DNA from: Peribacillus sp. ACCC06369
GTDB taxonomy: Bacteria; Bacillota; Bacilli; Bacillales; DSM-1321
Length of the DNA: 64,000 bases
NCBI RefSeq assembly: GCF_030348945.1
Contig: NZ_JAUCEN010000002.1
Coordinates: 4,402,001 to 4,466,000, forward strand
Direction: 5' to 3'
This document shows, in pieces, positions 1-64,000 of this stretch. The stretch's first letter is position 1. Each line of letters starts with the position of its first letter. Position numbers and translations under genes: made by a program. The notes under the pieces were generated by a model. That model saw only the letters and a program-made list of their open reading frames with translations, was not told the origin of the DNA and did no database searches.

Positions 1-2013
1 AGGATTTGCACCTTTAATGAACAGTTCATTATTCACCTGGTATACATCACTAGGCTGTTGGAAGCTACTCCGGTCTGTTCCAAACGCTTCCAGCATGACC
101 TTAAACATTTGGTGCGAGATTTTAGTTATATTTCCATCCATATAATTACCCGGACCATTTTTAGTATATCCAGTCCAAACCGCCATAGTGTATTGCGGTG
201 TATAACCAGCGAACCAACTATCATTTACCGAACCGGATGGATATCCATATTGTGCTCTGGTTTTACTGTCAAAATTGGTTGTGCCAGTTTTTCCAGCCAC
301 ATCTAGTCCAAGGACATCTGCTGTTTTTCCTGTACCAGATTTTACGACTGTCCGTAACATATCCGTCACCAAATAAGCTGTGTAGTCATGCATAACACGT
401 TTTGGCTTTGGAGTTAAATTAACAACTCTGCCATCAGGATAGACAACTTTACGAACAAAATGTGGTGTATTGTATTCACCGTTATTTCCAAAAGCACTAT
501 ATGCCCCTGCCAGCTCTAATGGATTAACCGTATTACTTCCAATCGCATATGATTCGTACACCTTATTATTATTAAAAGTAATACCCAGATTTTCTGCAAA
601 GTTTTGTGCTTTATCCATCCCTACTTCTTGAAGGGTAAGGAGTGCTGGAATATTGTATGACCATTGAAGTGCTGTTCTAATCGACAACATTCCGTGATAT
701 TGATGATCCCAGTTAGAAATAGATTGACCATTTGAGTAGGTTATCTCATGATCATTAATTTGGTGTGCTGTAGACCATTTTGAATTTTCAATAGCCGGAC
801 CATAATCAAAGACTGGCTTGAAAGTAGATCCTGGTTGACGTTTAATATCAACCGCAAAGTTGTTGCCTCGGAAGGAAGCTTTATATTGGTTTCGACCGCT
901 TCCAATAGCTCGAACTTCTCCTGTTTTTGTATCTAAAAATACGAAGGCTCCTTGAAAATTGTCATTTGGATAAGAAATAATCGTATCGGTGTTCATTATT
1001 TTGTCCGCAAAGGTCTGAGCTTTTGGATCTAGCGTCGTATAAATAGATAATCCATCCGAACTGATATCTACATTTTTCAGCTTTCTTTCAACTTCTTTTA
1101 CAACAGCGTCCAAAAACGCCTCGTACGGCATTCCATGTTGTTTCTTTTTTGGAACAAGTCCTGATGTAACTGGAACCTTCTTTGCATCCTCCAATTGCTT
1201 TTTCGTAATATACCCTAGTTTATACATGGCTTCTAAAACAATATTTCGACGATTTGTTGCAGCTTTCACATGTTCGGGTTCAGTGGGATCGTAATAACTT
1301 GGACTCTGTGGGAGCCCCGCCAACATAGCGGCCTGCGGAAGCGTTAATTTATTTAGATGATCGGCATCGATTCCGTAGTAATTTTTGGCGGCAGCTGCTA
1401 CACCATATGCCCCGTCTCCAAGGTAGATCTTATTTAAATACATCATTAAGATTTCATGTTTAGAATACTTTTGCTCAAGCTGATATGCCAAACTCCATTC
1501 CTGTACCTTTCGCTTTATTGTTTTCTGTGGGGACAAAAAGGAGTTTTTGATGACCTGCTGTGTAATCGTACTTCCGCCTTGAGATCCGAAATCCCCTTTT
1601 AGGTTCTTGAAGATTGCTCTCGCAGTTCCTTTTATATCAATGCCATTGTGTTCATAAAAATGTGCATCCTCCGTGGCAATGAAAGCATGTTCCAACATTT
1701 TTGGAACTTGAGAATACTTAATTTTTGTCCGCTTTTCTTTACCATATTCGTAAAGGAAATTCCCGTTTTTATCGTATAATTTGGTAGAAAGCGGATCGAC
1801 TAGTTTTGAAGCATCTATTTTAGGTGCATCCTTAATCATTGCTGTAACCGTAACTGCCCCTATTCCAATTGAAACAACACCTAACAGTAAGCACCAAAGT
1901 AAAACTTTTTTCAAGAAAGACCTTCTTTTAGGGGAGTTTTTACCTTTTTTTTGATCTTGTTTTGTTTTTTCCACTTGTTTTCGTTCCTGACGAGAACGAT
2001 ACGTTTCTGACAT
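1..2013 (-). CDS. Class A penicillin-binding protein (PBP1A-like), 3' end outside window
   Basis: Bifunctional cell-wall synthase: an N-terminal glycosyltransferase polymerises lipid II and a C-terminal transpeptidase cross-links the strands at the outer membrane face. The ATG at 2013 begins a basic cytoplasmic tail, followed by one membrane segment near residues 33-55. The glycosyltransferase motif EDAHFYEHNG lies near residue 113. The transpeptidase motifs are STFK (near residue 395), SYN (near 451) and KTGTT (near 577), so both active sites look intact. The reading frame is still open at base 1, after 671 codons, so the C-terminus is missing. The next gene upstream is a small unknown ORF rather than recU, which usually precedes ponA in Bacillus, so a PBP1A paralogue is possible. 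Family assignment is firm; the exact orthologue is not. Confidence 0.95.
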   Translation of the reverse strand, partial: MSETYRSRQERKQVEKTKQDQKKGKNSPKRRSFLKKVLLWCLLLGVVSIGIGAVTVTAMIKDAPKIDASKLVDPLSTKLYDKNGNFLYEYGKEKRTKIKYSQVPKMLEHAFIATEDAHFYEHNGIDIKGTARAIFKNLKGDFGSQGGSTITQQVIKNSFLSPQKTIKRKVQEWSLAYQLEQKYSKHEILMMYLNKIYLGDGAYGVAAAAKNYYGIDADHLNKLTLPQAAMLAGLPQSPSYYDPTEPEHVKAATNRRNIVLEAMYKLGYITKKQLEDAKKVPVTSGLVPKKKQHGMPYEAFLDAVVKEVERKLKNVDISSDGLSIYTTLDPKAQTFADKIMNTDTIISYPNDNFQGAFVFLDTKTGEVRAIGSGRNQYKASFRGNNFAVDIKRQPGSTFKPVFDYGPAIENSKWSTAHQINDHEITYSNGQSISNWDHQYHGMLSIRTALQWSYNIPALLTLQEVGMDKAQNFAENLGITFNNNKVYESYAIGSNTVNPLELAGAYSAFGNNGEYNTPHFVRKVVYPDGRVVNLTPKPKRVMHDYTAYLVTDMLRTVVKSGTGKTADVLGLDVAGKTGTTNFDSKTRAQYGYPSGSVNDSWFAGYTPQYTMAVWTGYTKNGPGNYMDGNITKISHQMFKVMLEAFGTDRSSFQQPSDVYQVNNELFIKGANP

Positions 2014-2094
2014 TAATCTTCTCTCCCATATTCAAGTTACTCAACAAAATTGAAGAAAACTTTGCAAAGAAATAACCTTTTATTTACTCACTGG

Positions 2095-2334
2095 TCATTG
2101 ATGATCAGTATGGTATTTAATACAATGCATTTCATGCAAAACCTGTATATAACGTATTAAGGAAGAATTTATCCTATACTCTCCTTGGTCGGTTTTAGCA
2201 ATAAAGTAATTACTTCGTACTATCTTATCTAATACATCTTGTAGAACGTCTTCCTTCTTTACATCTGGCCCTTTTATTATTTTTTCTCGTTTAATATCAT
2301 TTTCCAAGGTATAACAAACAATAAAGTTCTTCAA
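2095..2334 (-). CDS. Small hypothetical protein, 79 aa
   Basis: I do not recognise the family. It is a soluble, charged protein with no signal peptide or membrane segment. A TTG start at 2334 is preceded at good spacing by a strong AAAGGGGGA ribosome binding site, which supports translation. It sits 81 bp upstream of the penicillin-binding protein gene on the same strand and could be co-transcribed with it. The product is lysine- and isoleucine-rich with a His-rich C-terminus (HCIKYHTDHQ). Function unknown. Confidence 0.6.
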   Translation of the reverse strand: MKNFIVCYTLENDIKREKIIKGPDVKKEDVLQDVLDKIVRSNYFIAKTDQGEYRINSSLIRYIQVLHEMHCIKYHTDHQ

Positions 2335-2340
2335 ATTAAA

Positions 2341-3068
2341 TCCCCCTTTCGAGAACCACTTCTGATTGTCTTAAGTAGGGAAACACGTCTACTTATTTGA
2401 AGCGAATAGTCTTAAAATTTATATACTGAATAAGAATGCAATTATCGACCAGCTTTGTCTTTCAAAGACGTTATTCATGAAGCAAATACCCATGTTGATA
2501 AAATGATGGATAGCATTCCTACTATTTTTGAAAAATACCTTGTATACCATCTATAAATATTTTATGAATACCATAGATACAGCCTAAAAAGGTCAAAGCG
2601 TGTATAGAAAATTTCATTTTTTTCAGTCCATTACACAGTCCATTTATATTAATTCGAAAGGAACCTTAGTAATAAGGGGGCACCTCGATTCCCCCCTCTA
2701 TATAAAGACCAAATCTGCACTTTAATCAAATAAAAAGCCACCTATTATGGCAGCCGGATTTTGTTCCCGTTTATAAGCACATTCTCTTATTCTATATATT
2801 ATGTTCGTTTTACGTAATAACCTGGATAACTTACCTTTCTATAGACATAATAAGATTTATCCAAGAGACACCCTAAGGATCTTGGTGTTTGTCTGAAATC
2901 CATCCTTGAAGCTTTTCAGGGATGGATTTTTATTTTTTACTTTTCTTAGCTGAATAATATTTCTCAAGAGCGACTTAAAAGAGAGCTGGATTTTCAACCC
3001 GTCTTATGGCACTAACATGCCCCGTTAGTTCATCAAGATGATCAACAACACTCTTTAACATAGCCTTT
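2341..3068. other. Long intergenic region with hairpins, no convincing gene
   Basis: About 730 bp without a supportable gene. It holds a GGGGG/CCCCC hairpin near 2676-2695, a segment near 2820-2865 that could pair (GGATAA with TTATCC), a GACACC/GGTGT hairpin near 2866-2893, and a clear plus-strand terminator at 2896-2938. The run of hairpins ending in a plus-strand terminator could be a small RNA or the remnant of a leader, because no plus-strand gene precedes it. An open stretch at about 2466-2555 looks like a decayed gene fragment, but it has no start signal. Confidence 0.3.
2896..2938 (+). terminator. Rho-independent terminator, plus strand
   Basis: Perfect 10-bp stem AAATCCATCC / GGATGGATTT followed by TTTATTTTTT. 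There is no plus-strand gene upstream, so it may end an unannotated small RNA starting in the 2700-2850 region. Confidence 0.7.
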
Positions 3069-3071
3069 AAT

Positions 3072-3116
3072 AAAAAAACTGCAGGCAAACTCGCTTTTCT
3101 TCGAGTTTGCCTGCAG
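3072..3116 (-). terminator. R3-family hairpin, terminator of the LysR gene
   Basis: Perfect 15-bp inverted repeat with arms 3079-3093 and 3102-3116 (CTGCAGGCAAACTCG). On the minus strand it is followed by a run of seven T, so it can end transcription of the LysR gene at 3146-4039. The same CTGCAGGCAAAC sequence recurs near 28.83, 42.6, 58.97 and 62.3 kb, making it a dispersed family rather than a chance terminator. Confidence 0.8.
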
Positions 3117-3145
3117 TCTGAAAGGAGAACAATCATTATCTCCGT

Positions 3146-4039
3146 TTAGCAATATAGCTTTTTGATTTCACTCACAAACTTGGAAACACTGGCTAATTGT
3201 AAAGATGATTGCCGGTATAGCATCCATGTTCTTCTTTTTAGTTCTTCACCATTTTTTAAAATCAAATCATGGGAAAACAAGTCATCATTTTCTTGCAAAA
3301 AAACACGAGGAATAATGGCATACCCAAGCCCTCTTTTTACCATTTCTCTGCATGTCTCATAGCTATCCACTTGCATCATCATCAAAGGAGGTGATGTAAA
3401 CCTTTCATTCCACCAATGATCGATACTCATTTCAGAAGGAATTTGCGATATATTTCTATATTTCAGCAAAACATTCGGTTCTTTACGATTAATCATCGGC
3501 AATCCCGGAAGGCTATCAACAGGTATCTCATCTTTTGAAATGATGCATATATTTTCTTCCGCAAGAAGATGCTTTTCATCGAACCATTCATAATCGCCTT
3601 TTACAATCGCAACATCTATCTCCCCTTGCATGAGCAATTCCATCATTTCCGTACTGAAGCCCGTATCAACATTTAAATGGACCATAGGACAATTGACCAT
3701 GTAATCTTGTAAAATGGAAGGCAGGTTATAAAGACCGAAATGGCTGCTTATCCCTAACTTTAAACTACCCTTTGTTTCACTTCCCATATTCAATAAATAC
3801 TCTTTGGTTTGACGTAAATCTATGAGCATTTTTTTTGCATAGCTTACCAAATATTCTCCAGCTGGTGTCATTTTAATGTTTTTTCCGTTCTTGGACAATA
3901 TTTCAGTTTGGAATTCCTTTTCAATTTGCCTTACGCGGTACGTTAATGCAGGCTGGGTCATGTAAAGCCGCTCCGCAGCTTTTGTCAGATTCTGGTCTTG
4001 ATATAAATATTGCAAAATTAAACAATCTTTCTCATCCAT
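3146..4039 (-). CDS. LysR-family transcriptional regulator
   Basis: 297 aa, the usual LysR length. The N-terminal winged helix-turn-helix covers about residues 1-60 (KAAERLYMTQPALTYRVRQI), and the substrate-binding domain fills residues 85-295. The start ATG at 4039 follows a GGGGTGG ribosome binding site. It is the last of two minus-strand LysR genes and is followed by a strong R3 hairpin terminator. The neighbouring LysR gene lies 97 bp upstream, so they could be co-transcribed. Its target and inducer cannot be read from the sequence. The lysine- and aspartate-rich effector domain does not point to a known subgroup. Confidence 0.9.
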   Translation of the reverse strand: MDEKDCLILQYLYQDQNLTKAAERLYMTQPALTYRVRQIEKEFQTEILSKNGKNIKMTPAGEYLVSYAKKMLIDLRQTKEYLLNMGSETKGSLKLGISSHFGLYNLPSILQDYMVNCPMVHLNVDTGFSTEMMELLMQGEIDVAIVKGDYEWFDEKHLLAEENICIISKDEIPVDSLPGLPMINRKEPNVLLKYRNISQIPSEMSIDHWWNERFTSPPLMMMQVDSYETCREMVKRGLGYAIIPRVFLQENDDLFSHDLILKNGEELKRRTWMLYRQSSLQLASVSKFVSEIKKLYC

Positions 4040-4136
4040 AAGTTTTCGCCACCCCTAATAGTTTCGCAGCCTAATAATCAACGGTTTCAGCGATCCTCAA
4101 TCATTCTATGTACAGAGATATGATGCTCCCCTTCCT

Positions 4137-5033
4137 TCATACTAGCTCAGGAGTGGTTCCAGGACTTTGCTTAAATCGGTCTTCATGATGAACTTCAATC
4201 GTTTGCAAGAAGCTTTGCATGGAGTTTGTCATATAAGCATCTTTACGGTGAATGAAGACAGTCGAAATATTGCCGTACTCTTCCGGAATTGCATGCACGT
4301 GCACTTCTTCATTGGCTGCAAGGTGATTTACCGCTGATTGTGGTACGAGGGTAATGCCAAGACCGAGAGTTACGCTGGTTAAGATCGTTTCCAATACATT
4401 GAACTCCATGATCCTTTTGGGCATCACTTCTTCTTCTTTCAGCCATTGTTCCAGTTTAGAGCGATAGCCACAACCCTGACTGAATACCAAAAATGGTTCT
4501 GTTATAATTTCTTCAAGGTCAAATGTTTCATTTCTTGTAACCAATACAAGTTTTTCTGTACACACATCATATGGCTGAATGAGCGGATGTTTAATCGGTC
4601 CTGTAACGAAAGCTCCATCCAACCTATGTTCAATGACATCTTTAATTAGGTCTTCTGTTAACCCAGCCTTTATGGATAAATCAACATTTGGATACTGTTT
4701 ATGATAAGAGGCTAGAATCTTGGGAAGATCGGTGACCGTTTCAACTGTACCTATGTTCAATATCCCTGTAGGTGTTTCACTATCCAGGAATACTTGCTTG
4801 AGTTCTTCAACATCAAGCAAAATTTTGTTTACATACTCCAACATTTTTCGAGCCTCTGCAGTTAATGACATGCCACGTTTATGTCTATTGAATAGAGGCG
4901 TCCGTAACTCCTGCTCTAAATGCTTAATCCTCGCCGTTACATTGGATTGGACGTAATTCAACTCAACAGCCGCCTTACTTATGCTGCCATATTTAGCGAC
5001 GCACTGGAATATTTGCAAATCCCGTATTTCCAT
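4137..5033 (-). CDS. LysR-family transcriptional regulator, divergent from a DMT exporter
   Basis: 298 aa from ATG 5033. An upstream TTG at 5054 in the same frame overlaps the AAAGGGGGTC ribosome binding site, so the ATG is preferred. HTH at about residues 1-60 ([20 protein letters not shown]) and a LysR effector domain from about 90 onward. It is divergent from the EamA transporter at 5169, with about 135 bp between them, the classic layout of a LysR regulator and its target. The shared spacer holds an imperfect palindrome (5090-5108) that could be its operator. Likely function: inducer-dependent control of the exporter. Confidence 0.9.
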
Positions 5034-5089
5034 AAAAGTGACCCCCTTTCTCAACTATCATTAATAATGATGGTTATATTCATTTTAAG

Positions 5090-5108
5090 TCATTTTACAT
5101 GATAATGA
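5090..5108. promoter_or_regulatory. Possible LysR operator
   Basis: TCATTTTACATGATAATGA is an imperfect palindrome of the T-N11-A type in the spacer between the divergent LysR gene and the EamA transporter. The position fits autoregulation plus control of the transporter. The evidence is sequence symmetry only. Confidence 0.35.
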
Positions 5109-5168
5109 CTTTATCATAAGGTGTGTATAGGAATTTAATCAATCATTATTTTTTGAGGGGAAGCTTTT

Positions 5169-6134
5169 ATGAAAAAAAATCAAGTTTTAATCGGTGCACT
5201 TTTATGTTTGACAGCCAGTATTTCCTGGGGAGCCATGTTTCCAGTTGCAGAAAGGGCATTAATGTATATTGATCCTTTTTATTTCTCTTTTTTGCGATAT
5301 TTAGCTGTTTGCGTAATTTTAGGGATATTGCTTTTAATGAAAGAGGGGAAGGAGTCATTTAAGCTGGAAGGGCAAGGAAAGAGGTTATTGTTTTTCGGAA
5401 CGATGGCTTTTACAGTATACAACTTTCTCATTTTCGCAGGTCAGGACTTACTGGGACATAACGGGGTAATTGTTGCTTCCATCATGGAATCATTAATGCC
5501 CATGATCTCAATTTTAATAATGTGGGTTTTCAAAAATTCCAAACCCATGAAATATAACATCGCCAGTATGCTCCTTGCCTTAATTGGGGCCATTCTTGTC
5601 ATTACAAGTGGCAAATTATCATTCCTATTATCATTGAAAGATAGCATCATTCCTCTACTTTTCATTCTCATCGGGGTGATAGGCTGGGTTATATATACGA
5701 TGGGCGGCAACCAATTCAATGGATGGTCAACACTCCGCTATTCGACTTTAACATGTATTTTAGGAACTTCGGTATCAGGAATCATAACATTATTTGCAAG
5801 TGTACTGGGCCTGTCTGTCCCTACAGCAGAGGTTATGCAATCCATTTATGGCGAAATGATTTTCATGATTATTTTCCCCGGTGCCATAGCCCTTTTAAGC
5901 TGGAATTTAGGCATAAAACTTTTAACGCCGATCAATGGAATCCTATTTATTAATTTAGTGCCAATAACCACGTTGGCCATCGTTTTCATCCAAGGAGGAT
6001 CACTATCATCATTCGAATTACTGGGAACTTTTTTAGTGATATATGCATTGATTCAAAACAATTATTATCAAAGAAAAAACTCGCCTTCCCAAGTTGAGGA
6101 ATTGAATCCAAGGAAAGTAAAGAGAATCGTTTAA
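5169..6134 (+). CDS. EamA/DMT-family transporter
   Basis: 321 aa, strongly hydrophobic, with about ten predicted membrane segments in two EamA-type halves (roughly residues 8-145 and 160-300) and a basic cytoplasmic tail. Drug/metabolite transporters of this family usually export amino acids, metabolites or toxic compounds. The start follows an AGGGG ribosome binding site. Divergent from a LysR gene that probably regulates it, and followed after 35 bp by a small membrane protein in the same transcript, ending at the terminator at 6338. Substrate unknown. Confidence 0.9.
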   Translation: MKKNQVLIGALLCLTASISWGAMFPVAERALMYIDPFYFSFLRYLAVCVILGILLLMKEGKESFKLEGQGKRLLFFGTMAFTVYNFLIFAGQDLLGHNGVIVASIMESLMPMISILIMWVFKNSKPMKYNIASMLLALIGAILVITSGKLSFLLSLKDSIIPLLFILIGVIGWVIYTMGGNQFNGWSTLRYSTLTCILGTSVSGIITLFASVLGLSVPTAEVMQSIYGEMIFMIIFPGAIALLSWNLGIKLLTPINGILFINLVPITTLAIVFIQGGSLSSFELLGTFLVIYALIQNNYYQRKNSPSQVEELNPRKVKRIV

Positions 6135-6169
6135 ACATAAAGGTACAAAACATCAATAGGAGGGCAACA

Positions 6170-6313
6170 ATGGATTTATTAACGCTTATGCTAATCTTTG
6201 GATTAGCTGTACTATGGGAATTGGCAACGATTAATAAGAATGTGAAAAAAATGAATGAGCAAAATGCAGAATTAATCAATCTATATAATGATAGAAATAA
6301 ACGAACTCAATAA
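6170..6313 (+). CDS. Small membrane protein, 47 aa
   Basis: ATG at 6170 preceded by a strong AGGAGGG site. One hydrophobic helix spans residues 3-19, followed by a charged, Asn/Lys-rich cytoplasmic tail that may form a short coiled coil (KNVKKMNEQNAELINLYN). It lies 35 bp after the EamA transporter and ends 24 bp before a terminator, so both probably share a transcript. It could be an accessory subunit of the transporter, but no family is recognised. Confidence 0.65.
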   Translation: MDLLTLMLIFGLAVLWELATINKNVKKMNEQNAELINLYNDRNKRTQ

Positions 6314-6337
6314 AATAGACTTTTGGCAATACAACGC

Positions 6338-6370
6338 AAAAAAGCCTGTCATTTAGATAGGCTTTTTTTG
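6338..6370 (+). terminator. Terminator of the EamA transporter operon
   Basis: Stem AAAAAAGCCT / AGGCTTTTTT with an 11-nt loop and a T-run. It ends the plus-strand transporter transcript. Confidence 0.85.
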
Positions 6371-6394
6371 TACTAACCAGAACGACGACATCTT

Positions 6395-6465
6395 CTATGA
6401 ATCCTTTTCTTATAAACGATTGCATGTCCACAGCTCACTTACCTTCGCTTTGTCAGCGTCCGCGA
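6395..6465 (-). pseudogene. Decayed fragment of a MutS2-type gene
   Basis: Read on the minus strand, this stretch closely matches the part of the intact mutS2-like gene near 9938-9995 that encodes VGDKVKVSELNGYGIVYKKK. TCCTTTTCTTATAAACGAT differs from the gene by one missing T, and CTTACCTTCGCTTTGTCAGC by two bases. The fragment encodes DKAKVSEL, then a frameshift, then IVYKK, so it is not functional. It lies between two terminators. It suggests a former second mutS2-like copy here, or a duplicated segment that has decayed. Confidence 0.6.
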
Positions 6466-6473
6466 GCAAATAG

Positions 6474-6518
6474 AAAAGAGCATGTGTTGAAAAATGATTG
6501 ATCAAAACATGCCCTTTT
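6474..6518 (-). terminator. Terminator of the methyltransferase gene
   Basis: Stem AAAAGAGCATGT / ACATGCCCTTTT with one mismatch, downstream of the minus-strand methyltransferase. A short T-run follows on the minus strand. Confidence 0.55.
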
Positions 6519-6580
6519 TATGGATAATGCGTAATCACTTCATAAGCCGTAACAATTAACAATTCACTATTTTTGATTTT

Positions 6581-7213
6581 TTATGATAGTTCTTTTTGAC
6601 ATTTTACCATTATAAATTTAAATGGAGGTTTATTTTCCATATTCTTATGCGGCTCGACAATTTCCGAAGATTCTATCAATCCATATTTTCCAAATTCCTG
6701 TTTTATCGAGTCGGAATCATAAAAAAACATTTTTACCCCTTCCATTATCTCGAAATAGTCTTTATCCAGTTGTTTGCCCTTTCCAAACATTGGGGCTTCT
6801 TTTGAAATGGTAGTAAAAATCATATAGCCGTTTGGCTTTAACTGATTATAGCAATCATTAATAAACTTCTCTCTCTCACGATTATTCAATAAGTGAATAA
6901 TCGCATAACAAAATATACCATCATAAAGTTTGTTATCAAAAGGCATATCGGTTACTGAACCATGAAAAATACTAATATTAAGCCCATTTTGCCTTGCCAA
7001 ATCAATCGCTGTTTTTGAAATCTCAATACCTGTTACATTTATTCCGTTTTCAATAAAAACCTTTGCGTTTCTGCCATATCCAATACCAGGAATCAATATA
7101 TCCTTAACTTTATTCTCAAGGAAAAAGTCCTTTGCCAAGATTGCGGAGTCTGAAGGTTCAAATCCCCACATCATTTGATTTTCTATAAAACTTGCTTCCC
7201 AGAATTCTGTCAT
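6581..7213 (-). CDS. Class I SAM-dependent methyltransferase
   Basis: 210 aa. The Rossmann-type SAM-binding fold shows motif I as LIPGIGYGRNAKVF (residues about 40-53), the acidic SAM ribose contact in VTGIEISKTAI, motif II near GSVTDMPF, and a C-terminal beta hairpin. The N-terminal FWEASFIENQMMWGFEPSD resembles TehB/thiopurine-methyltransferase-like small-molecule methylases. Start ATG 7213 follows AAAGGGGATTGAGG. Monocistronic, with its own terminator at 6474-6518. Substrate unknown. Confidence 0.88.
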   Translation of the reverse strand: MTEFWEASFIENQMMWGFEPSDSAILAKDFFLENKVKDILIPGIGYGRNAKVFIENGINVTGIEISKTAIDLARQNGLNISIFHGSVTDMPFDNKLYDGIFCYAIIHLLNNREREKFINDCYNQLKPNGYMIFTTISKEAPMFGKGKQLDKDYFEIMEGVKMFFYDSDSIKQEFGKYGLIESSEIVEPHKNMENKPPFKFIMVKCQKELS

Positions 7214-7297
7214 GCCTCAATCCCCTTTACAAATATTAGCTCTTTTTCTTTGGCTGTTTTCGCATACTTTGTTGCTATTCACCAAATAATGCGGTGT

Positions 7298-7424
7298 GGT
7301 TGATTTCCCCTCCATTGCTCGCTTTCCGCGGGGCGGGCGGTGAGCCTCCTCGGCGTGAACGCCTGTGGGGTCTCACCTGTCCCGCTGCTCCCGCAGGAGT
7401 CTCGCACTTCCGCTCCAATCAACC
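7298..7424. repeat. R1 intergenic repeat, copy 1
   Basis: A 127-bp GC-rich element bounded by 8-bp terminal inverted repeats, GGTTGATT and AATCAACC. The interior carries GCTTTCCGCGGGG, GAGCCTCCTCGGCG and GCAGGAGTCTCGCAC, which recur near 25.0, 25.3, 42.7 and 58.9 kb. No coding capacity is evident. It lies between the methyltransferase gene and the flavoprotein gene. Confidence 0.85.
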
Positions 7425-7506
7425 TTAAATAGTTTCGTTTTAAAAACAACAATCTTTACAAAAAGATCTTTTTCTTTTGAAAAATACTCTTATGCATTCA
7501 AGGATT

Positions 7507-8412
7507 TTATGCCTCCAAAAGAAATGCAGCTTCAACTAAATCCATGATGACTCCGGCCGCCGCTTTATTGCCCTCCGCCGCCGCAATCACCAGCTGGGAA
7601 GGCGTGCTGAGTGATGTATCTCCGCATGCAAATACTCCTTCAACCGTTGTTCGTCCAAATGAATCCACTTTAATCCCGCCGTTTGGAGTGATCTCGCAGC
7701 CAAGCTGTTCCGCAAAAGGAGCAGACTGCACCAAGTCAGTGACCACAATCCCTGCCTCCCTTTTGATTTCCTGTCCGTTTTGCAGCCGGATCGATGTCAG
7801 CTGACCTCCTTTCGATTTAAGACTTTCAATCTTTTCTTCCACGACTGTTACGTGCTGCCTAGCTAAGATATCCTTCTCCTCATCAAGAACCTGATAGCCA
7901 TTTGTAAAAACGATCACATCACCGCTCCAGTTTGACAGCAGTTTTCCCATATGAAAAGCCCGTTCATTTTCTGCAATTACCGCCAATGCTTGGCCCCGCA
8001 TTTCCCAGCCGTCACAAAACGGACAGCTGAAAACACTCGTTCCGTATACATTCTGTATGTTTGGAATCTCCGGCAAAACATCCCGAAGACCTGTTGCAAG
8101 AAGCACCTTTTTCGCCATGTAATCCGTTCCGCCTTTCGTTTGAATTCGGAACACACCACTAGCTTTTTCAATAATCTCCACCCGCTCATCCTTAATGGAG
8201 ACGGACGGATATTTCTGGACATCCGTTCTTGCCCGCTTCTTGAATTCTGACGGCTTTACCCCATCCTGTGTGATAAATCCGTGCGACTCCTGCGTCACCC
8301 GGTTACGGGGTTTATCCTCATCAAACAAAATTGTTTTCCGTCCAGCACGCCCCATGACCAATGCGGCATTCAGTCCTGCAGGTCCTCCGCCAATAATTAC
8401 ACAATCCAACAC
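7507..8412 (-). CDS. Thioredoxin-reductase-like FAD/NAD(P)H oxidoreductase
   Basis: About 301 aa. The N-terminal FAD-binding motif is IIGGGPAGLNAALVMGRAG, the redox-active pair is CPFC (in FSCPFCDGWEMRG), and the C-terminal FAD motif is VFACGDTS, all as in low-molecular-weight thioredoxin reductases. The NAD(P)-binding segment (ALAVIAENERAFHMGK) lacks a canonical GxGxxA, so electron donor and partner are uncertain. GTG 8412 is preferred as start because AAGGAG lies 8 bp upstream; an earlier GTG at 8421 abuts the ribosome binding site. It follows an Rrf2 regulator by 66 bp and is probably controlled by it. Confidence 0.85.
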   Translation of the reverse strand: MLDCVIIGGGPAGLNAALVMGRAGRKTILFDEDKPRNRVTQESHGFITQDGVKPSEFKKRARTDVQKYPSVSIKDERVEIIEKASGVFRIQTKGGTDYMAKKVLLATGLRDVLPEIPNIQNVYGTSVFSCPFCDGWEMRGQALAVIAENERAFHMGKLLSNWSGDVIVFTNGYQVLDEEKDILARQHVTVVEEKIESLKSKGGQLTSIRLQNGQEIKREAGIVVTDLVQSAPFAEQLGCEITPNGGIKVDSFGRTTVEGVFACGDTSLSTPSQLVIAAAEGNKAAAGVIMDLVEAAFLLEA

Positions 8413-8478
8413 ATGAAACACTCCTTCTTTATAAAATCTATTAAAGACCCTTAATGTCCTTAATTTGTGTAAAAAAAT

Positions 8479-8892
8479 TTATTTTTCTTTTTTTGTTTCC
8501 TGACACTGCTCCGCAATGCTTTGAATCGTTCGTCCAGCCAGTTCTTTCTTCATGTTGCCTTCCGCCTCGATCATCACGCGCTCAATTAAACACTCGCTTT
8601 CTTCATGGTCAAACGCACAGTTGAACAGCACCGACTGACCCTCCACCGCTTCAATAACATCCAGAAACGAAATGTCCTGAGCCCGGCGTGAAGTACTGTA
8701 GCCGCCTTTTGCCCCTGGCACTGATTCAATTAATCCAGCCTTCACAAGCTTCGTCAAAATCTTCGACAAGTACGTCGGGGACAAATCCTGCATGTGCGCC
8801 AGCTGATCCACGCTTACCGTCTGGCCTTTTGGTTCCGACGTTAAATGCACCATTGTATGTAGTGCATAATTGGTTGCCTTTGAATACTTCAT
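8479..8892 (-). CDS. Rrf2-family transcriptional regulator
   Basis: 137 aa, typical Rrf2 length. The winged HTH spans residues 1-75, with the Rrf2 signature LSPTYLSKILTKLVKAGLIES and GAKGGYS wing. Only two cysteines (near residues 92 and 101, in FNCAFDHEESECLIE) sit in the region where Fe-S Rrf2 proteins carry three, so an Fe-S cluster is doubtful. ATG follows a GAGGTG site. It is first in a two-gene minus-strand operon with the thioredoxin-reductase-like gene, which suggests redox- or thiol-responsive control. Confidence 0.9.
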   Translation of the reverse strand: MKYSKATNYALHTMVHLTSEPKGQTVSVDQLAHMQDLSPTYLSKILTKLVKAGLIESVPGAKGGYSTSRRAQDISFLDVIEAVEGQSVLFNCAFDHEESECLIERVMIEAEGNMKKELAGRTIQSIAEQCQETKKEK

Positions 8893-9028
8893 TGATGCAC
8901 CTCATAATTAAATCTATTACAGACTTTTAATACCCGTAATTGATTGTAACTCAAGCTGCAAAAAACCGCAAACCTTTTTCACCTCACCTAACGTTGATCA
9001 TCCTGCCAAAATCTTAACTTGTAATAAT

Positions 9029-9274
9029 TTGCCTGGTTACGATCCACACGAGAAAGTAATGTCGACATCGCTCCCTCTATACAAGGAGGGCCGTATCATT
9101 TCTGAAATTTTACTGGTCATTTTTGGAACCCACCGACTAAAAAAATCGTTTATTTTGGAAACAAGGATTAATAAACAAGTGATTTTCATTCTAGGTATTT
9201 GGGTGTTTAACCTTAACGGAGCAATTGGCTTTGCTATGGTTGATAGATTTTTATTAAATTCAAAGGATGATTAA
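9029..9274 (+). CDS. Small hydrophobic protein, start uncertain or 5'-decayed
   Basis: Plausible coding starts near residue 23 (ISEILLVIFGTHRLKKS) and continues into a membrane helix at IFILGIWVFNLNGAIGFAM. A good AAGGAGGG site at about 9085 precedes an ATT rather than ATG/GTG/TTG, while the TTG at 9029 has no clear ribosome binding site. The gene may use an unusual start or have lost its 5' end. It ends 2 bp before a second small membrane protein, suggesting translational coupling. Function unknown. Confidence 0.4.
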   Translation: MPGYDPHEKVMSTSLPLYKEGRIISEILLVIFGTHRLKKSFILETRINKQVIFILGIWVFNLNGAIGFAMVDRFLLNSKDD

Positions 9275-9276
9275 TA

Positions 9277-9453
9277 ATGAAAAAATCCAAAAAATATATT
9301 GTCCTATTTCTCTGGGTCGTATTATTTTTATATTACTTTGATATGTATATGCCCAAAGGTATTTATTATTTTATTGTAGGAATTCCAGTACTTTTTCTAA
9401 GTGCAATTTTTATTTTAAAGATGTTTGATCATTCAAAAAATGTAAGAAGCTAA
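9277..9453 (+). CDS. Small membrane protein, 58 aa
   Basis: ATG at 9277 is preceded by AAGGATGATTAATA. The product has a basic N-terminus (KKSKK) and two hydrophobic helices at about residues 7-22 and 31-50, with a short polar tail. It follows directly on another small hydrophobic ORF, 2 bp away. No family recognised. The pair could be a small transporter-like or stress membrane complex, but that is a guess. Confidence 0.6.
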   Translation: MKKSKKYIVLFLWVVLFLYYFDMYMPKGIYYFIVGIPVLFLSAIFILKMFDHSKNVRS

Positions 9454-9609
9454 ATATCTAGGTGATACTAACAACCTTTCAGATGATGTATGTATCCCTT
9501 TCTTATTTTATCTTTCAACTCTAATTGATTTTGATTGTTTATGCCTTTCATATCTGCGTCTATAGCCTAATCCTTCCTTCTTCACACGAGAAAGTAAGAC
9601 AAAATTAAA

Positions 9610-9643
9610 GGGTATGAGCCCTGTTAAAACAGAACTCATACCC
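9610..9643 (-). terminator. Terminator of the mutS2-like gene
   Basis: Stem GGGTATGAG / CTCATACCC with a 16-nt loop. On the minus strand it is followed by TTTAATTTT, 60 bp after the mutS2 stop codon. Confidence 0.65.
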
Positions 9644-9702
9644 TGCCGGTGTCGGTTTTTACAACCTCCATATTACCATTTCATTAATCATCAGGATTTG
9701 TT

Positions 9703-11607
9703 TTATTCACCAAGTTTCTTCCGTATATCCGCTGCTACATTCTTTAGCGCCTTTTTTGATCCCCTGTCAAGGTCGTGGTTCAATTTCCTTTCTTTGTAAC
9801 TGACAAATAGGGAATTGAGATCATAGCCTTCAGGATATAAATCGGCGGCCTTTATTTCCAGCTCGAGCCTATTGGCATGAACTTCCTTGAAGGTATCTTC
9901 GAAAAGGACTGTGACATTATTGAAGGAGTCCTTTTTCTTATAAACGATCCCATACCCATTCAGTTCGCTTACCTTCACTTTGTCGCCGACTTCATATTCA
10001 TATAATATTTCCTTAGGAACGGCCGCTGGCTTCGCTTTTTTGATTTTACCTTCCTGGACACGCTCCAAGTCGTAGTCTTTATTGTCGATATATAGCTTTG
10101 CCTTTTGCAAAACCTTTTCACGTACATTCATTTTTTTCGCTATCCACAGGGCATTGCTTTCCCCGGATTGACCGATCAACAGCTTATACTTTGGCTCAAG
10201 TGTTTCACTATTGAATTGCATGGCCGCATTCATGAAATCACTGTGTATTTCCGAATAGCGCTTGATTTCACCATAATGGGTCGTCGCAACGGTAATGCAG
10301 CCCCTCTGATAAAATTCCTCAAGGATGGCAATCGCTAACGCGGCACCTTCATTTGGTTCCGTTCCGCTCCCGATTTCATCGAACAGCAGTAATGAGTTAT
10401 TGGTTAATGCCCCCATGATTTCCGAGATGTTTTTCATATGCGATGAAAATGTGCTCAGTGCATTTTCAATGCTTTGGTTATCACCGATATCGACGAATAC
10501 CTGATCGAAGACGGCAAGCTCCGTCCCCTCTTTACCGGCAACATGCAGCCCTGACATGACGGCCAATGTAAGGATGCCGATCGTTTTCAAGACGACCGTT
10601 TTACCCCCGGCATTAGGGCCGGTAATAATCAAGCTGCGATAGTCCTTACCGATTTCGAAATCTAAAGGTACGCTGTCTTGCGGCAAAAGGGGATGTTTAC
10701 AGCCCTTTAATTTAATATAACCATGATCATTGATTTTCGGTTCGATGGCATCCATGCTTTTACTGAATTTGGCTTTTGCGAAGATCATGTCATATTGACT
10801 GATTAACTCGATGTTTATCTTGATCGGTTTCAGCTGTTCGAAAACCGTTCCGGATAATGTGGCCAAAAGTTGATACTCTTCCATCGATTCCTCCGCTTTT
10901 AAACTGGCCAATTCTACATTTAATTTCGTTACCGAGGCAGGTTCAATGAACACGGTAGCCCCTTTTGCGGATACTTCCACGATCGTTCCAGCCACTTGAT
11001 TTTTATAGGAGGCTTTGATCGGGATGGTGTAGCGATCACCCTTTTTACTGATGAAAAATTCCTGAATGAACTCTTTATTGGCTCCGCTCTTCAAGAACTT
11101 ATTCAGTCGTTCCTCTATTTTACCTTCTGTCTTGATGATTTGGTTCCTGATCCGTTTCAGATCCTTGCTGGCTTCGGAAACAACAGCATTTCCTTTGATG
11201 GTGAATTGGATTTCTTCTTCAATGCTCCTGAATTCAGTCATGGAGCGGGCGTAGGAATGCAGTGTTGGTGCAAAGAACTCTTTATCGGTCATGAATTTCT
11301 TGATATTCCTGCAGCCTCTTAAGAAGTCTGCTATCGCCACTAACTCTGACGGCTCCAAAATCATTCCTTTTTCCAGTTTGTCGATATGGAGGCCAATATG
11401 TGAAATTCCTTTTAAGGGAATATGGCTTTCCGCATTCAGTAAGTTCCTAGCCTCCGTAGTCTCGTTCAAACGATTTTTAACGACCTTCAAATTGCTGCTA
11501 GGCTTAAGCTGATCCAATAATGCTTTTCCTAAACCGCTTACGCAATGGTTTTTCACCATTTCCTTGAGTTGGATATATTGTATTTTTTCATAAGTCATTG
11601 TATTCAT
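9703..11607 (-). CDS. mutS2: Short MutS2-type ATPase lacking the Smr domain
   Basis: 634 aa. MutS2 proteins bind branched DNA or stalled ribosomes and lack the mismatch-recognition domain of MutS. Visible elements: helical lever/clamp region at about residues 120-300, Walker A GPNAGGKT near 328, Walker B LLFDEIGSGT near 404, the TTHYGEIKRYS switch segment, and a small KOW-like beta domain (YEYEVGDKVKVSELNGYG) near 540-590. Standard Bacillus MutS2 is about 785 aa with a C-terminal Smr nuclease. Here the protein ends soon after the beta domain, so this is a short paralogue without nuclease. ATG 11607 follows GGGGGATC. The upstream leader is highly structured. A decayed fragment of a similar gene lies near 6.4 kb. 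Confidence 0.9.
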   Translation of the reverse strand: MNTMTYEKIQYIQLKEMVKNHCVSGLGKALLDQLKPSSNLKVVKNRLNETTEARNLLNAESHIPLKGISHIGLHIDKLEKGMILEPSELVAIADFLRGCRNIKKFMTDKEFFAPTLHSYARSMTEFRSIEEEIQFTIKGNAVVSEASKDLKRIRNQIIKTEGKIEERLNKFLKSGANKEFIQEFFISKKGDRYTIPIKASYKNQVAGTIVEVSAKGATVFIEPASVTKLNVELASLKAEESMEEYQLLATLSGTVFEQLKPIKINIELISQYDMIFAKAKFSKSMDAIEPKINDHGYIKLKGCKHPLLPQDSVPLDFEIGKDYRSLIITGPNAGGKTVVLKTIGILTLAVMSGLHVAGKEGTELAVFDQVFVDIGDNQSIENALSTFSSHMKNISEIMGALTNNSLLLFDEIGSGTEPNEGAALAIAILEEFYQRGCITVATTHYGEIKRYSEIHSDFMNAAMQFNSETLEPKYKLLIGQSGESNALWIAKKMNVREKVLQKAKLYIDNKDYDLERVQEGKIKKAKPAAVPKEILYEYEVGDKVKVSELNGYGIVYKKKDSFNNVTVLFEDTFKEVHANRLELEIKAADLYPEGYDLNSLFVSYKERKLNHDLDRGSKKALKNVAADIRKKLGE

Positions 11608-11652
11608 CTAATGATCCCCCTTGAATTAGTGAGTGATTAAAATTCCCGAATC

Positions 11653-11726
11653 CAAAAAATGCCCGCAATGGTCCCCCTACCTTTACAAATGAACAAGCCA
11701 TTTGAGTAGAAAGCTCCTGCGGACAT
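11653..11726 (-). terminator. Terminator-like structure in the mutS2 leader
   Basis: On the minus strand ATGTCCGCA pairs with TGCGGGCAT (one G-U) and is followed by TTTTTT. The 50-nt loop holds a smaller CAAATG/CATTTG hairpin. It lies between the first leader terminator and the mutS2 start codon, where an attenuator would act. Confidence 0.5.
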
Positions 11727-11794
11727 CGGTCTTATCTATAGATAAGGACCTAAAATCGTTAACAAATAAGGCAGCTCGAATAGACCTGCGTACA

Positions 11795-12020
11795 CAAAAA
11801 AGCATGATAGGACAAATCCCACCATGCTTTTCGTCGTAACACCTACATGTTACACGATTTATGGAAAAGGAAGCAGTCTTAAGGTAGGTATTCACAATGC
11901 ATAATTACACTGTGAAAAAAGGCATACTTAATCCACTGACCAATCAGTGATTAAATACCTTATTCAACTAAATTAGTTGATACCTACTCCCGACATAAAA
12001 CACCACACCTTTTCTTAGAT
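11795..12020 (-). ncRNA. Candidate structured leader RNA / small RNA upstream of mutS2
   Basis: About 225 nt from a predicted start near 12020 to a terminator. The core is a four-way junction. Closing stem P1 (11980-11987 with 11884-11891, GTAGGTAT) encloses three hairpins: 11964-11980 (TCAACTA/TAGTTGA), 11919-11961 (two stacked stems with one bulge and one G-U) and 11891-11916 (TTCACA/TGTGAA). Only about two unpaired bases separate them. A further hairpin (11831-11857) and an intrinsic terminator (arms 11823-11831 and 11798-11806, T6 after it on the minus strand) follow. I do not recognise a riboswitch class. It is either an independent small RNA or an attenuating leader of the mutS2 gene. 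Confidence 0.55.
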
Positions 12021-12027
12021 TGGGATT

Positions 12028-12056
12028 AATATACCATATCAGTAAGAAAGAGTCAA
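12028..12056 (-). promoter_or_regulatory. Strong sigma-A-type promoter for the structured RNA
   Basis: Minus strand TTGACT (12056-12051), a 17-bp spacer and TATATT (12033-12028): five of six matches to each hexamer at ideal spacing. It points into the structured RNA and, beyond its terminator, to mutS2. Confidence 0.7.
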
Positions 12057-12201
12057 TTCATTTTTTTGCCGTCCTTCGAATCCATTCATGTAAAACAAAA
12101 GGGGATATTGGCTTTAACAGCCATAATGCTTCAGTAACTCCCCTTTTCAGTGTCTGAATATTTACTTTAAAATTTGGGTATGTTATCCTTATATTAACAT
12201 A

Positions 12202-12236
12202 AACTAAAAACAGCCTCATGCGCTAACATGAGGCTG
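12202..12236 (-). terminator. Terminator of the small membrane peptide gene
   Basis: Perfect 10-bp stem CAGCCTCATG / CATGAGGCTG with a 6-nt loop, followed on the minus strand by TTTTTAGTTT. Confidence 0.85.
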
Positions 12237-12273
12237 ACAACTAGCAAGAGTGGTTGGTCACAACTAATAACTC

Positions 12274-12432
12274 TTAATCAGAAGAATCAGAAGAAGAACC
12301 ATTGCCATCTTGGGAGGATGAGTGGTTCTTTTTCATTTTCTTGGCGAACACAGACAGGATTAGACTGGTTGCTACAGCAACAATTATCTCTTTACCCAAA
12401 TCTGTAATTAAGTTCAATAAGAAATGAATCAT
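12274..12432 (-). CDS. Tiny membrane peptide, 52 aa (toxin-like architecture)
   Basis: ATG 12432 follows a near-perfect AAGGAGGTGA at 5-bp spacing, so translation should be strong. A hydrophobic helix (residues about 3-28, including GKEIIVAVATSLILSVFA) is followed by a basic KKMKK patch and a Ser/Asp-rich tail. A CCATCT/AGATGG hairpin just upstream of the ribosome binding site could limit translation. A short gene, strong terminator and tight 5' hairpin are typical of type I toxins, but no antisense antitoxin was identified. It could equally be a small structural membrane peptide. Confidence 0.6.
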   Translation of the reverse strand: MIHFLLNLITDLGKEIIVAVATSLILSVFAKKMKKNHSSSQDGNGSSSDSSD

Positions 12433-12707
12433 GAGGTCACCTCCTTCCCCATCTATAATTAGATGGAAAAGCAAAACTGTGACCTTCCACTCTATCCTCA
12501 GTTGTCCCTCTATTTTATCATATCTTTCACATTATGGAAAATATATGAAAATAAATATTAGAGGATGTATTCTCCCCCTTCTACTCTAGAGTAGATTAAT
12601 TCCCTTTATTTAGAAGTGCAGCTAACATTTGAACAATATCTCCTAAGTAACTAGACATATGATACGTAATGACGAAATGAGTCCGTCCTGTTAAGTCATT
12701 AAGAATA

Positions 12708-12732
12708 GGGGATTATCCATTGGATAATCCCC
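12708..12732 (-). terminator. Terminator of the purine salvage operon
   Basis: A 12-bp perfect palindrome, GGGGATTATCCA / TGGATAATCCCC, with a one-base loop, 10 bp after the adenine deaminase stop codon. The T-run is weak. Confidence 0.6.
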
Positions 12733-12741
12733 CTTTGCGGT

Positions 12742-14460
12742 TTAAGCTTCATCATTCATTATGAGAGGGACTATTTTCCCTTCATTCACGTTGATCAATC
12801 CATGGTCGGTTATTTTCAGGGCCGGGCTGACAGGAAGCGATAAGGTGCTTAATGACATGATGACATTATAATGTTCGTAGCCTAACGATTTAAGTGCATC
12901 TGTCAGGTGCTGAACCTGTTCAGATACGATGTCCATTGGCTCTTCGGAAAGGATGCCCCCTACCGGAAGAGGTATCATGGATAGGACCTTGCCATCTTCT
13001 ACGCAACAGACTCCGCCTTGCTTCTTTATCACTTCGTTGGCGGCAAGCAGCATATCCTGCTTGTTATGGCCAATCACCAAAAGATTATGGTTATCATGCG
13101 AATAGGTTGTGGCAACTGCTCCCCGCTTCAAAACATCGCCGGTGATTAACCCGTGCGCCCTGTTGCCGTTTTTCCCGTATCGCTCGAATGTTGCAATTAA
13201 ACCATAAGGGCTTTCTTCCCAGCATAATTCACCATTCTTCCCATCAATAAAATCATGGGTTTCCGTTGTGAAAGTGGAACCATTCTGCACGTTGATGATC
13301 CGGCACTTGCTGTGTCCATGCTTGTCTGAAATTGGGATGTTAAAATCGTTTTCAGTAAGTTCCGCTAGTTTCACACTTTGATAGAAATGCTCAGGAAATT
13401 GCCTTTCCTTCACTTCTTGCACATATGGCCGGGAAGATTCATAGACTAGCTCGCCTTTTTTGTATACTTGTTCAATATCAAATGTTTCCAAGTTGGATAC
13501 AAGTAGAAAATCTGCCGCTTTTCCTGGCGCAATGGCGCCGCGGTCATACATCCTCATCCGCTGTGCAGGTGTATATGTGCATGCATAGATGGCTTTTTCC
13601 GGGGACATGCCCATTTGAATGGCTTTCTTCAAAAGGACATTCAGGTGTCCTCTTTTTTGGAAAGAGTCGGTCATGACGTCATCGGTGACAAAGCAGAAAT
13701 GCTCATCCACCTGCTTTTCCTTCAAGTACTCGATCACTTCTTCAGTCATTGATTTTTCTTGAATCTCAATAAACATTCCGGCTGCGATCCTCGCATCCAT
13801 CCCTTCCACGGTCTGGTGTGTATGATCTGAATTCACTCCGGCATAAATAATCTTTTGCAAGTCCAAGTCGAGCAGCTTTGGAACGTGCCCCTCTATGATC
13901 AGATTCGGATAGCGGGAACGGATATGGGACAAGATCCGATTCGTCTTGCAATCCGGGTCGGATATGACCTCATAGTAATTCATGATCTCGCCGAGGCATA
14001 TAATGTCCTCTGTTTGCATCAATTCATCTATGTCGCCTATTTCGATAGAACCGCCTGTCGTTTCCATCGATGTCGCAGGAACAGAACTCGGGATGGCATA
14101 AAACATATCCGCTACGCAATCTTTACTCGCTTTGATCATTTCCTTCACACCGGAAATTCCGAAAACATTGGCCATTTCATGCGGTTCCGGCACGATCGTC
14201 GTCACGCCGTTTTTGATTAACCCGTAGGAAAACGTGGCCGGCGTGACCATTGTACTTTCAATGTGGAGATGGATATCGATCAGACCTGGAACCATATACT
14301 TCCCCTGTCCATCGACGATTCTATCCGGCTCGAAGGCATCCAATTCCCGTTCTCCAATATAATAGAACTTTCCATCCTTGATGGCTGCATTCCCTTTAAT
14401 GAATCTTTTAAAATAGCTGTTAAACACGTTGATATCTCTTACAAGCATATCCATTCGCAT
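12742..14460 (-). CDS. ade: Adenine deaminase
   Basis: 572 aa, the usual length of the Ade/AdeC family, which converts adenine to hypoxanthine and ammonia. The metal-binding HxH lies in PGLIDIHLHIESTMV near residue 65. The conserved GVTTIVPEPHEMANV, EGHVPKL and SDHTHQTVEGMDARI segments and the C-terminal LPVGGILSE and LSLPVSPALKIT follow, so the active site looks complete. ATG 14460 follows AGGAGGG. It is the last gene of the nucleoside uptake operon, which fits a role in deaminating adenine released by the nucleoside hydrolase encoded four genes upstream. Confidence 0.95.
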   Translation of the reverse strand: MRMDMLVRDINVFNSYFKRFIKGNAAIKDGKFYYIGERELDAFEPDRIVDGQGKYMVPGLIDIHLHIESTMVTPATFSYGLIKNGVTTIVPEPHEMANVFGISGVKEMIKASKDCVADMFYAIPSSVPATSMETTGGSIEIGDIDELMQTEDIICLGEIMNYYEVISDPDCKTNRILSHIRSRYPNLIIEGHVPKLLDLDLQKIIYAGVNSDHTHQTVEGMDARIAAGMFIEIQEKSMTEEVIEYLKEKQVDEHFCFVTDDVMTDSFQKRGHLNVLLKKAIQMGMSPEKAIYACTYTPAQRMRMYDRGAIAPGKAADFLLVSNLETFDIEQVYKKGELVYESSRPYVQEVKERQFPEHFYQSVKLAELTENDFNIPISDKHGHSKCRIINVQNGSTFTTETHDFIDGKNGELCWEESPYGLIATFERYGKNGNRAHGLITGDVLKRGAVATTYSHDNHNLLVIGHNKQDMLLAANEVIKKQGGVCCVEDGKVLSMIPLPVGGILSEEPMDIVSEQVQHLTDALKSLGYEHYNVIMSLSTLSLPVSPALKITDHGLINVNEGKIVPLIMNDEA

Positions 14461-14476
14461 AACTTACCCTCCTAAG

Positions 14477-15541
14477 CTAGTCAACAAGCACCATCTGGTT
14501 TCTCGGAATTTCAAGGATGATTTCCTGCCCCGTCCGGTAGGATTCCGTCATTTCCTTGTTCACAGTGAAATCCCCTATTGGCGTTTCAACGACATATTGA
14601 TAGCTTCTTCCCAGATACGTACTTACCTTAACCCGGCCTGATAAACTATTTTCCAGAACCGCTCCAACATTGTCTTTTTCCCTAATCAACAGATCGTCCG
14701 GTCTGATGGCGCCTATTTTTCCAGTCGAATTGGTCATCTGTGCATCCTTGTGCAGGACAAATGAGTAGCCAGACTTATTCAGTTCAATTTTGCCTTCATG
14801 ATCCGTCCGCTTATCAAACTCAATGAAGTTCTTAAAACCGATGAAGTCTGCGACAAATTTGGTTTCAGGATATTTGTAAATGGTGGCAGGGTCACTAAGC
14901 TGCTCGATGATCCCTTTATTCATGATCGCTACCTGATCGGAAATGGAAAAACATTCTTCCTGATCATGGGAGACATACACAGTCGTAATACCCAGCTCTT
15001 GCTGGATACGACGAATCTCGACTCTCATATTCACCCTTAAGTTCGCATCAAGATTACTCAATGGCTCGTCGAATAATAGGATGTCCGGCTCAATCACCAA
15101 TGCCCTGGCAATCGCAACCCGCTGCTTTTGGCCTCCGGAAAGCTCTTGGGGATATCTCTTTTCAAATCCTTTTAAATTAACGATTTCGAGCACATTCATC
15201 ACTTTTTTTTCAATTTCACTTTTTGAATTCTTTCTAAGGCGGAGACCGAATGCAATATTATCGAATATCGACAAATGCGGGAATAATGCATAGTTTTGGA
15301 ACACAAAGCCAAAATTCCGCTTGTTTACGGGCACTTTCGTATAGTCCTTTTCCTTAAATAAAAACTTCCCTTCATTCGCCTGTAAAAATCCGGCAATTAA
15401 ACGCAGGGTCGTCGTTTTCCCACAGCCGCTCGGGCCAAGAAGGGATACCAGTTTCCCTTTTTCTATCTCAAGATTGAAATCCTTTAATATATTCTGTTTG
15501 TTATAAGCTACAGATATATCTTGTAAAGTGAATAAAGCCAT
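14477..15541 (-). CDS. ABC transporter ATP-binding protein, PotA-like
   Basis: 354 aa. Walker A GPSGCGKT near residue 36, Q-loop FQNYALFPH, signature LSGGQKQR, Walker B ILLFDEPLSNLD and switch His in VYVSHDQEE. A TOBE-type regulatory domain fills about residues 280-354. This is the polyamine/iron/thiamine-type (CUT1-related) ATPase. It follows two permeases and a binding lipoprotein in one operon. With a nucleoside hydrolase and adenine deaminase as neighbours, the likely substrate is a purine nucleoside or base rather than a polyamine; that substrate is inferred from context. Confidence 0.92.
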   Translation of the reverse strand: MALFTLQDISVAYNKQNILKDFNLEIEKGKLVSLLGPSGCGKTTTLRLIAGFLQANEGKFLFKEKDYTKVPVNKRNFGFVFQNYALFPHLSIFDNIAFGLRLRKNSKSEIEKKVMNVLEIVNLKGFEKRYPQELSGGQKQRVAIARALVIEPDILLFDEPLSNLDANLRVNMRVEIRRIQQELGITTVYVSHDQEECFSISDQVAIMNKGIIEQLSDPATIYKYPETKFVADFIGFKNFIEFDKRTDHEGKIELNKSGYSFVLHKDAQMTNSTGKIGAIRPDDLLIREKDNVGAVLENSLSGRVKVSTYLGRSYQYVVETPIGDFTVNKEMTESYRTGQEIILEIPRNQMVLVD

Positions 15542-15556
15542 CCATCATTACCTCCT

Positions 15557-16345
15557 TTATCGTTTTGTGAAATAAGACAAGCCCATGAGCCGTTCTACTA
15601 TAAACATGAAGAAAGCTGTTATGAACATGAGTAATACGGAAATGGCCGAAATGGTAGGATCGAAGTAGTTCTCTACATACGTCAGCATCTGGATCGGAAA
15701 CGTACTTACCCCAGGGCCTGTCATATAAACTGAAATGTCTACATTATTGAAGGATTCCAAGAAGGCGATCATGACTGCCGCTAGAATTCCTGATTTTATA
15801 TTCGGGAGGACGACTGTAAAGAATGTCCCCAATTTACTGGCTCCGAGACTCTCCGCCGCTTCTTCAATGGAAAAGTCAAAGTTTGATAAGCTTGAAGAAA
15901 TCACACGGATGATGAACGGCAGCATGATAACAGTATGTCCAACAAACAGGGCCGCATATATCGGAAGCTGATAAGTTCCGACAATATAACGTAAAAATGC
16001 AAAGCCCAGCACAATTCCCGGAATTAATATTGGCGAAACGAAAAATGCATTAATCACGCTTTTCCCTTTAAAATCATATCGGCTCAATGCATAGGCAGCT
16101 GGCACTCCCAGTAACAGTGCCAAAAGATTGCCTCCGAGTGAAACAAGGATGGAAGTTTTAAAAGCGACCAAAAACATTTCCACATTAAAAATATTTTCGT
16201 ACCATCTTAAAGAAAACTCTTCCGGCGGGAATTTCAAAATATTTCCGCCTTCAAATGACGTAACGGATATGATAAGCAAAGGCCCTAGTAAAAAGAGAAA
16301 CACCAGGAGAGTAAACAGGGCCAATCCTCGATTTTTTTCCTGCAT
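15557..16345 (-). CDS. ABC transporter permease, PotC-like
   Basis: 262 aa with about six membrane helices. The EAA loop that contacts the ATPase is EEAAESLGASKLGTFFTVVLPNI (about residues 165-187). ATG 16345 with an AGGTG site, 6 bp after the preceding permease ends, so translation is coupled. It forms the membrane channel with the partner at 16352-17173. Confidence 0.92.
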   Translation of the reverse strand: MQEKNRGLALFTLLVFLFLLGPLLIISVTSFEGGNILKFPPEEFSLRWYENIFNVEMFLVAFKTSILVSLGGNLLALLLGVPAAYALSRYDFKGKSVINAFFVSPILIPGIVLGFAFLRYIVGTYQLPIYAALFVGHTVIMLPFIIRVISSSLSNFDFSIEEAAESLGASKLGTFFTVVLPNIKSGILAAVMIAFLESFNNVDISVYMTGPGVSTFPIQMLTYVENYFDPTISAISVLLMFITAFFMFIVERLMGLSYFTKR

Positions 16346-16351
16346 ACACCT

Positions 16352-17173
16352 CTACCCCTTTGGATTTAATTTTTTTGCCAAACCATTCATGATCGATATG
16401 ATTAGAACGGTCACGGCAATCATGATGGTGGCGACAATCGATGCCACTTGCCATTCGTTCAATGTAATTGCGTTTTGATAAAGAAATGTCGAAATGACCC
16501 GCTGTTTCCCACCTAGTAAAGCAGGCGTCGTATAGGCAGTGAAGCTCCCTACAAAAACAAGGATGCTGCCAATGACCAAACCTGGAACCGAAAGCGGAAT
16601 GATCACTTTTGAGAATACTGCCAATCTTGACGCTCCAAGGCTCTCCGCCGCTTTTAACAAATCCGTCTCGATGTTCTCCATCACCCCCACCAGCGTCACG
16701 ATGATCAATGGCAGGAATAAATGGACCAATCCGATGATGATTGCAGTAGGCGTGTATAAAATATCAAGCGGCTTTTCAATCAGGCCCATGCCCATAAGCA
16801 ATTTATTCACCACGCCGTTTTTACCGATAATCACCATCCAGCTGAATGAGCGAACCACAGGGCTTGTCAATAGCGGAAAGATCGTCAGTAAAAGCATGAT
16901 CACTTTTTTTCGTTGTTTCAATTTTGAAATATAATAAGCTGCTGGAAATCCTAATAGAATGCAAATGATGGTCGTGAACAGACTCACCCTAAGTGTCGTG
17001 AGCAGTATTTCAATAAAGTATCGATCTCTGAAAAAATCGAGATATCCTTGTATGGAAAAGCCGCTTTCAGTAAAAAATGTCGTGCCAATCGTCAATAGGA
17101 TTGGAATGATCATGAATATCGTTAAAAATAGAACCCCTGGCAACAGCAACAGGTATAGATAGCGTTTTTTCAC
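16352..17173 (-). CDS. ABC transporter permease, PotB-like
   Basis: 273 aa with about six membrane helices and the EAA loop LKAAESLGASRLAVFSKV. The start is a GTG at 17173 behind AGGGGGTTCCGAG. It pairs with the permease immediately downstream to build the inner-membrane channel of the transporter. It is 24 bp after the nucleoside hydrolase in the same operon. Confidence 0.92.
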   Translation of the reverse strand: MKKRYLYLLLLPGVLFLTIFMIIPILLTIGTTFFTESGFSIQGYLDFFRDRYFIEILLTTLRVSLFTTIICILLGFPAAYYISKLKQRKKVIMLLLTIFPLLTSPVVRSFSWMVIIGKNGVVNKLLMGMGLIEKPLDILYTPTAIIIGLVHLFLPLIIVTLVGVMENIETDLLKAAESLGASRLAVFSKVIIPLSVPGLVIGSILVFVGSFTAYTTPALLGGKQRVISTFLYQNAITLNEWQVASIVATIMIAVTVLIISIMNGLAKKLNPKG

Positions 17174-17197
17174 CTCGGAACCCCCTGTTCGTATTAT

Positions 17198-18127
17198 TTA
17201 TGAATTGATTATGCGAATAAACAGGTCGAAAAACGCTTCCGCATTCACGTCAAGACAAACATGCGCATTTGGCGGCTTATTCAGCCTATTTTGAAAGTCG
17301 CAAACCATCTGTCCGTCACAAATTTCACTTTTTGTTTCTACATCCACATAATATTCTTCTCTAGTGACAAGATCATTTTGCAAAGCAATGGCTACAGCTA
17401 ATGGATCATGCATCGCACAAGCCCATATACCGTTACGTTCAAAATACCTTTTCCGATAATCGGATGTACTTTCGCTTATATAGTCAGCAAGTGCATCGTT
17501 TTGGATCAATTGGATATGCTCTTCATCCAATAGAACCTTTCTCGTGACATCAAGACCAACTTGCGTGATCGATTCGAATCCCGCCTGTAAGACGATTTTG
17601 GCAGCTTCAGGATCGACATACGTGTTATATTCAGAAGTTGGCGTGACATTGCCAACCCCTTGTACAACACCGCCCATGAAAATGACTTCTTTAACAAGCT
17701 TGGTGATTTGCGGACATTTTTTCACCGCCAATGCCAAATTCGTAAGAGGTCCCGTCATGACAAGCGTCACTTCATCAGGAAAATTCAAAATGGAATTGAT
17801 GATGAAATCAGAAGCAAATCCATCATCAGGCTGCTTTTTGACCGGCACATCCTTCAAGGCACCGCCAATCCCGTCTTCGCCATGGATCCGGTGTTCAAAA
17901 AAGGGGCTCCTGATAATTGGGCTATCTGCCCCATTTATGACTGAAATGTCCTGTTCATTCAATAAATCCAATATTTTGCATGTATTCAGTGTGGCCGTAT
18001 CAAGTGATACATTCCCGTTCACTGTCGTAATCGCCAATATGTCGAATTGACGGCTTTTAACAGCAAGAATGATCCCGATCGCATCATCTATTCCAGTATC
18101 CACATCAAGAATCATTTTTTTCTTCAT
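17198..18127 (-). CDS. Inosine/uridine-preferring nucleoside hydrolase
   Basis: 309 aa. The family signature LDVDTGIDDAIGI at the N-terminus supplies the calcium-binding aspartates, with VMTGPLTNLALAV and the C-terminal MHDPLAVAIAL as further conserved blocks. It splits ribonucleosides into base and ribose in the cytoplasm. ATG 18127, behind AGAGGTGTGCTTG, is preferred to a GTG three codons earlier that overlaps the ribosome binding site. Being located between the binding lipoprotein and the permease genes strongly suggests that the transporter brings in nucleosides. Confidence 0.93.
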   Translation of the reverse strand: MKKKMILDVDTGIDDAIGIILAVKSRQFDILAITTVNGNVSLDTATLNTCKILDLLNEQDISVINGADSPIIRSPFFEHRIHGEDGIGGALKDVPVKKQPDDGFASDFIINSILNFPDEVTLVMTGPLTNLALAVKKCPQITKLVKEVIFMGGVVQGVGNVTPTSEYNTYVDPEAAKIVLQAGFESITQVGLDVTRKVLLDEEHIQLIQNDALADYISESTSDYRKRYFERNGIWACAMHDPLAVAIALQNDLVTREEYYVDVETKSEICDGQMVCDFQNRLNKPPNAHVCLDVNAEAFFDLFIRIINS

Positions 18128-18148
18128 CAAGCACACCTCTTTTTTTTC

Positions 18149-19198
18149 TTAGTGTGTAAGTTCACGATTCCAACGGTCGATCCATTGTTTAGATTCTTGG
18201 TTTACAAACTTCATATCTAACACACGCAAGCTGCTAATGACGTCATCCCCATATGTTAAGCCTTTCGCTTCCGTTTTAGAGAGCTTGACTTCGGTATTGA
18301 CAGGAGAATCCACTTTCGCTTTCGCTGATTTTTCCTGAACTTCCTTGCTTAAGATGTAATTCATGAATTCCCCGGCCAATTCTTTTTGATCGCTGGCTTT
18401 TACAATATTCACCGTATTCATCACTGCGTAACCGCCTTCTTCAGGTGAAATGAACTTAGCTTGAGGAACAGCTTCCTGTAAATCGCCAAAATACATTTCC
18501 ATGATCGGGCCTGCAGCAATTTCCCCTTGCGAGAACATGTTTACGAACTCAGATGTTTGCCCATATTCCTTTACCGCATTCGGCATGATCTTTTTCATTT
18601 GATCAAAGGCTTTATCTTCATTGAACTCTTTACTTCCGCTGACTTTTGAAGCGGCATCCAAAAACATCGGTCCAGTTGTTGATGTGATTGACGGGATCGT
18701 TATCTTCCCTGCCAAATCCTTGCTCCAAAGATCTTTCCAAGACGTAATTGGCTTATTCACTTCATCGGGATTATAAGCAATGCCAAATTGTGCAATGGTA
18801 TAGGCTGGTCCAAAGTCCTCTCCATTTGGTGCTTTTGCTTTGTCGTATATATTATCAATATTCGGAATTTTACTGTGGTCAATTTTTTCAAATAAGCCTT
18901 CATCGATGCCCTGCTGTGCATAGTAGTCGGATAAATAGATAACATCCACATCACTATTCGCTTGGCGTACCTTGTTCAGTCGATCAGCATTATTTCCTGA
19001 ATCAACGACAATCTCGACATTATGCTTCTTTTCAAATGGTGCGTAGACTTCCGGCCGGAAGAAATCATCAGCGAATCCCCAAGTGGAAACGACTAATTTG
19101 GCTGGTTTTTTCTTGCCATCCTCCTTTGAAGAGCATGCAGCTAAAACAAATGTGAAAAGGGATAACACCATCAATACGCTAATCATTTTTTTCATCAT
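18149..19198 (-). CDS. ABC transporter substrate-binding lipoprotein, PotD-like
   Basis: 349 aa. The signal peptide ends in a lipobox LAAC, with the lipidated Cys near residue 22, followed by a Ser/Lys-rich linker. The rest is a periplasmic-binding fold of the spermidine/putrescine type (LVVSTWGFADDFF, NRLNKVRQANSDVDVIYLSD). It is the first gene of the operon; ATG follows GTGGAGGTTTGA. It captures the substrate outside the membrane for the downstream permeases and ATPase; nucleoside specificity is inferred from the neighbours. Confidence 0.92.
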   Translation of the reverse strand: MMKKMISVLMVLSLFTFVLAACSSKEDGKKKPAKLVVSTWGFADDFFRPEVYAPFEKKHNVEIVVDSGNNADRLNKVRQANSDVDVIYLSDYYAQQGIDEGLFEKIDHSKIPNIDNIYDKAKAPNGEDFGPAYTIAQFGIAYNPDEVNKPITSWKDLWSKDLAGKITIPSITSTTGPMFLDAASKVSGSKEFNEDKAFDQMKKIMPNAVKEYGQTSEFVNMFSQGEIAAGPIMEMYFGDLQEAVPQAKFISPEEGGYAVMNTVNIVKASDQKELAGEFMNYILSKEVQEKSAKAKVDSPVNTEVKLSKTEAKGLTYGDDVISSLRVLDMKFVNQESKQWIDRWNRELTH

Positions 19199-19253
19199 TC
19201 AAACCTCCACTTTCATATTGTTTAAAATTTCCTTTTTACTGATATAAATGTAA

Positions 19254-19302
19254 AAAAAGACAATCTTAAATAGAATTGAAATTCTACCCAAGATTGTCTT
19301 TT
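19254..19302 (-). terminator. Intrinsic terminator upstream of the nucleoside operon
   Basis: Long hairpin: outer stem AAAAGACAATCTT / AAGATTGTCTTTT and inner stem TAGAAT / ATTCTA, then T7 on the minus strand. It may end the upstream 122-aa gene or act as an attenuator in the leader of the nucleoside operon, since about 90 bp of unexplained sequence lies between the two. Confidence 0.75.
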
Positions 19303-19392
19303 CTTTGTAAACAAAGATAAAACTTATCATTTGGTTCTATTGTGGCGTTCCCTCCAGATAAATCCGAGTGGAAATCCATTTATATGATTATA

Positions 19393-19761
19393 TTAATTTT
19401 CCTTCAATACAATATTGGTGAATGCCAGCTGCGTCGCTGAGTCATAATCCCTCAGGACGGCTTCAATATCCCAATCCGTTTGCGTTTCCAGCTTTTGTCT
19501 CAGTTTCTTTTTATAAAGCAGTGACATATGGAAGTCAACTTCCTGCTTCAGGCTGGGAACTTCACCCTCTAAAGCTTCAGAGCGCGGGGCACGTCGATGT
19601 TTGGCCTGAAATGTAATCACATTCTTCTCAATGGTAACCTTTAGCAAAGTCGTACCAAAGCCGAACAATTCCTTCGATACCTCATTATACATATGAGAAA
19701 GCAATTTCTTCGTTTCGTTAGAGTTTATCGGTAAGATGACTATCACCTGCCAAACTATCAT
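19393..19761 (-). CDS. DUF2294/MpsC-like protein
   Basis: 122 aa. The central part (LFGFGTTLLKVTIEKNVITFQAKHRRA, then VDFHMSLLYKKKLRQKLE and AVLRDYDSATQLAFTNIVL) resembles DUF2294 proteins, a family linked by name to membrane-potential generation but poorly understood. The start is unresolved: ATG 19761 has no good ribosome binding site and the first dozen residues are hydrophobic and atypical. The true start may lie further in, or the 5' end may be altered. Own terminator candidate at 19254-19302. Confidence 0.5.
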   Translation of the reverse strand: MIVWQVIVILPINSNETKKLLSHMYNEVSKELFGFGTTLLKVTIEKNVITFQAKHRRAPRSEALEGEVPSLKQEVDFHMSLLYKKKLRQKLETQTDWDIEAVLRDYDSATQLAFTNIVLKEN

Positions 19762-20004
19762 TTGAGGTAATTATATATACTTTTTCAGAATTGCACAAGA
19801 TAATATTCGGATTTCGTACAAAAATATCTTTTTTTTTATAAAAAGCGTACATTTACTTACCAATACACGAATTATAAAAATAAACAAATGAGGATTTCAA
19901 TATATTCATATAACTTTATATCCAAGCCAGCACTTCTATTAATGAAAACTTTTTCAGAGAAATAAGCGCAAGATTGAAAACCATTGATATAACCTTGCAC
20001 CGCA

Positions 20005-20033
20005 TTGAAAACGCTATCATAAGGATTTAATAT
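20005..20033 (+). promoter_or_regulatory. Promoter with overlapping cre site for the PTS operon
   Basis: TTGAAA (20005-20010), a 17-bp spacer and TAATAT (20028-20033) form a good sigma-A promoter. TGAAAACGCTATCA at 20006-20019 fits the Bacillus catabolite-response element consensus at every position and covers the -35 box and spacer. CcpA binding there would block polymerase, so repression by preferred sugars is expected. Confidence 0.8.
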
Positions 20034-20098
20034 AGCTAGTATAGAGCGATTAAAAATAGAGAGTATCAAAGGGCTCGTTAAATGAGGGAGGAATTAAT

Positions 20099-21634
20099 AT
20101 GAAGAAAGCTTTTGAGAAAGCGCAACAGTTCGGTAAATCTTTTATGCTCCCGATTGCCGTTTTGCCAGCAGCCGGTTTATTGCTGGGAATTGGCGGTGCT
20201 CTTTCTAATCCAAATACAGTTGAGGCCTATCCTTTTTTAGACTTTGCTTGGCTGCAGGCCATTTTCACGATCATGAGTTCTGCAGGAAGCATCGTATTCG
20301 GCAACTTGCCGGTTATTTTTGCCGTAGGTGTTGCAGTGGGCTTGGCACGCTCGGATAAAGGGACCGCTGCACTTGCAGCCATGATCGGCTACTTCGTCAT
20401 GAACAGTACAATAAATGCACTGCTTCTAATAAACGGGGAACTTGCCAAAGAGAATCTGGCAGGTGCCGGACAGGGAATGGCGGTCGGGATCCAAACACTG
20501 GAGACTGGTGTGTTTGGCGGTATCGTAGTAGGTATCTCTGCTGCATATCTGCACAATAAATATAATAAAATTCAGCTTCCGCAAGTTTTAGGGTTTTTCG
20601 GTGGTTCCCGTTTCATTCCAATCATCGTTTCCTTCGCGTCCATCTTGGTTGGAGCCGTGCTTTTTATCGTATGGCCTTATTTCCAACTTCTCATTAACCA
20701 ATTAGGTGCGCTGGTAACGAGCACAGGTACGATTGGGACTTTCTTTTACGGATTCATATTACGGATGCTCGGGCCGTTAGGGTTGCATCATATTTTCTAC
20801 CTTCCCTTCTGGCAAACAGCTTTAGGCGGGACGATGGAGATTAAAGGGCAGATTGTCAGCGGGACTCAGAATATCTTCTTTGCGCAATTGGCCGATCCAA
20901 CTACTGTCAAGTACTATGAGGGTGTTTCCCGGTTCATGTCCGGGCGGTTCATCACGATGATGTTTGGTTTACCAGGCGCTGCACTGGCCATTTATCACTG
21001 CGCTAAACCTAAAAATAAGAAAGTCGTGGCCGGTTTGCTTCTTTCAGCTGCCTTAACATCTTTCTTAACAGGCATTACCGAACCGCTTGAATTCAGTTTC
21101 TTATTTGTCGCCCCAATCCTTTATGTTTTTCATGCCTTGTTTGACGGGCTTGCCTTCATGATGGCAGATATATTCAATATAACAATCGGTCAAACCTTCT
21201 CTGGAGGATTTATTGATTTCACTTTATTCGGGATTCTCCAGGGTATCAGTAAAACAAACTGGGTTTATGTACTTCTCGTCGGCATTCCATGGTTTTTCCT
21301 ATACTACTTCACTTTTAAATTCTTGATCAGGAAGAAGAATTTAAAAGTGGTTGGCCGTGAAGATGATGAACAGGCCGCTGTTACACAAGTAACGGCATCA
21401 GAAAGAACCCAGACCATCGTTAATGGATTAGGCGGACAGGAAAATATCGATATAGTCGATTGCTGTGCAACCCGTCTCCGTGTCACGGTAAAGGATGAAT
21501 CATTGGTGAAAGAGGACGTCATTAAACAAACCGGTTCAAAAGGCGTCGTAAAAAAAGGGAATGGCATTCAAATAGTTTACGGTCCCCAAGTAACGATCAT
21601 CAAAAATGAAGTGGAAGAATTCTTGGGTCATTAA
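20099..21634 (+). CDS. PTS sugar transporter subunit IIBC, glucose/amino-sugar family
   Basis: 511 aa. The IIC domain with about ten membrane segments fills residues 1-410 ([29 protein letters not shown]), and a IIB domain of about 80 residues follows, with the phosphorylatable Cys456 in DCCATRLRV. No IIA domain is present, so a separate EIIA-glc-type protein must supply phosphate. ATG follows GGAGG. Downstream are nanE and a MurR/RpiR regulator, so the imported and phosphorylated sugar is probably N-acetylmannosamine or a related amino sugar; that is context-based. The promoter carries a cre site. Confidence 0.93.
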
Positions 21635-21665
21635 GAACATAGATAACGATAAGGAAGTGTTAAAC

Positions 21666-22358
21666 ATGCAACAGGTGCTGGATCAAATTCACAAAGGCTT
21701 AATTGTATCTTGTCAAGCATTGGAGAATGAGCCGCTGCACAGCTCTTTTATTATGGGACGCATGGCTATTGCTGCCAAAGAAGGCGGTGCGAAGTGCATT
21801 CGCGCAAACTCCGTAGCTGACATAATGGAAATCAAGAAGAATGTGAACCTTCCTGTCATAGGGATCATTAAACAGGTGTATGGACAGAATGATGTCTTTA
21901 TCACTCCCACCATGGCCGAAATTGATGCATTGATGGAAACTAAAGCGGAAATCATTGCGACGGATGCTACAGCCCGGGTAAGACCGGACGGTAAAACGTT
22001 AAAACAGTTTTATTGCGAAATAAGAGCTAAATATCCGGATGTTTTACTAATGGCTGATGTATCCACCATAGAGGAAGCAGTATACGCCGAACAGTTAGGA
22101 TTCGATATTGTAGCACCCACTTTATACGGCTATACGAACGAAACATTTGGCCAAAAAATATATCAGGATGATTATGCTGTGCTCAAAGAGATAGTAAAAG
22201 CAGTGAAAAAAGCGAAAGTGATCGCTGAAGGAAATGTCATAACACCAGAAATCGCCCGCTCTGTATTGGATATTAATGTCCATGCAGTAGTAGTGGGCGG
22301 TGCCATTACCAGACCGCAGCAAATCACTAAAAGATTCGTGGATGCTATCCAAGAATAG
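21666..22358 (+). CDS. nanE: N-acetylmannosamine-6-phosphate 2-epimerase
   Basis: 230 aa, normal length for NanE, which turns ManNAc-6-phosphate into GlcNAc-6-phosphate. A (beta/alpha)8 barrel with [15 protein letters not shown] at the N-terminus, [20 protein letters not shown] and [14 protein letters not shown] plus VVGGAITRP at the phosphate site. ATG 21666, after AAGGAAGTG, is chosen; an upstream in-frame start would overlap the PTS gene and lacks a ribosome binding site. It is in an operon with the PTS gene and ended by a terminator at 22382. Confidence 0.94.
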
Positions 22359-22381
22359 AAAATTGCACATAGTAATGAAAT

Positions 22382-22416
22382 GACCCAGACTGGCAATAGT
22401 TTGGGTCTCTTTTTTG
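22382..22416 (+). terminator. Terminator after nanE
   Basis: Stem GACCCAGAC / GTTTGGGTC with an 8-nt loop and T-run TCTTTTTT. It separates the PTS-nanE transcript from the regulator gene. Confidence 0.85.
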
Positions 22417-22517
22417 ATCCATATTCCTGTAGCCATCCGTTCCGGTTATTGACGTCCCTAATGGATACATTAAACTATAAAAGGTATACATATAAGTAAT
22501 TTGAAATGGGTGATCAC

Positions 22518-23360
22518 ATGGAATATCTAGCAGAAAACCTCATATATGGCATTGAGTGCAGCATGGACAAATTCACCAAAACAGAAGAAGAATTGGCCAA
22601 ATACATTCTGGAACGCCCTGAAGAAGTAAGTCAGTTAACCATTAGTCAAATAGCTAAAAAGCTTCATATTTCGCCGGCAACGATTACGCGTTTCTGCCAA
22701 AAATTAGCCTTTTCTGGGTTTAATGAGTTCAGGCATGAGTTAAAAAGGTTCGTGGATCTCCGAAAAACACCGAAAAATATGAAGGACATCAAGCAGGTGG
22801 ATTATTTCGCTAAACTGTACCAAGATCACTTAGGTATCATAGATAATACCTTTCATATAACCACATATGACGATATCCAGAAAGCGGTATCTTTCCTTAC
22901 ACAGGCAAATAAGATACATGTATATGGAATAGGGAGTTCGGGTTTAGCCGCCCAGGAGTTCAAATCCAAGTTTTTCCGGATTGGCTTATCTGTTGAGGCT
23001 ATTACAGATCCCCACCAGTCAATGATGGACGCAGCTTTAAGTGACCAGAATAGTGTTGTCATCGGCATTTCCATTTCCGGAACAACAAAAGAAGTGATTC
23101 GCGCAGTTAAAATCGCAAAGGCACAAGGCTCGCGCATCTTGGTTTTTACTGGTGATAAAAATTCCGAGCTCTCACAGCTTGGTGATATATCGCTATCGGT
23201 CACCAGCAAAAATAGCCTGCATATGGGACAAAACATCTCACCATTGCTTCCACTACTATTACTTTTCGATTTAATATATACAGAGTTGGTTGCTAAAGAT
23301 TATAAAAACAGGATAAGCATCAGGGAAAAGACTTTAAAGGTATTAACCGAGACCGACTGA
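22518..23360 (+). CDS. MurR/RpiR-family regulator with SIS domain
   Basis: 280 aa from ATG 22518, which sits behind GGGTGATC; an in-frame ATG 12 bp earlier has no ribosome binding site. HTH_6 domain at about residues 1-75 (LTISQIAKKLHISPATITRFCQKL) and a sugar-isomerase (SIS) domain at about 120-260 (VYGIGSSGLAAQEFKSKF, GISISGTTKEVI). This family senses phosphosugars such as MurNAc-6P or GlcNAc-6P. Lying directly after the PTS-nanE operon on the same strand, it is the likely specific regulator of amino-sugar uptake. Confidence 0.92.
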   Translation: MEYLAENLIYGIECSMDKFTKTEEELAKYILERPEEVSQLTISQIAKKLHISPATITRFCQKLAFSGFNEFRHELKRFVDLRKTPKNMKDIKQVDYFAKLYQDHLGIIDNTFHITTYDDIQKAVSFLTQANKIHVYGIGSSGLAAQEFKSKFFRIGLSVEAITDPHQSMMDAALSDQNSVVIGISISGTTKEVIRAVKIAKAQGSRILVFTGDKNSELSQLGDISLSVTSKNSLHMGQNISPLLPLLLLFDLIYTELVAKDYKNRISIREKTLKVLTETD

Positions 23361-23633
23361 CTTTCGGCCGATCCGTTAAAACCATACAATTATACAAGAT
23401 CCATTGGGTATTTTTTGAGATTTCATTTACGACTACATACAGCTGTAATACCCAAAATTCAGATTCACCCTTATTATATTCTTATAAAAGCGACTCCCCC
23501 ACAGCCCCCGTACAACTACAGCTTTATGATTGGCAGAAAACGGGGCAAATCCATGGTAGGGCTGAAAGTTATCAGTTTGTTTGATTAACAGAACCTGACC
23601 GAAAGTCATTTTCGTTATTCATCGTATAAAAAA
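23361..23633. other. Intergenic region without gene
   Basis: About 270 bp with no coding frame I can support. A weak long-range inverted repeat (TTGGGTATT near 23404 and AATACCCAA near 23446) is the only structure seen. Confidence 0.4.
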
Positions 23634-23679
23634 ACTGCATCTCCAATTAGTTAGATGTTACTAACAATTGGGGGGCAGT
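23634..23679 (-). terminator. Terminator of the yfmQ-like gene
   Basis: Stem ACTGCATCTCCAATTAGTTAG with its near-complement at 23661-23679, and seven T after it on the minus strand. Confidence 0.65.
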
Positions 23680-23722
23680 TCACTTTAAAAGACTTTAAAA
23701 GACATCTTTTTATTTGTTCCTT

Positions 23723-24172
23723 TTAAACTAAATTCCTTATTACTGGCATGGATCGTTCTTGGAGGCTCTCGGAAAGAAGACTATACGCAACTACTTTATT
23801 CTTGAACTGTTTGACCACATCCACGTGGTCGTTGTAAATGTACACAAATAATCTAACATCGTTTTTTCCTCTTCTAGTATCAATTATTATTGGAGTCCCA
23901 CTGTTCTCTGGATGTAAAAACAATTTCTCGTTCCCTGGGAATATATGATTTTTTTTCAAAAACTTAGCTTCGTTAAAATAATTAATTACTTGAATTTTGT
24001 CTTCACCTTCCAAACGTTTTTCATCAAAGGTTACGATTGCATTCGCTTCACTAATTTCTGAATGCATTTTAAATTTACTCATAATCCAATTCACTGCATC
24101 GGTTGGAAGACAGGTAACTAATAATTTAAGCAAGCTTAAGATAATTGTCAAAATCAATACAGGCAATGTCAT
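23723..24172 (-). CDS. yfmQ: YfmQ-like protein
   Basis: 149 aa. One N-terminal membrane helix (residues 1-25, ending in LVTCLPTDAVNWIMSKF) followed by a soluble domain with EKRLEGEDKIQVINYFNEA, FPGNEKLFLHPENSGTPI and RRGKNDVRLFVYIYND. This pattern matches my memory of the Bacillus YfmQ family, whose function is not known. ATG 24172 follows GGAGATGATCAAAT. Monocistronic with a terminator at 23634-23679. Family call moderately sure. Confidence 0.6.
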   Translation of the reverse strand: MTLPVLILTIILSLLKLLVTCLPTDAVNWIMSKFKMHSEISEANAIVTFDEKRLEGEDKIQVINYFNEAKFLKKNHIFPGNEKLFLHPENSGTPIIIDTRRGKNDVRLFVYIYNDHVDVVKQFKNKVVAYSLLSESLQERSMPVIRNLV

Positions 24173-24385
24173 ATTTGATCATCTCCGCGACGTTATAATT
24201 TAATTATTAAATGAAAGAGGCGGTCAGTTTTTCTTTGAAGTGACTTCTATTAACGTTTCATTTTTGGTTTCACAAATAGAGTATGTCTTGTAAATCACTC
24301 GTACAAAACATGACCTTTATTTACAATTAAGCCTATATTTCTATGCATGTTGATATACTATTATAATAATCATTCACGTGGTATC

Positions 24386-24580
24386 TTAGGCTAATTTTAT
24401 TACGAAGTAGATGATGCCCACAGTTAATACTAGGGCAAGACCAATATAAATATAACTAAGGTTCAACAAATTCCCTCTCGTTGCTGCAGAATAATCACTA
24501 TCACTCTTCCCCGTTAATGAAAGGGTGCCAACCAGAGCAACTAAACTAATGGCTACTACTAATATTACACTTATCGTCAT
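24386..24580 (-). CDS. Small two-helix membrane protein, 64 aa
   Basis: ATG 24580 follows a strong GGGAGGCG. Two hydrophobic helices (about residues 3-22 and 43-62) flank a polar loop rich in Ser/Asp (TGKSDSDYSAATRGN). I do not recognise a family. It stands alone between the yfmQ-like gene and a long non-coding stretch. Confidence 0.65.
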   Translation of the reverse strand: MTISVILVVAISLVALVGTLSLTGKSDSDYSAATRGNLLNLSYIYIGLALVLTVGIIYFVIKLA

Positions 24581-25029
24581 GATTCAACGCCTCCCAATAT
24601 TATTATCTATTTCCTTGAACCACTTCAAATTATTCCGATTCTCATCGTATATCGTAGTGTAACTACCTAATTTGGATGTCAAAATTAAATTGTATCCAGG
24701 TAGATCGCTCTTCGTGTTTACTAAGTAAATATTTTAAAAAAAGCCTACTACTCTATAATAAAAGAACAACCAATTTTCGGACCATCCAATCAAGTGAAAT
24801 TTTCACCATCCACTTGTTGAATTCTTTCGTTCATATACATAGAAAAGTGCAAAGCGCCACTGAAGAAATGGCTAAGATACCACGTATTGCAGGAACTCTG
24901 ACCTAACTTGCTTCCTCGAAAAAGACAAAAAAAAGGGGTTCGGAAAACTAACTTTCATCAAATGATGTTCCTGAACCAACTGACCCAAAACAACACCTTC
25001 AAATCCTCGGGTATGGTTACAATTTAGAT
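24581..25029. other. Intergenic region, no supported gene
   Basis: About 450 bp. A plus-strand open frame at 24676-24906 lacks a ribosome binding site and recognisable content. Nothing else was identified before the R1 repeat at 25030. Confidence 0.4.
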
Positions 25030-25156
25030 GTTGATTTCCACTCCAGGCACTCGCTTTCCGCGGGCGGTCCGGGAGCCTCCTCGGCGCAAGCGCCTGCGGG
25101 GTCTCCCTTTGACGCGCTTTTCCCGCAGGAGTCTCGTACCTTACGTTCCAATCAAC
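25030..25156. repeat. R1 intergenic repeat, copy 2
   Basis: Begins with GTTGATTTCCACTCC and ends with CCAATCAAC. The interior (GCTTTCCGCGGGCGG, CGGCGCAAGCGCCTGCGG, CCCGCAGGAGTCTCG) matches the other R1 copies. 127 bp, the same length as copy 1. Confidence 0.88.
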
Positions 25157-25277
25157 TTTTTTTTAACATATAGATGGAACCTCTTTTGTCGACAACAGGA
25201 ATGTGCCATGATCGGCACCTTACACACTGTAGATAAACTCGATAATAATGGAGTTGCCTACAGTTTTTTTAATCCGT

Positions 25278-25356
25278 ACTCGGCGCAAGCCTGCGGGGTC
25301 CCCCTTGGACGTGCTCTTCCCGCAGGAGTCTCGTACCTTACGTTCCAATCAACTTT
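25278..25356. repeat. R1 intergenic repeat, truncated copy 3
   Basis: Only the right two thirds of R1 is present, from CGGCGCAAGCCTGCGGG to CCAATCAAC. It lies 120 bp after copy 2 in the same orientation, and both share the tail ACCTTACGTTCCAATCAAC, so a local duplication followed by deletion is likely. Confidence 0.8.
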
Positions 25357-25358
25357 GT

Positions 25359-25406
25359 TTTAAAATCATGGTTCGTAATGGTCTCATCCTGAACCATGAT
25401 TTTAAA
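25359..25406. repeat. Perfect 16-bp inverted repeat
   Basis: TTTAAAATCATGGTTC at 25359-25374 and its exact reverse complement at 25391-25406, with a 16-nt spacer. It abuts the truncated R1 copy. No T-run follows, so it is not a standard terminator. Confidence 0.7.
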
Positions 25407-25542
25407 GAAGACGTGGTTATCCTTCATGTTTTTTTACTTTTTATGGATGAAACCCCATCGCCATCAAGCTAACCTGCCAAGAGTTAATTTGAAAGTGCGT
25501 TCTCTTTATTTTGCTACAGTAATACTAAAATTGTGCATGACA

Positions 25543-25567
25543 AAAAAACCTATTAAATAGGTTTTTT
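25543..25567 (-). terminator. Terminator of the 87-aa hypothetical gene
   Basis: Stem AAAAAACCTATT / AATAGGTTTTTT, usable in both directions, 9 bp after the stop codon of the minus-strand gene. Confidence 0.8.
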
Positions 25568-25575
25568 AAAAAGTA

Positions 25576-25839
25576 TTAGGCAACTTTGAGTTTTTGTGAC
25601 ATCGAATAATCATAGACAACACCTAAGATATCGAAGACCGTTTTCTTGTTATAACGATGACATTTCCGTCCGTTTTTCTCCAAAAGGTAAAACAGACGGA
25701 GAAAAGTCTTTGATAGTTCTTGGGTGTCTTTTTGTAATCCTTGATAAAACAATAAATAATAGTCTTTTATCATATAGATAGATTTATATTCACTTAACTC
25801 CTTCTTTTTCATGTCTAAAAACCTTAGCTTAACGGCCAT
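25576..25839 (-). CDS. Hypothetical protein, 87 aa
   Basis: Basic (many Lys/Arg), Tyr- and Leu-rich, predicted largely helical, with no membrane segment or signal peptide. ATG 25839 is preceded by AGGAG at about 10 bp, and a terminator follows the stop closely, so it looks like a real single-gene unit. The core YYLLFYQGLQKDTQEL and FLRLFYLLEKNGRK do not remind me of a named family. It is divergent from the SpoIID-like gene. Confidence 0.55.
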   Translation of the reverse strand: MAVKLRFLDMKKKELSEYKSIYMIKDYYLLFYQGLQKDTQELSKTFLRLFYLLEKNGRKCHRYNKKTVFDILGVVYDYSMSQKLKVA

Positions 25840-25938
25840 GCGGTGGGACTCCTAAAATAGTAAAATATCGACTAATGTCTCATTATGGATGATATACTAT
25901 TATTTTAATAAATTTCCAAATTATGAGGAGGTTATTCA

Positions 25939-28398
25939 ATGAAAAAGGTACGGAATGGAATATGGATGTTTGTTACACTCGTTCTCATGCTATCTTTACT
26001 TCCAGAAATGTCTGTTAAGGCGGCAGCCGATCCGATCATTAAGGTTAAATTAAAAGGCTATCTTGGTAATAAATCCGAGATTACCGTCGAACCGGAAGTC
26101 ACGTACACTACGAATCTAGCAAATGTAAAACTAGAATCGAACAAGAAGTATACGTTGAGGGTCAGCGGTACGGACATTGTTGTTCAGACAGATTCAAAAG
26201 AAATAGGCAAAGCTTCTGAGATTGAAGTGAAACCTGAAACAGGGAACGGTCCACTTTCGATTAATGGGCGTACATACTTAGGTAGTTTACGTTTTATTAT
26301 GGAAGATGGGAAATTCATCCGTCCATATAACTCAATTGGTCTTGAAGATTATTTAAAAGGGGTTGTTCCAGCTGAAATGCCGGCTTTATGGAATCAGGAA
26401 GCCTTAAAGGCACAGGCTGTTGCGGCAAGAACCTATGCGATGAGCTACATCAACAGAACGCCCGATGACACAATGAGTTACCAGGTATACGGTGGCTACA
26501 CTTGGCACGAAAACTCAACAAAAGCTGTTAAAGCAACAGAAGGTCAGGTCATCGGTTATGGTGAAAAACAACATATAGGTTCAGATGCTCTTTTTTCCTC
26601 TAGCAATGGAGGGAAAACCGAGTCCAACAATAATGTTTGGATTGGTACAGAGCTACCATATTTAATGGTCAAAGACGATCCATATGATCCGCAAACTGTG
26701 TGGAGTTTTAGTGTAAAAAAGCAACAAATAGACCTTGCAAATTTAGATTTGACAAAAGCAGATACATGGTGGGCTAATACCAAGGAAGCTGAACAAACAC
26801 CAGTAATTTCTAATATAAGAGCATGGCTACAGAAAAATGGATATACCGGCAAAGACATTAAAATAACGGCTGTCCCTCACCTATCCCTTCACGCACTAAC
26901 AAGTGGCGGCAGGGTGAGTAAAGGAAGTATAAAGATTGAATTTATGGTGAAAGAAAAGGGGAAAGCGCTACAGCAAAGTGTAATATTAGAAGATGTAACG
27001 GCTTCGAAAATTAGAGACATTATCGGTCTGGGCATCATGAAAAGCTTTTTAGTAGACAAAGTGGATACTGCAAGGGATGCGATTAACGTTTCAGGCAAGG
27101 GATACGGCCATGGTGTCGGACTTAGTCAGTATGGCGCGAAAAAGGCTGGCGAAAAGGGAAATACGTATCGCGAGATTCTTGCTTTCTATTATGAAGGGAC
27201 AAGCTTAAAACAAGCTTATAAGCCCGAGCCTGAAGAAGTAGAACCAGTCAAGCCAGAACCGGCACCTATCATTCCAACGCCAATTCCAACACCAGCTCCG
27301 GATCCCGCACCTAAAGATGAAACGGCACCAATGATTAATAGTTTAAAAGCCCATTACGATTCTAAAACAAACCAAGTCAAAATAACCTTTGATACAAATG
27401 AAAAAGCGAATGTGACAGTGGAAGTTACGGATGAAAAAGAGCAAATCATCGCTTCTCTTGTCAAAGGGGATCAAAAGCCGTCAGGATCGCAATTAGCCAT
27501 TTGGGATGCATCAGAGGTAAGTAACGGTTCATACACCTTTGAAGTTAGAGCGATTGATAGTAGTAATAATGCAAGTTCAGCATCTGTTCCATTTTTATTA
27601 ACAAAGCCTGACACAGCGGCTCCAGTTATTAAAAATACAAATACCTCATATGACTCAAAAACAAATAAAGTTTTCCTGAAGTATGAGATCAATGAAAAAT
27701 CAAAGGTTACCGTTCAAGTAAAAGACGCAAAAGGCAAAATCCAAGCTACTCCGATCAATAATGCAGAGAAAAATGCCGGTGTCCAATGGACATCGTGGAA
27801 TGTATCGAAGGTTATGAACGGTAAGTACTCATTTGAAATTGCAACGATCGACAGCAATCAAAATAAAAACTCAGCAACGGTTCCATTTACTTTAACGAAA
27901 CCCGATATAACGGCACCTTCCATTAATAATATAAAAACCTCATATGATTCAAAAACGAGTAATGTTGCTTTGAAGTATGAGATTAATGAAAAGGCGAAGG
28001 TAACCGTTCAAGTAAAAGATGCAAAAGACAAAACCGTGGCGACACTAACCAATAATGCTACAAACAATGCCGGTATCCAAAGTGCATCATGGCATGTATC
28101 AAAGGTATCGAACGGAAAGTATACGTTTACCATTACAGCGATTGATCCAAGCCAGAACAAACGTACAACGACGACTTCCTACACTTTAAACAAACCGGCA
28201 GCGAAAAATATGACTGGTAAGGTCAATGCTACGAAGTTGAATGTCCGTTCCAAACCAACCACATCTGGGAAAGTTCTTGGCTCTTTGAAGAAAAACCAAA
28301 TCGTTACCGTAATTAATAAGAGTAGCTCTTGGTACAAAATTCAGTACGGTAAGGGAACAGGTTATGTGCATGCAAAATACCTAACGAACGTCCGATAA
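25939..28398 (+). CDS. Secreted SpoIID/LytB-domain protein with Ig-like repeats and SH3 domain
   Basis: 819 aa. Signal peptide at residues 1-29. A SpoIID-type lytic transglycosylase domain spans about 110-425, with the catalytic-type Glu146 in VVPAEMPALW, AVAARTYAMSY and GYGHGVGLSQYGAKKAG. A Pro/Glu linker (about 431-460) precedes three Ig/FlgD-like repeats of about 95 residues, each starting TAP and holding SYDSKT and NEKAKVTVQV. A C-terminal bacterial SH3 domain (about 755-819, LNVRSKPT) would bind the wall. SpoIID removes stem-free glycan during engulfment; this long secreted variant more likely remodels the vegetative wall. ATG follows AGGAGG. It has its own terminator at 28445. Confidence 0.92.
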   Translation: MKKVRNGIWMFVTLVLMLSLLPEMSVKAAADPIIKVKLKGYLGNKSEITVEPEVTYTTNLANVKLESNKKYTLRVSGTDIVVQTDSKEIGKASEIEVKPETGNGPLSINGRTYLGSLRFIMEDGKFIRPYNSIGLEDYLKGVVPAEMPALWNQEALKAQAVAARTYAMSYINRTPDDTMSYQVYGGYTWHENSTKAVKATEGQVIGYGEKQHIGSDALFSSSNGGKTESNNNVWIGTELPYLMVKDDPYDPQTVWSFSVKKQQIDLANLDLTKADTWWANTKEAEQTPVISNIRAWLQKNGYTGKDIKITAVPHLSLHALTSGGRVSKGSIKIEFMVKEKGKALQQSVILEDVTASKIRDIIGLGIMKSFLVDKVDTARDAINVSGKGYGHGVGLSQYGAKKAGEKGNTYREILAFYYEGTSLKQAYKPEPEEVEPVKPEPAPIIPTPIPTPAPDPAPKDETAPMINSLKAHYDSKTNQVKITFDTNEKANVTVEVTDEKEQIIASLVKGDQKPSGSQLAIWDASEVSNGSYTFEVRAIDSSNNASSASVPFLLTKPDTAAPVIKNTNTSYDSKTNKVFLKYEINEKSKVTVQVKDAKGKIQATPINNAEKNAGVQWTSWNVSKVMNGKYSFEIATIDSNQNKNSATVPFTLTKPDITAPSINNIKTSYDSKTSNVALKYEINEKAKVTVQVKDAKDKTVATLTNNATNNAGIQSASWHVSKVSNGKYTFTITAIDPSQNKRTTTTSYTLNKPAAKNMTGKVNATKLNVRSKPTTSGKVLGSLKKNQIVTVINKSSSWYKIQYGKGTGYVHAKYLTNVR

Positions 28399-28444
28399 CG
28401 AAATCAATCAGTGAAAAGCCCTAATCAAAATTTGGTGAGCACTG

Positions 28445-28481
28445 AAAAAGACCATGATTTTTTAATAGTCATGGTCTTTTT
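28445..28481 (+). terminator. Terminator of the SpoIID-like gene
   Basis: Stem AAAAAGACCATGA / TCATGGTCTTTTT with an 11-nt loop. Confidence 0.88.
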
Positions 28482-28676
28482 CTATATATTTCATTTCCGA
28501 TTGTAAATTCAGTCTGAAACAGCACCTTATTGGGGTCCCCACCGCATCGCCATCAAGATAAAAAATATAAAACACTCCAAAACGAAAAAAGAGCTACTTT
28601 TTCTGTAAAATTAATAGAAAAAAGAATTTTTTCGTTATGGGGATACAAATATATCTTAGCTTGATGATGGGTATGT
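28482..28676. other. AT-rich spacer before the R2 repeat
   Basis: No gene seen. The stretch ending in TTAGCTTGATGATGGG resembles, in inverse orientation, the sequence CATCGCCATCAAGCTAA near 25458, so both may be part of a wider repeat family. Confidence 0.35.
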
Positions 28677-28822
28677 GGATGAAACCCTCATTAGATTGAA
28701 GAAATTTGCGACACTCCTGCCGAATTACTGGCTAGCCGAGACACCACAGGCGCTTGCGCCGAGGAGGCTTGGCAGACAGTAGGCGGAAAGGGAGCGGATT
28801 TCTGAAATCAACGGAACTTTTT
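28677..28822. repeat. R2 intergenic repeat, copy 1
   Basis: GC-rich element reading from GAAACCCTCATTAGATTGAAG through GACACTCCTGCCGAATTACT and GGCGGAAAGGGAGCGGATTT to AATCAAC. It matches the element at 62.15 kb in the same orientation and, inverted, the one split at 42.6-42.9 kb. Not coding. Confidence 0.85.
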
Positions 28823-28828
28823 AATTAA

Positions 28829-28867
28829 AAAACTGCAGGCAAACCGAACAAGTTTGTCTACAGTCTG
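28829..28867 (-). terminator. R3 hairpin, terminator of the MocR gene
   Basis: CTGCAGGCAAAC (28833-28844) pairs with GTTTGTCTACAG (28852-28863), with T6 following on the minus strand. It lies directly after the R2 repeat and downstream of the MocR-type gene. Confidence 0.75.
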
Positions 28868-28908
28868 GAATCATCATGACTCTCTCTCGTGAATATCAAA
28901 GCATATGA

Positions 28909-30339
28909 TTATAAACTTTTTACAGCCTCTGCAAACCTTTTGATGCCTTCGTGAATGGATTCCTCATTTTCCCTTGCAAAAGTAAAGCGTACGTATTCCT
29001 TATTTGTACCTAGTGTTGAACCCGGAACGTATATGACTCCTCTTTTGATGGATTCCTCCAGTAACTTTATTTCGTTCAATGGCACTTTCAGCTTACACCA
29101 CAAATGAATTCCACCATTTGGCGAATTATAATCAACTTTTTTTTGCAGGAATTGTTGAAGACTCGAAACCATTGCATCCCTTCTTTTTTTCAGTTGGCCC
29201 CTTAAGTAGGCAATATGGGCAGGAAAATACTCTGAATCCAAAAAATCGTTTGCTATCCATTGAGTGAATGAGCCATGACCGAAGTCAACCTGCTGCTTAG
29301 CATCAGAAAGTCTCTCTATAACTGGTTTCGGTCCTATAATCCACCCAATTCTTAAACCGGAAGCAACAATTTTTGACAAAGAGCTTATATACAAAACATT
29401 TCCGTTGTTGTCCATCGATTTAAGAGTGGAAATTTCTTCCCCGGTAAAGGAAGTTAAACTATAAGGATCGTCTTCTATGACCGGTATTCCATATTCGGAT
29501 GAAAGTTCAAGAATTCTTTTACGACGGTTGATATGAAGGACAGTTCCTGTAGGGTTTTGAAATACAGGGTTCAAAAAGATCATCCTGATCCGATGTTTTT
29601 TATGGAGTTCCAGTAAATCCTCTGGGTTGATTCCATCTTTATCAACTGGTAAATGAAAAATTCTTAGCCCCGCGGATTGAAAGATGGGAAGGTTGTAACT
29701 ATATGATGGATCTTCCAATACAACGGCATCTCCTGGCTTTAACAAGCATTGGACCACCAGATGTATGGCTTGCTGTGCACCCGAAGTAATGAGTATAGAA
29801 GATGGATGCGTGTCAATTCTCCTATACTGTTTAACATGTTTGGTTATTGTTTCCCTTAAAACCGCATTGCCTTGAGGGTGATCATAACCTAAGCTACCAA
29901 TGAAGGACCTATTAGAAATGATTTCACGTAAGGATTGGACTGGAAATAAGTCTTCTGAAAGTTCCCCACTAGCTAAGTTAATAAGGTTATGCCCTTCCGT
30001 CTCTTTACGAATTCTTTGGGTTACTGGCATATTGGGCAAAAAAGAACCCGCTTCGATATATCTATTCCAACTAGGTATACGTTTTCGGGTAATTCCCCAG
30101 ATATCCTTGCTGATCATGGTTCCGCTTCCTTTTTTTCGTTCAACTAGCCCATTTGCTTCCAATTCATCATAAGCAGCAACAACTGTGCTTCTGTTAACTC
30201 CCAGTTCACTTGCCAAGAAGCGTTCAGACGGTAGCGGCTTATCCAATGAAAATGTTCCATCAGCAATGCCACTCTCGATGTAAGCTGCTATTTGTTTATA
30301 TAAAGGCTTCTTGGATTTTCTGTCAGTTTTCCATTCCAT
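28909..30339 (-). CDS. MocR-type regulator (GntR HTH fused to PLP aminotransferase fold)
   Basis: 476 aa, typical for MocR/PdxR proteins. The GntR winged HTH fills residues 1-75 (LPSERFLASELGVNRSTVVAAYDEL). A class I aminotransferase domain fills about 110-476, with PLP contacts including the Lys near 320 in ISSLSKIVASGLRIGW, the DDPYSL segment and a C-terminal VRFTFA. Such proteins use PLP as effector to control vitamin B6 or amino-acid genes. No pdxS/pdxT neighbour is present, so the target is unknown. It sits between the TOMM terminator and an R3 terminator, separately from both neighbours. Confidence 0.92.
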   Translation of the reverse strand: MEWKTDRKSKKPLYKQIAAYIESGIADGTFSLDKPLPSERFLASELGVNRSTVVAAYDELEANGLVERKKGSGTMISKDIWGITRKRIPSWNRYIEAGSFLPNMPVTQRIRKETEGHNLINLASGELSEDLFPVQSLREIISNRSFIGSLGYDHPQGNAVLRETITKHVKQYRRIDTHPSSILITSGAQQAIHLVVQCLLKPGDAVVLEDPSYSYNLPIFQSAGLRIFHLPVDKDGINPEDLLELHKKHRIRMIFLNPVFQNPTGTVLHINRRKRILELSSEYGIPVIEDDPYSLTSFTGEEISTLKSMDNNGNVLYISSLSKIVASGLRIGWIIGPKPVIERLSDAKQQVDFGHGSFTQWIANDFLDSEYFPAHIAYLRGQLKKRRDAMVSSLQQFLQKKVDYNSPNGGIHLWCKLKVPLNEIKLLEESIKRGVIYVPGSTLGTNKEYVRFTFARENEESIHEGIKRFAEAVKSL

Positions 30340-30488
30340 AAGCTACATCCTTTAAAATGTTTAGTTAAAAGCGTACTAATTAACTTTATATACTTATTCA
30401 TTCCCAAAAGTAGTAAAATCTTTAATTTCAGTATAATCTTCAGTAGAGATTATTGCACTCTTAGGATAGAAGCTGCACTACAAAATAA

Positions 30489-30532
30489 AAACGAAAGCCT
30501 CCATTTCTTAAATGAAATGGAGGCTTTCGTTT
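30489..30532 (-). terminator. Terminator of the TOMM operon
   Basis: Perfect 19-bp stem AAACGAAAGCCTCCATTTC / GAAATGGAGGCTTTCGTTT with a 6-nt loop, 8 bp after the SagB-type gene stop codon. Confidence 0.85.
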
Positions 30533-30540
30533 CATCTTTT

Positions 30541-32112
30541 TCAACAATGCAGACTCCCCTTCAGCCAAGGACGATTCCGATAGTGGCCGATCGGGACTTG
30601 GATAAGGCTCGTTTTTCCTTGAGGACCACCACCGATTTTGTAAAGTTCATCACACATATTCACATCAAAGCCGAGCAGCGGGTGCCCGTTCATTCCGAGG
30701 GCTGAGGCCGCTATCAGTAATTTCTGTACGAGCATACCTGCCTCCATTTGCTGGATGCGGTACCCTCTATATCCAAGCTTCTTTTTGGAATGATCTTGAT
30801 CGCCAACTACATGTATGCAGATCGGCACTTGCTGAAAGTTCATGATATCCAGGGACATTCCGTATTGCAATTGGAGCCGATGATCTCCTGATTGTATCTG
30901 TCGTAATGAATGTGTCGTGCTGTCATAATGGTATGCACCATCTTGAATGTCTTCCACATTATACAAACAAACATATAAGGAAACGCGATGTTCGTTGTTC
31001 TCGTTTGTTCCATCCAAATCATTTCGATAGGAGAACGAGGCGGTTGCCTCCTGCAGGAGAGCCGCCAGTTGCAGTTGACTGACTTTCCCTAGAGCGAAGT
31101 CCATTTCAGGTGAAAACCGCTTTCGGCAAACCGCAGCCAAATCATGGGATAACCTTTTAACGATAGGTAGGGTTACTACATGCCCTTCGCATTCGGCCCC
31201 ATTCTTTGGATCGATCGGCCGGAATGATTGGGTGGACTCGATCATGGATGCTTCATTCATTTTAGTTAACATCGGAAATTCCCTGATCCTCTTCGACCGA
31301 ACATAGTGTTCAGGCTGAATCCCCGTCAATTCCCTGCATAATTCCGTCGAAGTGACATGTCCGTCACTGTAGCTTTCATCCGTACACCAAAATGCTGGTT
31401 CTGCCGATAAGGGAATCACCGCATACGTGCTCTCCTCCTCTTTCGAAAGCCCGAGCAGATGATTGATGGCCCGGTCAAGGAATTGGAAGCAAACCCCAGA
31501 TGCGATTCCAAACCGTTTCGCCACTTCGAGTAACTGTCCAATGAGCACGCCCGCATCCAGACCTTGCAGGCGGTATGAAAAATTATTATATTTGTAGAAG
31601 TTTTTCCAAAACATCGTCGATACAAAAACCGTCCCAAAACATGAGGTAATATCAAAGGTTTCACCAAGAGCTCTTGTTACATATGAATCAAAATCCCCTT
31701 CCCGCAGCAATACCAACCGGTGGTGTGCCGCATCATAGTGGTATACGCCAGCAGGCACTTCCTCCATCTTCAAGTACACGTACAATTCACTTGGATACAA
31801 ACCTCCCCCTGATGGCGGAAAACGCCGGAATGACTGCATGAGGTCCTCGGATTCCGAGGATCTCGGTACCTGACTGACTTGGGTCAGGCCATATGCATAC
31901 CAGAGGAAATGACCGATTCCTTCGAGGTCCAGCTTTGCAGGCCCATTGCCCCCCTCAAGCGTCAGCGGCACCTCCAGTGATAGTGGAAAAACAGGCAAGT
32001 CACGGTAAATCTTATACGTTAGCGGTGCATCATCCCAATCCACTTCCCAATCCGGCGGACTTGCCTTTTCGATGTCAAAATGCAAATTGTGCAGAAATGC
32101 CTCTAGACTCAT
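30541..32112 (-). CDS. SagB-type dehydrogenase with two nitroreductase-like halves
   Basis: 523 aa. FMN-dependent SagB enzymes oxidise azolines made by the cyclodehydratase to thiazoles/oxazoles. The N-terminal half (about residues 50-270) holds the classic FPPSGGGLYPSELYVYLK and GVYHYD. The C-terminal half (about 330-515) repeats the layout with SLYVCLYNVEDIQDGAYHYD and MEAGMLVQKLLIAASALGM, but lacks the SGGGLYP signature. Single-domain SagB is about half this length, so this is a fused or duplicated form, as in some Bacillus TOMM clusters. ATG follows AGGAGGTAGGAGG. Last gene of the operon, 23 bp after the YcaO gene. Confidence 0.93.
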   Translation of the reverse strand: MSLEAFLHNLHFDIEKASPPDWEVDWDDAPLTYKIYRDLPVFPLSLEVPLTLEGGNGPAKLDLEGIGHFLWYAYGLTQVSQVPRSSESEDLMQSFRRFPPSGGGLYPSELYVYLKMEEVPAGVYHYDAAHHRLVLLREGDFDSYVTRALGETFDITSCFGTVFVSTMFWKNFYKYNNFSYRLQGLDAGVLIGQLLEVAKRFGIASGVCFQFLDRAINHLLGLSKEEESTYAVIPLSAEPAFWCTDESYSDGHVTSTELCRELTGIQPEHYVRSKRIREFPMLTKMNEASMIESTQSFRPIDPKNGAECEGHVVTLPIVKRLSHDLAAVCRKRFSPEMDFALGKVSQLQLAALLQEATASFSYRNDLDGTNENNEHRVSLYVCLYNVEDIQDGAYHYDSTTHSLRQIQSGDHRLQLQYGMSLDIMNFQQVPICIHVVGDQDHSKKKLGYRGYRIQQMEAGMLVQKLLIAASALGMNGHPLLGFDVNMCDELYKIGGGPQGKTSLIQVPIGHYRNRPWLKGSLHC

Positions 32113-32135
32113 CCTCCTACCTCCTAAGTCACCGC

Positions 32136-34079
32136 TTATGGAAAAGGATGCGGATGCGGATTGATCTGTTCGAATTCAAGCGGCCGTTTTGCATATCCAA
32201 GTTCCATCGGAACCCTCAGTATCCTCTCAAGCCCCGTTATGCGGGTAAGATGATGGCCGAATGTCATCGGCAGCATCCCCGGGATCAGCACTTTTACGCA
32301 ATGTAATCCATTCCGTTCAATCTCCGGTGTCGTCTGATCCACCACAATCACCTCGAGTTTCAATCGGCGGAACTCCTGAAGGATATCCTGCAGATCTTCG
32401 GTCAAGTCCGAATGATTCACCTTTTTCCCGAATTCTTCATCGAATGTTCGCATCGGCCGGTCAGCATCCAGCAGAAACTGCAGTCGCTCCTCGGCTTGCG
32501 GTAAACCGTACAGCATGCCATGATCATCCATTTTCCGTACCAGTGAGGAATCATGCAGCATTCTCTCAATCTCCTCCTGGTTTTCTTCCAATTTATCGTC
32601 AAGGGTCAGCATCATGCCTGCCAACTCGAAGACCGCGCTTTTCACCGCCCGGATCGGGTCCAGATGAGCCCCTGCCGCACATATGAGATTCAATCCTTTT
32701 TGTTTCCTGTTTTTTGCCAACGCCCATACGCTTGGTATACCGTGTTCCATGGTGGCATTAAACAAATGGATATCATACCCCGCTGCCGCCCTTGCCCTGT
32801 CAATCATCAATTCCAGTTCTTTGTCATTTGCAGAATAGGGGTCAAGACGTGCGAGGGGCAACTGCGCGTACCAGGTCAGCAGAAACGAATCACGTTCCAC
32901 CACTTCCATGATGCCGTAGAAAATGGCCTCCTCCAAACTTCCCCCTAATGCACAGCCATTGGAAGTTTCATAGACGAATCCATCTCCGCAGCCCAAGCTG
33001 TAATAGGAAAGCAATTCCGGGACCAAGATCGGCCGCTCTTGCAAAAATGAATGGCCCCACACCCAATCTATCTTGCGGTCAGGATCAAACGGTCGAAAAG
33101 GGAAATCCTTCTGGGCATAATGTTCCTTCGAGTGCACCCCTATCTTGATGGGATCGAGCGCATGATCTTTCAGGTTACTGTAGCTGTCATGTATGACTGT
33201 CCGTTTGCCGCGGGGCTCCATTCCGCAATACCTTTCCAATCCCTCCAATATGGCAGTCATCTCACTGACGGCGTATGAGAGAGTACGGCCTGCCGCCCCC
33301 TCATCTCCTATGAACAAAGGCAAATTAACACTTACATCGGCAAATGGCGGCACAAGGTCTATCATTTTATTATTCAAGAATCCTGTGCGGTGATCCAAGT
33401 AATCCTTGGCCAGAACTTCATTCAGATCATCCATTGAACGGGTCCGGTAACTGTCGGGACTTATTTTCGGACTTGGCTGTAACGAAATCCTTGCACGATC
33501 CTTCGAGTCATCAGGTAATTGGCTGCAAACAGGACACAAGGGATCAGGTAAAAACGAGTGCCACGAGCCGTTCAGCGTTTTCAGATTGATTAATGATACA
33601 CGTCCTTCCGAATTGGCGTGTTCTCCTTTCATCACCTTCCTTACCTCTGCACCAATCAGGTGAGCCATCTGCAAAAGGCCTGTGCGTGATGCCGCCGCAT
33701 CACGCTGTATCCCCCCATTTTCTTGCAGCTGTTTGCGGATTCCCCACATTTCTTTACGATCACGCCCGGCCATGAAATGTCTTTGGTCTGCACACTGTGA
33801 GCAACCTGTAATACCTGGGCGCACCAGCGGACCTACCACTCCCTCTCCAAATGATACGAACCCCCGCAGCCATGGAATGCCAGCTGTTCTTATCACCTCT
33901 TCCGCCTTTTGATGGACCGTGGGGTTCCAAGCATCTTGAAGCACAAGGACCAAAGCCGTCGTTTGCGGTATTCCTGCCTCGAAATCGGTTTGGCGATTGA
34001 CCTGATATTGGCCGGACAGGTCCCCATGAACATGGTCGGCCAACACTCCTTCCCCGACAACCAATACGTCAGTTTTCAC
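32136..34079 (-). CDS. YcaO cyclodehydratase with N-terminal E1-like domain
   Basis: 647 aa. ATP-dependent cyclisation of core cysteines to thiazolines. The N-terminal ~200 residues form an E1/ThiF-like partner domain with two CxxC pairs (GCSQCADQR and DPLCPVCSQL), probably binding zinc. The YcaO domain follows, with ATP/Mg motifs SEMTAILEGLERYCG and SLEEAIFYGIMEVVERDSF. The last residues HPHPFP form the PxPxP-type tail that is important for activity in azoline-forming YcaO proteins. GTG start at 34079 behind AGGAGG overlaps the stop of the preceding gene by 3 bp (GTGA), so the two are coupled. Complete by every motif visible. Confidence 0.95.
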   Translation of the reverse strand: MKTDVLVVGEGVLADHVHGDLSGQYQVNRQTDFEAGIPQTTALVLVLQDAWNPTVHQKAEEVIRTAGIPWLRGFVSFGEGVVGPLVRPGITGCSQCADQRHFMAGRDRKEMWGIRKQLQENGGIQRDAAASRTGLLQMAHLIGAEVRKVMKGEHANSEGRVSLINLKTLNGSWHSFLPDPLCPVCSQLPDDSKDRARISLQPSPKISPDSYRTRSMDDLNEVLAKDYLDHRTGFLNNKMIDLVPPFADVSVNLPLFIGDEGAAGRTLSYAVSEMTAILEGLERYCGMEPRGKRTVIHDSYSNLKDHALDPIKIGVHSKEHYAQKDFPFRPFDPDRKIDWVWGHSFLQERPILVPELLSYYSLGCGDGFVYETSNGCALGGSLEEAIFYGIMEVVERDSFLLTWYAQLPLARLDPYSANDKELELMIDRARAAAGYDIHLFNATMEHGIPSVWALAKNRKQKGLNLICAAGAHLDPIRAVKSAVFELAGMMLTLDDKLEENQEEIERMLHDSSLVRKMDDHGMLYGLPQAEERLQFLLDADRPMRTFDEEFGKKVNHSDLTEDLQDILQEFRRLKLEVIVVDQTTPEIERNGLHCVKVLIPGMLPMTFGHHLTRITGLERILRVPMELGYAKRPLEFEQINPHPHPFP

Positions 34080-36019
34080 CCTGATTCCTCCTCTCGCAAA
34101 AATACCCCAAACACACCTGCCAGTTCTTCCTTAAAGAATGGTTCCAGTTCTAATTCGAAAACGAAAATCCGCTTCTTATTCTTCTTCAGGACTTGAATGG
34201 CGGACTGTACTATCTCGGAATTCCCTGTTACCTCGCACGAAGGAATCACAAGATTCACCTTTTTTTCCTTAAGAACAGACGATGCCACTAGACCTGGAGC
34301 TGTGAGGCAAACGGTCTGGTTCTGAACTTTCATGATTGCCTTTTGCAGCGCGTTCCGTAATGCGATCGTTACATTCAAACCGACAGCGCCAGACCAGCCG
34401 TCGCTCGTTCCTGCCCAAACAACTGGGAAACCGGACACTTCCTCACCAAACGCGATGATTGGATCTCCTTGCAGCCGGGTCAACGCTTGTAAATAATACC
34501 GGCAGCGTTCATCATCCACATCTCCCAACTGCACCGACACAAGTTTCTCCTGGTTGAACTCCTTATTTCCAAACTCTGTATCTAAACTGCTTTGCAGCCC
34601 ACGGCAAACACATTCAGCAAATGTTTCCCCTCCTCCGACACCGATCGATTCCTTTATTTCGCCTGCTCCCTCAATCGGAGGAAGAGTCTGAATGAGCTGG
34701 CTGAGTGTCCGCGATGCATATGCTTCAACCCCTGCCAGACCGCTTTCCCTCCGCGCTTCCTCATGCGTCAAATCTGAACGGATAATATCAGGCAGAAGTC
34801 CGGCTGGACCTGACGACAACGGATCAACAACCTGAACGCGGCATTGAGCCAACGGCAGCTGTTTTAAATCGCCCTCTTCCCAAGTATGAAAGATTCCGGA
34901 TTCCGCCGATGTCAACCGGCTGAAATGCATGAACACTTTCCCCGGCTCACCCCGGCCCGATTTCTGTTCAAGCCGCTGATCAAAATCTTCAATCCATTTA
35001 GCTGCCCCTTTTCCCGTCACCCCCGGATGGGGAATGAATGGATGCCACTTTCCCTCCAATGTTTCCATATCCAACAGATAGAATTGATTGGCTTGTTCTG
35101 CAGTTGTAACACCTGTAGCCTCTTTGAACCACTCGAATACCATTATATTGGCTAACATCGCTCCGGCTGTGGAGGAAAAAGAAGAAGACGCCTGATCCTT
35201 TTCCAGCACAGTTTGATGTAAACGGTGCCACGCTGACTCCCAACATCCTTTGGAATCCGGATGGACAAGCGGGCCAGCCATGCCTATTTGATTGATGATC
35301 AATGCAGGAAACAGGACCTTTTTCCCTTGCCTGCAAACCGAATGAAGTTCTCTTAATTCCTTAATATCACCCTCCTGTGACACATATAATATCGAGTCGA
35401 ATGGCCGCACGATCTCCTGCCATTCAATCCCTGCTCCCTTCTCAAGCACGACCTCCTCTATCGCTGCCTCTTCGTCCGACTTACGCGCATGTGCAACGAT
35501 TTCCTTCAATCTTTCTCTATTGGTCGGTACCGTGTCCGTAATGAGGATATGGAATGTGGGCAGTCCGGATTCGATCAGCGCGGACACCACTGAAAGGAAC
35601 AGTGGGCCAGAACCTATTGCCAGAGCCCTTCCCTTTCGATAAGCTTGAAAACGGTATGCCCCGGAATCGCCGTAGCTGTCGAGGAACTCGATTTGGGAAG
35701 CATACCTTTCAAGAACCTGATCCCCTAATTGATGGGGACTGTCCTGACTTACATCCCGAACGAACCCATTCGCGTACAAAACCTCGGCAATTTCCATGAC
35801 ACGGTTCCGATACGGTCCAGGCAATCCATCCGTCAAATCGCTTAATGTATGGTCCCCGTTGAACATCGGCAATAACTTTTCAATCCATTGGACGATTGTG
35901 CTGCCCTCCATTCGGAACGAACTTATGTTATTCCTGAAATAAACACCTCTGTTTGGTTCCGGTAGAAAAAACGTATCCCTTTTCACTTTCAAACGCATAG
36001 AAGGGGTCAAATTCACCAT
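34076..36019 (-). CDS. Thiazole-containing bacteriocin maturation protein (ThiF-like, leader-binding)
   Basis: 647 aa from ATG 36019, which follows AGGAGGAGCGGA; an in-frame start eight codons earlier has no such site. Residues about 1-90 look like a PqqD/RRE-type winged-helix leader-binding domain (RGVYFRNNISSFRMEG, LPGPYRNRVMEIAEVLYANGFV). A Rossmann-like ThiF-type domain follows (LAIGSGPLFLSVVSALIESG), then a long C-terminal part. The architecture fits the Bacillus family named 'putative thiazole-containing bacteriocin maturation protein', thought to bring the precursor to the YcaO enzyme. It is the second gene of the cluster and coupled to the YcaO gene. Confidence 0.9.
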   Translation of the reverse strand: MVNLTPSMRLKVKRDTFFLPEPNRGVYFRNNISSFRMEGSTIVQWIEKLLPMFNGDHTLSDLTDGLPGPYRNRVMEIAEVLYANGFVRDVSQDSPHQLGDQVLERYASQIEFLDSYGDSGAYRFQAYRKGRALAIGSGPLFLSVVSALIESGLPTFHILITDTVPTNRERLKEIVAHARKSDEEAAIEEVVLEKGAGIEWQEIVRPFDSILYVSQEGDIKELRELHSVCRQGKKVLFPALIINQIGMAGPLVHPDSKGCWESAWHRLHQTVLEKDQASSSFSSTAGAMLANIMVFEWFKEATGVTTAEQANQFYLLDMETLEGKWHPFIPHPGVTGKGAAKWIEDFDQRLEQKSGRGEPGKVFMHFSRLTSAESGIFHTWEEGDLKQLPLAQCRVQVVDPLSSGPAGLLPDIIRSDLTHEEARRESGLAGVEAYASRTLSQLIQTLPPIEGAGEIKESIGVGGGETFAECVCRGLQSSLDTEFGNKEFNQEKLVSVQLGDVDDERCRYYLQALTRLQGDPIIAFGEEVSGFPVVWAGTSDGWSGAVGLNVTIALRNALQKAIMKVQNQTVCLTAPGLVASSVLKEKKVNLVIPSCEVTGNSEIVQSAIQVLKKNKKRIFVFELELEPFFKEELAGVFGVFLREEESG

Positions 36020-36100
36020 TCCGCTCCTCCTAACCCGAAGCATTCTACGTTCTGCTTCAGCACTTCACTTTAATCCTATGTACGACAATTTGTCCCTTAT

Positions 36101-36152
36101 GTCTAATAAAGAAAAGTCCCTGCTGCACCGCAGGGACTTTTCTTTATTAGAC
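36101..36152 (-). promoter_or_regulatory. Perfect 22-bp stem-loop between precursor and maturation genes
   Basis: Arms 36101-36122 and 36131-36152 are exact reverse complements, with an 8-nt loop. It starts 9 bp after the precursor stop. No long T-run follows, so it can act as a partial terminator or as an mRNA-stabilising 3' hairpin, either way giving more precursor than enzyme. Confidence 0.8.
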
Positions 36153-36160
36153 CTGAAACC

Positions 36161-36412
36161 TTAATGGCCGCAACGTCCGCAACGTCCACCGCATCCTCCA
36201 CAACGTCCGCATCCACCACAACGACCACAACGACCGCCGCATCCTCCACAGCCAAAGCAGCCAAAACACAAGAAACAGCCAAAACAACCTAAACCAAATT
36301 GACGAGAATCTTCCATGGAATACTGCTGAGGGACTTGTTCCCAAGAAACTGGCTGAGTCACCTGGAAATCATCGACATTCAGGTTTTGCAATTGATTTTG
36401 AAATTCATACAT
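36161..36412 (-). CDS. TOMM precursor peptide, heterocycloanthracin/sonorensin type
   Basis: 83 aa. A leader of about 40 residues, rich in Gln/Asn/Asp (QLQNLNVDDFQVTQPV), precedes a core that begins at about residue 40 (FGLGCFGCFLC). The core holds 13 cysteines, separated by two or three residues, and no Ser or Thr. The first five sit among Phe/Leu/Gly; the rest sit among Gly and five Arg, ending CGRCGH. The modification genes lie directly downstream. Expected product: a poly-thiazole peptide. ATG follows GGAGGT. No dedicated transporter, protease or immunity gene is seen nearby. Confidence 0.92.
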   Translation of the reverse strand: MYEFQNQLQNLNVDDFQVTQPVSWEQVPQQYSMEDSRQFGLGCFGCFLCFGCFGCGGCGGRCGRCGGCGRCGGCGGRCGRCGH

Positions 36413-36624
36413 TTTATATAACCTCCGTGTATTATTTATAAGGTAGTGCTTGGAATAGATAAAAAAACCGGAACGAAATGGTCAGGGAATTAACACCACG
36501 TCAAGTATCCCTCCAACAAAATATGTAAGGGGAGTGGGTATTGCCACTGATTAAAAAGCCTATTTTTACTAAATCCCATTCACGTCGAATGCCTGATCAC
36601 CATTAAAAACCCAATGAAAAAGCA

Positions 36625-36657
36625 GAAAACCGGAAGGATAATATCCTTCCGGTTTTC
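36625..36657 (-). terminator. Terminator between NCS2 permease and TOMM operon
   Basis: A 16-bp perfect stem GAAAACCGGAAGGATA / TATCCTTCCGGTTTTC with a one-base loop, effective in either direction. It isolates the TOMM promoter region (36413-36620) from the permease upstream. Confidence 0.85.
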
Positions 36658-36759
36658 ATGCTCACCTCTTAAATTAAGTCCTTACAAGATACTTCAATGG
36701 AGGATCATTTATGTATAGGCCATATCGATCGGTCATCAGGATATGCATGAAAAGTCACC

Positions 36760-38064
36760 TTAGTTCTGCAGTTGTTCATAGCGATTCCAGTTTACCGATT
36801 TTTCCAGCACGATTGATATTAATACACCCATTATGAGCCCATTCGTCAAAAAGGGCTGTAAAAGCGTGGGAACGCCCGCAAATGCATTGGGCAGGATATT
36901 CATCAAACTCACTCCGATCAATACTGGTACGGCAAGCCTGAATATCGTGTCTGAAGTGAATTGCTGACCCTTGACGCTGTTGAAAGCCGTTCCAAACAGT
37001 TGAAGGTAAGCGACGAACAATACAGCGTTCCCGACTGTTATTGGCATGCTGGCCAGGAAAGAGATAAACGGAGGAATGAGACCAATCATGGTCAACAACA
37101 TGCCTCCGAATAAGAAGGGCCTCCGCTCATAGATTTGCGTGCTTTGCAAAAATCCGATGGATGAAGTGAAAGGTGTATACGGCACAAGGCCAAGCACCGG
37201 AGCGAAAATGGTAAATCCGCCAGTCATGAATAAAGAATTTCGATACTGCTTGTGGTCAGCGTCATCCCCCATTAACTCGGATGCGGCTTGAATGGAAGCG
37301 AACGTGTTACACAAATTCAGTAAGCCTGCAAAAAAAGAAATCGCTATTATCCCGAATTCCAGGTTTGGTGTGCCTAATGGGAACAAGGAAAAAGAGGCAC
37401 CCGTCGATCCCATTTCTCCCCCGTCCTCTGGAAATAGCAGCGAGTAAAAAATCCATCCCACAACAATCCCGATCAAAATGGAGAAATTGCTTATGGTCCT
37501 TGGTCCTTTTATTTTTAATATACTTACTAAAAAGACAATCCCCAATGATAGGAAACTGACCGGGATGTTAATTTCCCCATCCTCCGTAATCCCCAGCATC
37601 CCCTTAAAAAAGACAAAAATGAGCTGGAACGTCAGAAGGAATAAGTAAACGGTCATGACCATGGGCGTAAAAATCTTCTGGACATAAGAAATCAGGTTGA
37701 AGCCAGATATAATGAGGGTCACGACACCGGCTGCAATGAGACCAGTAGCTATTCCCCCTCCTATTTCAGCATAACCGAGCCCTATGGATGGTGCAGATAA
37801 CCCTAAATTCAGCATCACTCCCCACAATAGACCGGAGTGCCCTTCCATAATGGGATACTTATGCCCCTTCCAACCCTGAATCACGCAAGCGATCCCGGTG
37901 AAAATGAGCGAGCTTCTCATGGTCATTTCCGTAACATTGGGAGGAAGATCAAAAGCTGCGCCAATCGATATGGGCACCACTACCGTATTTGCAAAAATAA
38001 AAAACAACCATTGAAAAGAAGAAAATAGAGTCACGGAAGATCTCCAACTTTTCATAGATTCCAT
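36760..38064 (-). CDS. NCS2-family nucleobase permease
   Basis: 434 aa with about 12-14 membrane helices. Family features include the N-terminal QWLFFIFANTVVVPISIG, GHSGLLWGVML, the segment GLLNLCNTFASIQAASELMGDD near residue 245, and a conserved SFLASMPITVGNAVLFVAYLQLFGTAF. NCS2 carriers import uracil, xanthine, uric acid or other bases with protons. A cluster of cytosine-deaminase-like hydrolases 550 bp upstream on the same strand suggests a pyrimidine or related ring compound. The exact substrate cannot be read off. Confidence 0.9.
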   Translation of the reverse strand: MESMKSWRSSVTLFSSFQWLFFIFANTVVVPISIGAAFDLPPNVTEMTMRSSLIFTGIACVIQGWKGHKYPIMEGHSGLLWGVMLNLGLSAPSIGLGYAEIGGGIATGLIAAGVVTLIISGFNLISYVQKIFTPMVMTVYLFLLTFQLIFVFFKGMLGITEDGEINIPVSFLSLGIVFLVSILKIKGPRTISNFSILIGIVVGWIFYSLLFPEDGGEMGSTGASFSLFPLGTPNLEFGIIAISFFAGLLNLCNTFASIQAASELMGDDADHKQYRNSLFMTGGFTIFAPVLGLVPYTPFTSSIGFLQSTQIYERRPFLFGGMLLTMIGLIPPFISFLASMPITVGNAVLFVAYLQLFGTAFNSVKGQQFTSDTIFRLAVPVLIGVSLMNILPNAFAGVPTLLQPFLTNGLIMGVLISIVLEKSVNWNRYEQLQN

Positions 38065-38529
38065 CTCCTTTGAACATGATACTTTTTTAAGCTCATGGTG
38101 AATACATGGTTTAATCGCCCTTCATAGGACAACACCATGCTAATGGACGCGGTCCCCAGATGGCCATTTCTTGAACACATGGCAACACAGGGATCAAAGT
38201 CCTCTTACGCTTTGCGGTTCTGCTGCCATCATCATGCCAAAATAAAGATGCAGATTCGATGCAAAATGACAGCGTTTACCATTAATAGTAACAAAGGCCG
38301 CGGCTTCTTGCTAATTTGTTGGCTGGACTCGATTACAAGGCAAATGGACTAGCGGAAGCCAAACCCTTTAATTTGATAGAAAGGATCATTGTTAACCAGC
38401 CCTTTTGGAATCGTAGTCCATTTTATCCTGTTTAAAGCATATAGGGCAAAAACATAATGACATGGGAAGCAAGTCCTTAACCAATATAGCAAAAAAAATT
38501 ACAGTAAGTAAAAGTATACGGGAGCGAAC
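38065..38529. other. Intergenic region, nothing recognised
   Basis: About 465 bp between the permease and the hydrolase cluster. No riboswitch, terminator or credible gene was identified. A 71-codon plus-strand frame at 38137 lacks a ribosome binding site. Confidence 0.4.
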
Positions 38530-38628
38530 ATGGCAGACTACCTGCATTCCGAGACTTTCAATCCCCAAAAGAAAAAGGAAATCCGGAAGTATCCAGAGAT
38601 CCTTGGGTTAGCCCTACAAGTCTATTGA
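38530..38628 (+). CDS. Possible tiny ORF, 32 aa
   Basis: ATG behind GGGAGCGAAC, encoding a Lys/Pro/Tyr-rich peptide (NPQKKKEIRKYPEI). It overlaps the end of the convergent hydrolase gene by 15 bp. It may be a real small peptide, a remnant of a larger gene, or chance; there is no family match from memory. Confidence 0.25.
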   Translation: MADYLHSETFNPQKKKEIRKYPEILGLALQVY

Positions 38629-39870
38629 CTGCTTTTGTTTATATAGTGAACCGGAAACCAAGTTACCCTTGAAAATGACCGCTTTACGTTCAGAACGCCT
38701 GGCAACTGCTTCTGCAGAACAGCTTGCGTCAATTAACACCAAGCTTGCTGCATCCCCCACTTTCGGCCATACCTGGTTACCCTTTTCGTCCAATGGGGTT
38801 TTTCCGCCCGTTATATACCCGAGTGTTCGGGAGAGGGAGACTTCATCAATCCATTTGAAGCGTTCTGCCAGCCTGCCGGCTCTCTCTAGAATGTCACCGT
38901 TCCCTAGAGGTGACCATACATCAAAGATATTATCATTCCCTACTGATACTTCAACCCCTCTTTCATGTAATAAACCAACAGGGGGCATCTGTCTGTTAAT
39001 AGGGACACTTGTGACGATGGAAATCCCCGCATCCTTAAGGATGTCAGCCAGCTCAAAGGCTTCTTCCCTGGATACATCCCCTATGCCAAACGCATGGCTT
39101 AATGCTACCCTGCCTTCCCAGCCTGCTTGCTTGGTCAGGGCTGCCAAACGTTTCATGGTGAACGTGCCCAAGTGGCCGGGATCATGTAAATGCAGGTCCA
39201 CATCAGCGTTCGCTTCCACTGCCAAATCCATCAATTGCACGAGCGAAGCTTCAATATTGTTATCGACTGTGGCTGGGTCGACTGCCCCGACGATTCCCGC
39301 TCCGTTTCGCAATGCCTCCCTGACAAGCTGGACAGACCCCGACCGCAACAATCCGTGCTGCGCAAATGCGACTATTTCTGAACTGAGTCTATTGGAATAG
39401 CCAGCAAGCGCCTCTTGGACTTGCTCTAAGTTCTGCAATCCCACTTCCGGGTAGATATCAACATGGGTCCGTACATGTGTAGAGCCAGAAGCTAAAAGTA
39501 TTTCCAGTAAAGACTCTGCCCGTTTACATGTGCTTGTTGCAATGGAAGGCAGCACCCTCTTCTCATTTTCAAAGCGTTCAATGACACTTTTAGAAGGCGT
39601 GCATGCTCTCCATACATCCCCCATCAGTGTCTTATCAAGATGGACATGCTTTTCAATGAAGGAGGGTAACGCCAGCAATCCTTTTGCATCTTCCGCTGGC
39701 AGATCATTAGGTATGGCCTCCCCATCTTTAACGATCTTCGTGATCCTTCCATCCTCCATCAACAGATGGAATAGACCGGTTATTGTTCCTGTAACTCTAT
39801 CATTCTCTTTCCGGTAACCACATTCCATACGAACATTCTTTAACCAATAGATTGTATTCATGCCCTTCAT
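38614..39870 (-). CDS. Cytosine-deaminase-like amidohydrolase, paralogue 1
   Basis: 418 aa, amidohydrolase superfamily. Metal ligands: HxH in EKHVHLDKTL (near residue 75), His in DLHLHDPGHLG, His in ALSHAFGIGD and Asp in VGNDNIFDVW. These match the CodA/AtzC-type deaminase group, which cleaves C-N bonds on ring or amide substrates. The start may be ATG 39870, overlapping the upstream stop as ATGA, or ATG 39861, which gives better alignment with its paralogues and better spacing from AGAAGGG. Last of three tandem paralogues on the minus strand. Confidence 0.9.
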   Translation of the reverse strand: MKGMNTIYWLKNVRMECGYRKENDRVTGTITGLFHLLMEDGRITKIVKDGEAIPNDLPAEDAKGLLALPSFIEKHVHLDKTLMGDVWRACTPSKSVIERFENEKRVLPSIATSTCKRAESLLEILLASGSTHVRTHVDIYPEVGLQNLEQVQEALAGYSNRLSSEIVAFAQHGLLRSGSVQLVREALRNGAGIVGAVDPATVDNNIEASLVQLMDLAVEANADVDLHLHDPGHLGTFTMKRLAALTKQAGWEGRVALSHAFGIGDVSREEAFELADILKDAGISIVTSVPINRQMPPVGLLHERGVEVSVGNDNIFDVWSPLGNGDILERAGRLAERFKWIDEVSLSRTLGYITGGKTPLDEKGNQVWPKVGDAASLVLIDASCSAEAVARRSERKAVIFKGNLVSGSLYKQKQSIDL

Positions 39871-41141
39871 TCCCTTCTTGAAATAGACATTCCCTTCACA
39901 TTCAAGGCGGATTCACAGTCGAGTCCGCCGTAAACCAGATTCCCATTGACCATGACCGCAGAACGCGTGGATCTCCGGGCAACTGCCTCGGCAGCACAAG
40001 AGGCATCCACGAATACCATACTTGCTTCATTTCCCACGTTCGGCCATAAACGATTTCCTTCATGGTCCAGTGTCCTGACCCCGCCCGTAATGAATTGGAG
40101 CGATTGAGACAATCCATACTCGTCCTTCCAGTTGTACCTCTCTGCCAATCGACCTGCCTTTTCCAGCATATCCCCTGTACCGAATGGGGACCAGGAGTCA
40201 TAAAAGCCATCACACCCGAGAGCAACGCGGACACCTTTTTCATGCAGTACATCAATTGGGGGAATGACCCGGTTGATCGGAACTGTGGACATGATGGCTA
40301 TCCCTAGGTTTGATAATTCACTGGCCAATTCATTTGATTCCCCACTGGAAACATCCCCAAGGGCAAAGGCATGACTGACAGCCGCTCTGTTTCTCCAGCC
40401 TGCTTCATCGATTAAAGAAGCGAGTTTCTTAATCGTATAAAAACCAAGATGACCGGGATCATGTATATGAATATCAATGTCTGCATCAAATTCAACAGCT
40501 AAATCCATCATTTCATAGAGGGAAGCTTCTATATTATTATCCACTCCGCCAGGATCCAGGCCACCCACCAAAGACGCCCCTTCTTTCATCGCTTGTCTCA
40601 TCAACCCTTTTGAATTCGTTCTTAGCAGTCCATGCTGCGGGAAAGCCACGATCTCGTATTTCATTTTCCCTTTGAAACTGCTTAACGCCTTCTGAATTTC
40701 TTCCAAGTTCTTCATACCGATGTATGGGTCAATGTTAACATGCGTCCTTACATGCGTCGCACCGCCTTTCAACAATAGTTGAAGCATCCGTTCAGCCCGG
40801 AGCCGCCCAGTTTCAGCCAGTTCGGCAAGCTCTTCCGCTTCTAATTTCAAGCGTTCGATTAAACTCGGAACAGGAGTGCATGATTTCCATGGCAGTCCTA
40901 AATAGGTCTTGTCCAGATGGTTATGCATCTCTTTAAAAGGCGGAAGTGCAAGCAAGTTTCCCGCATCTTGGACGGGCATTTCCGTTTTCAAAGGCATTCT
41001 TGAAGCCAATTGCAATTCCTCAATGATCCCGTCTTTTATATACATGTTGTATGAAGCTGTCTTTGTTCGATCGATTCTTTCATTCTCAAAAACAAATCCA
41101 CTATCAAGTGTAACGTTTGTAAGCCAGTATGCTTCATTCAT
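39867..41141 (-). CDS. Cytosine-deaminase-like amidohydrolase, paralogue 2
   Basis: 424 aa. Same layout as its neighbours: N-terminus EAYWLTNVTLDSGF, metal site EMHNHLDKTYLG, DIHIHDPGHLGFY, SHAFALGDVS, LGCDGFYDSWSPFG and C-terminal DASCAAEAVARRSTRSAVM. All metal ligands are present. It lies 24 bp after paralogue 3 and overlaps paralogue 1 by 4 bp, so the three are one transcript from the promoter at 42456-42518. The Gly-Cys-Asp at the C-terminal metal site, where the others have Gly-Asn-Asp, hints at a different substrate. Confidence 0.92.
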   Translation of the reverse strand: MNEAYWLTNVTLDSGFVFENERIDRTKTASYNMYIKDGIIEELQLASRMPLKTEMPVQDAGNLLALPPFKEMHNHLDKTYLGLPWKSCTPVPSLIERLKLEAEELAELAETGRLRAERMLQLLLKGGATHVRTHVNIDPYIGMKNLEEIQKALSSFKGKMKYEIVAFPQHGLLRTNSKGLMRQAMKEGASLVGGLDPGGVDNNIEASLYEMMDLAVEFDADIDIHIHDPGHLGFYTIKKLASLIDEAGWRNRAAVSHAFALGDVSSGESNELASELSNLGIAIMSTVPINRVIPPIDVLHEKGVRVALGCDGFYDSWSPFGTGDMLEKAGRLAERYNWKDEYGLSQSLQFITGGVRTLDHEGNRLWPNVGNEASMVFVDASCAAEAVARRSTRSAVMVNGNLVYGGLDCESALNVKGMSISRRE

Positions 41142-41165
41142 TGAATCACTCTCTTTAATAGAAGA

Positions 41166-42413
41166 TTAAACACCTGTCGTCTCGAAAGATGAAATAGATC
41201 CGCTTACAACATTGCCCCTAAAAATGACAGCGGCACGCTTTGACCTTCTGGCCACCGCTTCCGCGGAACAGCTAGCTTCAAGCAAAACGATATTCGCCTC
41301 ATCCCCGACATTGGGCCATGCCTTGACCCCGTCTTGGTTTAATGGGGTCTTCCCTCCTGTTATGAACTGCAGGCTTTTAGCTAAAGAACGTTCCTCAATC
41401 ATGCGAAACCTCTCAGCAAGGCGACCGGCCTTTTCCAGATTGTCACCGATGCCGAAGGGTGTCCAATGATCAGTGATGCTGTCATTGCCCAGTTCAACTT
41501 TCACCCCTTTTTCATGGAGCAGGGGAATGGGGATCGTTCTGAAGATAGGCACTGTGGATGTAATGGATATTCCTGTTTCCGAAAACCTTTCGGCTATACC
41601 CGTAGCCTCTGCAACGGAAAGATCTGCCAAACCGCTGGCGTGGCTAACCGTTACCCTTCCTTGCCACCCTGCGTCTTCCGTCATCGAAGCGAGGCGTTTC
41701 ATGGTAAAGAGTCCAAGGTGATCCGGATCATGTAAATGGACATCAATATCGGAGTTCGATTCAACCGCGATATCCATGATCGTTTCAAGAGACCGCTCTA
41801 TATTTTCATCAATGGTGGCTGGATCCACGCCTCCTACCAGATTCGCCCCATTTTTCATGGCCTCCCTTACTAGTCCTGCGGAATTGCTGCGTAATAGTCC
41901 ATGCTGTGGGAATGCGACGATTTCATACGTCAATTTATCCTTATATCCTTCGAGCGCTTGAATGGTAGCCTCTAAATTTTTCAGACCTATAACGGGGTCA
42001 ATGTTACAATGGGTGCGTATATGGGTAGATCCGAAGCTCAATAATAAATCCAGCATTTTTTCTGCTCTTGCTTTAGCGGTAGGCAATAACTCAGGAAGTA
42101 AAGCCTGCTCTTCCTCTATCCGGGTTTTCACGCCATTTATGGCAGGCATGCAGGCCTTCCACGGACCGCCATAGTACGTTTTATCAATGTGAATATGCAT
42201 TTCCTTAAACGAAGGGACCATCAGGAGACCTTGAACATCATGCTGTGGATCCTGATCTGTTATCGATTCCTCCGCTAATAAAATCGAGGATATTTTTCCA
42301 TTTTCAATCTTGATGTGGTAATTTCCGGTTTCAGTGCCGGTAACCGTTTCATTTTCATTATAAGTAAAACCATTTTCCAAGCGTACATTCGTCAACCAAT
42401 ATGATCGTGACAT
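41166..42413 (-). CDS. Cytosine-deaminase-like amidohydrolase, paralogue 3 (first of operon)
   Basis: 415 aa from ATG 42413, behind AAGGGTGAG, giving the N-terminus MSRSYWLTNVRLENGF that aligns with both paralogues; a longer frame upstream lacks that support. Metal ligands in EMHIHIDKTYYG, DVHLHDPDHLG, TVSHASGLAD and LGNDSITDHW are all present. First gene of the three-hydrolase operon, with a shared-pattern promoter 43 bp upstream. Enzyme class firm, substrate unknown. Confidence 0.92.
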   Translation of the reverse strand: MSRSYWLTNVRLENGFTYNENETVTGTETGNYHIKIENGKISSILLAEESITDQDPQHDVQGLLMVPSFKEMHIHIDKTYYGGPWKACMPAINGVKTRIEEEQALLPELLPTAKARAEKMLDLLLSFGSTHIRTHCNIDPVIGLKNLEATIQALEGYKDKLTYEIVAFPQHGLLRSNSAGLVREAMKNGANLVGGVDPATIDENIERSLETIMDIAVESNSDIDVHLHDPDHLGLFTMKRLASMTEDAGWQGRVTVSHASGLADLSVAEATGIAERFSETGISITSTVPIFRTIPIPLLHEKGVKVELGNDSITDHWTPFGIGDNLEKAGRLAERFRMIEERSLAKSLQFITGGKTPLNQDGVKAWPNVGDEANIVLLEASCSAEAVARRSKRAAVIFRGNVVSGSISSFETTGV

Positions 42414-42455
42414 TAAACTCACCCTTCCACTCCAGATTGAACATGCATCCATTTC

Positions 42456-42518
42456 ATTATAATTCTAAAGGTCATTTAATAATTTCAGAATTTTTACTCA
42501 TTTTTATGTTATTTTTAC
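42456..42518 (-). promoter_or_regulatory. Conserved operator/promoter 1 (hydrolase operon)
   Basis: Minus strand: two direct repeats GTAAAA whose first bases are at 42518 and 42497 (21 bp apart), then TATAAT at 42461-42456. The TATAAT starts exactly 36 bp from the start of the nearer repeat. ATTCTGAAA follows the nearer repeat. No good -35 hexamer exists, so an activator is expected. The same arrangement occurs at 44692-44754 and 49467-49529. Confidence 0.8.
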
Positions 42519-42542
42519 TTATTCTGATTTAACCAAAGAAAA

Positions 42543-42920
42543 AGGCTCACCCTAAAATGGATGAACCCTTTCAGACTGGAGACAACTCTATGAAAACTAG
42601 TTTGCCTGCAGTTTTTTATTTAAAAAGTTCAATTGATTTCAGAGATCCGCTCCCTTCTTTTGTAGACGTTGATTTCCACTCCAGGCACTTGCTTTCCGCG
42701 GGCGGTCCGGGAGCCTCCTCGGCGTCTTTGCTCTTGTGGGGTCTCCCTTGGACGCGCTTTTCCCGCAGGTGTCTCGCACCTTCCGTTCCAATCAACTTTG
42801 CTTTAAAATCCCTTTCCGCCGACTGCCTGCCAAGCATCCTCGGCGCAAGCGCCTGTGGGGTCTCGGCTAGCCAGTAATTCGGCAGGAATGTCGCAAATCT
42901 CTTCGATCCAATGAGGATTA
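42543..42920. repeat. R3-R2 repeat interrupted by an R1 copy
   Basis: Inverse orientation to the 28.7-kb copy: an R3 arm (AGTTTGCCTGCAG near 42599), the first part of R2 up to GATCCGCTCCCTT, then an R1 copy (core 42668-42796), then R2 resumes with TCCCTTTCCGCCGACTG up to CAATGAGG. TCCCTT occurs on both sides of the insert (42651-42656 and 42809-42814) but once in intact R2, as expected of a target duplication. The insert is 152 bp. No coding capacity. Confidence 0.82.
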
Positions 42921-42944
42921 CAGTAAAAAAACCTAAAGACCGGA

Positions 42945-43083
42945 GCACTTTATTCGACCCGCTGCACTGTCTTGGGCCGTTGACGCAGTTTATCGACCTA
43001 AACCACAAATTATTCGGCCGTTCACGCACAGCATTCGACCTACCCAACACTTTATTCGACCGTTGAGGAACTTTATTCGACCG
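42945..43083. repeat. 21-bp minisatellite, seven degenerate units
   Basis: Minus-strand unit GGTCGAATAAAGTGCNNNAAC, with CGACC-type cores on the plus strand at 42955, 42974, 42994, 43015, 43036, 43057 and 43078. The last four intervals are exactly 21 bp. The array begins at the stop codon of the binding-lipoprotein gene and fills the gap to the R2 repeat. Confidence 0.8.
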
Positions 43084-44649
43084 TCATTTTATCGTTACGT
43101 CATTTATATCCAAATAGCCTGAAGGGCTGATCGAAAACCCTTTTACTTCTGTCGCGACTGCAGCAACATTTTCAATGACCCTTACAGGAATATACGGGGT
43201 GTCACCCATCTCGATTTCCTGTGCCTCTGCGTATAGTTCTTTACGTTTCCCTTCTTCCTTTTCTCTTCTGGCAGCATCTATTAAACTGTCAACCTTTGGA
43301 TTGCTGTAAAAGAATGTATTTCCAGCCGCCCCCTGTGAATCCGTATGAAAAAGATTATATTGATTATAATCAGCATCTCCGGTCGCGTTTCTCCAACTGA
43401 TGATGAACATTTCCGATTGCCCTTTATTCACTTGTTCCACGAACGAACCGTACTCCATGACCTGTACCTTCAAATTAATTCCAATCCCTTTTAGTTGGGA
43501 TTGCAGGACTTCAGCCAAGTTCACTCTTTCCTTACTGTCCATCGTCAGGATGGTCGCATCCAAACCTTTTGAATATCCAGCTTCAGCCATCAGTTTCTTT
43601 GCTTCTTTCAGATTGTATTCATAGGCTTCCAAATCTTCGTTGTACCCGAATACTTTAGAGCCCATCAATGAGTTCGCCTTTACTCCCACATTATTGAAGA
43701 CACCCTTGATGATCGAATCCATTTCTATGGCATGGGCAATGGCTTTTCTGACCCGGACATCATTGAACGGTTCATTATTGACATTGAACCCTAAATATTC
43801 GGTGCCATACCCTTCACTGCGGTAAACATCCATTGCCGGTGAAGATTCCACCTGGTCCATGACAGCTACAGGAAGAGGTTCAGCAATCTGCGCTTCACCG
43901 GTATCAATCATCGATATCCTCGTTGAATCTTCAGGGACGACCTTGAAGATGACCTTGTCCAATTTTGGCTTATCTCCCCAATAGCTTTTGTTTTTCATCA
44001 ATGTGATTTCTTGCCCTGGGGACCATGAATCAAAAACGAAAGGACCGGTTCCATTCGGTTCCTGGATGATCTTTTTGCCAAACTTTTCAATTGTTTTCGG
44101 ACTGATGATGCCGCCTTCGTGATTCGCCAATATGGAAAGGAGCGGGGAAAAAGGTTCCTTCAGAATGAATTGCACGGTAAATTCATCAATCGGTTTCACC
44201 TCTTTTACCATATCGAATACTACCGCTCTAGGAGAAGCGACCTTTGGATCCAATAGTCGATCAAACGTCTTTTTTACTGCATCTGCATTAAAAGGCGTGC
44301 CATCATGAAACGTTACGTCTTCCCTAAGCTTGAATTCCCAGGTCGTGTCATTTATTTGCTTCCATTTTTCTGCTAGCATTGGCTGTATCTCACTATTCTC
44401 ATCCCGTTGTACAAGACCTTCATAGATTTTATGGTGAGTGACACTAGCGGCGTTAATCGTGGACATGAACTGCTGATCCAAATTCTCAGCGTCGGACAAA
44501 CGGGCAATAACCAATGTACCCCCTTCGTTTGATGCTTTGCTTTGATCATTTGCCGTTTTGCTTACATCATTGTTAGAAGAACAGCCCGTAATTATGATAA
44601 CCATGATCATGACTAGAAAAAGCTTTCCTGTTCCACGTTTTAACCCCAT
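43084..44649 (-). CDS. Family-5 ABC substrate-binding lipoprotein, copy A
   Basis: 521 aa. Signal peptide with lipobox ITGC (Cys near residue 23), then a SBP_bac_5 (oligopeptide/nickel/dipeptide-type) fold: LRDATF-like segment LREDVTFHDGTPFNADAV near residue 110, GTGPFVFDSWSPG near 200 and RKAIAHAIEMDSII. Closely similar along its length to copy B at 47.8 kb, so the two arose by duplication. ATG follows GGGAGG. It has its own promoter of the shared type at 44692-44754. It probably feeds the Opp-like permease encoded at 49.6-53.5 kb. Confidence 0.93.
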   Translation of the reverse strand: MGLKRGTGKLFLVMIMVIIITGCSSNNDVSKTANDQSKASNEGGTLVIARLSDAENLDQQFMSTINAASVTHHKIYEGLVQRDENSEIQPMLAEKWKQINDTTWEFKLREDVTFHDGTPFNADAVKKTFDRLLDPKVASPRAVVFDMVKEVKPIDEFTVQFILKEPFSPLLSILANHEGGIISPKTIEKFGKKIIQEPNGTGPFVFDSWSPGQEITLMKNKSYWGDKPKLDKVIFKVVPEDSTRISMIDTGEAQIAEPLPVAVMDQVESSPAMDVYRSEGYGTEYLGFNVNNEPFNDVRVRKAIAHAIEMDSIIKGVFNNVGVKANSLMGSKVFGYNEDLEAYEYNLKEAKKLMAEAGYSKGLDATILTMDSKERVNLAEVLQSQLKGIGINLKVQVMEYGSFVEQVNKGQSEMFIISWRNATGDADYNQYNLFHTDSQGAAGNTFFYSNPKVDSLIDAARREKEEGKRKELYAEAQEIEMGDTPYIPVRVIENVAAVATEVKGFSISPSGYLDINDVTIK

Positions 44650-44691
44650 CGACTTCGACCTCCCGATTTCATTTAATTGAGCATTTATCTA

Positions 44692-44754
44692 ATTATAGGA
44701 AATATTCTGACTATTTATTTTGAAAATCTTTACTATGTTTTTCATTTTCTTTAC
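44692..44754 (-). promoter_or_regulatory. Conserved operator/promoter 2 (binding protein A)
   Basis: Minus strand: direct repeats GTAAAG starting at 44754 and 44733 (21 bp apart), then TATAAT at 44697-44692, again starting 36 bp from the nearer repeat. The start codon lies 43 bp beyond the TATAAT, the same distance as at promoter 1. The distal repeat overlaps the stop of the preceding amidohydrolase gene. Confidence 0.82.
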
Positions 44755-46256
44755 TTGTTTTCGTAAATGGTTTTCACTTCTGTATCGCTTATCGATTCGA
44801 CGACCTTAAATGATGGCTTAAACAATTCTTTCTCAGGAAGCTTCTGATAATCTCTTTCCATATATCCTCTTCTCATCTTATCGAAATACTTTTGCCCCTT
44901 ATATTTGATTTCCATTAAATCAAGATTGGGGATTTTTTGATCCTTCATGACTACTTTTCCATTTATGATGGATAATTTAACGTCTCTTCCTGATCCGCTT
45001 ACGAACATGGTTCGAATGGGATCATCGATTACACCCATATGATAACTGTCCAAATCAATCGCAATGATATCAGCCTTGGCCCCTGCTGCAATGCGGCCAA
45101 GATCGTTCCTGCCAAGAAAAGCCGCCGCATCAAGAGTGGCTGACCGAAAGAAATCGGCAAATGCAGAGCCTTCCGCTTCTCTTTCCACCATCCGTGAGAG
45201 CATGCTGCCTGTCCTGACGTTCTGAAACATATCCGGAGGGAAGGTGTCCGTTCCAAGCGCGATATTTATCCCTGCCCTTTTATATTTAGCGAATGATTCC
45301 AACGCCTCCCCATGCCTCCCGATAATCAGAGGGCAATGAATCACTGTTGTATTCGTTTCTCTTAGCAGCGCCAAGTCATCCCCCTGTCCATATTTCGCTC
45401 CACTGTATCCTGAAACAAAATGGGCATGCGGTATCCCTGTTCTTGGACCCAGAAAGCCAAGGTCGTACAAATATCTGATCGGTGTGACACGATAAGCTTC
45501 CCATATGGTATTGAATTCAAAACTTCCTTGTGCAGCATGGAGCTTTATCGGTACATCCAATTTTCCACTGTAATATTTGATCTGTTTTAATTGCTCTGCA
45601 GTTTGAGACTCTATACGTTCTGGAGCGAGCATCCCTCTGACCATGCCTCCATGGGCTCCATCGAATTTTTCTACAAACTCCACCGCTTTCCGCAATCCCG
45701 CTTCCCCGGCCTTTTCATCCCAATGCAGTTTTATATTTCCGTTAGGCTCGACGACTCTCATTCCTGATTGGAAACTTGGTCCCAGGTAAATCCTTAACCC
45801 CAATTCAGCTGCATGTTTTGCCGCAGCTGCCAATTCTTCATAGGTTTCGGCCCAGCTTTTATAAAAAACGGAAGTGATGGGCATGGCCGTCGTCACACCA
45901 TGAAGAATGAGTTGTGAATAAGCATATAAAGATTTAAAGGATTCTTCTTCCTCGGTCATTAATTCGGGATGTCCGCTTTGTATATGATTCTCTGACCAGA
46001 GAAGGTTTTTCTGTCTGTTGGAACCGGCTTCAAAATGTAAAATATCATGGTCAATGTCCCCTAATGCATTTAAATCGATGAACCCGGGACTGATAATGGC
46101 GTTACCGGCATCCATTACCTCGTCCACTTCTTCCGGATAATTTTTTCCGACATACAGAATCGTGTCTTTTTCATAAACGATCTCTGCATTTTCCAAAATG
46201 ACATGATCGCACCCGTCATACCCAATTACATATCTTCCTTTAAGCTTGGTTTTCAT
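44751..46256 (-). CDS. Amidohydrolase family protein with altered metal site
   Basis: 501 aa, chlorohydrolase/TRZ-ATZ type. The usual HxH of the family is replaced: the segment reads PGFIDLNALGDIDHD near residue 58, so two metal-binding His are missing at the expected place. Later ligands are present (KLHAAQG, PHAHFVSG, LGTDTFPPD), and C-terminal GAKADIIAIDL is typical. It may use a different ligand set, such as the Asp/His in DIDHD, or have altered chemistry. ATG follows AGGAAAGGGG, one base after the preceding hydrolase ends, in the operon led by binding protein B. Confidence 0.85.
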   Translation of the reverse strand: MKTKLKGRYVIGYDGCDHVILENAEIVYEKDTILYVGKNYPEEVDEVMDAGNAIISPGFIDLNALGDIDHDILHFEAGSNRQKNLLWSENHIQSGHPELMTEEEESFKSLYAYSQLILHGVTTAMPITSVFYKSWAETYEELAAAAKHAAELGLRIYLGPSFQSGMRVVEPNGNIKLHWDEKAGEAGLRKAVEFVEKFDGAHGGMVRGMLAPERIESQTAEQLKQIKYYSGKLDVPIKLHAAQGSFEFNTIWEAYRVTPIRYLYDLGFLGPRTGIPHAHFVSGYSGAKYGQGDDLALLRETNTTVIHCPLIIGRHGEALESFAKYKRAGINIALGTDTFPPDMFQNVRTGSMLSRMVEREAEGSAFADFFRSATLDAAAFLGRNDLGRIAAGAKADIIAIDLDSYHMGVIDDPIRTMFVSGSGRDVKLSIINGKVVMKDQKIPNLDLMEIKYKGQKYFDKMRRGYMERDYQKLPEKELFKPSFKVVESISDTEVKTIYENK

Positions 46257-46257
46257 C

Positions 46258-47766
46258 TTATTCCCCTTTCCTCATTGAGGCAGCGCCTTCTCGTTCGTCA
46301 TATCTTTTTTCATCTACATATGCCCTGGCATGTCCCCAGAAATATTTCGTCGGCTGCATATACTTTTCGAGCCCGGCACGCTTTATCGTTGAAAAGGCCT
46401 CTTCATTCGCTTCGTTCAGCACTGTACTTTCATGAACCGTCCGTACATTCCTCCCTTCCATGATCAATTTCCCATCCACGATGACATGCTCCACATCATT
46501 CGCCACTGCTTGGAAAACAAGCCGGTGAACATGCATGAATTCAGGGGTCAGATGAGGCTGATGCAGATTGACCGTAATGACATCCGCTTTTTTTCCGATC
46601 TCCAGGGAGCCTATTTCATCATCCCAGCCAATGCATTTCGCAGCATCTTTCGTGATCATTTCCAACAGTTTGCCTGGGGGTAAATAATAGTAGTCCCTAA
46701 GGGCTGCCTGGTGAACGAACTGCGTTTTCCTCATTGCCTGAAACATATCGAAACTTGTGGAAGGGGAAGTCCCATCCGTGGAGATCGCCACAGTTGCACC
46801 CATCTCCAATAATTCAGTTATCGGGGTGCGTGCATGAACCTGTCCAAATCCAGGTGATGCACTGACGTTGGTACCTGTTTCTGCCAGTATTCTTGCTTCA
46901 TCGAAGGAAATGCCCCGACAATGCTGTAAATGGACATCCGGACCCAATAGGGCATTTTCCTTATCCTGTATCGCTAAATGAATCATCCCGCCAAAGGCAT
47001 CGGAGTGTATCCTTGTGTTATATTTCCTGGCAATCTCCCTTATTTTCTTCGCTTGATAAAGATCATGATCATTCAGCCCATAAAGCCTGTCAGGTGATGT
47101 GGGATTGGAAGGATCAACGGATGTCACAATGACAAATGGTGTAATGAAGGCTCTCGTGCGGTCTTCATTCGCATGGTTCAGTGCCTCGATCACCGCTTCC
47201 GCCCCCTTCAATACTTCTTCATAGGAAACTTCCTTCACCACTCTCTTTCCGTCAATCCACCGGCTGAATGAATGGGGCCATGGAGGGTTGCAAGGACCCG
47301 TGCAAACCACTTCCCTGATTCCCACTTCGGCGTATGCTTTTGCATGATTGATGGCGAAAATCGGTTCATCGGATCGTGGCATGGATCCTAAAACGCTCAC
47401 CCCGGTTGTCACTCCCGCCTTTAATCTCTCAAGGGAGGACAGCTTTCCTTCGTAATACCAAAAGTCATCCGTAACAAAATGCTTGTACGTATTTGTCATG
47501 ATGGGCATCCAAAAATCAATATTCTCCATTGCAATCGTTTTGAACATGGAATGTCCCCCATGACCATGAACATCTATTAATCCGGGCAATATACACTGAT
47601 GGCTGCAATCAATGACTTTTACAGCCTCATACTTCAATTTCAGTTTTTCGGTTGAATCAACGGCTAAAATCCTTCCTTGATTAATGGCGATGGCGCCATC
47701 CTGCAGAATTCTCCTGTTTTGATCCATGGTTATCACGGTTCCATGGATTAGCAGTAAATCTATCAT
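46258..47766 (-). CDS. Amidohydrolase, TRZ/ATZ family
   Basis: 502 aa. Metal ligands are complete: HGHGGH in PGLIDVHGHGGHSMFK near residue 66, His in IHSDAFGG, His in LQHCRGISF and Asp in ISTDGTSPS. C-terminal GSLEIGKKADVITV is typical of the family, which hydrolyses amino or chloro groups on rings and related C-N bonds. ATG follows AGGAGGGG. It lies between binding protein B and the amidohydrolase with altered metal site and shares their transcript. Substrate unknown. Confidence 0.92.
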   Translation of the reverse strand: MIDLLLIHGTVITMDQNRRILQDGAIAINQGRILAVDSTEKLKLKYEAVKVIDCSHQCILPGLIDVHGHGGHSMFKTIAMENIDFWMPIMTNTYKHFVTDDFWYYEGKLSSLERLKAGVTTGVSVLGSMPRSDEPIFAINHAKAYAEVGIREVVCTGPCNPPWPHSFSRWIDGKRVVKEVSYEEVLKGAEAVIEALNHANEDRTRAFITPFVIVTSVDPSNPTSPDRLYGLNDHDLYQAKKIREIARKYNTRIHSDAFGGMIHLAIQDKENALLGPDVHLQHCRGISFDEARILAETGTNVSASPGFGQVHARTPITELLEMGATVAISTDGTSPSTSFDMFQAMRKTQFVHQAALRDYYYLPPGKLLEMITKDAAKCIGWDDEIGSLEIGKKADVITVNLHQPHLTPEFMHVHRLVFQAVANDVEHVIVDGKLIMEGRNVRTVHESTVLNEANEEAFSTIKRAGLEKYMQPTKYFWGHARAYVDEKRYDEREGAASMRKGE

Positions 47767-47832
47767 ATTTCCCCTCCTAATTGAGAAGACAGCATAACAT
47801 CCTTATGCTGCCTCCCTTTTTTGATGATTTCC

Positions 47833-49389
47833 CTACTTCACGGTTACGTCATCAAGCATTAAATAATTTGCCGGATTCAGCCAAAGCCCTTTAACCGTCC
47901 CACCATATACCGCCAAATGTTCATAGTTACGGATAGGAACATATGGAACTTCTTCCCTTTCAATTTCCTGTGCCTTCGAATATAGTTCCTTACGTTTATC
48001 TCCATCCGATTCTTTACGTGCACTTTCAATCAATTTGTCCACTTCCGGGTTGCTATAGAATGAACTGTTTCCAGCAGCACCTTGGGATTTGCTATCAAAA
48101 AGATTGAATTGGTTATAATCTCCATCCCCGGTAGCATTGCCCCAGCCGCCTATCGATACCTGGTGCTCGCCTTTAGCGGTCGCATCAATGTAAGCCCCAT
48201 ACTCAAGGACTTGAATCTTGACCTTGATTCCAATTCCTTTTAACTGGGATTGAATCACCTCGGCCATATTAATCCTTTCCTTACGGTCACTCGTCGTCAA
48301 TGTAAACTCCAAGCCATCCTTGACCCCTGCCTCAGTCAAGAGCTTCTTCGATTCATTAATATCATAGTCGTAGCCTTTTATATCCGGATCATAGCCAAAC
48401 ACTTTTGGGCTCATTGTCGAATTTGCCCTCGTACCGACATCGTTATAAACCCCTTTAATAATCGAATCGACCTCGATGGCATGAGCGACCGCTTTACGGA
48501 CACGTACATCATCGAAAGGTTTTTTCTTAACATTGAAGCTTAGGTACTCAACCGCAAGTCCCTCCGTGCGATATAAATTCATCGTGTCCGATGCTTCGAT
48601 CCTATCAATCTCAGTCACTGGCACTTGATCGGTCACATGTGCTTCACCGGTTTCAATCATCGCAATCCTCGTGGCATCTTCAGGGACAACCTTGAATACT
48701 ACGCCATCAATCTTCGGTTCATCCCCCCAGTATTCCTCGTTTTTCGAAAGTGCGATCTCTTCACCTGGCTTCCACGATTTAAAAACGAATGGCCCTGTCC
48801 CAACCGGGTTTTGACCTAGCTTGTCACTATGTTCCTTAATCGCTTTAGGGCTGATGATGCTTCCTTCATTACTCACTAAAATCGATAACAGCGGTGCATA
48901 AGGATATTTCAGCTTGAATTGTACGGTCGTTTCGTCAACCACTTTAATTTCTTTGATCATTTCCAATTTACCAGCCTGCGGAGAAGCTGTTGCCGGATCA
49001 AGTATCCTGTCGAAATTGGTTTTCACCGCTTCGGCATTGAATGGAGCTCCATCATGGAATTTGACTCCCTCTTGCAATTTAAATTCCCAAGTGACATCAT
49101 CCAGTTGTTTCCACTCTTTTGCCAGCAGCGGTTTAGGATCCATGTTTTTATCAGGAACGACCAACGTTTGATAAACCTTTTCATAAACGACGTTTGCTGA
49201 TGGAATGTCTGTTATGAAATGAGGATCCAGGATGGTCGCGTCAGATAATCTCGCGACGATCAGTGTACCTCCTTCTTTCGCTTTTCCTTCTGGTTCCTTG
49301 CTGCCGGTTTGATCTGCTGCACACCCAGATAAAACGGATGAGATGCCTAATAACGATGCAAACAGTAACCCCATCATACTTTTTCTCAT
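47833..49389 (-). CDS. Family-5 ABC substrate-binding lipoprotein, copy B
   Basis: 518 aa. Signal peptide with lipobox LSGC (Cys near residue 23). SBP_bac_5 features: LQEGVKFHDGAPFNAEAV, GTGPFVFKSWKPGEEI and RKAVAHAIEVDSII. Strong similarity to copy A through the whole length, including the C-terminal YVPIR segment. It is the first gene of a three-gene operon with two amidohydrolases, and divergent from the oppCBDF-like operon, sharing a 211-bp regulatory region with it. It would deliver substrate to that permease. Confidence 0.94.
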   Translation of the reverse strand: MRKSMMGLLFASLLGISSVLSGCAADQTGSKEPEGKAKEGGTLIVARLSDATILDPHFITDIPSANVVYEKVYQTLVVPDKNMDPKPLLAKEWKQLDDVTWEFKLQEGVKFHDGAPFNAEAVKTNFDRILDPATASPQAGKLEMIKEIKVVDETTVQFKLKYPYAPLLSILVSNEGSIISPKAIKEHSDKLGQNPVGTGPFVFKSWKPGEEIALSKNEEYWGDEPKIDGVVFKVVPEDATRIAMIETGEAHVTDQVPVTEIDRIEASDTMNLYRTEGLAVEYLSFNVKKKPFDDVRVRKAVAHAIEVDSIIKGVYNDVGTRANSTMSPKVFGYDPDIKGYDYDINESKKLLTEAGVKDGLEFTLTTSDRKERINMAEVIQSQLKGIGIKVKIQVLEYGAYIDATAKGEHQVSIGGWGNATGDGDYNQFNLFDSKSQGAAGNSSFYSNPEVDKLIESARKESDGDKRKELYSKAQEIEREEVPYVPIRNYEHLAVYGGTVKGLWLNPANYLMLDDVTVK

Positions 49390-49466
49390 TCTATTTCCTC
49401 CCTTTTCAACCTGCCTTTGTTTTCTCCAAGTAACTTTCAGCTATGAGTACATCGGGCTTACTTCAA

Positions 49467-49529
49467 ATTATAAAAAAAAACCGAATTTTATATTTTCAGA
49501 ATCTTTACACATTTTTTAATTATCTTTAC
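49467..49529 (-). promoter_or_regulatory. Conserved operator/promoter 3 (binding protein B / opp divergent region)
   Basis: Minus strand: direct repeats GTAAAG starting at 49529 and 49508 (21 bp apart), then TATAAT at 49472-49467, starting 36 bp from the nearer repeat exactly as in promoters 1 and 2. It lies between the divergent binding protein B and opp genes, so the same regulator might serve both sides. No clear plus-strand promoter was found. Confidence 0.82.
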
Positions 49530-49600
49530 TGCTTTTCCGCATCATATTTACTTCAATACCTATTTTGAATAAATTTAATGAAAGAAAAGGAGGAAGTGCA

Positions 49601-50503
49601 ATGAAGCCAGAGATTGTCATTAATAATACCGAATTGAAGGTAAACGAAAAAAAATCTCCAAAACTAAGCCACTGGAAAGCCTTTTATAAAAAATTCAAGA
49701 GAAATAAACTGGCATTGATAGGCGGATATATCGTACTTTTTTATATTTTATTGGCTATCTTTGCACCTTTGATTTCACCGCAGGATCCCTATGAAATTGA
49801 TTTAGTCAACAAACTCCAGCCTCCGTCGGCCGAACATTGGATGGGTACGGATGATAAAGGAAGGGATATTTTAAGCAGATTATTATATGGAACCCGGCTT
49901 TCATTAACCGTTGGATTTGTCTCTGTATTCTTCGGGGCTTTCATTGGCATTCTGCTAGGGTTAACGGCTGGTTATTACGGAAAATGGATCGATACCGTCA
50001 TTATGAGGATTGTCGATGTTCTGCTGGCTTTCCCGGGAATATTGCTCGCACTTGCCATCATTAGTGCCCTTGGCCCAAGTTTAATCAATGTAATGGTAGC
50101 GGTCGGTGTCTTTTCCATACCCATGTTTGCCCGAATTGTCCGCGGCTCCACACTGTCAGTCAGGAAGCTTGAATATATCGATGCCATTCGTGCATTGGGA
50201 GCCACTGACTTCACGATCATAACCAAGCACATTTTTCCGAATATTCTATCACCCGTCATCGTTCAAGCTACATTACGTCTGGCAACAGCCATTCTATCGG
50301 CAGCAGGATTATCATTCCTGGGGCTCGGAGCCCAGCCTCCCTCACCGGAATGGGGAGCCATGTTGAGCAGCGGTCGGGATTATTTGTTCAGCGCCCCTCA
50401 CATCGCTTTGTTTCCCGGATTAGCCATATCAACACTGGTACTCGGTTTCAATGTCTTCGGGGATGGACTTAGAGATGCCCTGGATCCAAGAATGAAAAAA
50501 TAA
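49601..50503 (+). CDS. ABC transporter permease, OppC/DppC type
   Basis: 300 aa from ATG 49601, behind AGGAGGAAGTGC; an upstream TTG in frame is weaker. N-terminal helix after the KKFKRNKLALIGGYIVLFY motif, then the OppC signature AEHWMGTDDKGRDILSRLLYGTRLSL and the EAA-loop region IDAIRALGATDFTIITKHIFPN. About six membrane helices. First gene of a plus-strand transporter operon and divergent from binding protein B. Confidence 0.94.
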   Translation: MKPEIVINNTELKVNEKKSPKLSHWKAFYKKFKRNKLALIGGYIVLFYILLAIFAPLISPQDPYEIDLVNKLQPPSAEHWMGTDDKGRDILSRLLYGTRLSLTVGFVSVFFGAFIGILLGLTAGYYGKWIDTVIMRIVDVLLAFPGILLALAIISALGPSLINVMVAVGVFSIPMFARIVRGSTLSVRKLEYIDAIRALGATDFTIITKHIFPNILSPVIVQATLRLATAILSAAGLSFLGLGAQPPSPEWGAMLSSGRDYLFSAPHIALFPGLAISTLVLGFNVFGDGLRDALDPRMKK

Positions 50504-50515
50504 GGAGGAGAGAAA

Positions 50516-51436
50516 ATGTTCGTATTTATAATCCGACGGGTCTTTCAAACCATACCGGTTTTACTAGGAGTAAGTCTTGTTGTTTTCCTCATCATGCAAA
50601 TGGTCCCTGGAGATCCGGCAACACTGCTTGCAGGTGAAGGAGCGACTAAAGAAACGATTGAATCACTGCGACATGAGCTTGGCTTGGATCGCCCAATCCT
50701 TTATCAATACGTCGACTATATCATTCATGCTGTTCAAGGAGACTTTGGGGAATCACTCCGCAGCAGCCGTCCTGTTTTGGATGAAATCATGGTCCGCTTG
50801 CCAATCACCCTTGAACTGGCACTCGCCAGCATTTTCATAACCGTTGTCCTTGGTATGCTTGCAGGGATCATCTCGGCAACCAAGCAATACTCGGCAGCTG
50901 ACATTTCCATCATGATCGTTGCTTTACTGGGAATCTCTTTACCTAGTTTTTGGCTGGGTCTGATGCTTATCTACTTCTTTTCCGTAAACCTTCATTGGTT
51001 TCCGGTTTCAGGTTGGGGAACCATCAGGCACATGATTCTGCCAGCGATAACCCTTGGGGCCGGCGGAGCGGCCATAGTTGCCAGGATGACCAGGTCGAGC
51101 ATGCTCGAAGTCGTTCGCCAGGACTACATCCGGACAGCAAGAGCCAAGGGATTAAAAGAATATGTCATCATTTATAAACATGGCCTGAAAAATGCGCTTA
51201 TCCCCGTCATTACAGTCGTTGGCCTCCAGTTCGGTGCACTCCTCGGCGGTACTGTATTGACAGAGTCCGTTTTTGCCATCAATGGACTTGGGAGATTGAT
51301 AGTCGATGCAATCAGAACGAGGGATTTACCAATGGTTCAGGGCGGGGTCCTTATCGCTTCCGTTATCTTCGTATTCATGAATTTGGCAGTGGATGTCCTC
51401 TATCGATACTTTAACAAAAGAATAGATTTGAATTAA
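50516..51436 (+). CDS. ABC transporter permease, OppB/DppB type
   Basis: 306 aa with about six membrane helices. N-terminal [19 protein letters not shown], then [16 protein letters not shown] and the C-terminal EAA-type loop [23 protein letters not shown] follows AGGAGGAG, 12 bp after the OppC gene. It forms the channel together with OppC. Confidence 0.94.
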
Positions 51437-51442
51437 GGAGGT

Positions 51443-52471
51443 ATGATGATGAAACAGGTTGATGATAAAATACTGGAGGTAAAAAATCTGCAGACCCACT
51501 TTTTCACTGACGAAGGCACGAGTAAAGCGGTCGACGGAATCAGTTTCTCCCTAAATAAAGGGGAAACCCTTGGAATCGTCGGGGAGTCGGGAAGCGGCAA
51601 AAGTATAACATCCTTATCATTGTTAAGGCTTATTCCATCGCCACCCGGAAAGATTGCCGGAGGCAGCATCCTTTTTAAAGGGGAGGATCTGCTTACGAAG
51701 ACTGAAAAACAGATGCGGTCCATACGCGGCAATGAAATTTCGATGATATTCCAGGAACCGATGACATCATTGAATCCCGTATATTCAGCAGGTGAGCAAA
51801 TTGCAGAAGCGATCCGGCTCCATCAAAATCTCGGAAAAAAAGAAGCATGGGACAAAGCGGTCGACATGCTTCGGCTCGTCGGAATCCCCTCACCTGAAAA
51901 AAGGGCAAAACAGGAGCCGCATGAGCTAAGCGGCGGAATGAGGCAGAGGGTCATGATTGCCATGGCACTTGCCTGTCACCCTGAGGTTTTAATAGCCGAT
52001 GAACCTACTACAGCATTGGATGTGACGATCCAGGCCCAAATCCTGGAACTGATTAAGACGCTGCAAAAGGATTTCGGGACGGCTGTCATTTTGATCACTC
52101 ATGATTTGGGTGTCGTATATGAAACCTGTGATCGGGTTGCTGTCATGTACGCAGGAAAAATCGTTGAATACACATTGGCCAAGGAAATATTCACAAATCC
52201 TAAACATCCTTACACTATCGGTTTATTAAACTCCCTTCCGCGTCTGGACATGGACCAGGAAGAATTGACTACAATTCCCGGGACTGTTCCGAGTCCTTAC
52301 AATATGCCTAAGGGCTGCAGCTTTGCTCCCCGCTGTGCACATGCGAAGAGCATTTGTGAACAAGCCGTACCGGATCTACAAGCGACCGGCCCAAGCACCC
52401 AGGTCAGCTGTTGGATGTTCACCCCCCAATGGGAGAAGGAATATGACACTCAAGAGAAGGTAGGGGTTTAA
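51443..52471 (+). CDS. ABC transporter ATP-binding protein, OppD/DppD type
   Basis: 342 aa. Walker [10 protein letters not shown]-loop [10 protein letters not shown], signature LSGGMRQR, Walker [12 protein letters not shown] and H-loop ITHDLGV. The C-terminal oligopeptide/dipeptide motif, [17 protein letters not shown], may hold an Fe-S cluster in this family. Three ATG codons stand in a row at 51443, 51446 and 51449; GGAGG lies only 2 bp before the first, so the third is the likelier start. Confidence 0.94.
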
Positions 52472-53460
52472 TGATGGGTGTACCAGTTGCAGAGAAAAAG
52501 GTTCTGCTTAAAGTGGATCAATTGAAACAATATTTTCCGATCAAGGGTGGATTTTTCGGAAGAACTGTCAATCATGTAAAAGCCGTTGATGACATCAGCT
52601 TCCATATCTATCAGGGTGAAACCTTAAGCATAGTTGGCGAATCCGGCTGCGGAAAATCGACTACCGGAAGGGCGATCCTTCGATTGGATGAACCTACAAG
52701 CGGGAGTATACATTTTCAGGATAGGGATTTACTGAGTTTAGGAAAAAAGGAAATGAGGAGCACCAGGAAGGACTTGCAAGTTATTTTCCAAGATCCATTT
52801 GCCTCTCTTAACCCCAGACAGACCATAGGGAAAATTCTCGGAGAAGCCTTAGCCATACAAAATGTAGTCCCTAAAGAAAAACGAAAGAGCAGGATTGAAG
52901 AATTATTGGGACATGTCGGGCTGAGACCTGAATCCATGGAAAGATATCCGCACGAATTCAGCGGCGGCCAGAGACAGCGGATCGGCATTGCACGGGCCCT
53001 TGCAGTGGACCCAAAATTGATCATATGCGACGAAGCCGTATCTGCACTCGATGTCTCCATTCAAGCGCAAGTACTGAATTTATTAAAATCGTTACAGCGA
53101 CAGTTCGACCTTACCTTTCTTTTCATATCACATGATTTGGGTGTGGTCAGACATATCTCGGATCGTGTAATGGTCATGTATCTCGGAAAGATAGTCGAAA
53201 TAGCCGATAAAAAGTCCATTTTCGAGCAGCCGCAGCATCCATATACGAGAGCATTGCTATCTGCCATCCCAGTACCGAATCCAGTGAATGAAAGGGAACG
53301 GATCCTATTGACGGGTGATGTCCCCTCACCCATCGATCCTCCAAGCGGCTGCCGCTTCCATACACGATGTCCTTTTGCATTGGACATCTGTAAAACAGAG
53401 GCACCCGAACTAAAATTATCTGAACAGAATCATCAAGTGGCTTGTCACATTGTGTCATAA
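52471..53460 (+). CDS. ABC transporter ATP-binding protein, OppF/DppF type
   Basis: 329 aa. Walker [10 protein letters not shown]-loop [10 protein letters not shown], signature FSGGQRQR, Walker [13 protein letters not shown]-loop ISHDLGV and C-terminal [16 protein letters not shown]. It overlaps the OppD stop codon by one base (TAATG), so translation is coupled. Last gene of the four-gene transporter, 88 bp before the sensor kinase gene. Confidence 0.94.
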
Positions 53461-53548
53461 GTTGTAGATTTCCCAAGGGGTCTTTAGTATGATACTAATA
53501 AACAGAATAATTAAAGTTATATAAAAATATAACCAGCAGAGGTTCTCC

Positions 53549-54310
53549 ATGCTTAGTTACGAAGGATTCACGTTAATTATCATGCTCTTCATATTAGCTC
53601 CCATCATGGGAGCTATCGCTCTTTTATTTCTATTCATATTCGAGAAGCGGATCGATCTCCTTGAAAATAAAAACAAAGAGATACGTCTGGAGCAAGCACT
53701 TCAAGAAGCACAATATAATAAATTGAACCAGCAAATCCAGCCTCACTTTTTGTTTAATACACTAAATGTCATTTTGGGCTTGGCCCGCCTGAACAGGACG
53801 GCTGAACTGATAAGGGCCTTAGAGGCATTTTCGCAATTCTTGAAATTCAAATATAAAGCAACTGAACCATTAATCCCCCTTTCCCAGGAAATTCAGTATA
53901 CTCAGCATTATCTCGACATCCAAACCCTTCGCTTTGGCGATCGCCTTAAGATCGATATGGAGTGCCCAGACCCATTATCAATTGCAATGGTACCCCCTTT
54001 CATTCTCCAGACTTTAGTGGAGAATTCGTTTAAACACGGCTTGGAAAAAAAAGTGGGGGAAGCCCTTCTGCATATCCGGTTCCATCAGGATTCGCAGATG
54101 GTGTATCTCGAAGTGATGGATAATGGATTAATGGGACATTCCGTTACAAACGAAGGCGGCCATGGACTGGATAATATCCAAAAGCGTTTATATTTGTATT
54201 TCAATGACCGTGCACAATTGAATATATCTTCTAATGAATCTGGAACAAATGTAGAGGTATCATGGCCACTGGTTCATGATAAGAAAATGGAGGAGGCGGC
54301 GCCGGAATGA
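53549..54310 (+). CDS. Sensor histidine kinase, LytS/YesM type without sensor domain
   Basis: 253 aa. One N-terminal membrane helix (about residues 8-31), a short coiled coil, the His_kinase domain with phosphoacceptor His66 in QQIQPHFLFNTLN, and a HATPase_c domain with TLVENSFKHGLEKK and GGHGLDNIQKRL. No extracellular sensor region exists, so the signal must come from inside, from the membrane, or through a partner such as the symporter two genes on. ATG follows AGAGG. It overlaps the response regulator gene by 4 bp. Confidence 0.92.
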   Translation: MLSYEGFTLIIMLFILAPIMGAIALLFLFIFEKRIDLLENKNKEIRLEQALQEAQYNKLNQQIQPHFLFNTLNVILGLARLNRTAELIRALEAFSQFLKFKYKATEPLIPLSQEIQYTQHYLDIQTLRFGDRLKIDMECPDPLSIAMVPPFILQTLVENSFKHGLEKKVGEALLHIRFHQDSQMVYLEVMDNGLMGHSVTNEGGHGLDNIQKRLYLYFNDRAQLNISSNESGTNVEVSWPLVHDKKMEEAAPE

Positions 54311-55005
54311 ATGTATTATTAGTTGATGACGAACCATTGGTCCTTGAACAAATGGAATATATGATTCAGTCCATATACCCTTTTTGGAAGTTTCATAAAG
54401 CTGCTGATGCCTGTCAGGCACTGACCCTCACCCAAAACTTTAAAATAAACCTCGCTTTCCTGGATATCAATCTCCCGGGGCGATCGGGTCTTGAATTTGG
54501 TGAAGACCTAAGGGCACTGAACAAAGAAGTGGAAATCATCATGGTGACCGCACATCAAAGTTTCGATTATGCCCAGCAATCCATAAGGATAGGCGTAGTT
54601 GATTATTTAACGAAACCTGTAATTGAAAGCGATTTGCATAAAGTGCTATCCAGGTATGATAAAAGGGAGTCTTCTCATAACTACTCAACCCTGATTCACC
54701 ATTCCCTTTCATTCATTCATGAAAATTATGCTGAAAAACTCTCCCTTTCGGACATCGCCCGTGAAGTGCATACAAACCCGACTTATTTAAGCAGGAAATT
54801 CCATGAAGAAGTCGGCACTTCCTTTTCGGAATATTTAATGCAATATAGAATAAAGGCAGCTAAAAGGGCCTTAACCAATAACACCAGTTGGAGCATATCA
54901 GACGTCGCTGAAAACTCGGGTTTCAATAGCCAGCATTATTTCAGCACTTTATTCCGGAAGATAGAGGGAATCACGCCCAAGGAGTTCCGCGAGAAAGGAA
55001 AATGA
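54307..55005 (+). CDS. Response regulator with AraC-type DNA-binding domain
   Basis: 232 aa. Receiver domain at residues 1-115 with the phosphoacceptor Asp53 in LAFLDINLPG, the acidic pair in LLVDDEP and the switch Thr in MVTAHQS. The AraC-type domain with two HTH motifs fills about 130-232 (LSLSDIAREVHTNPTYLSRKFH and SISDVAENSGFNSQHYFSTLFR). AraC proteins often bind direct repeats about two helical turns apart, as found at three promoters in this locus. Coupled to the kinase gene by overlap. Likely activator of the hydrolase and transport genes. Confidence 0.93.
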   Translation: MNVLLVDDEPLVLEQMEYMIQSIYPFWKFHKAADACQALTLTQNFKINLAFLDINLPGRSGLEFGEDLRALNKEVEIIMVTAHQSFDYAQQSIRIGVVDYLTKPVIESDLHKVLSRYDKRESSHNYSTLIHHSLSFIHENYAEKLSLSDIAREVHTNPTYLSRKFHEEVGTSFSEYLMQYRIKAAKRALTNNTSWSISDVAENSGFNSQHYFSTLFRKIEGITPKEFREKGK

Positions 55006-55008
55006 ACA

Positions 55009-56340
55009 TTGCGACCACGTACATTTCAAGAATACGTACAAGGCCCCATTCAAATTGGGATGGGTTTAGGGATCATCTCCCTCCTGGCACGCTGGGTGAC
55101 GGGAACAACGATATTATCCTCCCCTGAATCGATGGTGAAGTATGGAGTTTTCGGAGGGATCGGCTATGCCCTGATGGGAGCGATCGCCCTGTTCATGTTC
55201 AGTTTCATCGGGAAGAGGGTCAGGCAGGATTTTCCCGTCGGTTTGACCATCGGGGACTATTTAAAAACCCGGCTTCATCCATTGGGATATTGGATATTGA
55301 TCGTGATTCTCGTCATGACCAGCTTACACATTTTATTCATTCAGGGAATGGCCGCGTCCACCCTATTGCAGTTTCTTTTCGACACGCCGCTCTATGTCGG
55401 GCTGTTCTTCTTTTACGGTTTTTGTGTTCTTTTTGCTGGTTTCGGCGGGTTAAAGCTCATTCATCGATTCGCAGCTTTTCAAGTCGTCTTCATGTTTGCC
55501 GCCGTTATCTTAATTCCTTTATACTTTTTCGTCAAGGAAGGCATTCAGCCTGTTTATGATGGGATTCGTTTATACCATCCTTACATGCTGGTTATCAATA
55601 AGTATGATCTATGGAGTTTTCTTTTTGCAGGACTTCTTGTTGGATTCGGCCAGTTTTTCTTTGACCTGACATCATGGCAGCGATTATTTATGATGGAAAT
55701 GAAAAAGGTTCGATTGACATTTTCTTTATCCGGCCTTATATGGATCATTTTCCCGCTCTCGTTTTCATCCCTGTTCATAATGGTTATCTTTACGGGCGGA
55801 TTCACTGATATACACTCGATTTTGGCTGGATTGGCAAACAAGATAACGACTCCATTCTTTTTCGTCCTTTTTGTGCTCTGTGCTTTCAGTGCAATCACCT
55901 CGACATTCGGTGCCTGCCTGCATTCATTGGTAAGCCTGATCGTCGCCAATATTCTTGAACCCTTCCAAACCCAAAAAAGCGACCAGCAAAAAATAAGGAT
56001 GGCCTGCCTGCTTTCAGTCTGTATTGGTGGATTGATTTTCGTAGCTACGCTCTTCTATTCCCCAAACCTGTTAGAGCTCTTATTTTATTCAGGCAATGTA
56101 TACTCAGCATTGCTGGCACCCATTCTGGTAATCGTATTCAGTAAAGGGAAAATCGCTGATTTCATACCGATAAGCGCGGTCTTGGCCATTGCCGCTTCAT
56201 ACATCATCCAGCCTTATGTAAGTGAATTCCAAAGCATATGGTTTAGCGGATTGGCTTCATTGACCATCATAGTGATTTGTACGATCCTTACGTTCATCAA
56301 GAACAAATGGAGATCCGTAATAACAAAACGGCATGTATGA
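55009..56340 (+). CDS. Sodium:solute symporter family protein
   Basis: 443 aa with about 12 membrane helices, of SSS-type layout (N-terminal QIGMGLGIISLLARWVTG, GFGQFFFDLTSWQRLFMMEM, AFSAITSTFGACLHSL). The start is a TTG at 55009, three bases after the response regulator stop and behind AAAGGAAA. It is in one operon with the two-component genes. Symporters paired with LytS-type kinases can act as co-sensors, so this protein may both import the substrate and report it to the kinase. Substrate unknown. Confidence 0.88.
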   Translation: MRPRTFQEYVQGPIQIGMGLGIISLLARWVTGTTILSSPESMVKYGVFGGIGYALMGAIALFMFSFIGKRVRQDFPVGLTIGDYLKTRLHPLGYWILIVILVMTSLHILFIQGMAASTLLQFLFDTPLYVGLFFFYGFCVLFAGFGGLKLIHRFAAFQVVFMFAAVILIPLYFFVKEGIQPVYDGIRLYHPYMLVINKYDLWSFLFAGLLVGFGQFFFDLTSWQRLFMMEMKKVRLTFSLSGLIWIIFPLSFSSLFIMVIFTGGFTDIHSILAGLANKITTPFFFVLFVLCAFSAITSTFGACLHSLVSLIVANILEPFQTQKSDQQKIRMACLLSVCIGGLIFVATLFYSPNLLELLFYSGNVYSALLAPILVIVFSKGKIADFIPISAVLAIAASYIIQPYVSEFQSIWFSGLASLTIIVICTILTFIKNKWRSVITKRHV

Positions 56341-56454
56341 CGAAGGCCGACTCATTGGATTTCGAAAACGATATAGCTTCCATTAAAGCGTATGATGAAC
56401 CTGGCTCATATAGCCGTTATTTCACCTAACGATGCAACCTGTTACATGTAAAAA

Positions 56455-56478
56455 AAGTTGCCGACATAAAGTCGGCAA
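56455..56478 (-). terminator. Terminator of the Big2-repeat gene
   Basis: Stem GTTGCCGAC / GTCGGCAAC with a 6-nt loop, and T7 on the minus strand. Confidence 0.85.
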
Positions 56479-56519
56479 CCCAAAGTTAAAGAAGAAGGAT
56501 CATCCATTTCACTTACGAA

Positions 56520-58610
56520 TTACCTTTTCGAGAAACTCACCTTATTCAAACCGGAAATATAAATGCGATCTCCTGTTTTTAGTGTGGTGGTCACGCTTGT
56601 TACCGAATAATCATCACGTTCATTTGAAAGGATTTCATTTACAAGTAAATTTTGTCCCCTGTATATAATTAAATTCCCTGATGAACTGGTTGTCGTTATT
56701 TTATATTTTCCCGCATTTATATCTTTACCGACTGTCCAGTATCCAGCATGCAATGTATTCGATTTAACATTAGTGACTTTGACAAACTGGACACTGTCTA
56801 ATCCAGAAATTTCAATACTATCCCCCGATTTTATATCCGTTGTAACAACGGTTACGCCAAAACCATCATCTTCACTTGATAGAATCTCATTTACAACACG
56901 GTCGTAGGTATTCATACCGATAAATAAATTACCACTGCCCGATTTCGTAGTGATTTTATAACGGCCTGCTGGTAAATCTTTGCCTGCTTTCCACTTCCCT
57001 GCACTTAAACTTTTACTATAAGGTACATGAATCGTAGTTGTACTTGCTTTACCATTTATAGTGGTCACTGTAATCTTGGCCGTCCCTACACCTACAGCCG
57101 TCACTTTCCCTTTACTATCCACTTTCGCTATTTTAGAATTGGAAGATTTCCATTTCACTGTTTTATTCGTTGTATTGCTTGGGCTTACCGTTGCAGATAA
57201 AGTTAAGGTTTTACCCTTATATATAGTAGCGGAAGTCTTGTTCAGCTTAACTGATTTTGCCATGATCGGAGCTGTAACCGTTACTTTTACCTTTACATCC
57301 TTTGCACCCTTGACAGTTGCCGTAACTGTTGTCGCTCCTTTTGCCTTACCGGTTACCTTCCCTTTGCTATCCACCGTTGCAATTTTGGTGGAAGCGGATT
57401 TCCACTTCACGGTTTTATCTGTACTATCAGAGGGTGAAACGGTTGCAGTCAGTGTTCCAGTCTTGCCTGCTGTAATGGATAAACTCGTTTTATTTACTTT
57501 TACTGTTTTAGCAGAAACTTTTACAGCTACCGTTTTCATCACTTTCATGTTATCTTTTGCAGTCGCCGTTATGGTAGCGGATCCGTTGGCCATTCCTTTG
57601 ATGTTGCCTTTTGAATCCACTTTTGCGACTTTTGCATTTGAACTTTTCCATAAAACCGTTTTATTCGCCGCATCAGCCGGAGCTACCGTCGCAGTTACTT
57701 TTACAGTTTGATTATTTGTAATATTCAATGTGGATTTACTTAACTTCAAACTGGTTGGTACAATGTTCGTCACCGTAACTTGAATACTTTTTTTAATGGA
57801 AGCATCACCATTTGCTGTAACGGTCAGGGTCGCACTGCCAGCTTTACGTGCTTTTACGTTGCCTTTCGTATCCACTGTCGCAATTTCCGGATTACTGGTT
57901 GTCCAGCTGACGCTTTTATTAACGGCAGTAGAAGGGTTTACCGTAGCCCTTAACTGTTCGGTTCGGTTTACCACTAGGGACAAGCTGGACTTACTTAACG
58001 AGATACTTTGAGGAACAAGGATCTTTTCTTTAAAACTCATCGTACCGATTAAAGATGAGATATAGACTTTTTCTCCCTCTGAAAGCTTATACTCCAAAGC
58101 ATCATCTTCATAATAGAGGCTGAAGGAATCTTTTTCATTATAGCTTTCATCAAAAATGTCTATATATGCCGTATCATAGTCATCCATTGGGCGATCGATG
58201 TCCAATGTATAAGTTCCAGCCGGAATATCAGTACCGACCTCATAATAACCTGCAGATACACTTTTTAAATCCAGTTTCGGGATTTGCTGTACCTCTACAG
58301 TAGAAGCATCATAGAGATTGACATCTATTTTGTCTCCTTCTATTAAACTTACGGTAAATCGTTTGGACGAGTACCCATCATCACTAAGCGTTTCAAAAAT
58401 GATATCGTTATTTCCTCTGCTGATGGAAATGGCAGCCGCACCTTCAGGGATACTGAATTTAGTTAATCCTGCAGATATATCCATCCCTGCTGTATATGTC
58501 CCATCACTTAAAGATTGACTACTTACAGCCTGTGCCGTCTTACTTCCTAACCCAATCGATAGTGATAGTACCAACATGACAATCACTTTAATAAATAAAT
58601 TCCTCTTCAT
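56520..58610 (-). CDS. Secreted protein with four Big2 (Ig-like) domains
   Basis: 696 aa. Signal peptide at residues 1-28 (ends KTAQAVSS). Two short beta modules of about 80 residues follow (LSDGTYTAGMDISAG, VSAGYYEVGTDIPAG). Four Big2 repeats of about 80 residues come next, each with a KTVKWKSS-like core and a SKGKVTGKAKG-like end. Two more modules of the first kind close the protein (LSAGKWKAGKDLPAG, LHAGYWTVGKDINAG). Big2 domains occur in surface and adhesive proteins. No cell-wall anchor or catalytic domain is visible, so it is probably released or loosely attached. Terminator at 56455. Confidence 0.9.
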   Translation of the reverse strand: MKRNLFIKVIVMLVLSLSIGLGSKTAQAVSSQSLSDGTYTAGMDISAGLTKFSIPEGAAAISISRGNNDIIFETLSDDGYSSKRFTVSLIEGDKIDVNLYDASTVEVQQIPKLDLKSVSAGYYEVGTDIPAGTYTLDIDRPMDDYDTAYIDIFDESYNEKDSFSLYYEDDALEYKLSEGEKVYISSLIGTMSFKEKILVPQSISLSKSSLSLVVNRTEQLRATVNPSTAVNKSVSWTTSNPEIATVDTKGNVKARKAGSATLTVTANGDASIKKSIQVTVTNIVPTSLKLSKSTLNITNNQTVKVTATVAPADAANKTVLWKSSNAKVAKVDSKGNIKGMANGSATITATAKDNMKVMKTVAVKVSAKTVKVNKTSLSITAGKTGTLTATVSPSDSTDKTVKWKSASTKIATVDSKGKVTGKAKGATTVTATVKGAKDVKVKVTVTAPIMAKSVKLNKTSATIYKGKTLTLSATVSPSNTTNKTVKWKSSNSKIAKVDSKGKVTAVGVGTAKITVTTINGKASTTTIHVPYSKSLSAGKWKAGKDLPAGRYKITTKSGSGNLFIGMNTYDRVVNEILSSEDDGFGVTVVTTDIKSGDSIEISGLDSVQFVKVTNVKSNTLHAGYWTVGKDINAGKYKITTTSSSGNLIIYRGQNLLVNEILSNERDDYSVTSVTTTLKTGDRIYISGLNKVSFSKR

Positions 58611-58845
58611 AAGTAAACCATCTTTCTGATTAAAATTTTTACAACCAATAAGTATATCAACAATTCCATATATTCATTATGCAATAAATCCATGTTACTG
58701 TATGGTATTTTTGGAAATATTTTTACCATTCACATATTCAGAAGTGACCTGCGTGCATTTGGCTCCGTAGGTCTTGAGGGAGTCTATAACACAACAAATA
58801 AAAAGAGCTTGATCTATATAGATCAAGGCAGTTTTGGAGACAAAA

Positions 58846-58955
58846 AAACAAAGTGGACTGGAACGGAAGATGCGAGACTCCTGCGGGAAAAGCTCGTCCA
58901 AGGGAGACCCCGCAGGCGGAAAGCGAGTGCCTGGAGGCAACGTTCTTATTTTAAA
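58846..58955. repeat. R1 intergenic repeat, degenerate copy
   Basis: Opposite orientation to the copies at 25 and 42.7 kb: TGGAACGGAAGATGCGAGAC, CTCCTGCGGGAAAAGC, GAGACCCCGCAGGCGGAAAG, GAGTGCCTGGAG. The ends are eroded, but the core match is clear. It leads into an R3 hairpin. Confidence 0.78.
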
Positions 58956-58965
58956 AACCCTCAAA

Positions 58966-59015
58966 AAAACTGTAGGCAAAATCAATTATTATCTAGTTTG
59001 TCTACAGTCTGGAGT
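58966..59015 (-). terminator. R3 hairpin, terminator of the flavoprotein gene
   Basis: ACTGTAGGCAAA pairs with TTTGTCTACAGT across an AT-rich loop, with T7 after it on the minus strand. It lies about 100 bp downstream of the minus-strand oxidoreductase gene. Confidence 0.65.
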
Positions 59016-59112
59016 TTTGATCTTTATAAACATAAACCTAGACTCTTAACCCTTTAAATCAAGGTTCACCGATAATATAAAAATCAAGTAACACTATTAA
59101 TCTCGTAAAAAC

Positions 59113-59700
59113 TTAGCTATCCACCTTTTTGAAGTACCGATAAACCTTTTCTAGTTTTTGGGTTTGTTTCCCCTTCGGACTTTCCATATTACCGAATTCG
59201 AAAAACTTCACTTTTTTGATTCCGACAAAATTGAATAACGCTCTCTTCATCAATATTTTATGGGCATCATTCAACCAGAAAAGTGGATACTTTGCAGGGC
59301 CCTTCATCGTGGACACACATACGACCGACTTTCCTTTTAGAAGACCTTCTGGTAACAGTCCCTTCTTATCCCTGTAGGCAAAATTCGCAGAAAATAATTG
59401 ATCAATGTATCCCATGAGCATGGCAGGAGGCCTCCCCCACCAAATCGGATAGACAAAGACAATCTTGTCGGCCCAAGTAATCTGGTTTCTATATTTTTCA
59501 AGCTGAGGATCACGATGCATATCACGCCTTCGTTTATGCTCATTGAACTCCAAGAGTGGATTAAATCCCTCAGCATATAAATCCAACACCTGCAGCCCCT
59601 TTATGTTGGTGTTCTCCTTACTACCTATGATGACTTTTTGTAAAAAGGCATAGCTTAAACTCTTATGATTTGGATATGTGTAAATGACCAAAATGTTCAT
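59113..59700 (-). CDS. NAD(P)H-dependent flavodoxin-fold oxidoreductase
   Basis: 195 aa, MdaB/KefF/YwrO-like quinone reductase group. N-terminal ILVIYTYPNHKSLSYAFL is the FMN phosphate site. VFVYPIWWGRPPAMLMGYIDQLF is the family hallmark, and VVCVSTMKGPAKYPLFWLNDA follows. It reduces quinones or other electrophiles by two electrons. Divergent from a MarR regulator, with several inverted repeats between them, so induction by electrophiles or aromatic compounds through MarR is likely. Confidence 0.9.
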   Translation of the reverse strand: MNILVIYTYPNHKSLSYAFLQKVIIGSKENTNIKGLQVLDLYAEGFNPLLEFNEHKRRRDMHRDPQLEKYRNQITWADKIVFVYPIWWGRPPAMLMGYIDQLFSANFAYRDKKGLLPEGLLKGKSVVCVSTMKGPAKYPLFWLNDAHKILMKRALFNFVGIKKVKFFEFGNMESPKGKQTQKLEKVYRYFKKVDS

Positions 59701-59717
59701 GAGGCCCCCCTATTTAC

Positions 59718-59799
59718 TTATCATTTGATAACAATAATATAGCACTCCCTGTTTTTTGTTGTCAAATGATAATTGTATTTTGATAACACTTTTGTTATC
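59718..59799. promoter_or_regulatory. Putative MarR operators in the divergent region
   Basis: TTATCATTTGATAACAA (59718-59734) and its near inverse TTGTTGTCAAATGATAA (59756-59772) flank the centre of the spacer. A third palindrome, GATAACA / TGTTATC, lies at 59782-59799 just before the marR start. TTATCATTTGATAA-type sites are typical of MarR-family operators, and both genes' promoters must lie among them. Confidence 0.7.
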
Positions 59800-59820
59800 T
59801 TCTCTGTAGAGGTGAAAGTT

Positions 59821-60249
59821 ATGGACAACAAAGCTCTTTTTGATAAATGGGTCTCATTTACAACTTCCGTACATCAAGTGACGCACGAATTAACACAACA
59901 TGCTAAATCTGATTCGATCACTCCGGTTCAATATAATATTCTTGAATACATTACAGTCAGTCAGCCTGTCACTCCAAGTGAAATCAGTGACTGTCAGCAT
60001 ATTTCCATGCCTAACACGAGCCGTGAACTGAAAAAATTAAGCGAAAAGAATCTAATTGAAAAATTAAGTGATTCGGAGGATCGAAGGAAACAATACATCC
60101 GTCTCTCGAAAGAAGGGGAAAGGATGATGAACGAAGCCTTTGCAATCGTGGAATCCCGTTTCCAAAGCCGATTGCAGCATGCATCGAAGGAAGACTTAGA
60201 GGATATTGAGCGTGCCATGGACATTCTTCACACAAAACTTTTTTACTAA
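59821..60249 (+). CDS. MarR-family transcriptional regulator
   Basis: 142 aa from ATG 59821, behind AGAGGTGAAAGTT; an earlier in-frame start would run through the operator region. Winged HTH at about residues 40-100 (PVTPSEISDCQHISMPNTSRELKKL) with the wing DRRKQYIRLSKEG. It has one cysteine in the HTH (Cys57 or so, in SDCQHIS) that could be redox-sensitive. Divergent from the flavodoxin-fold oxidoreductase that it probably represses, and likely autoregulated. Confidence 0.93.
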   Translation: MDNKALFDKWVSFTTSVHQVTHELTQHAKSDSITPVQYNILEYITVSQPVTPSEISDCQHISMPNTSRELKKLSEKNLIEKLSDSEDRRKQYIRLSKEGERMMNEAFAIVESRFQSRLQHASKEDLEDIERAMDILHTKLFY

Positions 60250-60270
60250 TGGCATGAATACACAAAATAA

Positions 60271-60319
60271 GGCTCCCGTGATTGAAGTTGACAACTGGTC
60301 AACTTCAATCGCGGGAGCC
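60271..60319. terminator. Long bidirectional terminator between marR and selO
   Basis: A 22-bp stem with a single mismatch (GGCTCCCGTGATTGAAGTTG and its partner) and a 5-nt loop, between convergent genes. A TTATTTT run follows on the minus strand and TCTTC on the plus. Confidence 0.75.
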
Positions 60320-60358
60320 TCTTCATTAATTCCATGCACGCATAAAACTAACTTATAA

Positions 60359-61816
60359 TCAGGTACCGCAAAAGGTTCGGTAAGGTGTTGTTGACTCAGG
60401 TAGTGTCGAGTATTCAGCTTGTTCCTCGCCGTGTGCATAAGGATTTGAAAGAACCGCCAAAAGCCGTTCCATCACGCTGTAGTCCCCTTGCTCCACTGCC
60501 GCTTCCAATGCCTCTTCCACCCGGTGGTTCCTTGGGATAACCGCAGGATTGCTGTTCTGCATCAACTGATTCGAAGATTCCTTCGATTCCTTCTGCCTGC
60601 CTAGTCTCGCCTGCCAGAGCTCTTGCCACTGAGCGAATTCAGGTGTCCCGAAAAGGACCGTTTCCTCCATCGTATTAAAGGTCAAAGCACGGAAGGTATT
60701 GGTATAGTCGGCACCATGCTTTTTCATCATGCTGAGGATGCCATTAATAAGGGCTTCATCCTGTGTCTCTTCGTTGAATATCCCCAGTTTTGCTCTCATT
60801 CCCGCTACCCAATTAGCGTGATAAAGATCATTAAAAACGGAAATCTTATCTTGGGCCAGCGTAACGGCCTGGTCCTCATCATCATGCAACAGCGGCAATA
60901 GGGATTCAGCGAATCGCGCAAGATTCCACCCCCCGATAACCGGCTGGTTGCCATAGGCATAACGGCCTTGAGTATCAATTGAACTGAATACTGTTGCAGG
61001 ATCATAAGCATCCATGAAGGCGCAAGGGCCATAATCGATGGTTTCCCCGCTAATTGTCATGTTGTCGGTATTCATCACCCCATGAATGAAGCCTACCAGC
61101 TGCCATTGGGCAATAAGCTTGGCCTGACGCTTGATCACTTCCTGAAGGAGCGCAAGATAACGGCCTTCATCGGCTTCAATGTCTGGAAAATGACGCTTTA
61201 TTGCATAGTCGGCAAGGGTCCGAAGTTCCTCGACCGTACCCCATTTTGCACCGAATTGAAAGGTTCCGACACGAAGATGACTCGAAGCCACACGGGTCAT
61301 GATGGCACCAGGCAGCCCGGTTTCACGGATTACCGTTTCACCCGTCGTCACCACTGCCAGACTTCGGGTGGTAGGAATGCCGAGCCCGTGCATCGCTTCG
61401 CTGATGATGTATTCGCGCAGCATCGGTCCAAGTGCAGCCCGGCCATCGCCACCGCGGGAGTATGGCGTTCTTCCCGGACCCTTCAACTGGATATCATACC
61501 GCTCGCCTTGAGGCAAAATCTGCTCGCCAAGCAGTATCGCCCGGCCGTCGCCTAACATGTTAAAATGCCCGAATTGATGCCCCGCATAGGCTTGGGCAAG
61601 AGGCAAAGCACCTTCTGGAACCTCGTTGCCGGCAAACACCGCTACGCCATCATCGCTTTGCAGTTTTTGAACGTCCAAACCAAGGGATGCAGCCACACGA
61701 TCATTGAGAATGATCAACTCCGGTGAACGTACAGGAGTCGGGTTCGTGCTCGTGAAAAATTTTTCCGGAAGACGGGCATAACTATTATCTAAATTCCATC
61801 CAGTTTCATTTGTCAT
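60359..61816 (-). CDS. selO: Protein adenylyltransferase SelO (YdiU/UPF0061)
   Basis: 485 aa from ATG 61816, behind AAAGGAGATACC; a longer upstream frame has no such site. SelO is a pseudokinase that transfers AMP to Ser/Thr/Tyr of target proteins, linked to redox stress in bacteria and mitochondria. Conserved blocks: [79 protein letters not shown] and [12 protein letters not shown]. The C-terminus ends TFCGT, with the Cys that may form a regulatory disulphide. Single gene, convergent with marR across a strong terminator. Confidence 0.95.
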
Positions 61817-61867
61817 GGTATCTCCTTTTCGTGTTTTGACTTTATTGTATAAAGGTCTTTCTCTCAT

Positions 61868-62140
61868 GATTCAATTAATAAACGTCATAAAACACAGGTG
61901 CAGTCCATTTTAATGTCTACTTCTGCCAATTAATTATACCGTCTCAGGATAAAAATGGCTCTTTTAAAGTCATGTAAAATCAATGGCGCCTTCCGGGATT
62001 TCATAAAACGCTTGTGTAAAGCGCCAATAACCTCCCTGTCCCTTAGAAATAATGAAAGCAGGTACCCTTACTGGGTTCCTGCTTAAGAATATCTTAGTCT
62101 ATTCCCGTTTAAAATTGTGAAACTGTTCAGCGTGATTATA
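61868..62140. other. Intergenic region upstream of selO
   Basis: About 270 bp with no gene. It contains a stem-loop AGCAGGTACCC / GGGTTCCTGCT near 62058-62085 without a T-run, and otherwise nothing recognisable before the R2 repeat. Confidence 0.4.
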
Positions 62141-62143
62141 TGC

Positions 62144-62279
62144 ATGAAACCCTCATTGGATTGAAGAATTTTGCGACACTCCTGCCGAATAACTGGCTAG
62201 ACGAGACCCCACAGACGGTTGCTTTGATGCGGCTTGGCAGACAGCCGGCGGAAAGGGAGCGGATTTCTGAAATCAACTG
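62144..62279. repeat. R2 intergenic repeat, copy 3
   Basis: Same orientation as the copy at 28.7 kb: GAAACCCTCATTGGATTGAAG, GCGACACTCCTGCCGAATAA, GGCTTGGCAGACAGCCGGCG, GGAAAGGGAGCGGATTTCTG. It is directly followed by an R3 hairpin, as at 28.7 kb, showing that R2-R3 is a composite unit. Confidence 0.85.
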
Positions 62280-62301
62280 GACCGTTTTTCAAAGAAAAAA
62301 A

Positions 62302-62340
62302 CTGTAGGCAAACTCGCTTTCTTCGAATTTGTCTACAGTC
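62302..62340 (-). terminator. R3 hairpin, terminator
   Basis: CTGTAGGCAAACTCG pairs with CGAATTTGTCTACAG (G-U allowed), with T7 on the minus strand. It can serve the small minus-strand genes at 62.5-62.8 kb. Confidence 0.7.
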
Positions 62341-62345
62341 TGAAA

Positions 62346-62372
62346 CCTGCCGTTAAATCGGCAGGCTTTTTT
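62346..62372 (+). terminator. Intrinsic terminator, plus strand
   Basis: Stem CCTGCCG / CGGCAGG with loop TTAAAT and CTTTTTT. No plus-strand gene precedes it closely; it may shield the downstream region or end a transcript through the repeat. Confidence 0.7.
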
Positions 62373-62517
62373 ATAGCATCTATGATTTTCACAAACAGGT
62401 GAACAGAAACTTGCCAATCGGGTGGAGGATTCATGTTTTCACCTTGCCTCCCCCACCTTTTTCTATCTTCTTCCTTCCCGTTTCGTCTCCAACATCCCTC
62501 TCTAATCCAGGATATGC

Positions 62518-62661
62518 TTAATTCAGTAAAGTCAGGCTGATAAAGGCAATGCCAAATATACAGTACAGAATGAGGGTAAAGGGCTGGGGAAAAATAATAT
62601 ATACCATCATACTAATGATCATCAGCAGGATGCTGAAGGCATTTATCCTATCTCTCCACAT
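62518..62661 (-). CDS. Small membrane protein, 47 aa
   Basis: ATG 62661, preceded by AAAGGTGAGT. Two hydrophobic stretches (about residues 8-24 and 27-46: FSILLMIISMMVYIIF and LILYCIFGIAFISLTLL) make it a short hairpin membrane protein. It lies 33 bp after another tiny membrane protein on the same strand, suggesting one transcript. No family recognised. Confidence 0.6.
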   Translation of the reverse strand: MWRDRINAFSILLMIISMMVYIIFPQPFTLILYCIFGIAFISLTLLN

Positions 62662-62694
62662 ACTCACCTTTGGTCAACTCCTTTTCCATTGCGT

Positions 62695-62823
62695 TCAAGC
62701 GTAAGGTACATTTTCATCGCATACTTCTTCCGGTGCTGCCTGGTCGGCTTTGAGGAAACGCCATAAAAATACTCCTCCCACAGTCAAAGCGAATATCAGC
62801 AAAAATAGAGTTACTTTCTTCAT
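62695..62823 (-). CDS. Small membrane-anchored protein, 42 aa
   Basis: ATG 62823 with only a weak GATGG upstream. One N-terminal hydrophobic helix (KKVTLFLLIFALTVGGVFLW) followed by a short acidic tail with a single Cys (EEVCDENVPYA). It could be an uncleaved signal anchor. First of two tiny genes on this strand. Function unknown. Confidence 0.5.
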   Translation of the reverse strand: MKKVTLFLLIFALTVGGVFLWRFLKADQAAPEEVCDENVPYA

Positions 62824-63004
62824 CCATCATTTCTATTTGTTATAATGGCTGTGTGCCTAATTTGTATTTTTTCATTTTTCGTTAGTAAGTAAGCGACTGA
62901 TAATTTATAATTATAAGATTGAACCCACTAAACAGCCATGTAGCCAAAATGATAAATCCATGAAAATAATTTTAATATTCAGACTTTTAAGGGGTATGAA
63001 GTGA

Positions 63005-63697
63005 ATGATCTATAAAACTTTCAAGGTTGTATTGAGGGCCTTGCACAAAGGTCAAACCGAGGAATTCGCCTATGTTTTTGAAGGAAAAAGCCTGCTGATT
63101 GGCCGTGCAAGCCAGCACTCCAAAGCTGATTTCAAGCTTTACAATGACTTCGTTTCCAGGGAACATTGCCGGATTTATATGGAGGAAGGACAGCTCTTCA
63201 TTGAGGATTTGGCAAGCAAACACGGTACCTCGGTGAACGAGATGCCGCTCGTACCGGGCAATCCCTGTCTCATTGAACCGGGGGATTCCATTACTTTGAT
63301 TAATGGATTGATTGAATTCATGATCTCCATCGACAATGATTTAACACGGGATTTCACGCCGTTGAACCCCGATATCATGCAAACCGTGGCTATCAATGAG
63401 CACCTTCAGACTGTGATCATCAATGAAGAAGCACCCATTAAAATGCCTACAAAGGAATTCAATTGCTTTAAGTTGCTTTATGAGAATTTGGACAACCTTA
63501 TTTCGAAGGAAGAGATTGTCCAGCATGTATGGCCAGAGAGAATCGGTGATCCCGAGCAAATCGTTACGGCAGAAGAAATCGCTTCACTCCTGTACCGGGT
63601 ACGGAAACGGTTAAATGGGCACTTCGCCATAAAAGCCGTCATTCAAAAGGGATATTATATGGAATCCATCCTTACATTCAATCTATCGGACTTATAA
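63005..63697 (+). CDS. FHA-domain protein with C-terminal winged helix
   Basis: 230 aa. The FHA domain at about residues 25-105 shows the phosphothreonine-binding pattern GRASQHSKADFKL, VSREHCRI and LASKHGTSVNE. A winged-helix domain of the OmpR/Trans_reg_C type fills about 145-225 (LLYENLDNLISKEEIVQHVW, RVRKRLNGHFAIKAVIQKGY). The combination suggests a DNA-binding regulator whose activity is set by Ser/Thr kinase signalling, though no kinase lies in this window. ATG 63005 follows AAGGGG at a rather long spacing. Terminator at 63718. Confidence 0.88.
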   Translation: MIYKTFKVVLRALHKGQTEEFAYVFEGKSLLIGRASQHSKADFKLYNDFVSREHCRIYMEEGQLFIEDLASKHGTSVNEMPLVPGNPCLIEPGDSITLINGLIEFMISIDNDLTRDFTPLNPDIMQTVAINEHLQTVIINEEAPIKMPTKEFNCFKLLYENLDNLISKEEIVQHVWPERIGDPEQIVTAEEIASLLYRVRKRLNGHFAIKAVIQKGYYMESILTFNLSDL

Positions 63698-63717
63698 TGA
63701 CAATCATTCGAAGACAT

Positions 63718-63752
63718 GAAAAAAAGCATTGCTGATTACAATGCTTTTTTTC
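63718..63752. terminator. Bidirectional terminator after the FHA gene
   Basis: Perfect stem GAAAAAAAGCATTG / CAATGCTTTTTTTC with a 7-nt loop, between convergent genes. Confidence 0.9.
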
Positions 63753-63835
63753 ATGCTTTAATAATTGGTTTAGTGTTTCATATATTGGAGATGGCCAGCC
63801 TGTAGCCTGAATCCACCCGTTTCATCGTAATGCTT

Positions 63836-64000
63836 TTATTTCTTTGGTAAGTCCAGATTAGTGAATTGATCGACTGGAACGACATCTTCTTCCATATCCA
63901 TCACCTTCAGTACAACCCGGTCTCCTACATTCGTCAATACAACATCGGATAGCGCATTGACCCCAGGGTCCACTGAGAATCTCTTGGCATTACCCTCGAC
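63836..64000 (-). CDS. 3' end of an unknown gene (54 codons seen)
   Basis: An open frame enters from the right edge and stops at 63836-63838. The visible part is acidic and hydrophilic (VDPGVNALSDVVLTNVGDRV, then LKVMDMEEDVVPVDQF), ending LPKK. It looks like a genuine protein C-terminus by composition and is backed by the terminator at 63718-63752 just downstream. I do not recognise the family. Confidence 0.55.
   Translation of the reverse strand, partial: VEGNAKRFSVDPGVNALSDVVLTNVGDRVVLKVMDMEEDVVPVDQFTNLDLPKK

Follow-up and report, generated by a model that had tools for sequence, protein, structure and literature searches.

What controls the three promoters of an amidohydrolase locus in Peribacillus sp. 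ACCC06369, each of which carries a direct repeat ahead of a -10 box? The window, by which we mean the whole stretch of 64,000 nucleotides that was analysed, holds the following genes of this locus:

38614..39870, minus strand: amidohydrolase 1 (PRK06846)
39867..41141, minus strand: amidohydrolase 2 (PRK06846)
41166..42452, minus strand: amidohydrolase 3 (PRK06846), first gene of promoter C; closest solved structure by sequence, N-isopropylammelide isopropylaminohydrolase
43084..44649, minus strand: solute-binding protein A (SBP_bac_5), gene of promoter A
44751..46256, minus strand: amidohydrolase 4, PRK06151 chlorohydrolase family
46258..47766, minus strand: amidohydrolase 5; closest solved structure by sequence, atrazine chlorohydrolase
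47833..49389, minus strand: solute-binding protein B (SBP_bac_5), first gene of promoter B
49601..53460, plus strand: oppC, oppB, oppD and oppF, an Opp-type ABC importer; the likely oppC start is ATG 49601, which is preceded by AGGAGG, rather than TTG 49565
53549..54310, plus strand: short histidine kinase of the PF06580 (LytS/YesM) type, 253 aa (PF06580, E 6.5e-22)
54307..55005, plus strand: response regulator, 232 aa, receiver plus AraC-type HTH, the predicted repeat binder
55009..56340, plus strand: SSS/SLC5-type transporter, DUR3-like, 443 aa

The promoter elements are:

42483..42518, minus strand: predicted operator C, direct repeat (distal repeat 42518, nearer repeat 42497; PWM 35.1 bits)
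42456..42461, minus strand: -10 box of promoter C, TATAAT, ahead of the amidohydrolase genes 42452-38614
44719..44754, minus strand: predicted operator A, direct repeat (distal repeat 44754, nearer repeat 44733; PWM 56.8 bits)
44701..44715, minus strand: palindromic spacer element AATAGTCAGAATATT, a possible CodY site, between operator A and its -10 box
44692..44697, minus strand: -10 box of promoter A, TATAAT
49494..49529, minus strand: predicted operator B, direct repeat (distal repeat 49529, nearer repeat 49508; PWM 50.0 bits)
49467..49472, minus strand: -10 box of promoter B, TATAAT

The repeats start at 42518/42497, 44754/44733 and 49529/49508 on the minus strand, 21 bp apart within each pair, and at promoters A, B and C alike the distance from the start of the nearer repeat to that of TATAAT is exactly 36 bp. 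The initial annotation had given these coordinates, spacings and distances correctly to the base at all three promoters, and the two sequences that it had described directly after the nearer repeats are also seen there (ATTCTGAAA, ATTTTCAAA and ATTCTGAAA at 42497, 44733 and 49508, respectively). At operator A the distal GTAAAG contains the TAA stop of the amidohydrolase 4 gene (44751-46256). The computed group consensus is A-GTAAAGATANTGAAA for the distal half and A-GTAAAGATTTTNAAA for the nearer half. Over the group's 95 distinct promoters, the distance from repeat to -10 is 36 bp in 82, 37 in seven, 35 in five and 39 in one, and the claim that no usable -35 box is present extends to all of them, TTGACA being matched at spacers of 16-18 in at most one of six bases in 15 promoters, two in 57 and three in 23. 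The promoters thus combine the features of AraC-type activator-dependent promoters, namely a direct repeat of about 21 bp, a fixed -10 distance and no -35. It is quite improbable that the regulator binds the repeats as a repressor, or that its activation is limited to some of the promoters; the promoter B repeat does also lie within the oppC upstream region, but the near-constant 36-bp spacing and the missing -35 across the 95 promoters have an activator-dependent look.

The identical spacing at three places had been called hard to explain by chance, and simulation agrees: GTAAAR-N15-GTAAAR-N30-TATAAT has three matches in the window compared with none in 200 first-order Markov simulations. Without the TATAAT requirement the window holds four repeat pairs against a mean of 0.035 expected from Markov simulations, the fourth (57524) falling within a repetitive Big_2 gene, and GTAAAR-N15-GTAAARATT has four exact matches in the 5.62-Mb genome, at the three promoters and within one ORF. 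With up to one mismatch, the loose pattern without TATAAT was not enriched genome-wide (17 matches versus 39 for the reversed control) and was dropped as evidence; the repeat pattern is specific only in combination with TATAAT. In the genome-wide scan that the initial annotation had proposed, the full pattern is confined to the locus in the genome that holds it, no regulon member being found beyond the locus by the TATAAT pattern, and across 43 family genomes it has 59 matches, all printed with zero mismatches, versus one for the reversed control. At up to two mismatches, 13 genomes gave 41 pattern places versus eight for the reversed control. In one further genome (G041) a fourth pattern place precedes a 171-aa ORF without a Pfam family, which we count against the regulon reading. 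Phased A-tracts that bend DNA, or UP elements, acting without a specific protein are a very unlikely source of the repeats: the units are indeed AT-rich and two helical turns apart, but there is next to no variation in the GTAAA cores or in the G at positions 0 and 21 (features that the training pattern demanded), and the pattern goes with the locus.

The full pattern is present in 21 of the 43 family genomes, the same 21 that encode the response regulator of the locus (at least 53% identity), and is absent from all 22 without a regulator at that identity; in 16 of the 21 the pattern places number exactly three. One amidohydrolase of the locus is distributed over the same genomes with one exception, so the co-occurrence concerns the whole locus rather than the regulator separately. 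We fetched 59 related loci by their kinase, spanning Peribacillus to Paenibacillus. The order oppCBDF-kinase-regulator-transporter is kept in 58 of them (the contig of the remaining one, L064, ends before oppC), with the transporter after the regulator in all 59. Every locus has at least one PWM site (at least 17 bits), the PWM having been built from 57 distinct sites of the window and these loci; the conservation check put forward by the initial annotation thus found the repeats kept in all 59 related loci with this regulator. All 118 PWM sites in the 59 loci lie on the strand opposite oppC, and 109 of them are within 350 bp ahead of a gene for a binding protein (78) or an amidohydrolase (31); the remaining nine lack a known locus gene within that distance, and one of these sites precedes an SBP_bac_1 importer. 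No site was found among the 118 that would drive the oppCBDF-kinase-regulator genes, and autoregulation is without support since all sites point away from them.

In one Brevibacillus genome, seven sites were located by the pattern and one more by the PWM in the fetched stretches; all eight lie ahead of genes for SBP_bac_5 proteins (three), amidohydrolases (four) or an SBP_bac_1 importer (one). One target set sits on a different contig, and these further targets point to a trans-acting regulon. The sites in Neobacillus diverge (GTAGAA..GTAATA and GTCAAA..GTAAAT) and some of its genomes have a second regulator, 71-72% identical, which makes the pairing of regulator and site tentative in that genus; a by-eye covariation comparison of the recognition helices with these divergent motifs gave no clean conclusion. 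The GFNSQHY segment of the regulator is invariant among 20 aligned sequences, and both of its Pfam domains score over their cut-offs (Response_reg, E 2.1e-25; HTH_AraC, E 1e-26). Two genomes also hold a paralogous pair of kinase and regulator, near which a different 21-bp repeat with TATAAT is found. A lone place of this kind is weak evidence, because a de novo scan for 21-bp repeats with TATAAT found one chance-looking place in the window, in the coding region at 44535-44537 (plus strand); the site of the paralogue carries weight chiefly through its recurrence in the two genomes. It precedes an acetamidase/formamidase gene in one of the two, and a transporter-like ORF is seen beside the pair in one of them, which may hint at a reusable module of kinase-regulator pair and transporter-like ORF beside an amidase gene. 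An unlinked regulator might bind the repeats instead of the adjacent one, and as the locus and its regulator travel together, genome co-occurrence fits both alike. We regard this as unlikely, since the regulator belongs to the gene order in all 59 loci, no other DNA-binding family was listed for the scanned window genes from 36760 to 56340, the 22 relatives without the regulator are also without the sites, and a different repeat lies near the paralogous pair.

With good confidence, then, the 21-bp repeats can be taken as the predicted operator of the AraC-type regulator at 54307-55005, and all three promoters are likely activated by it; the initial reading of one regulon under a local regulator gains support from the 59 loci, the 21 of 43 genomes and the Brevibacillus targets. 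The predicted operator has class II geometry, and this regulator would bind and activate there. Once phosphorylated, two monomers would bind the same face of the DNA two helical turns apart, and the nearer half would extend to the position of the missing -35, where the regulator may contact sigma-A and replace -35 recognition. Binding protein B would then be made from promoter B together with amidohydrolases 5 and 4, binding protein A from promoter A, and amidohydrolases 3-2-1 from promoter C. These products would serve the Opp-type importer and deaminase/aminohydrolase enzymes, with a nitrogen-rich and probably heterocyclic substrate, and the system likely turns on the import and degradation of nitrogen-rich ring compounds.

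The input is the least certain step. YesM-type kinases have a large extracytoplasmic sensor, which the kinase of this locus appears to lack; one N-terminal hydrophobic segment was read by eye, and Pfam listed no sensor domain in its 253 aa and nothing before residue 54, where His_kinase begins. Its gene adjoins that of the regulator and overlaps its start. By sequence and fold the adjacent transporter belongs to the SSS family, with DUR3 nearest, and it may gate the sensor-less kinase via the conserved membrane segment of the latter. The sensor-less kinase, the adjacent transporter and the spacer palindrome were all absent from the initial annotation.

A AATATTCWGAATATT-like palindrome lies between repeat and -10 in 43 of the 95 promoters (class A). 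The CodY operator AATTTTCWGAAAATT is matched with at most three mismatches in 34 of the 43 class-A promoters versus two of the other 52 (single-base shuffles, 1.7%), a partly circular comparison as class A was picked by a regex that shares the palindrome core. A CodY gene was found in all five genomes searched. The genome that holds this locus has eight palindrome places at up to one mismatch, each on both strands (reversed control, two forward and two reverse), of which one is in this locus and one (L145) in an ORF. Seven proteins scanned beside the other six showed no clear CodY signature, and one of them resembles a nitrite-reductase-type flavoprotein. The spacer palindrome may be a CodY site. 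A wider scheme is offered tentatively: a split transceptor in which the DUR3-like transporter would sense for the LytS/YesM-type kinase via the highly conserved membrane segment, and the kinase would act through the regulator on the operator, often together with a CodY-type palindrome, for N-heterocycle scavenging across the Bacillales.

Response regulators of the AraC type are common among Firmicutes. At araBAD, AraC binds the I1-I2 direct-repeat half-sites, which are 21 bp apart with the nearer one reaching the -35 region. The locus shares with it the 21-bp direct repeat up to the -35 region and the AraC-type HTH, whereas here the HTH is fused to a receiver, and phosphorylation rather than sugar binding is the expected control. 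No publication on this operator or locus was found among the matches listed in the open-licence literature, which does not imply that none exists. The XydS/R system of Clostridium cellulolyticum likewise has a receiver plus AraC HTH regulator beside a kinase, and it controls nearby catabolic genes (PMC3572039). The available portion of that paper counts direct repeats among the features common to two bound regions and states that a consensus DNA site for AraC/XylS activators could not be identified; as far as this portion goes, no operator was defined for XydS/R (PMC3572039), whereas the predicted operator described here has near-fixed geometry across genera. Such an operator predicts target genes in another genus, and the group of loci links a so far uncharacterised two-component system with amidohydrolases akin to enzymes of atrazine degradation. 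In the sensor kinases CbrA, CrbS and RpuS, according to the available parts of the papers, an SSS/SLC5 transporter is linked with a histidine kinase (PMC7918813, PMC13022988, PMC7096432, PMC5715377, PMC9100948). The locus resembles these SLC5/STAC kinases in this association, but its kinase is short, of the PF06580 type and has an AraC-type partner. Kinase (53549-54310) and transporter (55009-56340) are separate genes rather than a fusion, and Pfam listed no STAC domain for either, the presence of a STAC model in the library being unconfirmed. The comparison with these kinases raises transporter-based sensing as a testable idea.

Our annotation of the locus with Pfam and NCBIfam, together with the predicted operators C, A and B found by sequence inspection, gives the following features:

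38614-42452 and 44751-47766, amidohydrolases
43084 and 47833, two SBP_bac_5 binding proteins
49565-53460, Opp-type importer
53549-54310, His_kinase protein of 253 aa (the kinase)
54307-55005, receiver plus AraC-type response regulator of 232 aa (the regulator)
55009-56340, SSS-like transporter (Pfam SSF match below cut-off)
42518/42497, minus strand, starts of the operator C direct repeats
44754/44733, minus strand, starts of the operator A direct repeats
49529/49508, minus strand, starts of the operator B direct repeats
44701-44715, palindromic AATATTCWGAATATT-like element between direct repeat and -10

By sequence similarity, the nearest solved structures are atrazine chlorohydrolase for amidohydrolase 5 (E 4e-38), N-isopropylammelide isopropylaminohydrolase for amidohydrolase 3 (E 6e-50) and other amidohydrolases for amidohydrolase 4, which suggests deaminase/aminohydrolase chemistry on N-heterocycles. 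The predicted oppC start is better placed at ATG 49601, behind AGGAGG, than at TTG 49565, and operator B falls within the upstream region of oppC (49565-49601). The TAA stop of the upstream amidohydrolase gene sits inside the distal repeat of operator A (44751-44754). Neighbouring genes include a thiazole/oxazole-modified peptide (TOMM) cluster (28909-36043; YcaO, ThiF-like and nitroreductase-type genes) adjoined by a GntR/aminotransferase gene, a downstream Big_2-repeat protein (56520-58610) that has a match in the corresponding position in some relatives and none in others, and a winged-helix Trans_reg_C domain fused to an FHA domain (63005-63697).

The three repeat sites lie where the initial annotation had placed them, each with a TATAAT 36 bp from the nearer repeat. 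Four GTAAAR pairs occur in the window at a spacing of 21, against at most one at every other spacing from 8 to 60, and the full pattern of repeats plus TATAAT occurs three times, compared to none in 200 first-order Markov simulations. Without TATAAT the repeat pattern had no specificity across the 5.62-Mb genome; with it, the pattern was specific in a search of the family genomes. It was present in 21 of these 43 genomes, all of which encode a regulator that is 53-100% identical along essentially its full length, and neither such a site nor such a regulator was found in the other 22, eight of which carry regulator paralogues of 30-42% identity. Across the 43 genomes, 57 of the 59 places shared a contig with the regulator gene and were no more than about 16 kb from it (the others being on another contig of G015 and elsewhere in G041), and the reversed-pattern control gave one. 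Amidohydrolase 5 follows the same genomes minus G003 (20/43), so this co-occurrence shows a tie between the sites and the locus, not the regulator alone. A fourth site in G041 (L131, 6618) stands on a different contig from the locus, and the ORF that it precedes (171 aa) belongs to no Pfam family.

A scan with the kinase as query gathered 59 loci from Peribacillus, Gottfriedia, Neobacillus, Brevibacillus, Paenibacillus, Ectobacillus and others, of which 58 retain the order oppC-oppB-oppD-oppF-kinase-regulator-transporter (the L064 contig ends before oppC; gene matches in L037 and L038 are fragmented or shortened). Using a weight matrix built from 57 distinct sites, at least one site of at least 17 bits was found in the window and in all 59 loci, the weakest sole matches being less secure (L074, 19.9 bits; L051, 27.9 bits with a poor -10; L063, 29.0 bits). 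Every one of the 118 sites across the 59 loci lies on the opposite strand to oppC. A binding-protein gene follows within 350 bp at 78 of them and an amidohydrolase gene at 31, and nine have no known locus gene in that range, including L041 17647, ahead of an SBP_bac_1 importer, and two L039 sites near the locus end. Among 95 distinct promoters (at least 22 bits and a -10 matching at least 5/6 bases, the rest being dropped; ties broken towards 36), the repeat-to--10 distance was 36 in 82, 37 in seven, 35 in five and 39 in one.

A prediction test covered 13 further genomes, with up to two mismatches allowed. All 13 had matches (41 places versus 8 for the reversed control, which was non-zero in five), and the genes behind them were examined for one genome, Brevibacillus reuszeri (G053, the source of L041). 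This genome had seven pattern places versus none in the control, plus one site found by the matrix, run on fetched stretches only, and the expected kind of gene followed all eight: an amidohydrolase came first at four (two forming a divergent pair), SBP_bac_5 at three (one of these with a Xan_ur_permease gene after it) and an SBP_bac_1 importer at one. One site, with two amidohydrolases behind it, was on a different contig; this genome gives the strongest support for a trans-acting factor. The sites of some Neobacillus genomes match only with one or two mismatches. A second regulator, 71-72% identical to that of the window, lies near amidohydrolase genes in some Neobacillus genomes (L136 2801-3454; L137 14825-15445), and tblastn of these two loci found no kinase match beside it.

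G016 and G034 carry a paralogous pair (kinase 47%, regulator 42% identity), and a de novo scan found a different 21-bp repeat with TATAAT at both loci, as well as one chance-looking place in the window. In G016 the repeat is followed by an acetamidase/formamidase gene, with an amino-acid permease and an SBP_bac_3 importer nearby. Behind the pair in G016 stands an ORF that has no Pfam family and only weak similarity (24%) to the transporter; no such match was seen after the G034 pair.

The Pfam scan listed no sensor domain in the kinase. Its residues 16-40, the end of a hydrophobic segment and the following stretch, showed the highest conservation among the seven segments we chose (mean majority share 0.88 in 20 sequences, compared to 0.80 for 61-110 and 0.51 for 176-245). 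In a profile comparison the transporter came nearest to DUR3 urea symporters (E 1e-17), and its model, of moderate pLDDT (72), shows the SSS fold. The kinase and this DUR3-like transporter flank the regulator in all 59 loci. It is possible that the two form a split transceptor in which the transporter senses for the kinase, an idea that draws solely on this constant adjacency and the conserved putative membrane segment; alternatively, the transporter may serve only as a target or as a route of uptake.

TCWGAAWATT occurs between the nearer repeat and the -10 in 43 of the 95 promoters, and the wider consensus of these 43, AATANTCWGAATATT, is nearly palindromic. This possible CodY site differs at two symmetric positions from the published CodY box, AATTTTCWGAAAATT (PMC9318921), and CodY is encoded in all five genomes searched. 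The proposal that the regulator drives the three promoters as one regulon appears right in its essentials. The system would be of a known kind, in which a response regulator of the AraC type activates with class II geometry, and the comparative support for this is good.
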